64,000 bases of DNA from Apostichopus japonicus (Eukaryota > Echinodermata > Holothuroidea > Aspidochirotida > Stichopodidae). Made by a program: the position numbers and the translations under genes. The stretch lies in assembly GCF_037975245.1 (NCBI RefSeq), contig NC_092579.1, positions 20,158,666 through 20,222,665 on the forward strand, given 5' to 3'. The notes under the pieces were generated by a model. It worked only from the letters and a program-made list of their open reading frames with translations, did not search any database and was not told the DNA's origin. Positions 1 to 64,000 of this stretch are shown here, in pieces (the first letter of the stretch is position 1; every line of letters starts with the position of its first letter).

Positions 1-239
1 TTTCTTTCTCCGATAGAAGGTGATTTGTATAAAAGTATAGAAGGTGATTTGTCAGTTTATTTTTGATATGCGGCTTCATTATGCTGGTTTCAATGGATAT
101 ATAGGGAATTTGTAAATTAATATGACAATGTGTGCACGAGGTTGAAGATTTCTAAATTTATTACCACAAACACAGATATGAAACAAGAAAGATTGTTTTC
201 AAAGTAAATATACATTTTACTTTGGGGGACGACTGTGTG

Positions 240-790
240 CTTAAATTATAGCCTAACTATGCCTCAGAAGGTACCATTTGACGTCTAAACATATTTGTTA
301 ATCATAGGAGACGGCTCAATGACCCCAGGGCAACACTGCTTTTATTATATAACATTCTTAATTCGCCTCTGCAGGGCCCACACATAAACGTTCGGGCAAT
401 TTTACCCTACTCAGTTGGGAAATTTTGAATTTATTGTTATTTATTAGCATATAACCTGTCGTTAAGAGCCGCTTGTAAAAACCTAACTTAGGGCCTACAG
501 TCTTAAATATGCCTCAGAAATGCACCATTTGACTTCTAAATGTTGATTTATTTTCCTAATTGGAGAGAACCACAAGATCCCCAGATATGGGAGTTGGTGC
601 CGATAACCACACGTCTGCACCGTCTCCTTTATATCAAAATTCTTCATTCACAACTGGCCCTCCCATAAAGATTCATGTCATTACCTGAGTCGGGGCCATT
701 TTGTTATTATCTTTTTTTAGCACGATCTTATAAAGACCGAAATTGTTTGCCTCAGAATGCGTGCACCACATGACGTTTTAAAACTTTAAA
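240..790. repeat. Degenerate tandem repeat, about 240-280 bp period
   Basis: The phrase gcctcagaa followed by an accat/gacgt-type block recurs near 259, 511 and 751. A second landmark (ataaacgttcggg / ataaagattcatg, then a cag/gagt-cggg block) recurs near 385 and 667. The copies are diverged and differ by indels. Two of the copies recur in units B and C (near 8,025 and 8,263; 12,775 and 13,015). No coding potential is seen. It looks like an old satellite-like or element-derived sequence upstream of the receptor downstream flank. Confidence 0.5.
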
Positions 791-1840
791 CTATAAAACA
801 AGATATTAGGACTACATGTTTACAACTATATAGGCCTGTGTACAACGTTGTTTCTTCACCAGAAGTTTAACGTTGTCTACGACCGGAATATTCCATTAAG
901 AAAAACAATCAACAATCAAAAAGGATACAACAAAAAAAAACACCTAAATGTGCATTTGAAGACTTTTCCCGTAAAAACATCCCATGCCTTAGGACAACAA
1001 AGCTGTCACTCATTACCCATCCCCGACCACCGGCTCGTCCCCCAACACTAACACATTTTAGTACGTATTTTTGACATTTGCAGTATAGGCCAAGTTAAAT
1101 TATTTACAATCGTTACTGAGTAACTAGTTACAAAAAGGTGTTTTTGTCTTTACATATCTGCTACGAGTAAAAAACACGCCAGTAACAATTATCGTTTAAT
1201 TTGTATGGTATACAATAAGTGCTATATTTACAAATTGCAAATATGCGTATGCCTAGAAGTAGGATTAGTATACGCAGTAACAGTTTTGAAATAAGAGAAC
1301 GTACACCATAGTTATTAATCGAGATATTCGAAGAAAATCCTCGCTTATCTTCTACTTTGTCCAAAACCTTTTATACCTGTATGAATATTTCACTTCCACC
1401 CACCCTTAACAGAAAGAAAAGAAAAACAAATGATGTTAGTGCTTAGTTTAAAAAATTCCTTTCTCGCGAATACATAAAGTACCTGAAGCTGGGAGTTAAC
1501 GTAACAAACTAGTAATACTCGGTAAATGACATTGATGCTATTAGAACACTCAACCAATTATACAAACGATTAAAGCTCTCCTGAGTGTTAAATCCTTAAA
1601 ACACAAAAAAAAAAAAGTTAGAACGAACGCTATAGGCCCTATACATATATATATATATGTAAGTATGTATTTATGTATGTATTTTAGATCCTCCTACATG
1701 CAGGAACTCGCGAAATTGCCTCATTGGCTTATCAAAGCCGCAAGCTGACCGAAGTCAGTCTCTTACATTCATATTTAACGTCCATGATTATGAATTGTCA
1801 ATTGTTAACAACTCTGTAACTGGACGACATACATTGATCT

Positions 1841-1909
1841 TGGAGTGACTCGAACCGGGGACCTTATGATTGGAAGGTACCGGCGTTAACCACTGAGCTA
1901 ACACTCCTA
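1841..1909 (-). repeat. tRNA-like sequence (SINE or tRNA relic), unit A
   Basis: On the minus strand an A-box-like TTAGCTCAGTGG and a perfect B-box core GGTTCGAGTC lie 35 bp apart. Flanking GGAGTG and CACTCC could pair as an acceptor stem. The D and T stems do not close properly, so this is a tRNA-derived relic rather than a working tRNA gene. The same sequence sits at the same place in all three units. Confidence 0.45.
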
Positions 1910-2003
1910 GTTACTATGCTAACACACCTAGTTACACACTAGGCCTATATAACACACTCTTAGTTACACACTATAGCTAACACTCCTAGTTACACACTAC
2001 ATA
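1898..2003. repeat. 26-bp minisatellite downstream of receptor A
   Basis: Four to five imperfect copies of a unit containing taacactcctagttacac (about 26 bp) end right at the receptor stop codon. They would lie in the 3' untranslated region of the minus-strand receptor transcript. Confidence 0.7.
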
Positions 2004-2007
2004 ATTC

Positions 2008-3345
2008 TCAAGTGCCTACAGAGTTAATACCGACGCGACTACAGCGCTTCAATTTTGTACGAAATTGTGGGTTTGAAAGGCAATAAATAACGGGATTAAT
2101 GAAATGACCGAGATTGGGAGATTTTCGTAGAAAATGGAATGCAAACGATCCTAGAAACGTATGAATATTATTGATCGAATCCCCGTAGGCTACCAAACAT
2201 GTTATAACAAAAACTGGTGCCCATATTAATACAAATGCTATCATAGTGACTGAGAGCATGAACGTGATCCTTCCAGGGATGGGCTTGACAACAAAACTAG
2301 ACTTGTATCTACTCGATCTGGTGGGTAGGCCTAGTGAGTCACGTTCACTCGTACGTGTAGACGGTGCAGTAACCGGCCCGGCAGGTGGGCTTGCAACAGT
2401 TCCGCCACACGACGAGCCAGTTTCGGTTGCTTCCAAATGTTGTCTTCCCGGGCTTGGCAAGGCAGAAGGTTGACTGGATGCATGTCGTTGACAGTGAAGG
2501 AAGATGCGGTTATCCGATAGCGCCATATTCAGCGCGGTCCTCGGATAGTCAGGTTCAACTAAGTGGACTAGTTGGACCGCTGTGGTAGGTTCAGTTTGGA
2601 GTGGCAAGTAGCTGTCGTCAGTGGTTACCCTTGATGAAACAACGTTAACTTTGTCGACTCCGGGCAGATATTCTTTTCTCCGGGCGGCGCATTCAGACTG
2701 CAGTCCGCCGACACCTCTGCGGGAAGAGTTTTGACGACGGGACAATTGCATCAGGTATCTGTGACGTCGTAGTTTCCGTAGCAAGGCGCAATGGAGCACA
2801 AATATAATGGCACATGACGAAATAAAAAGAAACAGTTGCGACCCTATAACCATGGCGTACAGGAACCGGGCGCCGCCGACCTCCGCCGTCACTGCACAAA
2901 TTTTTGAACTGTTGGTGCTCTGTTTCCCGATGAACAGCATAGTGAGTGATGCTAAGACCAAAGAAATCATGAAACTCACCCACGTAGCTTTTTCCACCGA
3001 TTTTGGCCTTAACAAATACTTCTTAGGTCGACATACAGCGATATACCGATCGATAGCAATGAAGAGGGTTAAAAATAAGGACATAAAGTTCCCCCAAACT
3101 GTCAAAAGAGAATACAATTTACAACTTACGTCGTTGACAACGTCCGGTATCAAGAAAACGACCCCTAGTGAGGTTACTAGGCACGAACACAAGTCAAATA
3201 TCCCTAAATACCGAATCAAAAGTTTCGGAGTAGATTTGGCTGGGTTTCTTTTTAACACTTTAATAACCGCGATGTTGCCCGGTATACCGACCGTTACAGC
3301 GAGAATGCTATAAGCAAGACTGACGGTAGCCCTCACAGGTGACAT
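2008..3345 (-). CDS. Class A (rhodopsin-like) orphan GPCR, copy A
   Basis: An intronless 445-residue seven-helix receptor in the plasma membrane. TM1 has GN at 23-24, TM2 has D51, Cys75 and Cys150 can form the usual extracellular disulphide, and DRY lies at 99-101. TM6 has F371xxxW375xP377 with Ile in place of the usual Cys, and TM7 has NPVIY at 417-421. The third intracellular loop is long (about 165 residues) and Ser/Thr/Pro/Arg-rich; the C tail is short. I chose the Met of the MSPV motif because it is shared by all three copies; the frame upstream is open only from non-AUG codons. That leaves just a few residues outside TM1 and no N-glycosylation site there. Ligand unknown; it could be a peptide or sensory receptor. 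Two close paralogues follow in the same orientation. Confidence 0.9.
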   Translation of the reverse strand: MSPVRATVSLAYSILAVTVGIPGNIAVIKVLKRNPAKSTPKLLIRYLGIFDLCSCLVTSLGVVFLIPDVVNDVSCKLYSLLTVWGNFMSLFLTLFIAIDRYIAVCRPKKYLLRPKSVEKATWVSFMISLVLASLTMLFIGKQSTNSSKICAVTAEVGGARFLYAMVIGSQLFLFISSCAIIFVLHCALLRKLRRHRYLMQLSRRQNSSRRGVGGLQSECAARRKEYLPGVDKVNVVSSRVTTDDSYLPLQTEPTTAVQLVHLVEPDYPRTALNMALSDNRIFLHCQRHASSQPSALPSPGRQHLEATETGSSCGGTVASPPAGPVTAPSTRTSERDSLGLPTRSSRYKSSFVVKPIPGRITFMLSVTMIAFVLIWAPVFVITCLVAYGDSINNIHTFLGSFAFHFLRKSPNLGHFINPVIYCLSNPQFRTKLKRCSRVGINSVGT

Positions 3346-3375
3346 AATATGTTTAGGTCGAGCCAAAACCCGGAG

Positions 3376-3400
3376 AATATATAAACAAAAAAGTCACGTG
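3376..3400 (-). promoter_or_regulatory. TATA-like box and E-box upstream of receptor A
   Basis: On the minus strand a TTTATATATT element lies about 32 bp and a palindromic CACGTG E-box (3,395-3,400) about 50 bp before the chosen ATG. Both are kept in copies B and C. Sharing may simply reflect recent duplication, so the regulatory role is inferred. Confidence 0.35.
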
Positions 3401-4050
3401 GGAGAAAAAGTAAGACTGCTGATTAAATTATTATTGAAGAGCTGACTCTGAGATATTTGTACAGAAAAGTCTTTGCAAATGGACAATTCAACAGATTTCT
3501 TTTCTGGAAGCCGTCAATTCTCGAAATAATATGGTATATACAGTACCGCTGTTATAACATGTCACGTTTCTGCACGAAGACATATCGCAGTCACTGCAAA
3601 GCTGGATTAGAAATTATGCACGGCTCTGAGCCAATCAGCGAAAACTCGTTCACACCAATTTTTAGTAGATCGTAAGCCGTGTCATTACTAGATAATTAAC
3701 CGTGTCATAGAATGTTCTCAGTTAAAACAAGAAACATTTTGACCTTGAAGCAGTGGCCAGTAGTTACGTATTTGTCAAGATAGGAACTTATAATCACGAT
3801 AATAATAAATACATGATATGAATAATAAATCAAATGATCCAGATCACAGTGGCATAAGAATATTATAAAAGTGGGATTTCTCCATGTTCCAAATATACGT
3901 ACTGCCCATTTCTGATTGCAATCAAACATTAATAATAGTTAGAAATGAAAAGGTTTCCGGGATGTTAACACATAAATAAATTCGGGTGACATCGAGGTTG
4001 TCTGGGACTGAGACAAACGCCATCTGTAAAAATTTACTTTATTTTGTCCA
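3401..4050. other. Receptor A upstream region, no gene seen
   Basis: AT-rich flank conserved in B (11,320-11,990) and C (17,111-17,750). It contains the likely 5' untranslated region and proximal promoter of the minus-strand receptor. Short open frames here differ between copies by small indels (a 1-2 base difference near 3,492-3,496), so they are not conserved coding sequence. Confidence 0.5.
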
Positions 4051-4053
4051 TAA

Positions 4054-4097
4054 TTTCCACCTGCTATCAATTACTTCCACCTGCTATCAATTACTTC
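4054..4097. repeat. 20-bp VNTR, two copies (unit A)
   Basis: Unit cttccacctgctatcaatta is present twice. The orthologous sites hold four copies in B and one in C. Confidence 0.85.
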
Positions 4098-4109
4098 AGT
4101 ATCGTAATG

Positions 4110-6020
4110 CAAAGACAATGTGAGATGTGGCGCAAGATACGGAGGACCCACGTGGAACCACAGGGCAGGGGACACATTTGTGGAGCCAGGTGGGGGGGGG
4201 GAGGGGTGGGAGGAGGAGAGGGATGAAGAAGAATAAGGCGCGCTTCCGCTATAGAGGGTTTTTTTTCCAGGAGACTATTTTTCGAATGATTGGACACCTA
4301 TTTACACACAGATGATCTGAATGAAAATGAATTGGAAAGGGTGAGTCGGTGATGGGACAATCCATTCTACATCCATCTAAAAAACACATTTGTGCCACAT
4401 GTAAGGTAAATTTTCGAGGGCTTAGTTTTTATCACACCTCCCAACTATTTCTTCTTGTGTGTTTGCCTGGTAGTTCTGTAAGCGTATGCACTTATGGACC
4501 CAGATCCAGACTTCACAAAGATGTAAGAAGATGGGGGGGGGGGGGGTAGAGGGGAAGAAAAAACAATTTGAAAGATCAATTACAAAGATAACTTTTCTGA
4601 ACACTGACCTTTTTTTTTTCATTCTGTACATTTTTTATTCTGATTACAATTATACAATGCACAAGGCTGCAGAAAGTCGCCAAACAAAATGCAATAATAG
4701 CATAACTTGAACCTATTCATTCTCATCTATTTCACACACGAAAGTATACACAACACAAACATGAAGCTATGGCAGCCTCACGACAACACTATCTCTTAAA
4801 GGAACATACTGCCTAAGAAAACCATATGGTTTATATCAAATAAAAAAAAAGTACAAACAAACAATAAAGTGCCAAGTTCTATCTCTTGACACATGTGATA
4901 ACTTTGTTTGCTAAATAACCAAAACCCTTATCTCTCTCTCCACTCCCTCCCCCACTGGGGCTACCCCCCTCCCCTCCCTCCTGGGTAGCTCACCCTTCAT
5001 TCAAAGCCAATAATGACATATATGATTTTAGCCGTTTCATATTCCATAATCCTCATTCATCATACTGCTAGACACTGGTTGTTCTAAATCATCATCTCCC
5101 CCCTTCCCTCACAAAAGGAGAGAATAAAAATAAAAAGTGAAGAGAATAATATATGGATTAATTTACCAATTCCATCATGCAAAACTGTATGTAAAAGAAT
5201 TAGAACTCCATCCAAATGAAAAGTTCCTATCGTTAAAAAAGTCGCACAGCTCAGGAGGTGATGGGAGACAACATCATGCTGGTCACAGATTTGACCAAGA
5301 CAGACAATGGTTGCAATCACTAAATGATAATATAATGATTGTATAATTTGTTATGAAGGGTAGTAATAATATTATTAATAACAACAAGATTGGAAATTGC
5401 TGCCCAATTTTTTTTCGGACGAATTACCAAAGCTGGTTGTATTATTCAACGTATTTCTATCACCATCATATACAGTTGAAGGGAACCTTTTGTTTTGTAT
5501 ACTTTTGTGCATCATCGATGCACCAACTGCTATTAAAATCATTAAGAAAGCCTAACACTTTTCAACACAATAGTTTATCAGCCTAGCCTTGACCCGCCGC
5601 ACTGCAAAAAATAGCCCAGCTGCCTAATTTGCAAATAAGTTTCTGGGCTGAAATTGGTATAGCGATATCACAACATATATTATTTTTAACAGCTATTACC
5701 ACTGGGCTGTTTTGGTTAAGGGAGAAGTAACTGTTCACTGAAATTCATTCACCTGATCTGTTGGGCTAGTAGTTGATGTGATGGAAAGCAAATATTTATT
5801 GTCATGAAAAACTCAACGAGGTGGTGCTTTAAAAGGTCCAACCATGGACAGATGGTGATTACGTAGAAAATATAACGCTTGTCGATTACACTTCTCTATT
5901 TCAGCTTTTCCAGTCATCAATAAGCCACAATGGAAACAGTATAATATTTGACCAACAAACATACCAAACAAAATCACTTGTATCTCTCTTTCACTCTGAA
6001 AGCTATCGATCCACCAGTTC
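4110..6020. other. Non-genic part of unit A
   Basis: Sequence conserved in unit C (17,802-20,830 less insertions). It contains long G-tracts (near 4,192 and 4,535), pyrimidine-rich stretches near 4,935 and AT-rich sequence. The open frames are short, low-complexity, and not conserved between the A and C copies. No gene is recognised. Confidence 0.5.
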
Positions 6021-6029
6021 TGAGCACCT

Positions 6030-6130
6030 GGTTAAGATGTTAGACCACTACATCAATGTATCTCTCATCTACACCATGCTCTGGTGCTTACGGTCTGCAA
6101 ACCACCTCTAGGTTCGAGACCCAGAAACTT
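6030..6130 (+). repeat. Pol III promoter-like SINE relic
   Basis: An A-box TGGTTAAGATG near 6,031 and a B-box GGTTCGAGACC near 6,112 lie in the right order but about 80 bp apart, farther than in a tRNA. The unit C counterpart (about 20,826-20,900) has lost the B box (ggctcaagacc). Probably a decayed tRNA-derived SINE; low certainty. Confidence 0.3.
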
Positions 6131-7596
6131 CAATGAGGACTGAACCACACCCCACTAGACGACACCGGCCCACCCCCCCCCCCCCCACCCCATCAATCAC
6201 AATCAGTCCTCAGAATGCATGAAAGCTGAGCTTGGACTTTGGACTTGATGTTAAAGAAAAAATAACTATATGGATCTCTGTCGGCAAGCCCTGAAAATTT
6301 TAGACTGAGTTTTTGTTACGTCTGGAAAGATCCGAACTACTGAATACAATTTTGGCTACATCTGGAGGACCCACCAAAGACTTTGTCCCACTGTGTCACG
6401 CCCAATGGTTTGCAGGCCGATGATCTATACAATGCTCTAAATCATCTTCCTCCCTGATCAACGAAGAAGGATTAATGTGAACACGTCCAAATGTTATTAT
6501 ACCTTCAACCCTCTATCCCAATCCTTTTCCCACCCACCCACCAAACCACTCTCGCCCCTCACCAGCTCCAAATGTGCCCATTTGTTGAAAAAAAGAAAAA
6601 TTCAAATACTGGACTTTGTGGTACAGAATACAGACAGCCCATTCAGGAAGTAGATATGTTCACAATCGTATTTTGACCTTAAATTCAAAATGCACTGCCA
6701 ACTCCCTTCATATATCTGACGAGTAATTTCCTCCTGCAGTATAATAACATTTCTTTATTTGTTTTTAATTATATCCAAAACCGTTCGAATCAATTGTATA
6801 GTTTTGTCTCGTATCTACAGAGGTAAGTACAAACTCTTAACTGCTTTGCTTGATTTTTGGCTGACTAGGTAGAAAATTGTGAGAAATAAGTGAGCAAGGT
6901 TGCACATCTGCTTGTCCATTGAAAAGTTTGGTCTACTAATTTACAGAAAATGCCCAAATAAATGTGCAAAAAGACACAAAATTGCATTAAAAAAAATTTA
7001 AAAAATTTCAAACAGCTTGCTTTGCATTTGTGAATACTTTCATTGAATGATGTTGGCCATTGTCACTTCAATGTAGCTAGTCTAATAAGTTATTGACACG
7101 AAACTCCCAGGATAACACCAACGATTACAAAATGCATGCACTGTCATGAATGTTTGGTGACCCAAGAATAACTCGTTGTCAAGTGAACAAAACTTCTTTA
7201 CTTTTTTCAATGATATAGCCAAATTTCTGTCTTTTGAAAATACAGAAAAATCTCCTTTTATCCTTCTGTCGTCATTGTGTGCAAAGGGACTAATTATTTC
7301 TTGAACCTCATTTAACCCCACAGTCCTGGTTTAACAAAGTTTGATGGATAATGACGTCAGAAATAATTTGAAATTTGTAGGTTGTAGTATCACCCGCGGC
7401 ACCGCAGCTCGTTGTTGTGGTGGCATACTCCTATTAGAGTCTATATCAATCCGCTCGATTGTTCTCCTTCAGGAAAAGTGCCAAAAAGCAGCGGGAGAAC
7501 ATCATTTGTGACCTGTTATCAATCATAATCTAGTTTTTTGTGGCTTGCATGTTAAAGAGCATGAATGGAAGTACATGTGGTGATAAAATTGGATCA
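6131..7596. other. Non-genic right part of unit A and unique spacer
   Basis: 6,131-7,368 matches unit C. 7,369-7,596 is a spacer not seen elsewhere in the window. No open frame with recognisable family features is present; a CCACC-rich tract near 6,530 and AT-rich runs are the only visible structure. Confidence 0.5.
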
Positions 7597-9297
7597 ATTG
7601 AGGCAATTTTAGACCCCTTTAGGCCTCCCGGGAGCAGCGTAGGAAATTTGTTTACCACTGAGTGAAGAGGTTTGTTTACAAGTGACGAAAACTTCCGGCT
7701 CGGATAGCAAAAAATCTACATGGTCATGGTACGGAAAATTGATGGTGCCATGAAAGGCCAACTCGTCAGCTATCCGGTGATGGGTAGCGTTTAGCTAGTA
7801 AAAACTTCTATCTAGACTTAGAGACCACATTACTTTTGTGATTTGGTGTGTAAGTCAATGGGGCTTTTAATGGGCGTATGCTACCTTGTGTGGTCTCGGC
7901 CATTAGGGTCCCTCCCATAAAGGTTCGGGCACCTATACCTATATACTCAGTTGGGAAATTTTGAATTTATAGTTATTTATTAGCATATAACCTGTCGTTA
8001 AGAGAGAGTTAACTTACAGTCTAAATATGCCTCAGAAATGCACCATTTGACTTCTAAATGTTGATTTATTTTCCTTGGAGAGGACCACGAGATCCCCAGA
8101 TATGGGAGTTATTGCCAACGACCACACGGCTGCACCGTCTCTTTTATATCAAAATTCTTCATTCACAACTGGCCCTCCCATAAAGATTCATGTCATTACC
8201 TGAGTCGGGGCAATTTCGTTATCATCTTTTCTTAGCACAATCTTATAAAGACCGAAATTGTATGCCTCAGAATGCGTGCACTAATTGACGTTATAAAACT
8301 TTAAACTATACAACAAGATATAAGGACTACATGTGTACAACGTAGTTTCTTCACCAGACGTTTAACGTTGCCTACGGCCGGAATATTCCATTAAGAAAAA
8401 CAGTAAACATTCAAAAAGGATATACAAAAAAATAAAAAAAATAAATGTGCATTTGAAGACTTTCACCGTGAAAACATCCCATGCCTTAGGACAACAAAGC
8501 TGGTACTCATTACCCATCCCCGACCACCGGCTCGTCCCCCAACACTAACACATTTTAGTACGTATTTTTGACATTTGCAGTATAGGCTAAGTTAAATTGT
8601 TTACAATCGTTACTGAGTAAGGAAGTTACAAAAAGGTGTTTTTGTCTTTACATATCTGCTACGAGAAAAACAACACGCCAGTAACACTTATCGTTTAATT
8701 TGTATGGTACAATACTGAGTGCTATATTTACAAATTGTCAATATGCGTATGCATAGAAATAGGATGAATACACGCAGTAACAGTTTTGAAATAGGAGAAC
8801 GTATACACCATAGTTATTAATGGAGATATTCAGCGAAGAAAATCCTCGCTTATCTTCTACTTTGTCCAAAACCTTTTATACCTGTATGAATATTTCACTT
8901 CCACCCACCCTTAACAGAAAGAAAAGGAAAAACAAATGATGTTAGTGCTTAGTTTAAAAAATTCCTTTCTCGCGAATACATAAAGTACCTGAAGCTGGGG
9001 GTTAACGTAACAAACTACTAGTACTCGGTAAATGACATTGATGCTATTAGAACACTCGAATTATACTTTAATTATTACTCCAACCAATTATACAAACGAT
9101 TAAAGCTCTCCTGAGTGTTAAATCTTTAAAACACACACAAAGAAGAAGGTTAGAACGAACGCTATAGGCCCTATACATATATATGTATGTATTTATGTAT
9201 GTATTTTAGATCCTCCTACAAGCAGGAACTCGCGAAGAAGCCTCATTGGCTTATCAAAGCCGCAAGCTGACCGAAGTCAGTCTCTTACATTCATATT

Positions 9298-9651
9298 CAT
9301 TCATACTTAGTAAAGATTCCTAAATCCTATTGGTCCATTCAGGTCAGCTGACCGTGGTTAATCCTGTGAGTAACGCACGGTAAAATTACGGGGCATCACT
9401 TTAATAAATCTTTGGTTATATGTAACCAAAAATGTTTTGTTTTATGATTTCCCCCCAGACAAATGGTAGTGTATGAATGAACGGGGTTAATCAACGGTCT
9501 AGCGTGCGTTACTCACATGATTAATGCAGTCCGGGTGTTAATGCTATCGCTGGATGCACTCGGGCTCCGCCCTCGTGCATCGCTTGCATTATCCCCCGAT
9601 CGTGCATTAATCCTGTGAGTAACGCACGCTAGACCGTTGATTAACCCCTTA
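9298..9651. mobile_element. 355-bp hairpin (foldback) MITE-like element, copy 1
   Basis: Present in B and C and at 62,177, but absent at the matching place in A (1,765-1,780), which preserves an empty site. Two 46-bp arms (9,483-9,528 and 9,603-9,648) are near-perfect inverted repeats around a 74-bp GC-rich loop. The motif ttaatcctgtgagtaacgca occurs near the left end as a direct copy of one arm segment. Apparent target duplication is only TT. No coding capacity, so non-autonomous; superfamily not assignable. Confidence 0.75.
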
Positions 9652-9718
9652 TTTAACGTCCATATTTATGAATTGTCAATTGTCAACAACTCTGTAACTG
9701 GACGACATACATTGATCT

Positions 9719-9787
9719 TGGAGTGACTCGAACCGGGGACCTTATGATTGGAAGGTACCGGCGTTAACCACTGAGCTATCACTAATA
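9719..9787 (-). repeat. tRNA-like sequence, unit B
   Basis: Counterpart of the unit A tRNA-like relic with the A-box and B-box cores kept. The outer acceptor-like pairing is lost, because the flank reads atcactaata instead of aacactccta. This supports decay without selection on tRNA structure. Confidence 0.4.
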
Positions 9788-9924
9788 GTTACTATGCTAA
9801 CACTCCTAGTGAACACTCCTAGTTACACATTATAGGCCTATATAACACACTCTTAGTTACACACTATAGCTAACACTCCTAGTTACACACTATAGCTAAC
9901 ACTCCTAGTTACACACTATATAAT
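9776..9924. repeat. 26-bp minisatellite downstream of receptor B
   Basis: Same repeat as in unit A but with more copies (about six), ending at the receptor stop. Copy number differs among A, B and C, as expected for a slippage-prone tract. Confidence 0.7.
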
Positions 9925-9926
9925 TC

Positions 9927-11264
9927 TCAAGTGCCTACAGAGTTAATACCAACGCGACTACAGCGCTTCAATTTTGTACGAAATTGTGGGTTTGAAAGAC
10001 AATAAATAACGGGATTAATGAAATGACCGAGATTGGGAGATTGTCGTAGAAAATGGAATGCAAACGATCCTAGAAACGTATGAATATTATTGATCAAATC
10101 CCCGTAGGCTACCAAACATGTTATAACAAAAGCTGGTGCCCATATTAATATAAATGCTATCATAGTGACTGAGAGCATGAATGTGATCCTTCCAGGGATG
10201 GGCTTGACAACAAAACTAGACTTGTATCTACTCGATCTGGTGGATAGGCCTAGTGAGTCACGTTCACTCGTACGTGTAGACGGTGCAGTAACCAGCCCGG
10301 CAGATGGGCTTGCAACAGTTCCGCCACACGACGAGCCAGTTTCGGTTGCTTCCAAATGTTGTCTTCCCGGGCTTGGCAAGGCAGAAGGTTGACTGGATGA
10401 ATGTCGTTGACGGTGAAGGAAGATGCGGTTATCCGATAGCTCCATATTCAGCGCGGTCCTCGGATAGTTAGGTCCAACTAAGTGGACTAGTTGGACCGCT
10501 GTGGTAGGTTCAGTTTGGAGTGGCAAGTAGCTGTCGTCAGTGGTTACCCTTGATGAAACAACGTTAACTTTGTCGACTCCGGGCAGATATTCATTTCTCC
10601 GGGCGGCGCATTCCGACTGCAGTCCGCCGACACCTCCGAGGGAAGAGTTTTGACGACGGTACAATTGCATCAGGTATCTATGACGTCGTAGTTTCCGTAG
10701 CAAGGCGCAATGGAGCACAAATATAATGGCACATGACGAAATAAAAAGAAACAGTTGCGACCCTATAACCATGCCGTGCAGGAACCAGGCGCCGCCGACT
10801 TCCGCTGTCACCGCACAAATCTTTGAACCGTTGGTGCTCTGTTTCCCGATGAACAGCATAGTGAGTGACGCCAAGACCAAAGAAATTATGAAACTCACCC
10901 ACGTAGCTTTTTCCACCGATTTTGGCCTTAACAAATACTTCTTAGGTTGACATACAGCGATATACCGATCGATAGCAATGAAGAGGGTTAAAAATAAGGA
11001 CATAAAGTTCCCCCAAACTGTCAAAAGAGACAACAATTTACAACTTACGTCGTTGACAGCGTCCGGTATCCAGAAAACGACTCCTAGTGAGGTAACTAGG
11101 CACGAACACAAGTCAAATATCCCTAAATACCGAATCAAAAGTTTCGGAGCAGATTCGGCTGGGTTTCTTTTAAACACTTTAATAACCGCGATGTTGCCCG
11201 GTATACCGACCGTTACAGCGAGAATGCTATAGGCAAGAATGACCGTAACCTTCACAGGTGACAT
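9927..11264 (-). CDS. Class A (rhodopsin-like) orphan GPCR, copy B
   Basis: Intronless 445-residue paralogue of the copy A receptor, with the same DRY, FxxxWxP and NPVIY motifs. Distinctive changes include DRYIAVCQ (Arg to Gln after the DRY block). The frame stays open upstream to an ATG at 11,499-11,501, which would add about 79 residues. The homologous stretch in A and C is interrupted by indels or reads in another frame, so I keep the shared Met at 11,262-11,264. No disabling mutation is seen, so the gene looks functional. Confidence 0.88.
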   Translation of the reverse strand: MSPVKVTVILAYSILAVTVGIPGNIAVIKVFKRNPAESAPKLLIRYLGIFDLCSCLVTSLGVVFWIPDAVNDVSCKLLSLLTVWGNFMSLFLTLFIAIDRYIAVCQPKKYLLRPKSVEKATWVSFIISLVLASLTMLFIGKQSTNGSKICAVTAEVGGAWFLHGMVIGSQLFLFISSCAIIFVLHCALLRKLRRHRYLMQLYRRQNSSLGGVGGLQSECAARRNEYLPGVDKVNVVSSRVTTDDSYLPLQTEPTTAVQLVHLVGPNYPRTALNMELSDNRIFLHRQRHSSSQPSALPSPGRQHLEATETGSSCGGTVASPSAGLVTAPSTRTSERDSLGLSTRSSRYKSSFVVKPIPGRITFMLSVTMIAFILIWAPAFVITCLVAYGDLINNIHTFLGSFAFHFLRQSPNLGHFINPVIYCLSNPQFRTKLKRCSRVGINSVGT

Positions 11265-11290
11265 AATATGTTTAGGTCGAGCCGAAACCC

Positions 11291-11319
11291 GGAGAGTATA
11301 TAAACAAAAAAGACACGTG
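11291..11319 (-). promoter_or_regulatory. TATA-like box and E-box upstream of receptor B
   Basis: The GTTTATATAC element and the CACGTG E-box (11,314-11,319) are conserved at the same spacing as in copy A. Role inferred. Confidence 0.35.
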
Positions 11320-11993
11320 GGCGAAAAAGTAAGACTGCTGTTTAAATTATTATTGAAGAGCTGACTCTGAGATATTTGTACAGAAAAGTCTTTGCAAATG
11401 AACAATTCAACAATTTCTTTTCTGGAAGCCGTCAATTCTCGAAATAATATGGTATATACAGTACCGCGGCTATAACATATCACGTTTCTGCACGAACCCA
11501 TATCGCAGTCACTGCAAAGCTGGATTAGAATTTATGCACGGCTCTGAGCCAATCAGCGAAAACTCGCTCACACCAAGTTTAGTAGATCATAAGCCGTGTC
11601 ATTACTAGATAATTAGCCGTGTCATTACTAGATAATTAGCCGTGTCATAGAAAGTTCTCAGTTAAAACAGGAAATATTTTGACCTTGAAGCAGTGGTCAG
11701 TAGTGACGTATTTGTCAAGATAGGAAATTATAATCACGATAATAATAAATACATGATATGAATAATAAATCAAATGATCCAGAACACAGTGGCATAAGAA
11801 TATTATACCAGTGGGATTTCTCCATGTTCCAAATATACGTACTGCCCATTTCTGATTGCAATTAAAAATTAATAATAGTCAGAAATGAAAAGGTTTCCGG
11901 GATGTTAACACATAAATAAATTCGGGTGACATCGAGGTTGCCTGGGACTGAGACAAACGCCATCTGTAAAAATTTACTTTATTTTGTCCATAA

Positions 11994-12077
11994 CTTCCAC
12001 CTGCTATCAATTACTTCCACCTGCTATCAATTACTTCCACCTGCTATCAATTACTTCCACCTGCTATCAATTACTTC
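11994..12077. repeat. 20-bp VNTR, four copies (unit B)
   Basis: Four essentially identical copies of cttccacctgctatcaatta; an expansion relative to A (two) and C (one). Confidence 0.9.
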
Positions 12078-13806
12078 AGTATCGTAATGCAAAGACAATG
12101 TGAGATGTGGCTCAAGATACGGAGGACCCACGTGGAACCACAGGGCAGGGGACAAATTTGTGGAGCCAAGTGGGGGAGGGAGGGGTGGGAGGAGAGGGAT
12201 GAAGAAGAATAAGGCGCGCTTCCGCTACGGAGGTTTTTTGTTCCAGGAGACTATTTTTCGAATGATTGGACACCTATTTACACTCAGAAAAATCTGAATT
12301 AAAATGAATGGGAAAGGGTGAGTCGGTGATGGAACATAGCCTCATTGAGGCAATTTTAGACCCCTTTAGGCCTCCCGGGAGCAGCGTAGGAAATTTGTTT
12401 ACCAATGAGTGAAGAGGTTTGTTTACAAGTGACGAAAACTTCCGGCTCGGATAGCAAAAAATCTACATGGTCATGGTACGGAAAATTGATGGTGCCATGA
12501 AAGGCCAACTCGTCAGCTATCCGGTGATGGGTAGCGTTTAGCTAGTGAAAACTTCTATCTAGACTTAGAGACCACATTACTTTTGTGATTTGGTGTGTAA
12601 GTCAATGGGGCTTTTAATGGGCGTATGCTACCTTGTGTGGTCTCGGCCATTAGGGTCCCTCCCATAAAGGTTCGGGCACCTATACCTATATACTCAGTTG
12701 GGAAATTTTGAATTTATAGTTATTTATTAGCATATAACCTGTCGTTAAGAGAGAGAGTTAACTTACAGTCTAAATATGCCTCAGAAATGCACCATTTGAC
12801 TTCTAAATGTTGATTTATTTTCCTTGGAGAGGACCACGAGATCCCCAGATATGGGAGTTATTGCCAACGACCACACGGCTGCACCGTCTCTTTTATATCA
12901 AAATTCTTCATTCACAACTGGCCCTCCCATAAAGATTCATGTCATTACCTGAGTCGGGGCAATTTCGTTATCATCTTTTCTTAGCACAATCCTATAAAGA
13001 CCGAAATTGTATGCCTCAGAATGCGTGCACTAATTGACGTTTTAAAACTTTACACTATAAAACAAGATATAAGGACTACATGTGTACAACGTTGTTTCTT
13101 CACCAGACGTTTTACGTTGCCTACGGCCGGAATATTCCAATAAGAAAAACAATGAACATTCAAAAAGGATATAAAAAAAATAAATAAATAAATGTGCATT
13201 TGAAGACTTTCACCGTGAAAAAATCCCATGCCTTAGGACAACAAAGCTGGTACTCATTACCCATCCCCGACCACCGGCTCGTCCCCCAACACTAACACAT
13301 TTTAGTACGTATTTTTGACATTTGCAGTATAGGCTAAGTTAAATTATTTACAATCGTTACTGAGTAAGGAAGTTACAAAAAGGTGTTTTTGTCTTTACAT
13401 ATCTGCTACGAGAAAAAACAACACGCCAGTAACACTTATCGTTTAATTTGTATGGTACAATACTGAGTGCTATATTTACAAATTGTCAATATGCGTATGC
13501 ATAGAAATAGGATGAATACACGCAGTAACAGTTTTGAAATAGGAGAACGTACACCATAGTTATTAATGGAGATATTCAGCGAAGAAAATCCTCGCTTATC
13601 TTCTACTTTGTCCAAAACCTTTTATACCTGTATGAATATTTCACTTCCACCCACCCTTAACAGAAAGAAAAGGAAAAACAAATGATGTTAGTGCTTAGTT
13701 TAAAAAATTCCTTCTCGCGAATACATAAAGTACCTGAAGCTGGGAGTTAACGTAACAAACTAGTAATACTCGGTAAATGACATTGATGCTATTAGAACAC
13801 TCAACC

Positions 13807-14892
13807 CAGTGGCGGCGGAACCGGGGGGGCTTGGGGGGGGGGGGCTCAGCCCCCCAATAAAAAAGTTGAGGGGCAAATGCATGATAAGCCCACCCCAATA
13901 TTTACCAAGGCTCCGAAACGTGCATCTGCCCATTTTTCAATGCATACTTGTCGATCTGTCCGATGCACACGTATACTCTGTAGGTGTAATAATTTTAGTA
14001 ATTGCTTGGGGACCCTCGGCCCGTCCCCTGGCTATAGACCACATTGTCACCCCAACCGCGTCTTCACCCCCCGTGAAAAGTGGAAGCAGTGAGTGTGAGT
14101 ACCGGTAAGCGTAACACAACTTCGTCTTAGGCCAATGACTTGCCTCATTTCAGCCAGTTCTCCAACATCCCCTTACTTAGTGGCGGAGCGTCCATATATA
14201 CAGTCAGGGGGCGGATGCCCCCCCCCCCCGACGGACTCAAATGGACTGCTGGCGCCCTTTTCAGCTTTTCACTACTTTTTACTTATTCGCGATTTTTGAC
14301 TATTTTATTGCGCTCTCATATACCTATTGACATTTGTCATATTCTGTTGGTGTAATTTTCCGACAAAATGGCGACGACACCTATTTATTCTTCGTTTATC
14401 TGCAAATTAGCAAGGCCCCGGAAAGGGTCATTTCCTGCAATCTAGGGAGTATCTTTACTCAAAAATTTTCTGTACGCTCCGCGCCAACCTGTGGTGGCGC
14501 TCCGCTTAGATAGTGTCGAAAGCGCCCCTACAGACCATTCTTGCCCTCCCTGACCAATACTCTAGCTCCGCCACTGCCCTTACTACACTCAAAAACATCT
14601 TTGCGAGTACACTACGAGTAATAGCTACTCTCTTAAAAAACCATCGAATATACAAATTACAATGTTTTTACAGACTTTTACGTGCAATCTGAGAAATTGC
14701 AGGCTTGAGACCCATATTTTAGGGCTAGGTATTCGCAGCATAAAACACTCGGAAAGTGCCGTTTCCGGCCATCTGGGGGTTTGAAAAAACCCAAAATTTT
14801 CTTGTACGCTCCGCGCCAACCGATAGTGGCGCTCCGCTTAGATAGTCTCCACACATTAGCCCCCCAATAATTTTTCCGTTCGGCCGCGCCTG
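13807..14892. mobile_element. hAT-type non-autonomous element, copy 1 (composite)
   Basis: A 1,086-bp insertion absent from A and B. It is flanked by an exact 8-bp target duplication actcaacc (13,799-13,806 and 14,893-14,900). Ends are CAGTGGCGGCGGAAC at the left and, inverted, CAGGCGCGGCCGAAC at the right: imperfect terminal inverted repeats of hAT style. No transposase frame is present. It contains a smaller nested element at 14,178-14,576. A second copy lies in opposite orientation at 18,246. Confidence 0.85.
14178..14576. mobile_element. Nested hAT-type MITE inside copy 1
   Basis: A 399-bp element with ends TAGTGGCGGAGC and, inverted, CAGTGGCGGAGC. An exact 8-bp duplication cccttact (14,170-14,177 and 14,577-14,584) flanks it. 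Its interior shares a tatctaagcggagcgcca-type block with the host element, so the two families are related. Confidence 0.8.
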
Positions 14893-15115
14893 ACTCAACC
14901 AATTATATACAAACGATTAAAGCTCTCCTGAGTGTTAAATCTTTAAAACACACACACACAACAAAGGTTAGAACGAACGCTATAGGCCCTATACATATAT
15001 ATGTATGCATTTATGTATGTATTTTAGATCCTCCTGCAAGCAGGAACTCGCGAAGAAGCCTCATTGGCTAATCAAAGCCGCAAGCTGACCGAAGTCAGTC
15101 TCTTACATTCATATT

Positions 15116-15470
15116 CATTCATACCTAGTAAAGATTCCTAAATCCTATTGGTCCATTCAGGTCAGCTGACCGTGGTTAATCCTGTGACTAACGCACGGTA
15201 AAATTACGGGGCATCACTTTAATAAATCTTTGGTTATATGTGACCAAAAATGTTTTGTTTTATGATTTTTCCCCCACACAAATGGTAGTGTATGAATGAA
15301 CGAGGTTAATCAACGATCTAGCGTGCGTTACTCACATGATTAATGCAGTCCGGGTGTTAATGCTATCGCTGGATGCACTCGGGCTCCGCCCTCGTGCATC
15401 GCTTGCATTATCCCCCGATCGTGCATTAATCCTGTGAGTAACGCACGCTAGACCGTTGATTAACCCCTTA
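15116..15470. mobile_element. 355-bp hairpin MITE-like element, copy 2
   Basis: Orthologous to the unit B insertion (same site, same orientation), so it was inherited through the B/C duplication rather than inserted anew. Same inverted arms and GC-rich loop. Confidence 0.75.
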
Positions 15471-15537
15471 TTTAACGTCCATGATTATGAATTGTCAATT
15501 GTCAACAACTCTGTAACTGGACGACATACATTGATCT

Positions 15538-15606
15538 TGGAGTGTCTCGAACCGGGGACCTTATGATTGGAGGGTACCGGCGTTAACCACTGAGCTAACA
15601 CTCCTA
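15538..15606 (-). repeat. tRNA-like sequence, unit C
   Basis: Counterpart in unit C. It has a gtgtctcgaaccgg variant of the B-box side and an A box like that of unit A. Treated as a relic for the same reasons. Confidence 0.4.
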
Positions 15607-15717
15607 GTTACTATGCTAACACTCCTAGTGAACACTCCTAGTTATACACTAGGCCTATAAAACACACTCTTAGTTACACACTATAGCTAACACTCCTAGT
15701 TACACACTATATAATTC
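15597..15717. repeat. 26-bp minisatellite downstream of receptor C
   Basis: About five imperfect copies of the same unit, adjoining the stop codon of receptor C. Confidence 0.7.
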
Positions 15718-17055
15718 TCAAGTGCCTACAGAGTTAATACCAACGCGACTACAGCGCTTCAATTTTGTACGAAATTGTGGGTTTGAAAGGCAATAAATAA
15801 CGGGATTAATGAAATGACCGAGTGTGGGAGAATTTCGTAGAAAATGGAATGCAAACGATCCTAGAAACGTATGAATATTATTGATAAAATCCCCGTAGGC
15901 TACCAAACATGTTATAACAAAAACTGGTGCCCATATTAATACAAATGCTATCATAGTGACTGAGAGCATGAATGTGATCCTTCCAGGGATGGGCTTGACA
16001 ACAAAACTAGACTTGTATCTACTCGATCTGGTGGGTAGGCTTAGTGAGTCACGTTCACTCGTACGTGTAGACGGTGCAGTAACCGGGACGGCAGGTGGGC
16101 TTGTAACAGTTCCGCCACACGACGAGCCAGTTTTGGTTGCTTCCGAATGTTGTCTTCCCGGGCTTGGCAAGGCAGAAGGTTGACTGGATGAATGTCGTTG
16201 ACAGTGAAGGAAGATGCGGTTATCCGATAGCGCCATATTCAGCGCGGTCCTCGGACAGTCAGGTCCAACTAAGTGGACTAGTTGGACCGCTGTGGTAGGT
16301 TCACTTTGGAGTGACAAGTAGGTGTCGTCAGTGGTTACCCTTGATGAAACAACGTTAACTTTGTCGACTCCAGGCAGATATTCTTTTCTCCGGGCGGCGC
16401 ATTCCGAATGCAGTCCGCCGACACCTCTGCGGGAAGAGTTTTGACGACGGGACAATTGCATCAGGTATCTGTGACGTCGTAGTTTCCGTAGCAAGGCGCA
16501 ATGGAGCACAAATATAATGGCACATGACGATATAAAAAGAAACAGTTGCGACCCTACAACCATGGCGTACAGGAACTTGGCGCCGCCGACCTCCGCTGTC
16601 ACCGCACAAATCTTTGAACCGTTGGTGCTCTGTGTCCCGAAGAACAGCATAGTGAATGATGCTAAGACCAAAGAAATCATGAAACTCACCCACGTAGCTT
16701 TTTCCACCGATTTTGGCCTTAACAAATACTTCTTAGGTCGACATACAGCGATATACCGATCGATAGCAATGAAGAGGGTTAAAAATAAGGACATAAAGTT
16801 CCCCCAAACTGTCAAAAGAGAATACAATTTACAACTTACGTCGGTGACAACGTCCGGTATCAAGAAAACGACTCCTAGTGAGGTTACTAGGCACGAACAC
16901 AAGTCAAATATCCCTAAATACCGAATCAAAAGTTTCGGAGCAGATTCGGCTGGGTTTCTTTTAAACACTTTAATAACCGCGATGTTGCCCGGTATACCGA
17001 CCGTTACAGCGAGAATGCTATAAGCAAGAATGACGGTAGCCCTCACAGGTGACAT
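15718..17055 (-). CDS. Class A (rhodopsin-like) orphan GPCR, copy C
   Basis: Intronless 445-residue paralogue with all class A landmarks (GN in TM1, DRYIAVCR, FVLIWAP, NPVIY). Copy-specific substitutions are scattered, for example NSPTLGHF before NPVIY where A has KSPNLGHF. Many changes fall in the long third intracellular loop. The open frame just upstream (to 17,299) is offset from the receptor frame, supporting the MSPV Met as start. No inactivating change is seen. Confidence 0.9.
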   Translation of the reverse strand: MSPVRATVILAYSILAVTVGIPGNIAVIKVFKRNPAESAPKLLIRYLGIFDLCSCLVTSLGVVFLIPDVVTDVSCKLYSLLTVWGNFMSLFLTLFIAIDRYIAVCRPKKYLLRPKSVEKATWVSFMISLVLASFTMLFFGTQSTNGSKICAVTAEVGGAKFLYAMVVGSQLFLFISSCAIIFVLHCALLRKLRRHRYLMQLSRRQNSSRRGVGGLHSECAARRKEYLPGVDKVNVVSSRVTTDDTYLSLQSEPTTAVQLVHLVGPDCPRTALNMALSDNRIFLHCQRHSSSQPSALPSPGRQHSEATKTGSSCGGTVTSPPAVPVTAPSTRTSERDSLSLPTRSSRYKSSFVVKPIPGRITFMLSVTMIAFVLIWAPVFVITCLVAYGDFINNIHTFLGSFAFHFLRNSPTLGHFINPVIYCLSNPQFRTKLKRCSRVGINSVGT

Positions 17056-17085
17056 AATATGTTTAGGTCGAGCCAAAACCCGGAG

Positions 17086-17110
17086 AGTATATAAACAAAA
17101 AAGTCACGTG
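17086..17110 (-). promoter_or_regulatory. TATA-like box and E-box upstream of receptor C
   Basis: The TTTATATAC element and CACGTG E-box (17,105-17,110) lie at the same positions relative to the ATG as in A and B. The region farther upstream has a deletion in a t/a-rich tract compared with A. Confidence 0.35.
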
Positions 17111-17751
17111 GGAGATTAAATTGCTGATTAAATTATTATTGAAGAGCTGACTCTGAGATATTTGTACAGAAAAGTCTTTGCAAATGGACAATTCAACAAT
17201 TTCTTTTCTGGAAGCCGTCAATTCTCGAAATAATATGGTATATACAGTACCGCGGTTATAATATGTCACGTTTCTGCACGATGTACATATCGCAGTCACT
17301 GCAAAGCTGGATTAGAATTTATGCACGGCTCTGAGCCAATCAGCGAAAACTCGTTCACACCAATTTTTAGTAGATCATAAGCCGTGTCATTACTAGATAA
17401 TTAGCCGTGTCATAGAAAGTTCTCAGTTAAAACAGGAAACATTTTGACCTTGAAGCAGTGGTCAGTAGTTACGTATTTGTCAAGATAGGAAATTATAATC
17501 ACGATAATAATAAATACATGCTATGAATAATAAATCAAATGATCCAGAACACAGTGGCATAAGAATATTATACCAGTGGGATTTCTCCATGTTCCAAACA
17601 TACGTACTGCCCATTTCTGATTGCAATTAAACATTAATAATAGTTAGAAATGAAAAGGTTTCCGGGATGTTAACACATAAATAAATTCGGGTGACATCGA
17701 GGTTGCCTGGGACTGAGACAAACGCCAAAAATTTACTTTATTTTGTCCATA

Positions 17752-17776
17752 ACTTCCACCTGCTATCAGTTACTTC
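17752..17776. repeat. 20-bp VNTR site, single copy (unit C)
   Basis: One slightly changed copy (ctatcagtta) at the site that has two copies in A and four in B. Confidence 0.7.
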
Positions 17777-18245
17777 AGTATCGTAATTCAAAGACACTGT
17801 GAGATGTGGCTCAAGATACGGAGGACCCACGTGGAACCACAGGGCAGGGGACACATTTGTGGAGCCAGGTAGGGGGGGGGGGGTGAGGGGTGGGAGGAGG
17901 AGAGGGATGAAGAAGAATAAGGCGCACTTCCACTATAGAGGGGTTATTTTTCCAGGAGACTATTTTTAGAATGATTGGACACCTATTTACACACAGATGA
18001 TCTGAATGAAAATGAATTGGAAAGGGTGAGTCGGCGATGGGACAATCCATTCTACATCCATCTAAAAAACACATTTGTGCCACATTTCAGGTAACTTTTC
18101 GAGGGCTTAGTTCTTACCACACCTCCCTAGACCCCAACTACTTCTTTTTGTGTGTTTGCCTGGTAGTTCTGTAAGCATATGCACTTATGGACACAGATCC
18201 AGACTTCACAATTTTGTCAGATGTGGGGGGGGGGGGGGGTAGAGG

Positions 18246-19332
18246 CAGGCGCGGCGGAACGGAAAAATTATTGGGGGGGCTAATGTGTGGACACTATCTA
18301 AGCGGAGCGCCACCATGGGCTGGCGCGGAGCGTACAAGAAAATTTTGGGTTTTTTCAAACCCCCAGATGGCCGGAAACGGCACTTCCCGAGTGTTTTATG
18401 TTTCGAATACCTACCCCTAGAATATGGGTCTCAAGCCTGCAATTTCTCAGATTACACGAAAGTCTGTAAAAACATTGTAATTTGTATATTCGATGGTGTT
18501 TTAAGAGAGTAGCTATTACTCGAAGTGTACTCACAAAGACGTTTTTGAGTGTAGTAAGGGCAGTGGCGGAGCTAGGGGTATTGGTCAGGGGGGGGGGGCA
18601 AGAATAGTCTGTAGGGCGCTTTCGACACTATCTAAGCGGAGCGCCACCACGGGTTGGCGCGGATCGCGGTCAGAAAATTTTTGAGTAAAGACACTCCCTA
18701 GATTGCAGGAAATCACCCTTTCGGGCCTTACTAATTTGCAGATAAACGGAGAATAAATAGGTGTCGTCGCCAATTTGTCGGAATATTACACCAACAGAAC
18801 ATGACAAATGTCAATAGGCATATGAGAGCGCAATAAAATAGTCAATAATCGCGAATAAGTAAAAAAGTAGTGAAAAGCTGAAAAGGGCGCCAGCAGTCCA
18901 TTTGAGTCCGTCAGGGGGGGGGGGGCATCCGCCCCTGACTGTATATATGGACGCTCCGCCACTAAGTAAGGGGATGTTGGAGAACTGGCTGAAATGAGGC
19001 AAGTCATTGGCCTAAGACGAAGTTGTGTTACGCTTACCGGTACTCACACTAACTTCTTCCACTTTTCACGGGGCGTGAAGACGCGGTTGGGGTGACAATG
19101 TGGTCTATAGCCAGGGGACGGGCCGAGGGTCCTCCAGCAATTACTAAAATTATTACACCTATATAGTATACGTGTGCATCGGACAGATCGACAAGTATGC
19201 ATTGAAAAATGGGCAGATGCACGTTTCGGAACCTTGGTAAATATTGGGGGGGGGGGCTTATCATGCATTTGCCCCCTCAACTTTTTCATTGGGGGGCTGA
19301 GCCCCCCAAGCCCCCCGGTTCCGCCGCCACTG
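18246..19332. mobile_element. hAT-type non-autonomous element, copy 2 (composite, inverted)
   Basis: A 1,087-bp insertion, opposite in orientation to copy 1, with an exact 8-bp target duplication ggtagagg (18,238-18,245 and 19,333-19,340). Unit A shows the empty site near 4,537-4,556. It carries the same nested 0.4-kb element (18,561-18,964). Long G and C tracts differ in length between the copies. Confidence 0.85.
18561..18964. mobile_element. Nested hAT-type MITE inside copy 2
   Basis: The same nested element as in copy 1, with CAGTGGCGGAGC end and 8-bp flanks agtaaggg (18,553-18,560 and 18,965-18,972), the complement of the copy 1 flanks. Nesting therefore preceded mobilisation of the composite. 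Confidence 0.8.
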
Positions 19333-20275
19333 GGTAGAGGGGAAGAAAAAACAATTTGAAAGATCAATTACAAAGATAACTTTTCTGAATACCGACCTTT
19401 TTTCATTCTGTACACTTTTTATTCTGATTACAATTATACAATGCACAAGGCTACAGAAAGTCGCCAAACAAAATGCAATAATAGCATAACTTGAACCTAT
19501 TCATTCTCATCTATTTCACACACAAAAGTATACACAACACAAACATGAAGCTATGGCAGCCTCACGACAACACTATCTCTTAAAGGAACATACTGCCTAA
19601 GAAAACCATATGGTTTATATCAAATAAAAAAAAAGTACAAACAAACAATAAAGTGCCAAGTTCTATCTCTTGACACATGTGATAACTTTGTTTGCTAAAT
19701 AACCAAAACCCTTATCTCTCTCTCCACTCCCTCCCCCACTGGGGCTACCCCCCTCCCCTCCCTCCTGGGCAGCTCACCCTTCATTCAAAGCCAATAATGA
19801 CATATATGATTTTAGCCGTTTCATATTCCATAATCCTCATTCATCATACTGCTAGACACTGGTTGTTCTAAATCACCATCTCCCCCCCCCCCCTTCCCTC
19901 ACAAAAGGAGAGAATAAAAACAAAGTGAAGAGAATAATATATGGATTAATTTATCAATTCCATCATGCAAAATTATATGTAACAGAATTAGAACTCCATC
20001 CAAATGAAAAGTTCCTATCGTTAAAAAAGGCCGCACAGCTCAGGAGGTGATGGGAGACAACATCATGCTGGTCACAGATTTGGCCAAGACCGACAATGGT
20101 TGCAACCACTAAAATGATAATATAATGGTTGTATAATTTGTTATGAAGGGTAGGAATCATATGATTAATAAAAACAGATTGGAAATTGCTGCCCAATTTT
20201 TTTCGGACGAATGACCAAAGCTGGTTGTGTTATTTAACGTATTTCTATCACCATCATATACAGTTGAAGGGAACC

Positions 20276-20359
20276 TTTTGTTTTGTATACTTTTGTGCAT
20301 CATCGATGCACCAACTGTTTTGTTTTGTATACTTTTGTGCATCATCGATGCACCAACTG
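20276..20359. repeat. 42-bp tandem duplication in unit C
   Basis: Two identical 42-bp blocks (starting ttttgttttgtatac, ending ccaactg) abut. Unit A has one copy at the matching place (about 5,487-5,529). Confidence 0.85.
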
Positions 20360-22815
20360 CTATTGAAATCATTAAGAAAGCCTAACACTTTTCAACACAA
20401 TAGTTTATCAGCCTAGCCTTGACCCGCCGCACTGCAAAAAATAGCCCAGCTGCCTAAATTGCAAATAAGTTTCTGGGCTGAAATCAGTATAGCTATGTCA
20501 CAACATATGAAGATATTTTTAACAACTATTACCACCTGCTGTTTTGGTTAAGGGAGAAGTGACTGTTCACTGAAATTCATTCACCTGATCTGTTGGGCTA
20601 ATAGTTGATGTGGAAAGCAAAATATTTATTGTCATGAAAAACTCAACGAGGTGGTGCTTTAAAAGGTCCAACCATGGACAGATGGTGATTACGTAGAAAA
20701 TATAATGCTTATCGATTACACTTCTCTATTTCAGCTTTTCCAGTCATCAATAAGCCACAATGGAAACAGTAGAATATCTGACCAACAAACATACCAAACA
20801 AAATCACTTGTATCTCTCTTCCACTCTGGTTAAGATGTAAGACCACTTCTTCAATGTATATCTCTTCTACACCATGCTCCACCTTTAGGCTCAAGACCCA
20901 GAATCTTCCACGAGGACTGAACCACACTCCACTAGACGACCCCCCCCCCCCCCACCCAGATCCCAGCCCTCACAATCGGTCCTCAGAATGCATGAAAGCT
21001 AAGCTTGGACATTGGACTTGATGTTAAAGAAAAAATAACTTCATGGATCTCTGTCAGCAAGCCCTGAATATTGTAGACTGAGTTTTTGCTACGTCTGGAA
21101 AGATCCGAACACTGAATACAATTTTGGACACATCTGGAAGACCCACCGGAGACTTTGTCCCACTGTGTCACGCCCAATGGTTTGCAGGCTCTATATGCTC
21201 TAAATCATCTTCCTCCCTGATCAACTGAAGAAGGATTAACATGAACACGTCCAAATATTCGCACAACTTTTGGTTGCAAACTAATAATGTTACATGCTAC
21301 TATGGTGGCAGACAAAAAAAGTTTTGTTTCACTTTGGGTAGCAGAGACCATCAAGATTGTGGTAAAACATAAAATCTTTTCTGTTCCCCATCATCTACAG
21401 CTCATCTCATCCTCAGCCCTACCCTCCCCCCCCCTCTTACCACCATCCCCAATGGTTCTTTAACATCCACACCGCACTCTGTGATTACCATCGAGTATCA
21501 GATGCAGTTCTTAAAGCTGAGGGCTTAACAGTCTTTAATACCTAAGTGCCCGTCATTGAAACAGTCACTGCTGGGGCAATACAGTTCGCCACATGTACAT
21601 GAGTCCCCATGGAGGTCATCCCAAACGATTGGGCCACAATTCTAATGCACACTTACATGGATAACAAGCGTTTGCTTGCCGTAACCATTGGAAAAGCTTT
21701 CATCCAACTGCAGTCTCACAACCAGAAACATTCGGAAAGACAACCTCAGAGGAAGAAATATTTCCCACGAGATGGAAAACAGGATCTCTGGCAGTAAGTC
21801 TTATCATGGAACTATAAACTTTAACAAGAGAAAAATATCCCCAGTAATTCTTTGCTAACCTGCTTGTCTCTCACAGAAACAGGTGTTTCAATCCTCAAAT
21901 ACCTTCAACCCTCTACCCCAATCCTAAAATACCTTCAACCCTCTATCCCAATCCTTTTCCCACCCACCCACCCACCCACCAAACCACTCCTGCCCCTCAC
22001 CAGCTCCAAATGTGTCCATTTGTTGAAAAAAGACAAATTCACAAATACTGGAATTTGTGGTACAGAATACAGATGGTCCATTCAGGAAGTACATATGTTC
22101 ACAATAATATCTTGACCTTAAATTCAACATGCACTGCCAACTCCCTTCATATATCTGACAGTAAATTCCACCTGCAGTATAATAACATTTCTTTATTTGT
22201 TTTGACTATATCCAAAACCGTTTGACTCAATTGTATAGTTTTGTCTCATATCTACAGAGGTAAGTACAAACCCTTAACTGCTTGCTTGATTTTTGGCTGA
22301 CTAGGTAGAAAATTGTGAGAAATAAGTGAGCAAGGTTGCACATCTGCTTGTCCATTGAAAATGTTGGTCTACTAATTTACAGAAAATGCCCAAATAAATG
22401 TGCAAAAAGACACAAAATTGCATTAAAAAAAAAAAAAAAAAATCAACAGTTTGTTTTGCATTTGTGAATACTTTCATTGAATGATGTTGGCCATTGTCAC
22501 TTCAATGTAGCTAGTTTAATATTTGATAAAGTTGTGGACACCAAAAACTCCCAGGATAACACCAACGATTACAAAATGCATGCACTGTCATGAATGTTTG
22601 GTGACCCAAGAATAACTCATTGTCGAGTGAACAAAACTTCTTCACTTTTTTCAATGATATAGCCAAATTTCTGTCTTTGAAAATACAGAAAAATCTCCTT
22701 TTATCCTTCTGTCGTCATTGTGTGTAAAGGGACTAATTATTCTTGAACTTCATTTAACCCCACAGTCCTGGTTTAACAAAGTTTGATGGATAATGACGTC
22801 AGAAATAATTTCAAA

Positions 22816-25800
22816 ATTGTCGTTTTTCTTTAACTGGTTGTTTACCACGGTACCGAATCTCTTCCCTAGACATCTTTACATATTGAGAGTCAACTTGCTT
22901 GATAATTTTATTTTTGTATAAGAGTCTGCTTCAAGAGCTCCATCATATTAAATGTATACTATCATTATTAAAACTTTGGAAGGGGGGGGGGGAGGGGGCT
23001 GTTTCACTTCCTGACAGCTGAGAGGAAAAGTCCACTTCCATATTTTTTTTTTCTATTGTTGAACAGGTCTGCTATTCTTTGTTTTTTTTTCAATGTCTTT
23101 TTAGTTTGTACTCAGCCAGAGAATCTATTGACATTTTACAAATAAGCCACTTGGAAGTACGACGCGGGGAGCGAAGGCAGACATTTACATAATAAATTTC
23201 CCGTTAAATATTCGGTACTGCTCAATCCACAAATGGATACTGCCCTTAATTTTCTGCAATCACCTCAGAGCAAGGCTTAACGTATCTAACGACACCCAAA
23301 AAACATGTTCAATCTTACTTAGGAGGCATTGTTTGCAACGGTTACCAAGAAATAATTGCTGATGACCTTCAAAACAAATTGGCAGTGTAGTAAACCATAA
23401 TGCAAATATCTCAACTGAAATTTTCTTTTATGTTTCACACATATTTTTGCAAAAAATTTGAATAAGTACAGATTATATTAATTGTCAAATACTGTCATCA
23501 TTCTGTAAGCTTCAACTGGATCTTAAAATAAAAATTCAGACCTTGACATGTGTTAACAATGTATACTATGCTATGAACCAATCGACACATGTCTTCATTT
23601 CAGCAGCGATGTCAAGTATTAACATGAGATGATAGCAATTTCAGTTTTTCTAAACCTGGGAAATGGACTAATTATCTTCACTGCTTTGGAAATAATTGCC
23701 TTTTTAACATCTAAAAACAGGGGAAATGGATGAATTCTCTGATTGCACATTCGGCATCCAATACCAGACATAACAGAGGCCACCATTTGCAGATGAGTGT
23801 AGTGACATCACTAACAAAATCATCTGTTAACCTACTGTGCTAAGCAGCCATTACAAACTGTTAAAATGACAGACTCAAAGTCAGGAATAGCTACCAAGTC
23901 AGGCACCAGAGAATCCCAAACACTTCCCCTGAATGTAAAACAAACCACCTGTGTAACAAACTCATCATTAATAAAATGTCTCGCTCTCAAGTGAAGTAAA
24001 CCTCCTCTCTGGTGACCTTAGAAATTGAAATGAAGTATTTTACGGGTAACTTAATACTTTCTCTTACCACATATATAGCGGGCATGGCAGCGACACTCTA
24101 AGATAGACCCCCTCCCCCCCGCAGTAGTGTGTGGATCGATATTCTAATGCCCACTTACATTATCCATGTACCCTGTATTTCAGTCACAACATAGCCTGCA
24201 CAGCTACTCTGCAATACAGCAGTAAACACACCTGTACCCATGGCAACGACTGCATCATGCAATGTTCGGTAAGCTGTCACTGTATACTTTTACTGTGGCG
24301 AATGAGCCAGACTATTGCTTTGACACTGTACAAGGTTTTGAATAATTACACAGTTGCTTGTAACTTAAAAGAGTATCGTTCAACATCATGATCTCCTTGG
24401 TAACGCTGGGGCTGAGAGTTGCACTCATCCCATAGACAGATGTGGTCATGTACAAACATTGTGGTCATGTATAAACAATGTGTATGACAATGTGGTCATG
24501 TATAAACCACACAAGATTTGACCACTTGTTCATCACAACAATAATCATTTTGTGTAGCGTTCATTTACACTGTAGCCTTCTCTGCGTAACCTTTTCAACT
24601 CGCACGTGCGTTAATTTTCCATGTAAGTCTCGCCTAATGAGTACAAAACTGTTAACTGGGCTTTAAAACTGTATTATCAGCTACAAGATTCTTACTGCAT
24701 ATTTTGGTTATCACATACACATGTTATGCATGTACTACCAGAGAGCCAGCCTACTACTTCCTCAAACAGTTAACTCCACCTCATTCGACTGAAGGATCAG
24801 TCACACAAGTGCCCTTGTCATACCACATGGAATTTTCCATTCCACAACAAGAGGATTCTGGGTACTTATACAATATTGCAGAGCAGTTTCTAACACCAAA
24901 AACATGTGGAGATTGGCTGGAAAAATTCAAGTCATAAAAACTGCTAATGTGACATCGATGAGATTTTCGGTAGGTCAATATGTAACAAAATAAAAAGCAG
25001 TTTGCTATTAATAAACCAAACAGAGTCACAGATGAAAGGTGGTTGATTTATCATATTGCTATTGTGAGAACATTTAAATTGCTTAATGAATATTCAATTT
25101 GGTGAGAAAATTGAAAAAAAAAAATTGAAACATGTGAGCACAAAGATGTCACGGTGGAAACAATGTTGACAACGCACCAATACAGTGACTCCTTTGGTAC
25201 ATAAAACTGGCTGAAAATTGAGGCATTTTCCATCATTACCAACAAAAAAAAAGGCATTGAAAGATGTCACATTAAATTCTGACAAAAAGAGGTGGTTCTA
25301 ACCATAACATAAGATAATGTCGAGAAAGAAAAACAAAAAAAGTAACAAATTTTCTTGACAAGAAAAACATTGACAAGATGAGTGAAGTAAGGTACTGCTT
25401 AATTAACTTATTAATTACTAAGCCAAAGTTTGCCCAACAAATCATTCCAGTGAGGGTCAGACCCGATGTTTCGATTCTTCGTCTCAATCGAGACAAATAC
25501 ATGGCACAGTCTGCAGTTTTCTTCAACCATAATGGTAAAACCTATCAAGCTTCTGATTGGTCTGATTGTCACTAAGATAGACAGATCCTACCAGGATACC
25601 AGATGCGATGGGTTTTAGAGGCCAAACTCAAGGATTAAAGCCGTAATCCAGGTTACTTTATCAAACCTTAGGGCCGAACTGCACAATAAGGGCCAACCAT
25701 ATTCATTTACAGACTCATGATTCTGTGCTGGGATCGCATCACCCATGTGACATTTGGTAACGACTCTTTGACATTACTGAAACTCTTAAGCTCACTAATG

Positions 25801-26731
25801 TCAACTACCCCACCCCACCCGACCCCCTCCCTCCCTCTCCATTTTTGGTACAGATTCATTCAGCAACAATTGCTTAATTTCTCCACCCAAACCTTTTAAT
25901 ACAAGTAAAACTATCATTTCATCAAGCATGCTCCATTTGACTATAATCAAGTATTTCAGAGAGAAATTTCTTTCCCCCCTCGTAACTTCCAACAACATGA
26001 AAAAGGTTTAGAACATTAAAGACGTTTTTTTTCCTTTCAAAACTGAACTTTTTTGGGTATTTTGTTCCCCCGATTCTGGGCACAGCAATAATCCACTTGG
26101 TGAGACGTTCTCTTGTTTCTTCATTTGAGAAGAACCACCACACGAAGAGAGGACACGGTTTTACTCGAGTTGTCCATTTTTTTCCCCATAAAAAAAAAAA
26201 ACATGCTGCCGTCCTTCTCGAGAAGAAGAAAAAAATAAAAAGAAGAAGAAGAATGAAGGAAGGAAGAAAAATTTGATGACAGAAAGAAAGAAAAAATGTT
26301 TTAACAAGGTAATAAACACCAAATGTAATCAGAAAATGTAAAAAGATTTTCAAACGGAAGAAAGTTATGAGCTAGGTGTCAGTAGCAAGGTCTTCCTCTG
26401 TTTTCATCTCTTCATCCTCTCTCTCTCTCTCTTCTCCAAACTTGAAGCAACCTCCAGATTCACATGCATACACAAGGTGCAGGGCACAAGTGTTGATAGT
26501 GGCAAAACTGTTTTTCACTTGCACAAAATAAATGCTGGCTATTGCAACTGTCCGATGACCACCATTTCTTTAAACGATTTTTTTTCTTTTTCGGTTTATA
26601 CGTATTTCCAGCATGGTAGCACTATTTTTTTTAATATTTTTTTTTCTCCCCGTTTTAGTACAGCAGTTCACGACAATGTCACGACTGTTAGACGTGACGA
26701 CGTTTCGAGGCACGTGGTGACAGATTTGATG
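22816..26731. other. Intergenic region; probable 3' UTR of the kinase gene at its right end
   Basis: No recognised gene. A 10-G tract lies near 22,981, and three short copies of tgtggtcatgtataaac sit near 24,440-24,508. A TC tract lies near 26,418, and a purine-rich tract near 26,220 gives a spurious low-complexity frame. Sequence left of 26,731 is downstream of the kinase stop codon and probably includes its 3' untranslated region, whose end is not visible. Confidence 0.45.
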
Positions 26732-26967
26732 TCATTTACGAATATACCTAGAGGAAGAGGTCCTGGCAGCATTCTCATCAATACCCATGTCCAATTTCAT
26801 TGCCCCCGTAGCGCCCCCATTCATAGCAGTGAACGGCGTGGCTATTCTACCATAGTCCCTCCTGGCAGGGTCCGCCGCGCTGGCGACCTGAGTGGCGACA
26901 CCTCTGTGAAGCCTACGACTCACTGATCTTTGGGCTTCCGCTCTTGAAATTGGACGGGGTGATGGAG
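26732..26967 (-). CDS. CK1 terminal exon, tail version 1 (SPRPISR...RLHRG)
   Basis: The acceptor gtctgcag precedes a frame that continues the upstream exon (split codon G|CT). It encodes a tail with SPRPISR and RRLHRG, closely matching the vertebrate CK1 delta/epsilon block SPRPISR...MRLHRG. It then becomes unlike known tails ([15 protein letters not shown]) and ends in TGA at 26,732-26,734. A GT (TCTAG|gtatat) lies 19 bases before the stop, so a further downstream exon cannot be excluded. Confidence 0.8.
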
Positions 26968-29900
26968 CTGCAGACGGAACAGAAAAAGAAACGCACCGTG
27001 TGAATATTTTGAAGAGAAACAAACAATTTTTGGAGATACGTCGTGCCTCGGGCCAGTCCCCGTTAAGTTTTTTTTATGTAGAAAAACAAAACTTCTTTTC
27101 GGAAGGTATCCTTGAGGTGTGCTCCCTTCTACTATGAGAGGCGACTCAATTAGGAATACTAACCCGAAGGAACAAAGCATCAGTCTTTTAAGGTTTTTCA
27201 TAGCAATGTGTCTCAATTTTTCTTTTTATTATGTGATTATGTAATCGTGTATAATAAAACCATCTCACACGATGCTAATTAATCGTTATCATGGGAACAG
27301 GTCTTACGAAAATTCAAAGGAAAATCTTGGTGGGTATTCTAATATTTGAGCTACTTAATTTTATCTTTCCAGGTCGTGGGGGAGGGAGGGAGGGGGGCCC
27401 AGCGTAGTATGTAACAGTGTGATTGTGCAAACAAAAAGAAATTTTTATTTTTAAAGAAAATAATGGAAAACAAAACAACAAAACATCAAGTTGGTATCAA
27501 GAACAGTACAATAAATTAAGAGTGTGATACATGAAATTAGTAGATGAATTAGTTTTTGAGATATCAGTTTAGTCATGGCTAGTACTGTTAATCATACATA
27601 CTTAAACCAGATTCTCTCTATTTTCTCCTGAGTCTGCCCGGTTTTGCTCTCTGATTTCCTTTGCAAGCGACGTGGGTTTGGCAAGCCTGGTCCTGTTGAC
27701 CACGGGGTATGGGCACCCAGGGGCGGGGAAGCCTATCGTTCTTATGGGATGGAGTGGACATGCTAGCCTGACAGGAGTTAGCAGAGGCTGACACATGCAC
27801 GCTGGAGGAGCCTAGGGAAGGGAGAAAGAAAAGGGTGCAGGAAAGAGACGACAAACAAGAAAGATGAAGAAGAAATAGAAGACGAGACGTCGTGCAAAAA
27901 AGTAGAAGTTATACAAGCAGGCATGTGTAAGAACAAAAACAAGGGTAACAGATATACATGTGTGACACTACGATGAGGAAAATGGCGACACCTTCTAGGA
28001 GACCGTAAAAAAAAAAAAAAAAAATCACCTAAGTCATAAATGGGGATGGAGTAACTTAAAGCTAGGAAATTAATCAGTGCTTACAAATATATTTGCATAG
28101 TGCTCAATATTGGGGTCTTTTAACCGAATTTTAATTGTCATGAATTTTGTGAAAATTAGCTTAAGCTCTTTATGAAAAGAAAAAAAATTGCTTATTAAAA
28201 ATACGCTTTGCATTTTTAATTTAGAAAGTTGAGCATTTTTTTTTAAAGTAGCATTTTCACTATGCCTAGTAACAAGATAATAAACATGATTGGTCATCAA
28301 GTTTTTCTGACCTGTAATCACATTTTGATAAAACTGCCAGAACCATGTATTCACTTGTTGAAAAAACGTTGGCCTATTGTTGATGAGACCAGACTGCACA
28401 CATGGCATAGTTTTGAAAATAATTTGCCACCCCCCACCTAAAAAAAAAAAGGATTGAGGGACTCTGGCAGAAAAATGGAGACTTTCAAAACTTGAAAAAA
28501 GCCACCATTCTGAAATGAGAGCCCTTCTTTGTGAAATGAGTGAATGGATTAATTGGCGAATGACTACATGTGCATACAATGACAGGAGAAATGAGGAAGG
28601 AATTACTGAAGGATATACCTTGACATATCAAGTGCACCATGGATGACACTGGGTGCAGTAATGGAAGAATATGAACATTTAAAATAGATGAAAGAATGAC
28701 CGGGGTGATGGATATACATACATATAGTACACACAATCATGCATGAAGGATACTTTATACATTAACAAAACACACAATGACAAATACGAGATGAACATGA
28801 ATTCAATATGGACAAACTGGATGGACGGTAGGCATGTTGGTTACCGGTGATCTCGTTGCAAAACAAGAGACAACAATGGGCAAAAGGGAGCTGATATGTT
28901 TGGGGAGGGGTAGGAAGAGGGAGGTGAAGGTATTTTATCCTCGAAATGTACATTTTTGTATTATTCTCATATTTTAACTTGGCCAAATGTCAGCGATTTA
29001 TCTGTTTATAACGTAAAGGAATCATTGAGGTCATGTTTCAGCGAGGACTCTCTCTGAGAAAGTGTGTGTCTGTGAACTTGTTTGCATTCTGACTGAGAGG
29101 GGAGGGGATGGAAGAGGTAAGAGGAAGGTAAAGGTATTTTATCCTCAAAATGTACATTTTTGTTTTATTCTCATATAGCAACTTGGTCAAATTTCAGCGA
29201 TTTATCTGTTTATAATGTAAAGGAATCATTGAGGTCATGTTTCAGCGAGGACTCTCTCTGAGAAAGTGTGTGTCTGTGAACTTGTTTGTATTCCGACTGA
29301 GAGGGGAGGGGAAGGAAGAGGGAGGTAAAGGTATTTTATCCTCAAAATATACATTTTTGTTTTATTCTCTTAAATTAACTTGGTCAAATTTCAGCAATTT
29401 ATCTGTTTATAATGTAAAGGAATCATCAAAGGGTGTGAAGACTTGCACAAACAGAAACGTCTAATGCCGGTAATCTGACCTAGTTTCGAATGAGGTGTAA
29501 CAGAAGTGTTAGACACCACCATCGATCCCAGAAAATACACACACACAGCTTGCTACCATCGGTAATTAGACACTAGTGTACAGTCAGTACATACAGCTGC
29601 GGTCAATACCCACAGCACAGTGTATAAACGATACAGCGATGGACATCTCAGGTCCAGCTAAAGATAACAATTAAGGTATCACGTTTCATTACTGTCTGCA
29701 TATTGTAGCGACACGTACAAAACATCACTTGCAAGCAACAGAAAGTAAACTTTTTCAGAGGGCCGCACGCGGTTTGGGGCGAGTCTTCAATGCCTTTAAG
29801 GTCATGTTTCAGCAAGGAATCTCTCTGAGAAAGTGTGCGCCGGTAAACTTGTTTGTATTCCGACTGAGGACTTGAACAGAGGATCACCACGACCTCAGTG

Positions 29901-32900
29901 GTATTCTATTGTTCAGGGGTGTTGTTAAGGTTAGGGTACATGGATCTGAACAATGGAGATAAAAAACAATAGGGTCCTGACTTGGAATGTAAAACACTCC
30001 TGTGTGTGTGTGTGTATATGTGGAAATGGGGAAGGGAGAGGGAAATGTATATGTTCTGTGCTATTACTTTATTGTTAAGCCATTTAAGCTCATGAGTTTG
30101 TTCAACTCATCTGAAGATCGACCATCTCAGCTCAAGTGCAGAAAGTGAGATGCACTAAAATATCTTCGACGATGTCAATGAGGGCAGCAGACAAAATATA
30201 AGCCGAATATTATACGCTGCATGTGCAAAATCCGATGACAACCATCTGATGACAACCATACAGGAGGAGTGTCAAAAGAATAACCAACCAGCATAGACAA
30301 GGGTTAGTTAGAAACAATGATAACTTATCATGCACCACGATGAACAACTGAATGTTGCAAGAGCGTGTTTGGGGGGGGGGGGGCAACCCCAAACAACAGA
30401 AAGAAGGAAATAGCATATATGTAAAGGTATCAAGAGAAGGAAGAACTCGATTTGCTACAGCCACATTTATCAGTTTAGTTTTCTAAAATCTTTCAACTTG
30501 CCATTCAAAGTTATCTTAACCTTAAACTGGAAAAAACAAAAAACAAACGAGAGAGATTGGATCTGGCAAAAATCAACAAAAACATGGGACAGTTCAAGGT
30601 AGGTAGCGACCAGATGTTGGTTTTGTTTTTTTCCCCTACTAATATTGCAAACCTATTTTCAACTTTCATCAGATCAACTCCATGTTCCTAGGATAATGCC
30701 CATTATTTTTCCTAATTAGTATTAAGAAGCATTGCTTCTTGACCTTCAAGGTACAATTTCATTCATGTGCACTGAATGTGCATGAAAGGTAAAAAATCCC
30801 TAGGGTAACTCTCGGGTAAAGAGAAATCTGTTTTTGTCGTCAAATTTATTGTTCGATTAGAGACCTATAACAATGTCATATATCATAATTCTGTCGCTTG
30901 ATGGGGGGTGGTGGGGGTGGGGGTGGGTTTGGAGGGTGCGGGCGACAGTGAGGCATCTTTGCCATCACATTTGCTTGACTCGTAGCTACTGGCACATGTG
31001 CAATTTGATTGATTTTGATTTAACATTATGCTTCACCCCCTGCCACAAACACACACCAATCTATTACAAACAAAAGACATGGACATCCGAGCACGCATAA
31101 ACAACTGTCACAATTTGTTATCCTAACAAGGACAATATAGTACGGTATGCAACAATTACACTACACACAACTTTTACACTATAAGACCAAGTAACTTGAC
31201 AAATTTTTACTCTCCAGACCAATATAAGCAAACATACAACAAGAACAAAACAACACCCAGTACAGTAAACACACCCACATGCCACATAACAGAAATTTGA
31301 TGACTGAATCCAAGTTCATTGCTTAGAACATTTTCTACAAACAGGTGTAAACCACATCCTAATAGCATTTTGTACACAAAAGATATATATTTAGAAATGT
31401 TTTCAAAAAACAAAAACAAAGCACTCACATAGAAACATTCAGCACGACAAACATATACCATCACAAACCACTTAACCTCCACATAACCTTCACCCTATGG
31501 ATTATTGTAACAAGCAAGAAGCTACCAGAAGAACAAACAACACTCCCCTTTCATACCACATCACACATTTATCCCCCTCCCACCCCCCCCACCCCAAAAA
31601 AATAAGAATTTTGACAGAGTGCCTCCTTGCTAAATTCAAATTCTTATGACAAAAACAGGATACAGCTAAGTTAGGTCTGAAACCCATTCAGCATTCACAA
31701 ACTTTCAGTTTCCCTTCACCAAAATATGAGAGCAGAAACATAACACCACAACAAACCAAAACCAAACATACTTCACAAAACTATTTAACATTGTGACAAC
31801 ATTAATACCCATTCCACAGTATTTGGCAAGACAACAAAGATATATTTACAAATTTAAGAAAAATATTTGGAAAGTAAACAGAACAACAACCATGGCAATG
31901 GGCAAAATCTCATATTTAAATTTAATATATGTTTCTTACAGGTCAAACACTAGAATGAGGTGCAAACAGGTCAGATAATGTTTTATTTAGCTTTGTAAAA
32001 ATGACTCTTTCGTATATTCAAGCTTTCAAAGTGATTTATTTTGTAACTAGAATACTTTATTACAAGATTTATTACTTGGAAAAACTTGAGGCTATTTGTT
32101 ATTAAAAAAGACTCTCTTTTGATGTATTGATGGCTGACGATTATGGACTAATTTTTATCGACAGACGTTCAAAATTTTCAGATTCATATGAGGCAAGCAC
32201 TTAGCCAAAGGCACTTAGCCAAGTTCGATTTAGTATCTAAATATTATCAGTCGGTTCTACCTCTCTCACAAATACCTTTACTTTAAGGAAATGGAAGCAC
32301 TCTTTAATCTCTGTTTTGACTTCCAAGAAGTTGAACTGTTCCCTTCAAATCCACATAAGACACCTAAAGGGTATCCCAAACCCATGCTGCTGGATGAATC
32401 TGAAAAACCGAGCCATTCTTTCAAGCAACATCGTTCACTAATATCAAATTCCTCTGCTGGTCACAATTAAAGCCAAGCAAACAGAAGGCAAAGTAGGACA
32501 GTGTCAATATAAGAACAGAAAAGAAAAACTTGAACAGACGAACGATGAGAAGAAATTGCACACGACCAAAACACGTTCAACAACACAAAGATGATGAAAA
32601 TAGTAATGACATACCAAGTGCTAAGCCTCTGCACTAACTAAGTGCGGAGTTGATTTCCTTAGAGAAAGGCAGGAGGAGGCGAGTGAAAGAAAGCAAAGAG
32701 GTTCTTTTGGATCAAAGGTCAGATGAAACAATGGCAGAGGAAGGAGATTTTTTTTTTTAATTGTTGAAAAAAAAAAATTGCTTTCCATTTGGGAGCAAGA
32801 TTCCGAGGAACAACCAACCAAAAGAGAAAATATGGTAATCACATCCTCACAACCTCAAAGATATCCCTTCTCTGTGGAATGACATATGAAAGCAACCTGA

Positions 32901-35900
32901 AAACTTGCCCAACTACATGAAACCATACATCTATACAGTTAGGGAGCAAATTACGTAACTGTAAATGTCTCTGTTTACAGAAAGTTGGTAGTCTTTTAAC
33001 TTCACAATACAATCTGGAAAACTCCCCCAAAGTAAGAAAAGCGAAATCTTTTACTAAATGTCCACCAAGTTAAAAACAAGCTTCAAGTATTACCTATCAC
33101 CTAATTTATACTAAAACAAGGAGAGACATACATACGTATATCATTTTGCTCCATTCCTTCAAGAATTGTGACAAATGACGGAGCCGTTATAAACAGAGAG
33201 ATTAGAGAGAGAGAGACCATGTGTGTGATAATAAAATGATTCAAACAGGGTGACTTAGTAAGTATCACAACCAGTAAATAACTTATCATAGGGAGGAGTG
33301 TCAGGAGTCATGTTTTTGCCCCACCCCCTCTCCCCACCCCCCTCCAAACATTCAGACGGTGCAGGCACAGTAAACGGAGAGAAAGAGCATGTCAAAATGT
33401 AGTGATTGTAACAGGCAAGTATAGAAATGTTTCAGAAGTGATGGGATGTTCCTGTTGAAGTCATATACATGTCAGGTGCACAATATTAATCAACGTGACA
33501 TATCAAAAAGGAGAGTGGTGCCACCCAGGAACGACGTCACATCCTGTGACAGATGCGACCTTTGACTTCTTGCCATCCAATCCTCATTCTTCCTCAATCC
33601 TCCCCGACTTGGCTTCGGGTCCGTTCAGACGGTAACGGGACGTCCTCTTAATAAACGCTATTGTTTGGTCAACACTTTACGTGTCAACTTACCACCAACT
33701 CCATGGCCAGCGGCTGGATTGGGTTCTTGACCTTTGACGCGACCTCCGGCAGCGGTTCCTGCTAATGCTCTTGTGGTGGAACTCCTCGGGTGATGGAGAT
33801 TGTGTCTCCCGTCATCCTTCTCTCCTCTTCTTTCCCTGTCAGATTCGTCGGTGGTACGGCCACTGCCGCACTGCTGCAATGAACCAAGTAAAGAACAACG
33901 GCCGTGAAATTCTCACACTTTTATCTAGTAGTCCATCCATAAATAGCTTTAATGCTTCACCGACTACCAAGTTTGTACACTATATGCACCCTAAGAAAAG
34001 GTGAATTCCTATATATAACTATATCACCCACCAAACACCCACCAAAACAAGATGGACACTGAAAGCTGATTTTTTTTTTTAAATTGTAACAAAGAAGTTC
34101 CCATACATATTATCCTCTAACCTTGCCTCCACAAGCTCCTGCAGAAGACATCTCTCACGCCGGGATACAAATGACAGAGGCCTTACAAATACAATATCTG
34201 TAAAATAGCATCTTAACGACTGGATAGAAGACCTGCATGACTCTTAAATAGCAAGCTTGAAACACTTGTTACATTACTAAAGATGTAAGCAAATCTAAAG
34301 CATTCTTCACAAACTACCTTTCAAAAGTTTATTACTGTTCAGCAACTAAGATCATCGCTATCACACTTTGAGAAATAATCGATTAGGTTTCGCACATTGG
34401 TGACTCTGTGAATTTTTGTTTACTCTTGCCTAGATATAGCTTTTTATGATGTGTTTTGGCCCAAGATTTTTCTTGTGTGGGTGGGTCCCAGTTATAATGT
34501 GGTAGGGACCCAACTGGTCCTTGATTAACCAAGGCTTAGTCTCAATTCTGCCATACATTTTTCATCTAGTTTTGCGCAGCCAAATTTTGTTCCATGATGC
34601 TTTGAAATGTTAAAATCTGTCCAATTAGATACTGAATGTTCATGTCCTAGATCCAGGAAATATAACATATTTTGTTAGTTTTGCCTGACCAAAAATTTGA
34701 TCTGTGGCATTAAGTATCGATGAGCTGTTCCACTAAATGCTTCCTCTTATATGTGTACTTGCAAATACAAGATAGATAAGTTGACAGGAAATAATGGCGA
34801 TACTTTCTATTCTTCTTCCCACGCCATCCTCAGTTTGTCTATCATTCCCAACCGATTCTTTTAATACAAATAAAAACAAAGGATGCTCTCTTCACACTTA
34901 CAAATTTCAGCATATTCCAGTCAAAGACATAATCGTAGAAGAAGCCTTGTCTATGGAAGAGATTGCGAAACAACTGTCTGAGATATGAGTAATCTGGTTT
35001 TTCGTCAAACCGCAGGTGGCGGGCATAGCTCAGGAATGTTGCAAACTCGGCTACAAATAAATAGAGAAAAACACAAAAAGAAAATAAAGATTATTAACCG
35101 ACACAAGAATGTGACCAGTATTCATATGATGAATTGATTAACGTGAAATTTATGTACCTCTTCTGCAACAAAATGATAGCATGAATTGAAACTCACTCTT
35201 ATTATACATTTTGCAGATCTCAAGCAATGAAATGCTTTCAACATATTTTGACTAAGATATAAATATGATAAGGAAAATAAAGGTTTGTGTTTATCTATAT
35301 ACGTCGAACATAACTTACACCAACAATGGAACAGCTTTATAAATTTCTCTTTTCATCCCCAGAATGGTTTCAATTCTGGGTTTGAATAATTCAAGCAGTG
35401 CCCCCATTCTTCCCTCCTCCTCCTCTTGTATCTCTTGTCCCCCCTCCCCCCCCCCCCTTAAAAAAAAAGAGAAAGCTATCGAGATTATAGTATCACTTTT
35501 AGAAACAACTTACGAGGGCAATGTTCCATACATCTTTCTTTTGATCCAAAAGGGTACAATTACTGGGTATTTAGTCTTACCAGGTAATGGCACCATTTCC
35601 TATGTGCAACTAGGCTTGGTACAGCTGCTGCTATGACATCATCATAGGCAGGTGTGGACACTTTTGATTTGAAAATTAACTAGACTTTCTAAAGTGTCCT
35701 CACATCTCTTGCTTTAAAGAATTGTACTGGTCAAAATTTATTTTTTGATATATACAAGGAACATATCTCAAAAATGGTACATAGGAATTGAATGCAAATT
35801 TCACCAGAATGCTTAGATTATGTTCCTCTTTAACATATCAAAAAGAAATTTTGACCTGGACTATTCTTTTAAGTTACAATATCCTTTATGTATCTAGTGC

Positions 35901-38900
35901 ATTGAGACAAGTTAGACTGCGACTGTGACTAGTTGCTTCAAATGATACTACTATGGGACCAACCAATAGATCAACAACAGCATAAAACATCTCAAGCAGT
36001 GACACTGTTCACACGAATGAAGGAGAGACAGCTGGTATATTGGGGAACTCAACTGACCTTGGGCACTGAAGGGCAATGGACAAATGTCAAACTTTTATGC
36101 CCCATTTTGGATACGTACTAGATCAATTTTAAAATTTCAAATATCTTACAAGCTTGCTTGTTAAATGTCCTTTACCTCCTGGTCCAAGTTTTGCATAACA
36201 AGAAAGTACCCTGGGTTGATTTATACTCGAAAAAGCTGCTTGCATGACTCAAAGTCTGAGGGTTATACATATTTTATAAAACATTTGCAATTTGTCCCTT
36301 GGACATCCTGGAATGGACAACTGCTAAAAAATTAGCTCTGAGACTTGTGGATACCGGTTTTCATAAAGAAATCATTCTCATAGTTAACCACTTACACGCA
36401 AAACCTTTGCACAAGACTTCCATTGGCGTAGACATCTTTTTCTCGCTAATTTTTTCGTATTTTTGTTTTTTGGTGGCTGCCTTAAGGCCTTGCCATGGTA
36501 GGCTGCCCAGGTTGAAGTACATAAGCATGTAACCCAGCGACTCCAGGTCATCCCGTCTACTTTGTTCTGCAGAGATACGGAAGAAGAGAACGCAAACAAA
36601 AATTAAGACGACAACTTTTTAAGACAGGAAAATTTGCTGTTCATAGCAATAAATTTGATATAATAATATAATACAAAAATAATACAATGCAGAAAAAAAT
36701 ATTTAGGTGCCACAAATTTAGCGCTTTGCATAACTTAATACAAAGTGAATTCAGTAGACTAGTAAGATAACGTTTAAAGGACCTTTACTTAAAACCACTC
36801 TGTATGTTACCACCTGGGCTGTGTTAATTGGAGTAAACACTAAACGTAGCATTGAGTAAGGCTAATTGAGTTAGCTTTCTTCCATTATAATATGCACCTT
36901 GATACAATTTTTATATTGAGAATAATCTTTGTATTTTTCAAAAAGCCAAAACAGTACCATTGTCAGAGAGGGAGAGAGAGAGGGAACTTAACACAGACAA
37001 TCAATTATAAATTGGGTCAACTGAAAGAAATTGTAATACATACACTAAGACTTTTTACATGGCAACTCCCTATTGGGACTATGTTTACTTCAAAATCGCT
37101 ATGATATGGGTCACTAATTATTAACTCCACAGTCAACCACAAAACTTTTTTAGTTTTAGTTTAGAAGGGACCTTTGTCAGCAATCAATAAAACTCTATAC
37201 AGTGAGTTACTGTACACAGGCAGTACAGTGTTTTTATTACAGAGTTTTAATTCAAATCACCCCTCCACAAATCCATTGATTACATTCAATCACTTACTCT
37301 ATTCAACATTATCAAGTCAGCAGATTCTGAGTGTGTCTGAGTTTAATGTCTTCAAGGAAACAATTTTTATTTCCCTTTCTAAAAATAACTACTGTACTGT
37401 TACTCAGACATCTTTTACCCAAATATTGATATATTAAATAAGGACAGCTACAACATAATTTGAACTATCAATTTTTCATCTGAACGAATGGACCCAAAAC
37501 AAGGGGAATGGGGAATAATCCTTTCTAATTCTTGGGAAGGAAATGACATTGACTATCACTCAATACTTTAGCAATGGAACTCACAAAGAAGTAGGAATCT
37601 CAACAGTCTAAAAATCCTGAGGAGATTATACTGTTAACTCCAATCATGTTCTGTTTCCCCATCAAAATGATGAGTATTGCCAGCTTGACATAGATGTCAC
37701 TTTGGGGGGGGGGGGGGGGTAAACAAAATATTCTGGATTGGCCCAGGAGAGGGTGGGGAAGGGAGGGCCAAAGGTGGTAAGTGCTGGAAGGGTCAAATGG
37801 TAATGGATAGTGTACATTACAAGACACAATTTTGGCAAATTTTGCTCAAAGTTACTTCTACATCATCAAGCCTACCTCAATGCCCATTGACTGTTTGGTG
37901 GCCTCCAATATTTTATATCCATAATCACTTTTAATTTCTCCGAACAGAGTAACTGTTTCGTTGCTTTGGTTTAACCAAATCGTAAGAGCTATTGGAATAG
38001 TTTTACTATCCAGACTAATCTGCAACTAACAGCTGTTACTCCCAACTCTGTGCATTTGAAAAACCATTTGCTATTATAATTGATTACTGACACGTATGAT
38101 GTGTATTACCAACACACACTCATCAAGTTAAAGTAATATTTTCTGAAAAGCAGAAAATATTTAATAAGTCAGCGAAATACATTTGGTACCATCAAAAAAA
38201 AAAAAGAAGAAAAAAAAGGAATGTACAGTAGAAGAGTGTTAGGTGGAAATATTGACCGACATTTCCATTTCACTTGATGATATTAATAAAATGGCCAAGT
38301 CCCAATCTCTATCAAGCCTGAATGAGAATAACCAGCAAAATGTGTACAAAATTAAGGCACCTCAAGGTCTCCTTGTAAACCAAAGAAACTTGTTTGAAGA
38401 TTTAGAAAGAGAAACACCTGTACGTATCGTCTAATGGATGACCGCACAGTCCTTGTTGTCCTAAGAATCTCACCAGACAACCTAAACTTGTTGTGTGTGA
38501 CTCTTAAGACATTATGAAAAAGAGCTGTTAAGTGCTCTAATAAAAACAAAGTTGGCCTACAATTTCTCTTTCATATTTAAATGGGTGTGGAGAGCTGTGA
38601 AATTTTTCCCCCCCCCCCTCTATATAACGAGTGCAAACAAGTATTCCAGCCTCGCTTGTTCACGTAATGAATCATTTCAGTATAAACGGTGTCTGTTCCA
38701 TACACTTATCAGTGCAAGAAGGATTTTTAATTTACACCGAGGAGAAAGCTCACAGGCGCACGGTATCCACTGGAGAAGAAGACGACGACGAACGGTATGA
38801 AAGAAATCACCGACGTCGTCGCTATGTTAACCCCTCTAGCAGTGAACGGTTGCTATGCATGCATCGCTAAGGCGAATGGGATCAATAGGCAAATGGGGAT

Positions 38901-41900
38901 TAAATCTCTGGTTGATGCTTCAGATGTGTAATAACAAGAGGAATTTGGGACATTGCACTTTAAATGACTACCCAAAAAAAAAAAAAAAAAATTGATAAAG
39001 GGATTCATGAAGTATTCAACATCATCACTCAACATGGATTATCAAACAAGAGTCCCTTAAGCTAATCACATGAAAGGGGGATTTTCCAGAAACAATAAAA
39101 ATGGGTGTTATACAGTAACACTGACTGTTGATGTCAAGGTGTCTTTGATATCAAGCCACAGGAAAGATTTCCATATGTCAGCAGTGTGTGATTACTGCAG
39201 CCTATACACTTAGCATCATAAGGTGGAAGTAGAGCAATTACAATACAACACCTGTGCCTTTTCCTCTTAATAGAATACTACACCTGTGACCTACTCAAGT
39301 GGTGAGTTCATGTAGTTATGTGGAGGTATACAACTCATATATATTCTTTATACAAATATCAAAATTATGCAACGACCATAAAATGCTTTGTCATTGAGGT
39401 TCTTGAGTACAATAAGTAACCTTAAACGAAATGACCTTCTTAGTTGGTTAGTGGAATAAAAAATATAACAGCAACATTGTAAAAATGAAAAATTGTAAAA
39501 CTGAAAAAATGTTAAAAAGAAAAGTGAAACATCTCTGAAAATTAGTTCCCTAACTTACAACTAACTCTAATGTTAACAACCCTAAAAGAAACAGTACAGC
39601 TACTGTACATGTAGTTTTTGCGAAACGAGCTGCTGCGAAATAAATATGTTCATTAACTTTTCATTGACAACAACTACTGTATTCATCCATACCCAAGGCT
39701 ACTCACATATAAACTGTGAAGTAATACTGAATCATACACACACCTTACAGAAGAACAGTAGTACAGTACTGTGTCCTTGGTTCATACAGTGACAACAGCA
39801 TTATGACAATGAGTGGGTGGGGGTGTGTGGCCAACCTAATTTTAGTCATTGATCGATAATCATGTTTTGATTTTGAGCAGTAGCAGCGTACATACAGTAC
39901 AACAGAGCCGGCCCATTGGACAGGAAAAAAAATTGAGGAAAACTTGGGTAAATTATGGAAATGGATTCATGAACGACCATTTGCTATTTATTCAATTTAT
40001 TAATTGAATTTCTGGTAAATTTATATAGTAAGAAATGTGACAAGCCTCACAACTTTACATTCCAACATTTTGCAACAATAAAACACCTACTGTAGTGTAC
40101 TGCGCAGCAAAGATCACACGGAAGAAATTGTCACTAATGAAATATTGAATAGGGTTACAATGTGCTGTTAATACATGTGTACTATGTGTACTGCATGTAC
40201 TGTAGGTCTGTACAATTAAATGTGGAGAGGGAAGAGAGAAAAAAACACCTCTTCCTGGAATGTGGCATCTCATTTTATCACTTGAAATGGGCTTTAACCT
40301 ACACTAGATGTCTCCTGGAAGAAACTAATGGATTGTTGAAACCTAATAAGTGAACTATTTGGATACTATCACGTTGTCATTTGCCTTACAATTTCTGTGT
40401 TGTGTTTGGTTTTGTTAAAGGATTTCTATATTCACAGTTAGCTTACTCTTTTAAAGATAACTCAATGACGTACTCTGAAGTTTAACCTATGGATATACAG
40501 CCAACAACGCTGTGTAATTATTCAACAAATGTCAAGAGACATTAAATAATTTCAAAAGTTTTCATATCATGTCTAATTTACATATAGGATTTGGGACAAA
40601 TGCCAGGATTGATCAGAATTGATCAGAAAGTGGTTTAGCTAATCTTCAGGCTTTTCAGCTTTACAATTATTGTGCAAATTTCGTTGGGAAGAAGTACATC
40701 ATAGAGTTCATACCGATAATCGCATCGATTATGCGGATGATGGTCGGCGAAGCAAACAGATCACATACGTCTGAGGGAAAGTGTGCTAATGTACAGTATG
40801 CTTGCTGCCTAAACGTGACATTGAGATACAGCCAGCGATCTTCTAAAATATTAAACGTAACAGTCGATACTGTTCAGCTCATCATCATCTTTCTTCCAAG
40901 CCAAACAAGATGACAAAAATGCCTGCATAATTACACCAGACATAAATAATTGCAAAATATGAAAAGGAATTTCAAATCACTAGTATAATACCCACAGCAC
41001 CATGCATTGTAAAACAGCACTGTAAGGAGGTGACAGGGAATATATAAAGTCAGTGCTCACATAATTTGGCGTGGCTACAGTACATGCATCGACGACGAAG
41101 ACGAGGGATCATAAAACTTTGGTGAACATAACATTACTTGAGAATCCTACGGTTCAGTGTGTACAAACTGCTATACATCTGTTTAGCTACATTCTGTAAC
41201 TAAAAGTACTATTTGCCTATAAGGCATGTAGCCTTTTGCAGTGCCTTAATACCGGATAAATTATTCCACAGGTGTAATGCTGATCTCTGCTCAGACCGCT
41301 ACAGCACAGTACAGTGCTCAGCTAAATGTTGTGGGAGAGATACTACACATAAACATGATAAAATTCCATCTATAAGGAGGAAATTTCTCCAGTATCACAC
41401 AGCGAAAATGCTATGCGAAAGGAGTTATCGAATAAACGATGCCGTAAACTGTTTGTTTTGTTTACACACTGAACCATAGTACTTTCAGTCTTCTATTAAA
41501 GAAACAAAACTTAAAACCTTAAAAAACTGCTAGTTATACAAAAAAATGCAAGTCCTTAAATTTGATCTTACATGATATACATTCTTTTTCAATTGACCCA
41601 AATCGTCTAAAGCGAGTAAGTCTGTAGATCTACACTGCCACGCACAATGGAATGTAGTAATATTGATAAAGACAATGAAATTCATGATCATTGCTTTGCC
41701 TATGTTGTCATGTACTGTACATCTATCAGGTGATGTATACCACATACTGTACCGTAACAGCACATGCTTAATTAACTAACCAGATGATTCATACATTGTC
41801 TCTTGCTATGAAGGGTATAATTTTTTTTCTTTTTTCTTCAGAGCAAATTAAACAGATTGTTGGAGGAGTGAAGAGAATTGTCTGTCTTGCAGGGAATAAT

Positions 41901-44900
41901 ATATCCAGTATCGAGGTGCAAAATGCTGTTCAAAATGGTCAAGCTGTGGTGACACAGGTATAAAGTGAGGAAGCCAAGTCAATAAGTTCAAACAAGTACA
42001 GTATGTATATAAATGTATGTATGTACGTAAGTATGGATATATATACACACACTCACACTGTAGATAGTAGTTTATTTTTACATAGAAACCTTTCGTATTT
42101 TCTAAGAGAAAAGTTTAGAGGATTCGAAACTGCTACAAAGAACACTTTTAAGTACTCCTTGTAATCCAAACTGTGAACTGTTGCAAAGTTAAATAAAGCT
42201 ACCGGAATACAATGAAAACGTTCAGTATTTGGAAGAGTTTGATAATGTAATATCCTGTCGACTACTGTACTCCAATAGATAAAAAAAAAACCAGAAAAAA
42301 ACCCCACAGGAAACAGCAACTTCATGGGCGATGATTAAAACATTTACAAAACAAGGAGTTGCCTTTCGTAACATTTTGACCACACCCTACTATAAGGACC
42401 TATATTTTACAGAAATTTGTTACCATTTCTCAACAAGTTGCATGAAACTTTTGTACTGCAGAAAACATCAAAACACCCATCATAATGGCATTCAACCTCC
42501 AACCAACTGGAAGATTGGCAAAGTTTTTCAACACAGTTTGAGTATTACATTCAAGATGAAAGTAAAGGTGGACAACAAATGTGAACGCTTTCAAACACCG
42601 TTCACGTTTTCCTTTCACCAACATGGGTTGACAGTGCTAATGAAGTACCTAACATCGAGGTAATTACAGTGTGGGAGGGAGGGGGAATGAGATGAGAACT
42701 CGAGTTAGCAGTTTGTTTTAATGAGTTGATGCCAAGCAAGATGAGTGGATTCCAAGAACTTTCCCTCCTTAACAAGTAGTTTCATTAGTACTGACTTATT
42801 TGTGCCTTGCGGGCAGTTGGGGAGCACCATGCCAGGGTTTTTGTGAAAATTTGTTTCTAAATACAAAAACAAGGATGTCAAAGTATCCAGTGAGAGATTG
42901 AAAGAGATATCAAACCTTTGTCATATCAACAGAAAGAACCGTTGGGTGGGAGTGAATTTTAAGAAAGGACAACCCAATAGCTTTGCATACTCCATAGAGT
43001 TTGCTATCTTTCCTAGTCTGAGATTAGGCAGTCCGACAGGAAGTGAGGCAGTCGGACAGGAAGTTATGGGCGGTCAAAAACACCTAAAGAACAAGACTTA
43101 ACAACAGTTTTGCAACTTCTGAAATAGTTGGATTGGAAATTTTACCAACAATTCAGGCCACTGGAAGAAGTTTTCCCACTTCATTTGGTCTGTTGAATAT
43201 GTCAAGTTAGGTTTGTAAAAAATTATATTTAAAATTATTTTTGATTCATCATCATGGATGTTTTCAAAATCTCAGGAGATCCTGCTGTTTCACTTTTGGC
43301 TTCCCAAAAGGGAAAACTATGGAGTCACTCTTACCGACCTTGCCAAATTGTGAGGGGGTTGCAAAGTCGGCAATGACTACTAGGCAGATCGCAAAAGTCG
43401 GTAATTACTATAACGGTTAGATTCGTCCAACACTACAGCATACAGAAACGTTGTACTCAAAGCCTAAGCCAAAGTGAATTAATCAGGTCACACATCCGGA
43501 GTCTATGCATGCTAAGTTCTTCAATACTGCACTCACTCCCTTTCGGTTTTTAATACTGTAATTTTGATATCCTCTTGGTTTTTTGCCCTTCTCTTGCTTT
43601 TTTTTTCTTGCCTGCTCAGCTCTAATGTTAAATATCCATTTATGTTTCCTATGGCCTGATAAACAATACTGAAGTATAATTCTACACAGATTTTATAGTG
43701 CACATCTTTGGCTTTCACCTGAGATCATCTTTGTGATGCAGTATAAAGGCTTTTTCTCACGTGAATCAAAAGTGAGATGGACAGACCTTTCAAAGCTAAG
43801 AGATATTCTCCATTCCAAACATTCAATTAATTGGCTACTTTAAAGGAAAAAGTCTTTAACTGGACCCACCCAATGCTCTTAAAAGTCATGAATTTCCTGG
43901 CCTGGGTTTAAGCGATTTATAAACATGGCACAGCATCCAACTGACAACATTCTTAAAGCTTGGAGAGTGCATGAACTGTCCCGAAATCCTGCTGACAGAG
44001 CCATAAGGTTCACTGCCTCCCTGCTACTCTGCCATCGCAGTCTGACTTTTAATCTGCGAGAGCAATTTCTCAGAGAGAGCAAGGTTGAAGAAGAGGAGGA
44101 GAACTCCGGGAGGCAAGATCCTTCACTAGTAACATCTCTGAGAAAGGTCAAGAGATCTATTATCTGGTGGTAATGAGCTCTTTTAAATCTGCTACTGTCA
44201 ATAAGGATGGGTGCAGATCACATTAAGATAGTACCTGTGGCAGTTGGATCATCTTGTATCGGAGAAAGGGTAATGCGGACACCGCAAATGTATCCAATTA
44301 AAAGTCCTGCTCTTTCAATGTATGTTAATACGAAAGAAAGAATGATTTCAAGTCATGTAGACTGATTTTTCTCTTGTTTCTTACAACTGATGAATCTCAT
44401 ACCTCCACAAAATGAAGCAAGCATTTTTCTTAGCTGTTTGGAATAGTTCATTCTCCACAAAGGACTCTCAAGTGATAAGCTAAAGATGATGGTTGAGTTA
44501 GTGTCTCCTTTAAAGTTCTAACACTTATCAAAGGGAAGTTACAATCCAAGTGTCCACTAAAAGTCTTCTAAGTCCTGCAAATTTAAGAGACTTTGAAATT
44601 TTCTGACCTTCACAGATCTTTGAACCTGGACCAGTGTTCATAGGATCATTTACTTTTGTACAAAGTCCAACCCACATTAACATCAAACTTAAAGTTGTTG
44701 TGTCCATGATGCAATTTAGGGTTTCTTCTGTTGACCCTACGTGACCTTACACTTCCACCAATAAAACACAAGGGTCACTGTTCTTGCTAAGGTGATACCT
44801 ACACATAGAGCATAACATGAAAATTTTGAACCATTTATCTTGAAATCAAACTAACCGTGAACTTTTTTGTTCATTCCTAGATTTTTAATGTGCAGCGAGC

Positions 44901-47900
44901 TCTAAATGTTATCGTGACAAGCACTGGAGAGAAGTTCTATATTCTAAGAACAGTAAACTTGAGTTATTACCAGCACAATTCCTCTGCAGATCTCTTCAGT
45001 TAGCTGCAAGGGTCCTTTTTTTTCAAATGTTCAAGAACTCAAAACAACGAGATACTGGCTCTCTACTAATTCGTACCCATAAACATCACTACTTAGGAAA
45101 GCCATCTGGACACATGCAAACACTCGCAACTTTTTGTTTCCTTTCCATTACAGCAGCTATTTGAATTAATTTGCTTTATTTCTCCCATCAAATACGCTTG
45201 CAACAGAAAGCTGTAGCTTGTGTTATCTACTTTTCCAAAAAGGCTGAGGAATATAACTTAGGGGCTGCTGAACTTACCTATCCCTAGATGTGTGTTGATG
45301 CTTGCATATCTGGCTGTTCCCGTTAGATTCTTGTTTTCCCTGTAAGGTATGTGTTGCTGTGTCCGGGGGTCCCGATACTTCTTGGCTAAACCAAAGTCTA
45401 TGATGTACACCAAATTGCCCTTCTTACCAAGGCCCATGAGAAAGTTGTCCGGTTTGATGTCCCGATGGATAAAATTTTTGTTGTGTACATATTCTATTCT
45501 ACTGATCTGGAAGAGAAAAATGATTCAAGATATTTCGATAAGAAAATCAAAAATATCATTTCAGTCAGTCTTAAAGCTGCATGCTACAATGAACTGGCTA
45601 TACCGTAGTTTGGTAGTACCATAGTTCATCATAAAAAAAAAAATTTAAATTTTTTTTAAAATAATAATTAAAAAAGAATAATAAAAAAAAACGAGGAAAA
45701 AACAAGGGGGGGGGGGATAGTGCATTTAAGTGGACAAAGTGGACTGAAGACAGGTACTGTAGGTAAGAGAGGTAGGATGTACACACATACTGCACAATGT
45801 GTTACTTTTGTTCTTCAAAATAGTACCACTGTGCACCATTTTACAAATATCATCACGTTGTTTCCAACCTAGATGTAATAATTACTCTCCTTTGGTTTTC
45901 TCTTCTTCAACAGTAAAACTCAATTAAGGACAATGCTCATTATCAACACCCAAGTGGTTTAATATTCTTTGCTAAGGAACTGAGTCAGCAAGGTCATCAA
46001 AATTGATTTTATCTTTGCTATAATCACTTGTAATCTAAAAAAAAAAAGTAACTTGCTGTGTTTCCTCAAAGACTTGCAGCAATAGGCAGCTGCTGTCAAA
46101 GAATTTGTGATTTGATAATTTACAACAAAAAAACATGAGTAAATAATATTACTATTTTGGACATAAAATGATGTCAGGCCTAGAAGCGCATAACTTTTGT
46201 TGTGGGCCTTCTTGCTAAAATAACATTAAATACGAAGGAGCAGGGGTGTGGGTAGGGGGTAACAGGGAGGTAAAGTTTAAAAATCTTGCAATTTAACATC
46301 TAGTCTGACAAAACCGACAACAGTTTATCTCCAGGTATTAAACATACAGCAATTAGTCACTTGAAATTTGGCAATATGTTTATCTCCCTTTGTACACATC
46401 ATCATCAGTTTTATTATTGTTAAACTTAACAGTAGATGTTAAAAAGAAATATCACTTTATTTTCATGCCAAGGGTAAGTCTCTTAGTCGGAAAAAATGCA
46501 TGAATCACAAACAAACCAAAAATTGATGATTTCTACTCAGAGATACAGTATTGGTAAATTATGTACTATAGTATGAAGGCATAACATTTACAAGTTACAA
46601 AATTTACCAAAGCTTCCTTGAAAATGTACTATTTGGGTATAACATGATGGATTTAACATAATGCAGTTTTCATTCAATGTCATTGTACCTGACCCTCAAA
46701 GACAAAAGGTCACATATAAATTGGTTCATTATCTGTTTTGCTATCTCTTTGGAATATATATGAGGTTTCTATTTCTACAGTAAAATGGAGCACAGTGCTT
46801 CCTGCTACAATTTTTAACTTTAGTGAGTCTAAAGTGCACCTACATACAATCACGCACGCCTATATCTAGTGTATGTACACAGCGTTCACACCCAGCATCT
46901 TGATGACGAAACTGCGAGATGCTATTATGACTACAAGTTGGGAAACACCCTCTACTCAGGTATTGATCTGTGTTTACCAGTTTGTCTACACTGCCATTAT
47001 AATGGCACTGTATTTAACTTACCTTACAGTTACATTATGTTTTAATGATATTGATCAAGCTGAAGGGGAAATTCCAAAACTTACTGGTTTGGATATTTAC
47101 GAGTGACGAGCTTACCTGTCTCCTCACAACCTTAGCACCTCATTCTACCGTGCCTATAAAGTCCTGGTAAATAAATAACACTGTGCGCCCTCTATGACCG
47201 GACCCCCCTTCCGGTCCCTCCTCCTTTCTCATGAGACCATTCCTGAAGAGTGGCCTCACGGACGCGGGAGTGGGGGTGGCAAGGACTGGCCACCCCCAAC
47301 GACCCCCGTCGAGTTAACTTCCCAAAGTGAACCCCTAACAAAAAATTCACTGAGGCCTTCCTAGCAGGGGGGAGTGTAACCCTCCCCGGCGCAGCGGGAA
47401 GGGGGGACACTCTCCTGAACCCTGCAGGCGGAACTACCCCTTACACTAACAAGGAGCCTAAAGATTTACGGTCCGCCACTTGTTACCCTTAGACCAACTT
47501 AGGTGAGAACGTAAGTGGAAGACTATGTACGCAAACGCATACGGAAACACATAGGTACACTCACCGATAGACATAGTTGATGGCTCTCTGGTGGATGGTG
47601 GTTCTGTCTATCTGGTGTGAAGCTCGGAGTCGTGAGTCAAGTCGAGCGACCGCTCCTCCGTCCGGCTGTGTCCCACCACCCTCTCGGGGGAGGGAGGCGG
47701 GAATGGAGACAGGTAAGCTCGTCACTCGTAAATATCCAAACCAGTAAGTTTTGGAATATTTACTTCGCTCCTCGCTTACCTGTCTCCTCACAACCTTAGC
47801 ACCGAGTGGCACTGCCCGATGGTGGGAGGCCCGAGGGGTGGGACCTGTTACCCACCGGACCTCGCATCACCGCGCTACCAAATGCCGCTTCGGCGTGTAA

Positions 47901-50900
47901 AGTGTCGGTCAAGTAGCAGGCGACGAACGTAGTTGGAGTTTTCCACGCTGCTGCTTTGAGTATGTCCTCTATCGGGATGCCGGCGAATAGGGCTGTAGAG
48001 GCCGCGACCCCTCTGACGTCGTGAGCCCTTGGTCGGGAGGTCCCCGATGTGAACGGGCGTATGATCTCTACTAGCCACCTGGATAGAGTGTCTTTGGAGG
48101 CCGCTGCGTAGGGTGGTCGTGGTATGATGAAGAGAGAAGTTGATTGTCTTAACTTCTCTGTCTTGCTCAGGTACCACTTCAGTGCCCTGACTGGACACCA
48201 TCGTTTGTCCTCGGCTACTGATGACATGGTCTTAATTTCCGGGATGAAAATGTCTCCTGGCAGGAAGGTCAAGGTCTGGTTCTTTGCCATAAATGACGGG
48301 TCTGGAACCATCCTCACCCCGTGGCCCTCAAATCTGATGTGATTCTGCTTGGTGGATAGGGCGTGGAGGCAACTCCTCCTTCTTGCTGACGCCACTGCGA
48401 TGAGGAAGAGTGTCTTTTTTGTGAGGGCAGCCAGGGAGGCGTTAGCCATTGGTTCGTATGGTGGTCCTGCCAGGGCATGTAACACTGCTGAGAGTCCCCA
48501 GGAGGGGGCTAGCCGTCTGATCTGTGGGTGACGATTCGCCATGCCTTTGATGAGCTGTGCAATGTACGGGTTATTGCTCAGTGTGGAGCCATCTGGGAAG
48601 CCCTGGTGGATGGCAGCGATGGCCGACCTGTAATTCCTGATGGTGGAGACTTGTTTCCCCTCTCCAAAGAGTGAGAGGAGGAACTCGGCTGTGTCACAGA
48701 GGCAGCAGGCAGCAGTATCTGTCTCGGTCGGCACCATTGGTCGAACTTCCGCAGACAGGAATCGTAAGTCGCTGCGGTCGTTCCCCTTCTAGCGTCGGCT
48801 GCCATCGCGGCAGCTGCTTCTGAAAAGCCTCTCTGTCGTAGGAAGACCGGACAGCCTCCAGGCAACTAATTGTAACCCCTTGATGTCTGGGTGGGAGAGA
48901 GTTCCCTGTCTCTGGGACAGTAGGAGAGGCTTGTCCGGTAGACTCACTGGGACGTCCATGAGGAGTTGGGGGATCTCGGCGAACCAGGGTCTGCGAGGCC
49001 AGAACGGGGCTATTAGTGTGAACCTGCCCTTGGAGTTCCGAATTTTCCTGAGGACTTGTCCGATCATACACAGCGGCGGGAAGATGTACGCATCCATGTG
49101 GTCCCAGGAGAGGGACATTGCGTCCGTGTGGTAGGCCAGGGGGTGGAATCGTCTGGAACAGAAGGTCTGGAGTTTGTTGTTCTTGTGTGTTGCGAACAGG
49201 TCTATCGTGGGCCTGCCGAAGATCGAAAAGATTCTGTCGTAAGTCTCCTGTTCCAGAGACCATTCGTTGGGGTCTATATGCCCCCTGGATAAGGCGTCCG
49301 CCATCACGTTGAGCTTGCCTGCGATGTGGGAAGCCCGTAGGATCGTGCCGGAGTCCTCGGCCGCTGTTATCACCTCCCACGCGAGTCGGCACAGTCTCTC
49401 TGAGCGGGTGCCCCCTGCCGATTGATGTAGGCCACCACTGTCGCGTTGTCGGTGAAGATTGTGGTTATCGTTCCCTGTACGTGGTCGTTGAAAACTTCCA
49501 GGGCTCTTTTGACCGCCATCATCTCCAGGATGTTGATGTGGAGAGATCTTTCTGTTTGGGACCACGTCCCCCATGCTGTGCGATTGCTCCAATGAGCTCC
49601 CCATCCGGACAGTGACGCGTCCGTCGTTATCGATGTCATTGGTAGCTGTATCGCAAAGGGTACCCCTGAACTCCAGTTGTTTGGGTCGAGCCACCATCGA
49701 AAATGTTGGGTGACCTCCTCTGACCTGTAGATGAGCGTTGTTTTGTCTGGGTCTGTAGGGTCTGCGGACCTCAGCAGGTGCAGTTGCAGAGGTCGCATGT
49801 GTAGCCTGCACAGTCTCACTATATCGACGAGGCTGGCCATGAGTCCCAGGGCCCGGAGCCATGTCCCCGTTGGTGATCCCCGGTGTGCCAAGATCTGTTG
49901 TGTGGTCGCCTTGACTGCCGCGACTCTTTCTTCTGAGGGTCGGGCTACCCCGGTGGTGAAGTCCAGTATGGCCCCGAGGAACTGGATCGTCTGGGAAGGT
50001 GATAGCCGTGATTTCTTCTGGTTCACGATCCAGCCCAGTTCTTGAAGGGTCTGGAGCGTTTTGTGGACGTTGTTGGTTGCTTCCGATAGGCTGTTCCCTA
50101 CTACCAACCAGTCGTCTAGATATGCGTAGAGGGTGACCCCTCTTTTTCTGAGGTAGGCGACTACTGCTCCCGCGACTCTCGTGAAGGTTCTGGGAGCCGT
50201 GGCTAGGCCGAATGGGAGCGCCCGGAACTGGTAGTCTTGTTCTGCGTACCGGAACGCTAGGAATCGTCGGTGTTCTCTGTGTATCAAGATGTGCAGGTAG
50301 GCGTCCCGTAAGTCTACGGTCGCCGCCCACATGCCCTTTCTGAGTAGGGGTAATATTAAGTTTAAGGTCTCCATACGGAAGTGTTTTGGTCTGATGTGTT
50401 TTGTGTTCAGGGGTTTTAGGTTTAGAATGGGACGCCAGGTGCCGTCCCGTTTTTTGGTCAGAAAAAAGGAGGACCGGAAGAGTGGTCCCGTCTCTTCCGG
50501 AACTCTTGTAATTGCCTGCTTGGCCAGCAGGGCCAGAATTTCCCCTTCTAGGGCTAAGCGTTTGACGGGGTCCGTGGGTGTGAGTGTCTGCCTTCCTCCG
50601 CCCCCGAAGGGTGGGCTGGAGGAGAATTCTATTTTGTACCCGTGTCTGACTGTGTCCAACACCCACTTGTCCCCGCCAATAAATTCCCATTGCTGGGAGA
50701 AGTTTGTTAGTCTCCCCCCCACCGGCGGAATGGCCGCGGTGAGGTGGGCACCCCTAGGGCTGGGCGGCGAACGCTGGTCGAGTGGAGGAGCGGTCACTGT
50801 CCCGTCTGGTCGACGACGAGCCTCTGCCTCCTCTGGGGGCCCAGGGGCGGGTCGGACGGAAGGCTGCCCCCCGGCTTCTGCCTCTGAGAGCTCCTCTGCT

Positions 50901-53900
50901 CATAGATTTGGCGGGTGCTGCTCTCGTTCCCCTAGGTGCTCTGCTCTCCCTCGGGCGGAAGGGTCTGGTTCTCTGGGTCGGTGGGGTTCGGAATTCTGAT
51001 TTGGCCAGAGTCTCCCTTCGGGCCACCTCTTCCTGCAGTTTCTTTTGGAAGCAGCCCACAAAAAGGTCTTCCCCGAGGATTGGTAGTTCCAGCATTCTGT
51101 CCTTCGCCTCCGTCGAAGGCCAATGGATGGCGGAGACGATGTTTTGTCTACGGGCCTTTACGGACCTGGTAGCGACCCTTGCAAATTGATCGTACGCGAG
51201 CCTGACGAGGGGGCCCAGCAGCAGGAGGAGCTGGCCCGCTTCGTCCCTGGATACTTGGCTGCTGTCCTCAGGGAGCTGTTGATGGTGTCGCATGAGGACT
51301 TCAGCTGATAGCATTAGTACCGATGCGAACTTCATGCCCGAACGGGCTGCCATGTCCATCTCTACCAAAAGCTCTTCTAGCTTCCTCTGGTCCGGGGTCT
51401 TGAACACGTGTGTGGATGAGGCCCCTTGTTCGGCTTTTAATCTCTCCTTGGCCTCCTGGGGGATGGTTGGGCATCTAAATAGATCCTTCCAGGCCTCGTC
51501 AGGTACCCTGACCGCTCTATCTGCCCTGGCCGGGAAGGCCGTCCACTTGGTCTTGTTGGCAATGGCCTCAAATCTGTCATAACAGGTTGCGTCTACTGGT
51601 ATGGTAGTTTTGGGCTTATATGACGCTTCGCCGGTCGCCGTCAATTTTGATACCCGGCCCGCCTTCTGCGGTTGCGTCTCGGGTTCCTCGAACCCCAGGT
51701 GTCGTCTGAATATGTCTGCCGCCCGTGTTATTAGCTCCTGTGGGAGGGCTCCTCCTGTCGCGGGCGCTTCCTCCGGTTCGTAATTGTGGCCAAAGCTGTC
51801 CTCTATAGGATCGTAGTCGAGAGGATCTGAATCTATGGGCTCCCCTTCGTCCTCCAAGCCGGAAAGATTCACCGACGCTCTGCAATCCAGAGCGTCCGGG
51901 TCCGGGGCCGGTTGCGGGGCCATGGTCGATACGGGGCTGGTAGGGCCCGGTGCCACGTCGGCTACCGTGGACGTCCTTTGCTCCAGCAGGGGCCGTAGCA
52001 GGCCGGTGAGTTTGGATAGCCAAGCTGGTTCCTCTTCCTGACGCCGTCTCGGGGACCGGCGCCTCCTCTTGGATCTTCTGTATCCATCGTCGGAAGAGTC
52101 CGAGGACTCGTCGGAGATTGGAGAGTATCTCTTCCTCTCTCTCCGTCTTGGGGATCTTGTATGCGACCCCGATCTCTCCCTTCTGGGTCGGCGGGAGGAC
52201 TCTCTCTCCCTACTTTCTCGGGCCGGGATCTCCGTCGGAACCCGCCTCTCTGGCTCCCTGTCCGGCTCCCTGGAACGGGACCGGCTCCGTCTCCGCGTCC
52301 CCTCGGTTGCTCTCTCTTTTGGACCCGAGCCTCCCACGGCCGGAGGGCCGCGCTCTGTGGGTCTGTGTAGCTGCGGCCCGGACTGAGACGGAGTCTCCAG
52401 CCCGGCCGAGCTGTGCCTCTGCTTTGGAGGTCTTTTCTTGGCAGGAGCCTTGCCTTTGCTCCTGCCCTTCCCTCTGGCCGTAACTGATCCGGACGTAGCC
52501 GGGGCCGTTAGGGGAATTCTTTCTCTTTCTCTTTCCTCTCTCTCTACCTCTTTCTCTCCTTCGGCCCTCTCATGGCCACTCTCCTCCACCTCTCTCTCTA
52601 CTACTCCCTCCTCCTCTCTATCTCCCGTTATTCCTGGAACCTCCGGCGCCCCGATTGCGCTCGGGATCGAGTCCAGCCTTCCCTGGAGCTTGCTACGTAA
52701 GCCCTCAAGCCACAGGTCGATGTCCTGCCACTGAGCTGGTGTAAACTTAATACACACCAGGCAGGGGTCTCGTCGAGTGCAGGATCTGCATTTTGGACAA
52801 AGGTCGTGCTCGTCCCAGGCTCTGCCTGGGCGAAACATAGAGCAGTTGATGCACTTCAATGGATTGCGTGACATGCTGAATAACCGGATTAAGGAAGATT
52901 ACTTCTTAGTGATAAATGAACAACAATAGAAGCTTAACGTAAGAAGGGAGAACTAGGGAGGGAATTATGCTTAGGTGGAGCGTAGCGTAACCTAGCAACG
53001 GTAAACAAGGTAACGCTACGGGGTGGCCTAACGAGAAAATGGAAGCTGAAACGAAAATGAGAGAGCGAGAAATACATACAAAAAGGAGTGAATATACGTG
53101 AGCAATATGAATCCCCAAAAGGGGGACGAGAGAAACTAATTGGGGGGAAGAAGCTAGTAAACAAGCTAAGAAAACACAATAACAACAACACGCTTTAGCG
53201 TGGGGAGGAATAGGGCGGGAACCTAGGCAGTTTCGCGGAACTGCTAACCCCGCCGCAAACCAACCCGAGGAGGAAACGCACTACGAAAACAGTCCCCAAA
53301 ACCCTCCCTTTTGACAAAAAGGATACTTATCGGTCAGGAAAGGACTGTCAAACTTCTAAAGATCCGAAGCTAAAAAACTTCCGGCGATCGTCGAAGAAAA
53401 CCAAGACAATTTTCCAAGGAAACTATCCACAAGAAAAATATGCGTGTAGGCACTTGGAATGGTAGAATGAAAAAGGAGGAGGGACCGGAAGGGGGGTCCG
53501 GTCATAGAGGGCGCACAGTGTTATTTATTTACCAGGACTTTATAGGCACGGTAGAATGAGGTGCTAAGGTTGTGAGGAGACAGGTAAGCGAGGAGCGAAG
53601 TAAATACCACCTTGATCAGTGAATATACAGTATGTCCAACATTACAAGTTGTTTGTAATTGCCAAGTTTTTTCCATTTACTAACTCACAAAGAATTGTCA
53701 TCCAACCCAATAGTGTCTATTCAGGATGTAGTCATTATTTGTTCATTTAAGAACATGTGAGACACTTTGGAATGGTAGAATATGAAGGAGTTCACTAGGG
53801 GGTCAGTAAGGGTGCACAGTGTTAAAAGGTTACCAGGGCATACTAGACACGGTAGAATGCAGTGCTTAGGTTGTGGGGAACGAAGTAAATGATTGTGTTG

Positions 53901-54964
53901 TTAATAATTCTTGGTAAGTTTATTATTATGGTCAAACTTGAGGGAAAAATACCTACCCAGATACGGAAGTGTGGTTTAACCAATTTGTTGGGACTTAGTT
54001 CTGTATCTGGATTCACAACATGCATTTGATTTGAACACATAAGCAAGGGTTTTGCCTGCCACACTAATTAACATAAAACTAAAACAGTTCCTTCTTTCAT
54101 CGCCTTTTGAATAAAAAAAAATAAAAAAACAATTGTGCCAAATTTTTCTTCGATACGCAATGTCAGTAAATCTTTCCTTCTCATTAAAATACCGAGAGCA
54201 AACGCCAGAGGACAACCCTTTTGTCAAGTACGGGATGACAAACTAATGAAGCAGCAGTTGAAAGATAACCGAGGCTACCCAAGGGAACAAACCCCAAGTT
54301 GTGGTATCCTGGTTATTTCTGTGAAGCGCTACCGGTGATATAGCTGTCAAAGAGGGGGCGCCACGTCAAGAAAGGCATACCCATTACCACCGATACTTGG
54401 ACTTCATCCAAGGTTCATTAGGGAGTACAGCAAATTACTAGCACTCAGCATATATATCTCTGTATTACTATGCAGACAATAATGATGGAGTATATATTCA
54501 GCATGTTATTAGACATTATATTGCTAGACTGTCGCCGGTAGTTTTGGTTCATTTTATTCGATACAAAATATCGACATTGATGAGGAGTACCCTTGGCGAC
54601 GTCTACATTACTATCTCATATAATACGTACAGTGTAAGTGGGACACAGTACATTTAAGAAGGACTGGACATACCATCTTTAAGTCGAAAGCACAGATAAA
54701 ACACCAAAATGCAAAGCAGAGAGGGAAAAAAAACGAGCAATGACCGGGATGATAAGGGTTAAAGGTTATTTGCAAAAGCAATATTCAGAAAACTGCAAAA
54801 TTTGGACATACTTACCAATTGATCTGCTAAAAGCAAGACAGTCTTGAGACTGAATTTTCTCGTACAAAAATTAAAAAGATCTTCTAAACTTGGCCCCAAA
54901 AGCTCCATTACCATGACGTTATAGTCTCCCTCTGCACCGCACCATTTGACTGTTGGTATACCAA
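26732..54964 (-). CDS. CSNK1D/E-like: Casein kinase 1 delta/epsilon-class gene, visible exons (5' exons outside window)
   Basis: Ser/Thr kinase of the CK1 family; relatives act in Wnt signalling, DNA repair and circadian PER phosphorylation. Exons on the minus strand are 54,816-54,964, 45,278-45,506, 36,396-36,566, 34,902-35,050 and 33,693-33,873, then a terminal exon at 27,618-27,811 or 26,732-26,967. All joins use GT...AG and keep the reading frame. [11 protein letters not shown] and the CK1 signature SINTHLG are intact. The Arg matching the hamster tau site (TARYAS) and the Lys of the second anion site (KQKYE) are present. The tail has a STTRAL block like vertebrate CK1 epsilon. The start Met and ATP-loop exons are not seen and must lie beyond 64,000. 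Confidence 0.92.
27618..27811 (-). CDS. CK1 possible alternative terminal exon, tail version 2
   Basis: A strong pyrimidine tract and acceptor (ctttctcccttccctag) precede a frame that also continues the upstream exon (split codon G|GC). It would give about 63 residues, Ser/Gln/Arg-rich with a [10 protein letters not shown] segment, ending in TAG. The block is GC-richer than its surroundings. It lies between the STTRAL exon and the RLHRG exon, so use of it would replace the conserved tail. Known CK1 delta isoforms also differ by alternative last exons. Transcript support is unknown. Confidence 0.4.
27812..33692 (-). other. CK1 intron
   Basis: Intronic sequence with no further exon recognised. 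It holds a 200-bp tandem repeat array (28,903-29,430), a TG tract near 30,003, G-tracts near 30,370 and 30,900, and poly-A/poly-T runs. Reading through the donor at 33,692 would add about a dozen residues before a stop, which is only relevant if the intron is retained. Confidence 0.6.
28903..29430. repeat. About 200-bp tandem repeat, 2.6 copies
   Basis: The block tatcctcaaaatgtac..gcgatttatctgtttataa..gaggtcatgtttcagcgagg recurs with a period of about 204 then 197 bases; the landmark is at 28,993, 29,197 and 29,394. A separate 75-bp fragment of the same unit lies at 29,797-29,870. The fragments include a gaggggagggg purine run. Confidence 0.85.
33693..33873 (-). CDS. CK1 exon: start of C-terminal tail
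   Basis: Encodes the beginning of the regulatory tail: [15 protein letters not shown], then SSTTRAL and a Gly-rich stretch, comparable to the DRERRE...ATRAL region of CK1 epsilon. The acceptor is gcagcag, a NAGNAG tandem site, so the exon may begin at 33,873 (adding Gln) or 33,870. The donor is GGTG|gtaagt. Confidence 0.88.
34902..35050 (-). CDS. CK1 exon: end of kinase C-lobe
   Basis: Encodes [34 protein letters not shown] and VFDWNMLKF, the end of the CK1 catalytic domain. Acceptor tttgtag, donor TTT|gtaagt. Compared with vertebrates, NFCRSLRFDD is replaced by [10 protein letters not shown] and GFSYDY by GFFYDY. Confidence 0.95.
35714..35873. mobile_element. Short MITE sharing the TIR of the 59.8-kb foldback element
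   Basis: Its right 98 bases match 60,236-60,333 (landmarks ataggaattgaatgcaaat and gacctggactattctttt). The left end reads as an imperfect inverted copy (aaagaattgtactggtcaaa). About 160 bp in all, non-coding, in a CK1 intron. Confidence 0.65.
36396..36566 (-). CDS. CK1 exon: [10 protein letters not shown] region
   Basis: Encodes [41 protein letters not shown] and [12 protein letters not shown]. The Lys in KQKYE corresponds to Lys224 of vertebrate CK1 delta/epsilon, an anion-binding residue. Acceptor tctgcag; donor GCGT|gtaagt. Confidence 0.95.
36567..45277 (-). other. CK1 intron, 8.7 kb
   Basis: AT-rich intron with G/A tracts (37,704; 38,200; 38,975) and many ctgtac/gtacag words. No exon is recognised on the minus strand. 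One plus-strand open frame at 43,925-44,173 is listed separately. Confidence 0.6.
43925..44173 (+). CDS. Unrecognised 82-residue open frame inside a CK1 intron
   Basis: Begins at an ATG with a favourable context (aaacATGG). It encodes a mixed hydrophilic protein with a Leu-rich middle, an acidic EEEEEN run and a basic RKVKRS segment before a terminal IIWW. The frame has ordinary amino-acid composition and is GC-richer than flanking intron, but the opposite strand is open too and no family is recognised. It may be an exon relic, a small nested gene or chance. Confidence 0.2.
   Translation: MAQHPTDNILKAWRVHELSRNPADRAIRFTASLLLCHRSLTFNLREQFLRESKVEEEEENSGRQDPSLVTSLRKVKRSIIWW
45278..45506 (-). CDS. 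CK1 exon: catalytic loop and DFG
   Basis: Encodes [54 protein letters not shown] and [15 protein letters not shown]. It carries the catalytic Asp in HRD, the DFG metal-binding Asp and the CK1-specific SIN motif in place of APE. The Arg in TARYAS matches Arg178, the residue changed in the hamster tau clock mutant. Acceptor ctcttccag; donor ATAG|gtaagt. Confidence 0.96.
47110..47227. repeat. DIRS left inverted terminal repeat
   Basis: 118 bp, exactly the reverse complement of 53,472-53,589. The element extends 39 bp farther out (47,071-47,109), a part represented only in the internal complementary region. Confidence 0.92.
47705..47803. repeat. DIRS internal complementary region
   Basis: 47,705-47,757 is the reverse complement of the left end (47,071-47,123). 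47,757-47,803 is the reverse complement of the right end (53,560-53,606). Together they equal the junction of a circularised element, the hallmark template used to complete DIRS ends. The region overlaps the recombinase stop codon. Confidence 0.9.
47796..48865 (-). CDS. DIRS tyrosine recombinase (frameshifted)
   Basis: The core frame (47,796-48,737) holds the tyrosine-recombinase residues: an Arg cluster SARRRS near residue 119, HDVR near 239-242, a Trp near 265 and the nucleophilic Tyr in FVACYL near 275. The N-terminal core-binding segment ([20 protein letters not shown], then [13 protein letters not shown]) is in another frame that ends within the core. The two must join near 48,690-48,705, so a small indel breaks the gene. 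It would integrate the circular DNA copy in the nucleus. ORF start near 48,865 overlaps the end of ORF2. Confidence 0.85.
48789..49415 (-). CDS. DIRS ORF2, RNase H end and methyltransferase-like domain
   Basis: Continues the RT/RNase H frame after a one-base shift. Recognisable parts are [13 protein letters not shown] (end of RNase H) and then [31 protein letters not shown] and [12 protein letters not shown], the region described in DIRS elements as DNA N6-adenine-methyltransferase-like. The upstream half of this long open frame (49,416-50,690) is only a shadow of the RT frame. Confidence 0.8.
   Translation of the reverse strand, partial: GGTRSERLCRLAWEVITAAEDSGTILRASHIAGKLNVMADALSRGHIDPNEWSLEQETYDRIFSIFGRPTIDLFATHKNNKLQTFCSRRFHPLAYHTDAMSLSWDHMDAYIFPPLCMIGQVLRKIRNSKGRFTLIAPFWPRRPWFAEIPQLLMDVPVSLPDKPLLLSQRQGTLSHPDIKGLQLVAWRLSGLPTTERLFRSSCRDGSRR
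49370..50797 (-). CDS. DIRS ORF2, reverse transcriptase and RNase H
   Basis: The RT domain spans about residues 80-290: DLRDAYLHI (first catalytic Asp near 162), [13 protein letters not shown], and YLDD at 226-229. RNase H follows with [23 protein letters not shown] and TDNATVVAY. The frame then runs out 20 codons after a five-base G run (49,411-49,415 on the plus strand as C5). The correct continuation is in the next frame, so one G is missing or a -1 frameshift occurs there. It overlaps the end of the gag frame by 44 bases. Confidence 0.9.
   Translation of the reverse strand: MTAPPLDQRSPPSPRGAHLTAAIPPVGGRLTNFSQQWEFIGGDKWVLDTVRHGYKIEFSSSPPFGGGGRQTLTPTDPVKRLALEGEILALLAKQAITRVPEETGPLFRSSFFLTKKRDGTWRPILNLKPLNTKHIRPKHFRMETLNLILPLLRKGMWAATVDLRDAYLHILIHREHRRFLAFRYAEQDYQFRALPFGLATAPRTFTRVAGAVVAYLRKRGVTLYAYLDDWLVVGNSLSEATNNVHKTLQTLQELGWIVNQKKSRLSPSQTIQFLGAILDFTTGVARPSEERVAAVKATTQQILAHRGSPTGTWLRALGLMASLVDIVRLCRLHMRPLQLHLLRSADPTDPDKTTLIYRSEEVTQHFRWWLDPNNWSSGVPFAIQLPMTSITTDASLSGWGAHWSNRTAWGTWSQTERSLHINILEMMAVKRALEVFNDHVQGTITTIFTDNATVVAYINRQGAPAQRDCADSRGR
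50754..52874 (-). CDS. DIRS gag-like protein
   Basis: 706 residues. The N terminus is Cys-rich with CINC, CPKC and CLVC pairs, suggesting a zinc-binding fold. It is followed by a highly charged Glu/Arg/Ser region with RS dipeptides and an alpha-helical central domain (about residues 430-600). The Arg/Gly/Ser-rich C terminus suits nucleic-acid binding. It is the first frame of the element and full-length, with no break seen. Structural role inferred from position. Confidence 0.85.
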   Translation of the reverse strand: MSRNPLKCINCSMFRPGRAWDEHDLCPKCRSCTRRDPCLVCIKFTPAQWQDIDLWLEGLRSKLQGRLDSIPSAIGAPEVPGITGDREEEGVVEREVEESGHERAEGEKEVEREERERERIPLTAPATSGSVTARGKGRSKGKAPAKKRPPKQRHSSAGLETPSQSGPQLHRPTERGPPAVGGSGPKERATEGTRRRSRSRSREPDREPERRVPTEIPARESRERESSRRPRRERSGSHTRSPRRRERKRYSPISDESSDSSDDGYRRSKRRRRSPRRRQEEEPAWLSKLTGLLRPLLEQRTSTVADVAPGPTSPVSTMAPQPAPDPDALDCRASVNLSGLEDEGEPIDSDPLDYDPIEDSFGHNYEPEEAPATGGALPQELITRAADIFRRHLGFEEPETQPQKAGRVSKLTATGEASYKPKTTIPVDATCYDRFEAIANKTKWTAFPARADRAVRVPDEAWKDLFRCPTIPQEAKERLKAEQGASSTHVFKTPDQRKLEELLVEMDMAARSGMKFASVLMLSAEVLMRHHQQLPEDSSQVSRDEAGQLLLLLGPLVRLAYDQFARVATRSVKARRQNIVSAIHWPSTEAKDRMLELPILGEDLFVGCFQKKLQEEVARRETLAKSEFRTPPTQRTRPFRPRESRAPRGTRAAPAKSMSRGALRGRSRGAAFRPTRPWAPRGGRGSSSTRRDSDRSSTRPAFAAQP
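53472..53589. repeat. DIRS right inverted terminal repeat
   Basis: 118 bp, identical to the left repeat in inverted orientation. The element continues to 53,606 with a part copied in the internal complementary region. Confidence 0.92.
53763..53893. repeat. Diverged DIRS end (relic)
   Basis: About 130 bp resembling the right end of the intact element in the same orientation: tggaatggtagaat, gtgcacagtgtta, accagg, acggtagaatg, gtgcttaggttgtg and gaacgaagtaaat occur in the same order. It differs by many substitutions and indels. It lies only 160 bp outside the intact element. Confidence 0.7.
53894..54815 (-). other. CK1 intron segment, no gene seen
   Basis: AT-rich intron between the DIRS relic and the GIPT exon. 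Nothing is recognised on either strand. Confidence 0.6.
54816..54964 (-). CDS. CK1 exon: [15 protein letters not shown] region
   Basis: Encodes [32 protein letters not shown] and [14 protein letters not shown], the hinge and helix D/E region of CK1 delta/epsilon. Acceptor ttttatcag, donor ATTG|gtaagt. It is the most upstream exon found, and the next codon is split with an exon outside the window. Confidence 0.96.
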
Positions 54965-57900
54965 CTGATAAAATAAACAAGAGAAAAGACAAGATAAACC
55001 TTATATATATATATGTATTGAAGTTAAATCTATTATAAAGTGGTCCTGATTGAAATCTATAGAAAAAACAGTACTTAATACTACTGGGGAAAGTGGGATG
55101 GGGGAAAGGGGCTATGGAAGGAAGGGGTGGAGAAGTGGGAAGGTGGATAGGAAAGGATGATGGGATGCAGATTTCATCACAAAAGAATAAAAGTACTGTC
55201 AGGACTGTAAGAGGAAAGAACTACCTGAAAAAAACACTGTCTTTCTTACACTCTTCAAACTTGCATCACAAATGATGAAATTAACAGGCCTGCATAAACT
55301 TGAAAGGTTTGCAGCAGGTGGTAAAATTAATATGCTTTTATATACATAAGTTGTGGGACCCAATCATTTTCTGTACTGGATTAAACTGATTAATAATAAC
55401 ATACAGCAGCAACCGTTCAGAGCAATAAAAGTTGTATTTAACCATGTCACAGATCTCCTCTTCCTTACCAAAATGTTGTGTACAATTTTGTGTACAAATG
55501 TGTACAGTATGAATACGAAATGGCTTAATTGGACAGAACCACACAAAGTTTCAAATCAATGTAAACTTGAAACTTAAAAGTGATAAGTGCCTGGCAATGT
55601 AGAATTATGTTGTGAACTACTACTAATTCCCTCAAGTCAAACAATATACCAAGTGAGCAGTGATACAGTACTATATATCCCTTTTCATCACCAGCTATAT
55701 AGAAATCCAAGATAACACTTGACTTGTAAGTATATATCAATCAATTTTAATATCTAGCAATATATTAACTGAGGAGCTTTTCTATCATGTTACCCCTGAG
55801 AGGAAGTGCCATCCTCTGACAAGCTGTCAAATCTGTTATTCGATACTTTACATACTGTAAATACAAGTGTACATACAAGTGTACATACATACATACATAC
55901 ATACATACATACATACATACATACATACATACATACATACATACATACATACATACATACATACATACATACATACATACATACAAAGAATGTACTATGA
56001 CCCTTAACAACAGTCAGGCTATGGAAACTACAAGGTAAAAGGATGTTGGTTTCAGTCTTGTTAATTGCAGGTTGATGTCTTTTAACATGTCCCATGAAAT
56101 GACTCATACCTGTGCTTACACAATTTGTGAACAGAGTTACACGCCTTAGTCTGTCTCCTAGGTTACTGAAGCAGCAATGTACTGTATACACATGCCAATA
56201 GTGCTTGAACACATGTACACAATCGAGGAACACTGTGGCATTTCAGCCAGAATCACTGTGGAAATCTTTTGCGCAATTCCAAGGAATTTCACAAAGTTTT
56301 GGGAAATGAAAGAAATTTTGGAATACGTACAAACAGTGGTTAGATCGAGGATGTAAGCACAACCAAAATAAAATATATATTGTATGAAAAATTCAAAAGT
56401 CCTTAATTAAAGTGAATGGAAAAGACAGACAGACAGACAGACAAAGTCACCTATTGTTCAACATGTGAAAATTAGCTGACTAGTGAATGTCCTCAGCCCC
56501 AACCCATGGATAACATGCACTTGAACTTTTACTGGATACTAGATATTTCCTTTCATTGAAAACATATAAAGTTTAAACATATTGATTCCCAGTACTTTAC
56601 TGGTCTGGTAATTTATGAGCTTAAATACTTACCTGCCTTCAATCTACCCATCTACTTTCTTCACCTAACCTACTAAATTTGAAATGTTTTAGTTGCCGTC
56701 CAAACTCTTCCCCCTCCCCCCCCCCAAAAAAAAAACTCACGCCCAGTCCTGACTCTCCACTCTCTAACTTAGTTCCTGGTCTACCCCTTCAGAACATCTC
56801 TTAAATTATAAATAAGCTTACTGAAGTTATTTTGCATTCCCTTCATTTCCAGATTCTACCAAACCTCTTCTGATTAAACTTCATCCTTTCATAAAAATCT
56901 ACCTATATTGTATGATGAGAACTCATCATCATATCGCTAGAATTCCTGTAACACACATTCTACAAAACACTGCTAATTTATGCACTCTCTGTTAAATCTA
57001 CTGTACATCAATATCATCCAGCATCCAAAAATGGTACATATATACACATCAAATTTGTGTTGATTTTGTGGATCACTGGAGGCACAGGTATTGCAAGGGT
57101 CTTACCAATTGTTTGTAAGCAAGATACAGTAGATCAGAGTATGTATGCATGCTGTATGAAGGAAATCCCCTGATTCGAATCGCTACAGTAATTCTTCCAT
57201 CAAAACCTTAATACTAAGATGGATGAGTGAGATTTATGCTTTATTTCAATGTGAGTGTGACTACTACATACATGGGCTTACCCTGGAACTATTTATGTCA
57301 GCATTACAAAGAGAGAAGGGAAACTTAATAGCCAAATATATGTGGGTGGGTAAAAGTCTCTTAGCCAATATATACACCCGAGTCAATAACAACTGGGTCC
57401 CACTGAACAATAGCCTATTGTCTTTCTGTTTGTCTTAGGTGGTCAACAAGTTCTGTTGCTAACCAATGGGTATTGTATTTGCTGGTACAATAACTGTTGG
57501 ATACTTGCATTGAGTTCAGCAACCAGTAATTTGTACCACAAGCACATGTGCTGCAATGCACACTTTGCAAATGACGTCACAATCATTAACCTATATATGT
57601 ATGTAGAAAATTTGTATTTTTTGTGTCAAATCAACAGCAAAAACCCCAACACTGCTGCTCTGTCAATCAATGATATGAAAGTTACGCTAATGTTCAACAA
57701 CCCTGGCCATCTCTCCACACCCCCCCCCCACTCACCGCATCCCTCCCCCCTCAACAACCTCAATCTCAAACCCAAAAGCTATATCACCAATGGTGCTGGC
57801 ATTTGTATATACTATACTCTGGAAGATGGCTATGAACTGTGATATTACAGTAGATAAGAGGAAAGATAAGAGGAACTCCAGAGGACATCCAGAGGTTGTT

Positions 57901-58396
57901 AATAGAGCTACTACTATAATTTAAAAACATAACAGTACAAGCAGTTTTAAATCTACATATCTTTATATGAAAAAGGTAATTAGTAAATCACATGGAAGGC
58001 TCTTTGAGGTCAGGGTTGTATCCTCCTCAGCTTTTCTGTTCTGGTGTTGCTAATATACTATTTATATTGTTTTATAATTTCTAATACACTGATAAGATTT
58101 TATTGCATGTTGAACAATACAAAGTTCATATTTTCAAGTGAAACAATATCGTACTAACTATTGTGCCTGGCATAACAACTAAGTAATATTCCTGTCTTCA
58201 GGAATATACATAATAATACTGCAGCCACCACACACAGTCTCTTCATGCTCAGCATCAAATAAATTACTGTCCAAAACACAATTCCTTCCACCCATTATAA
58301 ATAAAACACACAGGAACTGAACTGAACTAAACAGTAGGGTGAAGGGTCAGATCATTGCAAATGCATACACTGTAGATGTAGGGTAGATTGTAGAAG
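54965..58396 (-). other. CK1 intron, left part of the upstream intron
   Basis: Intronic, AT-rich, with the CATA tract and a short (ACAG)n run near 56,425. No exon for the CK1 N lobe (HIESKFYK-type sequence) is found. A few open frames of 60-130 codons on the plus strand are unsupported. Confidence 0.55.
55882..55985. repeat. Tetranucleotide microsatellite (CATA)26
   Basis: 104 bp of uninterrupted tacatacataca. Two interrupted gtgtacata units precede it. Open frames across it are repeat artefacts. Confidence 0.98.
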
Positions 58397-58670
58397 ATAG
58401 TTCATTGTACTGTCCCACATTATAGTTAGATTTACTGATGAATTAAAGGGTGTGCCTGCAATCTACCAATCATCATCTCCAGGTGAAATCAATAGTTCAT
58501 TGTACTGTCCCAAATTATATGTGTAAAAGTAAGTGGGCCTGACATTTCGATCCTAGCAGGATCTTCTTCAGAGGCTGAATGACAAGTAGTTGACATAATT
58601 ATAGTTAGGTATACTGATGAATTAAAGGATGTGCCTTCAATCTACCAAGCATCCTCGCCTGTGAAATCAA
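58397..58670 (-). mobile_element. Retrozyme-like tandem repeat (179-bp unit)
   Basis: Two adjoining units share the flanks agttcattgtactgtccca, actgatgaattaaagg and gaaatcaata. The right unit (58,492-58,670) is complete at 179 bp and contains a hammerhead-like motif. The left unit (58,397-58,491) lacks 84 bp, including the ribozyme, apparently by deletion between two attata repeats. Small tandem repeats with type I hammerheads are the described form of animal retrozymes, non-autonomous retroelements that give circular RNAs. Flanking mobilising enzymes are not seen. Confidence 0.6.
58534..58577 (-). ncRNA. Hammerhead ribozyme-like motif (type I)
   Basis: Minus strand: stem I strand AGCCU, core CUGAAGA (58,565-58,571), one extra A, stem II GAUCC/GGAUC with a UGCUA loop, core GAAA, a two-base palindromic stem III in AUGU, then the cleavage triplet GUC (ending at 58,541). 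The returning stem I strand AGGC gives four base pairs. An extra A beside the core is known in a viroid hammerhead. The tiny stem III suggests it would work best as a dimer, which a tandem repeat provides. Confidence 0.62.
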
Positions 58671-59762
58671 TACATTAATGTACAAAATACAGTAGGACTA
58701 TTCCAAGTACACACATGTATATACTTCATATCACTCCCTGTGCAGCACTGAAAACTGTGCACTGCTAGAATTCTATGAAAATGAGTATATATAAAGATTG
58801 AAATATTCTGACAACCAAGAAGAAACCACATTGTGAAAGTCACTTTCACACACAAATTCATTTCTAAAAGTAATGATTAACATAATCATAATAAAAAAAT
58901 TAAAAATTCTCGGACCGGTGTAGTAATGTCGGATCTGTGTAGTAATTTCTCAACCGGGTAACAGCGATGATGGTTGGATACTGCTGTAACCGGGTGCTCG
59001 GTGCAAACAACGAGTGATATATATATCTTAACCTATAATTAATAGACACAAACTTCAGGGAAACATTAGATGAACGGTCCCATTATCGACACCACCCAAA
59101 CTATTTTCGTCAGCAACATCCAAATATTTCCAAAGTAACACTAACATATTGCCACACTTCCTGTACATCCCAAGGTTTTCGATGTGTCAGTAGGTATGTG
59201 CTGGTAGAGATAGGGTATAGTGTAACTGTAGGTCTTGGTCTTTTTTTGTACTCTATAGTACTGTATTTGTCACTTGCCAGGTAATGTTTTAGCAGCATCA
59301 AGTAATGTATGGAGGAGAGAGACCAAGCTGCCAGTATGTACAGTAGTAGTTGTGTCTACATACATGTACTAGTATACATGTAGACATGTATAGACACCCA
59401 TTCATTCAAGGGGACAAATGCATTTAGACAAGGAGAAGGACCTCAAATCAACATATTAGTTTCTTCTAAAATTGTGGTTTCTCTAAATAATTCAGTGGTT
59501 AAGGTCAGAAATTTGTGATGGCAAATTAAATGACAAGAAAACTTCATTTGACTACCTTAACAGGCATTACAACACAATACTGTATCTCTAGTCATACACT
59601 TCAAATTAAATCACCAAAAGCCATGAAAAACTATACACATTTGGCAGCAACTAGCTTTGCTAAATATAAAAATCCCCTCTCTCAAATTTTGCAAGTGTTA
59701 CTACACTGTTTGAAACAGCATGGCAACACCCAAATTCACTTATTGCATATCATTGCAAATTC
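58671..59762 (-). other. CK1 intron segment, no gene seen
   Basis: AT-rich intronic sequence with short palindromic words (acatgtactagtatacatgt near 59,361). No coding or RNA gene is recognised. Confidence 0.55.
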
Positions 59763-60331
59763 AAAGAAAAGTCCAGGTCAAAATTGATTTTTGATATGTT
59801 ACAGAGGAACATAACCTAAGCATACTAGTGAAATTTGCATTCAATTCCGATGTACCGTGACCGTTTTTGAGAAATTGACAGTTGAAGTTACCTGATATTC
59901 TACAAAAGTGAACTTGAAGCAAACAGGTGTGATGTCATGTTTCACACTGACAAATAATGTTTTGTTTTTTCTATATTTTTCAGTCTATTGATTTGACCTT
60001 GGATTGGATAGGGTTACTAGTTTCATCTAAAGGGGATGTGAAGTTTACGAACTACCAATACCTATGGTACATTTACATTAAGGATGCATCCAATTGTGGA
60101 GTATAAAATTAAACGTAAATTTTAAAGGAAAACAAAACATTGTTTATCAGTGTGCAACAATGACGTCACAGCTGTTTGCTCCAAGTTCACTTTGGTATGA
60201 AAGGTGGCAACTTCAACTGTCAATATCACAAAAACGCTACATAGGAATTGAATGCAAATTTCACCAGAATGCTTAGATTATGTTCCTCTTTAACAAATAA
60301 AAAATGAAATTTGACCTGGACTATTCTTTTA
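59763..60331. mobile_element. Long-arm foldback MITE
   Basis: About 200-bp imperfect inverted arms (59,763-59,968 and 60,130-60,331) flank a 160-bp spacer. The ends read aaagaaaagtccaggtcaaa and, inverted, nearly the same. Internal landmarks ataaccta/cttagattat and tgaacttg/caagttca pair across the arms. It has no coding capacity; target duplication is unclear. A shorter relative lies at 35,714. Confidence 0.8.
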
Positions 60332-62176
60332 AGCACAATTTGTAAAACCATATACTACAGTATTCCCAGCTTTCCCAAAATAGGCCGACAGTACCAATCG
60401 GGGAATAAACTGTAATTAAGTGTACAATAAATCAACAAATTACACTATCCTATGTCTAGGTTTCTGTGGATTGCTTTCATCATAAACTGACTGATAGTGC
60501 TACTAATGTTCTATGAAGCTAAACCATACGCATCTTCACACTACTACAGTGTAGTATTTTTGTATCAGTAGATTACCGTAGAGTAAAATTAATTGACTAC
60601 TGTACCTGCCACTACGATAAATAGAAACTCAAATCTTCCTTGACTTTTACTGCAAAACTATGCAGAGCTATCCTATTGTACTGTATTATGTATGAACAGT
60701 AAACATAAAGGCTGTGCATTAATTAAATATTTCTCATTACGGTCTTCACTTGATTTAGATTCTCTAGGTTGTCCCTAGACTACACGTTGTTGCAGCATCA
60801 TCATCACAGAGATGTAGATTTCATGCCAGTCTTTGTCCTCAAGATTACTATCTCACATGCCATGCAATACTTATATGTAAGTCTGTACACAACATCATGC
60901 ATAAACTGTATACAATATATATCATAGTTAAGCTGTCACTGCATTAATAACAAGCACCAGAGCCCCCACAACACAAGAGTCATAACTGAAATTCTCCAGC
61001 AGAAGCATTCCTGAAGCTTCTCTGTAGCTCTCTATCATCATCTATCTGCAATGTGTAAAACTCCGGCAGGCAGTCCAACAGTCATTTGCACTAGTAGCTA
61101 ATATTTTACACTTGATATCAATGATAAGGTATTTCAGGTCAGTTTAACGTGGGGCTTTCTTTTCCCAACTGGCAGTGGAAGAAAATAACAGTGATTCATT
61201 TCTTGTGAAAGCAGAACACCAAATGTTGACTGATGTTGTGTGAGGAGGGAGGGTCAGAGTGTAGCTTGGAAACAGGATGAAAGGGGTTGTTGGCCATGTC
61301 CTACTGTGTAAATTGAACAGGACTGTGTGGTTGATATATGTTATAGAGGTTACTGTATATCAGAGCTACAGTGCGATAAACTGTATGAAACTAACTAGTG
61401 TCAACAGTGCTCATGGGGGAAACAAATTCAGAAAACAAATGGCTGTAGTTTTTTTTTTTTTTCAAGGGATTTCCAGGGAATGTGCTGTAGTTGTGAAACA
61501 CAATTTATGGCATTATTGTCCAGAATTATTCTTTGAGAATCTGAATCAAAAGTTTGCAAATCATGGAAATGAGAACAGGCATCTGCCCAATTGTATTCCA
61601 TAGACAGAAAGTCTGTAATATCTGTGAAAAGTTAGTTCAATCGTCCTACCACAGTTTGTGCATTGTTAATTTTGGTATGGTCGACTACGGTCTGACTTAT
61701 GTAGAGCAATTTCTTTTTAATTTGAATCTAAATTGACTAGAACAGTACTTCTATCATGTAGGCTACAGTATACAGTAGGTGAGGATATCCACAGTGTTCT
61801 TATTTGAAATCAAATTATATTGAACCATGTACTGAATAAACAGTATGATGAACAAACTTTTTGACTTCCATATGAAATGTGACACAGTTTTTAAAAACTA
61901 AAATGGAGGGAGAAGGAAATGTAACTTGCACAACGTTTTTTCTTAGAATGTTCTATTACCCATTAAAACTACTATTGGCCAGGCAACAACAGCTTGCTGT
62001 CAAAGCTTGTTAGAAAAAATTTAACTGAAAAAGATGCCAATTTCTTTTCTTTTGAATTGCCAAAAAGTCAGAAGTTCAATGTTCCTTTGTTACAGACTTA
62101 AGTTAAGGTCACTGGAACCAGAGCGTTGCAGCCGTCACTACCACACAAATCCAAGTCAGTCATATAAATAGCTGTT
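60332..62176 (-). other. CK1 intron segment, no gene seen
   Basis: AT-rich, with many tactgtac/acagta words. A plus-strand frame at 61,277-61,603 has no recognisable domain and contains a poly-T-derived Phe run, so it is not called as a gene. Confidence 0.5.
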
Positions 62177-62531
62177 CATTCATACTTAGTAAAGATTCCT
62201 AAATCCTATTAGTCCATTCAGGTCAGCTGACCATGGTTAATCCTGTCAGTAACGCACGGTAAAATTACGGGGCATCACTTTAATAAATCTTTGGTTATAT
62301 GTAACCAAAAATGTTTTGTTTTATGATTTTTCCCCCACACAAATGGTAGTGTATGAATGAACGGGGTTAATCAACGGTCTAGCGTGCGTTACTCACATGA
62401 TTAATGCACTCCGGGTGTTAATGCTATCGCTGGATGCACTCAGGCTCCGCCCTCGTGCATCGCTTGCATTATACCCCGATCGTGCATTAATCCTGTGAGT
62501 AACGCACGCTAGACCGTTGATTAACCCCTTA
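62177..62531. mobile_element. 355-bp hairpin MITE-like element, copy 3
   Basis: Third copy, 47 kb from the nearest other copy, with over 95 percent visible identity to the copies in B and C. The TT dinucleotide flanks both sides (62,175-62,176 and 62,532-62,533). Inverted arms and the GC-rich loop are intact. A dispersed copy shows the sequence is mobile rather than part of the receptor duplication. Confidence 0.78.
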
Positions 62532-62901
62532 TTTAACAGTACTTATCAACCATTGTGAGACCTGTCTTTTTAAACTATAATTGCTATTATTACAAACACA
62601 ATAGCTTCTGATATTTAATACAAGTGGTTACCTTTGCAAAGTTCCCACACCCACCAAAATTTACCAACAGAAAGACAACATATTTATTCCAACTGTACAA
62701 AGCAGACCATCAATGGTGAAAAGTTTCCTACAGTATATACAGGGCTAGTGACCCTTTGTGCTTAAGTTTGTACAATGTATAATATTATTTTACAGTACCA
62801 CGGAGACAGCATGGTAACAAATCAAGGTATGATCATGGAAAGGAGAGACTATCAACAAAAAGAATACTGCAGCAGAACTTGATACAAATGTCCAGTAAGA
62901 A

Positions 62902-63225
62902 CAGGGGTAGGCAACCTTTTTGAATGAATGGGCCAGATATAAGGAGCGAAAAATTGACTGGGCCGCAACTAACCAACGACCTGCTGTTGATTTCAAACCA
63001 TTGATTCCGAGGACTTTTCAAGCAATAGGTGTGTGTACTTAATCTGTATTCACAAAAACATAATGTCAATACAGTACAGTTGATAATTAATGGGGATAAT
63101 AGGCGTACCTGACAGCATCATTAGTGCCGACAAATTCTAAGCAACTTGCTCGTTTTTTGTGATGATGTAAAATAGATTGATTTTTTTTCTTTTTCTTGAG
63201 ACATCTCACGGGCCGTCTACCCCAG
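62902..63225. mobile_element. hAT-like MITE, degenerate
   Basis: Begins CAGGGGTAGGCAACCTTTTT, a typical hAT-type terminus, with gggcc blocks in the subterminal region. It ends cgggccgtctaccccag, roughly the inverted form. An exact 8-bp target duplication is not evident, so boundaries are approximate. Confidence 0.4.
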
Positions 63226-64000
63226 AATTAGAATTATCCATCTAAAGAAGGACACCTTTCTTTATCCCAAGTTCCTTTAATGTCAATGTTTTCAACTTAA
63301 CTTGAACATTCATATGGAGTGTACATATCAAAAAGTCAAGCTTCCATAACAGCCTTTGGCCATGATAAACTAGATACCATACAAATGTTGGTTAGTAAAG
63401 TAGAACTGAACAATAAATGGTGAGCATTTGGCAATTTATTTTTATTTTATTCAAACCTTTTCTTGCCTGTGGGTTATTTATAGCTAATCTTTACCCAAGG
63501 TCCTATTGGAAATAGATAGTTAAGCTAGTAAAACAGGTTAAGACGAAGAAACAAGTATACAGGTTAAAAAGAACAGGAAAACATCAAACTTGTAAAAAGC
63601 AAAACCACAACTAGTAATAGAAGGTGAGATGCCATGAGCGATAATTCCCAACGGAGTGACTTCTGCAATGTACTGTACATGTGTTATAGCTGTAGCTCTC
63701 AAACCAGAGACTGACAGAGTGACTGAACAATTGTACAATATCATTTAGTCAGTATCAGGAGCTAGATTTAGTTACATTGCAAAACAAGAAAGCCAGTTGG
63801 CTTTGTGATTCCTTGCCATAAAATTTATTGAAAATTCAAAATACTGTAACAGTCTGACTAATGTAGAGCAAATGAGTTAAATTTTGTTAAAGAATTAAAC
63901 TGTGAGAACCTGAAAATTTGTAAAAATCCCCTGTGGGCATCAACCATGTCATTCACTCATAAGGATTTTTACAGTGTAGAATTTAAAACCAAAATGTTTC
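63226..64000 (-). other. Right edge, presumed CK1 intron
   Basis: AT-rich sequence with no exon or repeat recognised. It is assigned to the CK1 intron only because the 5' exons of that gene have not been met. Confidence 0.4.

Follow-up and report, generated by a model that had tools for sequence, protein, structure and literature searches.

A hammerhead-like motif in a kinase intron of Apostichopus japonicus and its probable origin from a truncated Penelope-like element

The hammerhead-like motif on the minus strand at 58571-58541 of the 64,000-nt stretch of Apostichopus japonicus DNA analysed here (the window) is almost certainly part of a transposon remnant: a Penelope-like element, most of its 5' part missing, was inserted into a 95-bp unit that is tandemly duplicated within a CK1-type kinase intron, and the resulting stub is most likely inert. 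The boundaries of the insert, a 7-bp duplication flanking it, its membership of a multicopy family, the link of that family to an element with reverse transcriptase (RT) and GIY-YIG domains, and two 3' ends were all observed directly. A transposon stub inside a local duplication mimics a 'ribozyme dimer', and the animal retrozyme claimed in an earlier note on this DNA is not supported.

Local tandem duplication and its insert

The repeat finder returned 62-nt copies at 58419-58480 and 58598-58659, spaced by 179 bp and 89% identical, and a 28-nt pair at 58397-58424 and 58492-58519, spaced by 95 bp and 96% identical; the difference between these spacings means that the second unit holds 84 extra bases. 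A script alignment of both units located the insert, 77 bp long, at 58520-58596, bordered on each side by AATTATA, and the register is accounted for exactly (95+77+7=179). Once the insert and a single AATTATA are removed, each unit measures 95 bp, and the two agree at 85 of 94 aligned positions; the neighbouring first unit shows the homologous site uninterrupted. The features of the locus are as follows.

58397-58491, no strand assigned: first 95-bp unit of the local tandem duplication (repeat pairs and script alignment)
58414-58429, within the first unit: paralogous empty site, CCCACATTATAGTTAG
58492-58670, no strand assigned: second 95-bp unit, interrupted (28 nt, the insert of 77, the duplicated 7, and 67 nt)
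58513-58519, no strand assigned: target-site duplication, copy 1, AATTATA
58520-58596, minus strand: 77-bp 5'-truncated 3' end (pseudo-LTR end) of a Penelope-like element (genomic copies and tandem RT/GIY-YIG element)
At 58520, minus strand: 3' end of the insert, TTTTACACA
58596-58589, minus strand: 5'-most 8 nt of the insert, ATGTCAAC, absent from the tandem element
58597-58603, no strand assigned: target-site duplication, copy 2, AATTATA

The locus had been described as a near-dimer of a 179-bp repeat, and the 62-nt copies do lie 179 bp apart, but they are not a dimer of ribozyme units, as the core lies wholly inside the 77-bp insert and occurs once for two repeat units. The retrozyme claim built on that description supposed a small non-autonomous tandem repeat of 179 bp, bearing type I hammerheads and spread by circular RNA. 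A real repeat in a 179-bp register with one hammerhead-like core is present, and, in the portion of PMC7229834 available to us, metazoan non-LTR retrozymes likewise have a type I hammerhead core in repeated animal DNA, with RNAs of ~170-400 nt arising from tandem repeats. The same portion describes retrozymes as dispersed tandem repeats with a hammerhead in the unit, whereas here the repeat has one locus, and a transposon stub sits in one unit of it, the unit proper being without the motif. A similarity search of the genome (671.6 Mb, 35 contigs) with 58370-58500 gave three matches, all in the window; such a search skips very common words and is alone no proof of rarity. A 32-place pattern taken from the 95-bp unit, with up to 3 mismatches allowed, had two matches in the genome, both at this locus, and none for the reversed control. 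Neither search thus found the additional genomic copies of the tandem unit that a retrozyme would have. Furthermore, a stable helix III is present in most invertebrate retrozyme hammerheads, according to the available part of PMC7761336, and there is none here, while the repeat family of the motif is that of a coding Penelope-like element, the motif lying in its spacers. At the level of genome copies, where no dispersed family with a hammerhead in each unit was found, the retrozyme was rejected, and we regard it as scarcely credible.

The parent element and its copies across the genome

The insert is a high-copy repeat (46 matches from the best 40 of 2067 candidates scored), and its genomic copies mostly align at query positions 17-86, equivalent to 58588-58519, where many of them start or stop. 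A broad core pattern matched the genome 2584 times, against 397 for the reversed control. The strict motif with one extra base had 1232 exact matches, and the same motif without that base had one, with zero for the reversed control in both cases; because of this imbalance, the extra base is a family trait and not damage in the window copy. Other genomic copies with a conserved core, on which the earlier proposal had partly depended, are therefore plentiful.

These copies lead to a coding element. In a 4.2-kb stretch read out of a tandem array on C20 (L188), a 949-aa stop-to-stop frame matched RVT_1 (E=6.7e-9) and GIY-YIG (E=3.2e-4; 21.4 bits, just below the Pfam cut-off of 22.6), and the motif lay in the spacers on both sides of this frame, 3252 bp apart, with one copy, at 3339-3309, preceding the open frame, which runs from 3246. 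The window insert could be aligned to the L188 spacers through TTTTACACA. As the motif occupies spacers around an RT + GIY-YIG frame, the insert is interpreted as the 5'-truncated pseudo-LTR end of a Penelope-like element, of which the window copy retains little beyond the last 70 nt. At a second locus (L029), about 265 nt separate the end of a frame from the motif downstream of it, and this frame has a GIY-YIG match of E=1.9e-4 and 22.1 bits (same cut-off); a third locus (L183) is organised likewise but scores lower for GIY-YIG (16.3 bits). A protein search of the genome with the endonuclease part gave 150 scored matches from 2006 first-look candidates; some of these fall within open frames of roughly 950 aa and within arrays with 3252-bp spacing. 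Inverted head-to-head pairs occur at L002/L026 (one place), L009 and L025. At G000:C20:31537899-31548994, three endonuclease matches are spaced by exactly 3252 bp, each in a 949-aa open frame, and are followed by a match on the opposite strand.

The marks of Penelope-like elements include RT + GIY-YIG, pseudo-LTRs, tandem or inverted copies, an optional tail and short duplications (PMC3846280 and PMC11167929, in the parts at hand). The family has RT and a C-terminal GIY-YIG in a single frame beside the terminal sequence (the window stub itself being without a coding part), tandem (L188) and inverted pseudo-LTRs, short target duplications (7 bp for the window copy), and two 3' ends, consistent with an optional tail. 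Among 62 distinct copies, drawn from 71 hits in 55 of 62 loci, 54 stop at query position 69 or 70. Of the copies that reach position 66 (n=58), a word search identifies the tail in 20, inspection by eye adds L045, and 37 have none; the tail ends mostly in a T-rich stretch about 45-60 nt on (20 of 22 tail-like rows, by eye). The two discrete 3' ends thus fall 21 nt and about 65-80 nt beyond the predicted cut. Since loci were picked for resembling the window copy or for having an intact core, a non-neutral sample for counts of copies and conservation, selection on the core cannot be shown from these numbers. For GAAATGTC, the comparison of subfamily structure with CpG decay had a mixed outcome (overlapping loci included).

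Target duplications were sought as sequence common to the 3' flank and the upstream DNA. At least 9 nt were shared in 19 of 36 short-ended copies, compared with 3 of 36 in the downstream control, although a local repeat might account for some of the long matches (L024, L044). Across the first 10 nt of the target, A+T amounts to 80%, the window having 60%. The window copy (L062) has an upstream match of 7 nt, shorter than its downstream control match of 9 nt, which is explained by the other repeat unit lying next to it downstream. Short-ended copies such as L011, L015, L020 and L041 have candidate target duplications 175-191 nt upstream of the motif stretch, which suggests a recurrent solo pseudo-LTR form of ~250 bp.

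Two described systems offer close parallels for the element. Like the endonuclease-containing Penelope elements of Adineta vaga, as given in the available portion of PMC3846280, the family has pseudo-LTRs, head-to-head inverted copies, an optional tail, short target duplications (8-10 bp in Adineta) and 5' truncation; the Adineta tail is 31 bp long, compared with about 45-60 nt here, and the word hammerhead is absent from the text of PMC3846280 on these elements as available to us. Like Poseidon of Anolis carolinensis (PAc), as described in the accessible sections of PMC11167929, it combines an RT + GIY-YIG frame with tandem units and a hammerhead at the unit junction, and its copies end 3' of the hammerhead in an AC-rich stretch and have AT-rich targets. 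According to the same sections, the PAc frame starts at stem II, the cut falls 26 bp into the frame, and copying begins 111-118 bp in; unlike PAc, the motif here is upstream of the open frame, and the 3' ends lie 21 and about 65-80 nt past the cut. Counted against the assignment to a Penelope-like element are the shortness of the window copy's own duplication (7 bp), the GIY-YIG scores that narrowly miss the Pfam cut-off (22.1 and 21.4 versus 22.6) or fall further short (16.3 in L183), the absence of the 8 nt ATGTCAAC at the 5' junction from the tandem element, and the length of the tail, about 45-60 nt as against 31 and 30-40 nt in the portions of PMC3846280 and PMC11167929 consulted. The junction sequence ATGTCAAC resembles part of an inverted head-to-head copy (L025).

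The stub may have arisen in steps. The element protein would nick AT-rich DNA, copying of the element RNA would start within the AC-rich tail that immediately follows the motif on its 3' side, and an early stop of copying would leave a stub with a short target duplication. The short 3' end, 21 nt past the predicted cut, implies that the inserted RNA was uncut at that site, and this fits the in vitro result for the Anolis element, whose main substrate was uncut RNA (PMC11167929, part available).

The hammerhead-like motif and its putative activity

On the minus strand, the core reads CTGAAGA (58571-58565), A, the stem-loop GATCCT/GCT/AGGATC, GAAA, T and GTC (58543-58541), enclosed by a stem I of GCCT/AGGC.

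58541-58571, minus strand: minimal type I hammerhead-like motif (CTGAAGA; GAAA, 58548-58545; T, 58544; GTC, 58543-58541)
58564, minus strand: extra A between A9 and stem II
58563-58558 with 58554-58549, minus strand: stem II, 6 bp
58572-58575, minus strand: 5' arm of stem I, GCCT (partner AGGC at 58540-58537; stem I is 4 bp)
After 58541, minus strand: predicted cut

Each element that had been reported from the sequence (CUGANGA, GAAA, GUC, and stems I and II) is indeed there at 58571-58541, and the extra A beside the core and the 4-bp stem I were also described correctly. All invariants of a type I hammerhead are present (C3UGANGA9, G12AA, and H17 with a putatively cleavable GUC). Stem II does not sit directly on A9/G12 (pair 10.1-11.1), as the extra A at 58564 intervenes, family-wide, and no intramolecular stem III appears in the fold, GAAA-T-GTC giving no loop. 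The pattern CTGANGA..GAAANGTC matched once in the 64-kb window, against 0.04 expected from shuffles, and folding was unremarkable (z of -1.58 for the 46-nt core and -0.58 for 85 nt). The covariance-model check proposed alongside the retrozyme came out negative: at the Rfam gathering threshold the whole window had zero matches of any kind, no hammerhead model was among the four Rfam matches in 58300-58750 (451 bp, E<=10), and the tandem element L188 had no Rfam match at E<=5. The four weak matches (U3, STnc220, RT-17 and snoZ279; E 0.22-9.4, all far below gathering) were set aside as chance. A plus-strand candidate for a second hammerhead, CTGATGA near 58437 together with GTGAAATC, was likewise rejected, having no convincing stem III or GUC partner by eye and no model match.

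Minimal type I hammerheads of Penelope-like elements were reportedly treated by Cervera and de la Pena in 2014 and by Lunse et al. in 2017. Such hammerheads, lacking helix III, occur in Penelope-like pseudo-LTRs (PMC7761336 and PMC7229834, in the portions available), and the present family resembles them in its CUGANGA/GAAA/GUC core, its stems I and II, the lack of helix III, its position in the pseudo-LTR of an RT + GIY-YIG element, and its tandem copies. The hammerhead resemblance is real, but of a known kind. A candidate difference from the published minimal forms is the base added between A9 and stem II, which is fixed in the present family (1232 versus 1). This fixed base beside the core may be the only candidate novelty of the family, whose activity is putative. 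A survey of core variants found low activity for an insertion after A6 and impaired cleavage for one near C3 (PMC3088659, part available).

A further explanation is that the likeness is fortuitous, the hairpin serving another step, such as template recognition by the element protein. The fixed extra A and the absence of stem III are compatible with this, as is the location of the motif in the end of the element, near where copies stop, and the flanking letters by themselves prove little, since CTGAAGA..CGAAACGTC was found in at least 120 viral stretches. Among these 120 stretches, a stem II of at least 3 bp occurred in 10, and a stem I pair in none of those 10; a second pattern scan of viral contigs gave four stretches (one sequence accounting for two), and by eye the two stems never occurred together. 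The co-occurrence of the invariants, both stems and a correctly placed GTC argues against coincidence, and, in the available part of PMC11167929, the same motif class does cleave in a related element, with C3G and G8C each abolishing cleavage of the PAc motif and the double change partly restoring it. We consider a fortuitous likeness improbable.

If the motif of the Penelope-like family is active, two routes can be envisaged. Two motifs separated by 3252 nt in one tandem RNA might pair as a dimer through an ACGU/ACGU stem III, or, alternatively, the element protein might assist the motif; either way, a unit-length RNA would be cut out. When the dimer stem III was forced, the predicted energies were -19.0 kcal/mol for the window copy (AUGU) and -23.3 kcal/mol for the genomic majority form, compared with -25.0 kcal/mol for two monomers of either, and the unforced dimer favoured another, non-hammerhead pairing (-32.8 kcal/mol), which weighs against easy dimer formation. 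That the family has an unusual hammerhead, in which an additional nucleotide separates stem II from the core and stem III is of the zero-loop kind, and that this hammerhead cuts only as a dimer of tandem units or when bound by the element protein, is put forward as a tentative suggestion, doubtful at present. If it were true, unit-length RNA would be released only from tandem arrays. The family, with its 1232 strict copies, tandem arrays and two 3' ends, is a large, clean set for studying minimal hammerheads in Penelope-like elements, and it also suits the question of whether an extra base flanking the core is tolerated.

The kinase gene context

The motif was said to lie on the transcribed strand of a CK1-type gene, in an intron, and this was confirmed by minus-strand kinase exon motifs on both sides of it.

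54777-54947, minus strand, approximate bounds: CK1-type kinase exon, 3' of the motif (57-aa piece without a Pfam match)

Kinase motifs were recognised on the minus strand at 54840-54869, 45300-45482, 36481 and 34965, with a Pfam Pkinase match on the next exon piece (45258-45476), and the motifs of the two preceding exons lie to the right of the window, at C19:20224874 and 20230440. As the flanking exon motifs lie at C19:20224874 and at 54.8-54.9 kb of the window, the intron that holds the hammerhead-like motif spans about 11 kb, and the motif has the same orientation as the gene. From its sequence, we take the kinase to be of the casein kinase 1 delta/epsilon type.

This position raises the question of a functional intronic ribozyme that would self-cleave the CK1 pre-mRNA and regulate the kinase, and the core nucleotides with stems I and II are indeed on the transcribed strand, in an intron. 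Set against it are the lack of an intramolecular stem III, the extra A after A9 and the negative Rfam result; no second motif was found in the window or in the next 19.7 kb rightward (L184, L185), leaving no dimer partner there, and the forced dimers are in any case predicted to be less stable than two monomers. The Anolis Penelope-like hammerhead, moreover, stays uncut without the element protein, in the portion of PMC11167929 available. Self-cleavage in the intron is unlikely because this is a lone copy without stem III, and regulation of the kinase by it seems to us very improbable; as a truncated Penelope-like stub, the motif is most likely silent in the CK1 pre-mRNA.

Other repeats were noted in and around this gene. 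The same intron holds a perfect (TACA)26 microsatellite (55882-55985). Another intron of the CK1 gene contains large overlapping retroelement frames on the minus strand (48789-52898), including a reverse transcriptase (RVT_1 E=5.7e-22) with an RNase H-like domain at 49373-50899, together with a 714-aa frame farther upstream that has no Pfam match; this retroelement is presumably DIRS-like. Short tandem repeat sets recur at intervals of about 7.9 kb and 5.8 kb (1945/9845/15662, 3662/11579/17367 and 4055/11993), which suggests that a larger segment has been duplicated at about 1945-17413 of the window and is present there two or three times. Finally, a 204-bp tandem repeat of 2.6 copies, with 89% matches, occupies 28902-29426.
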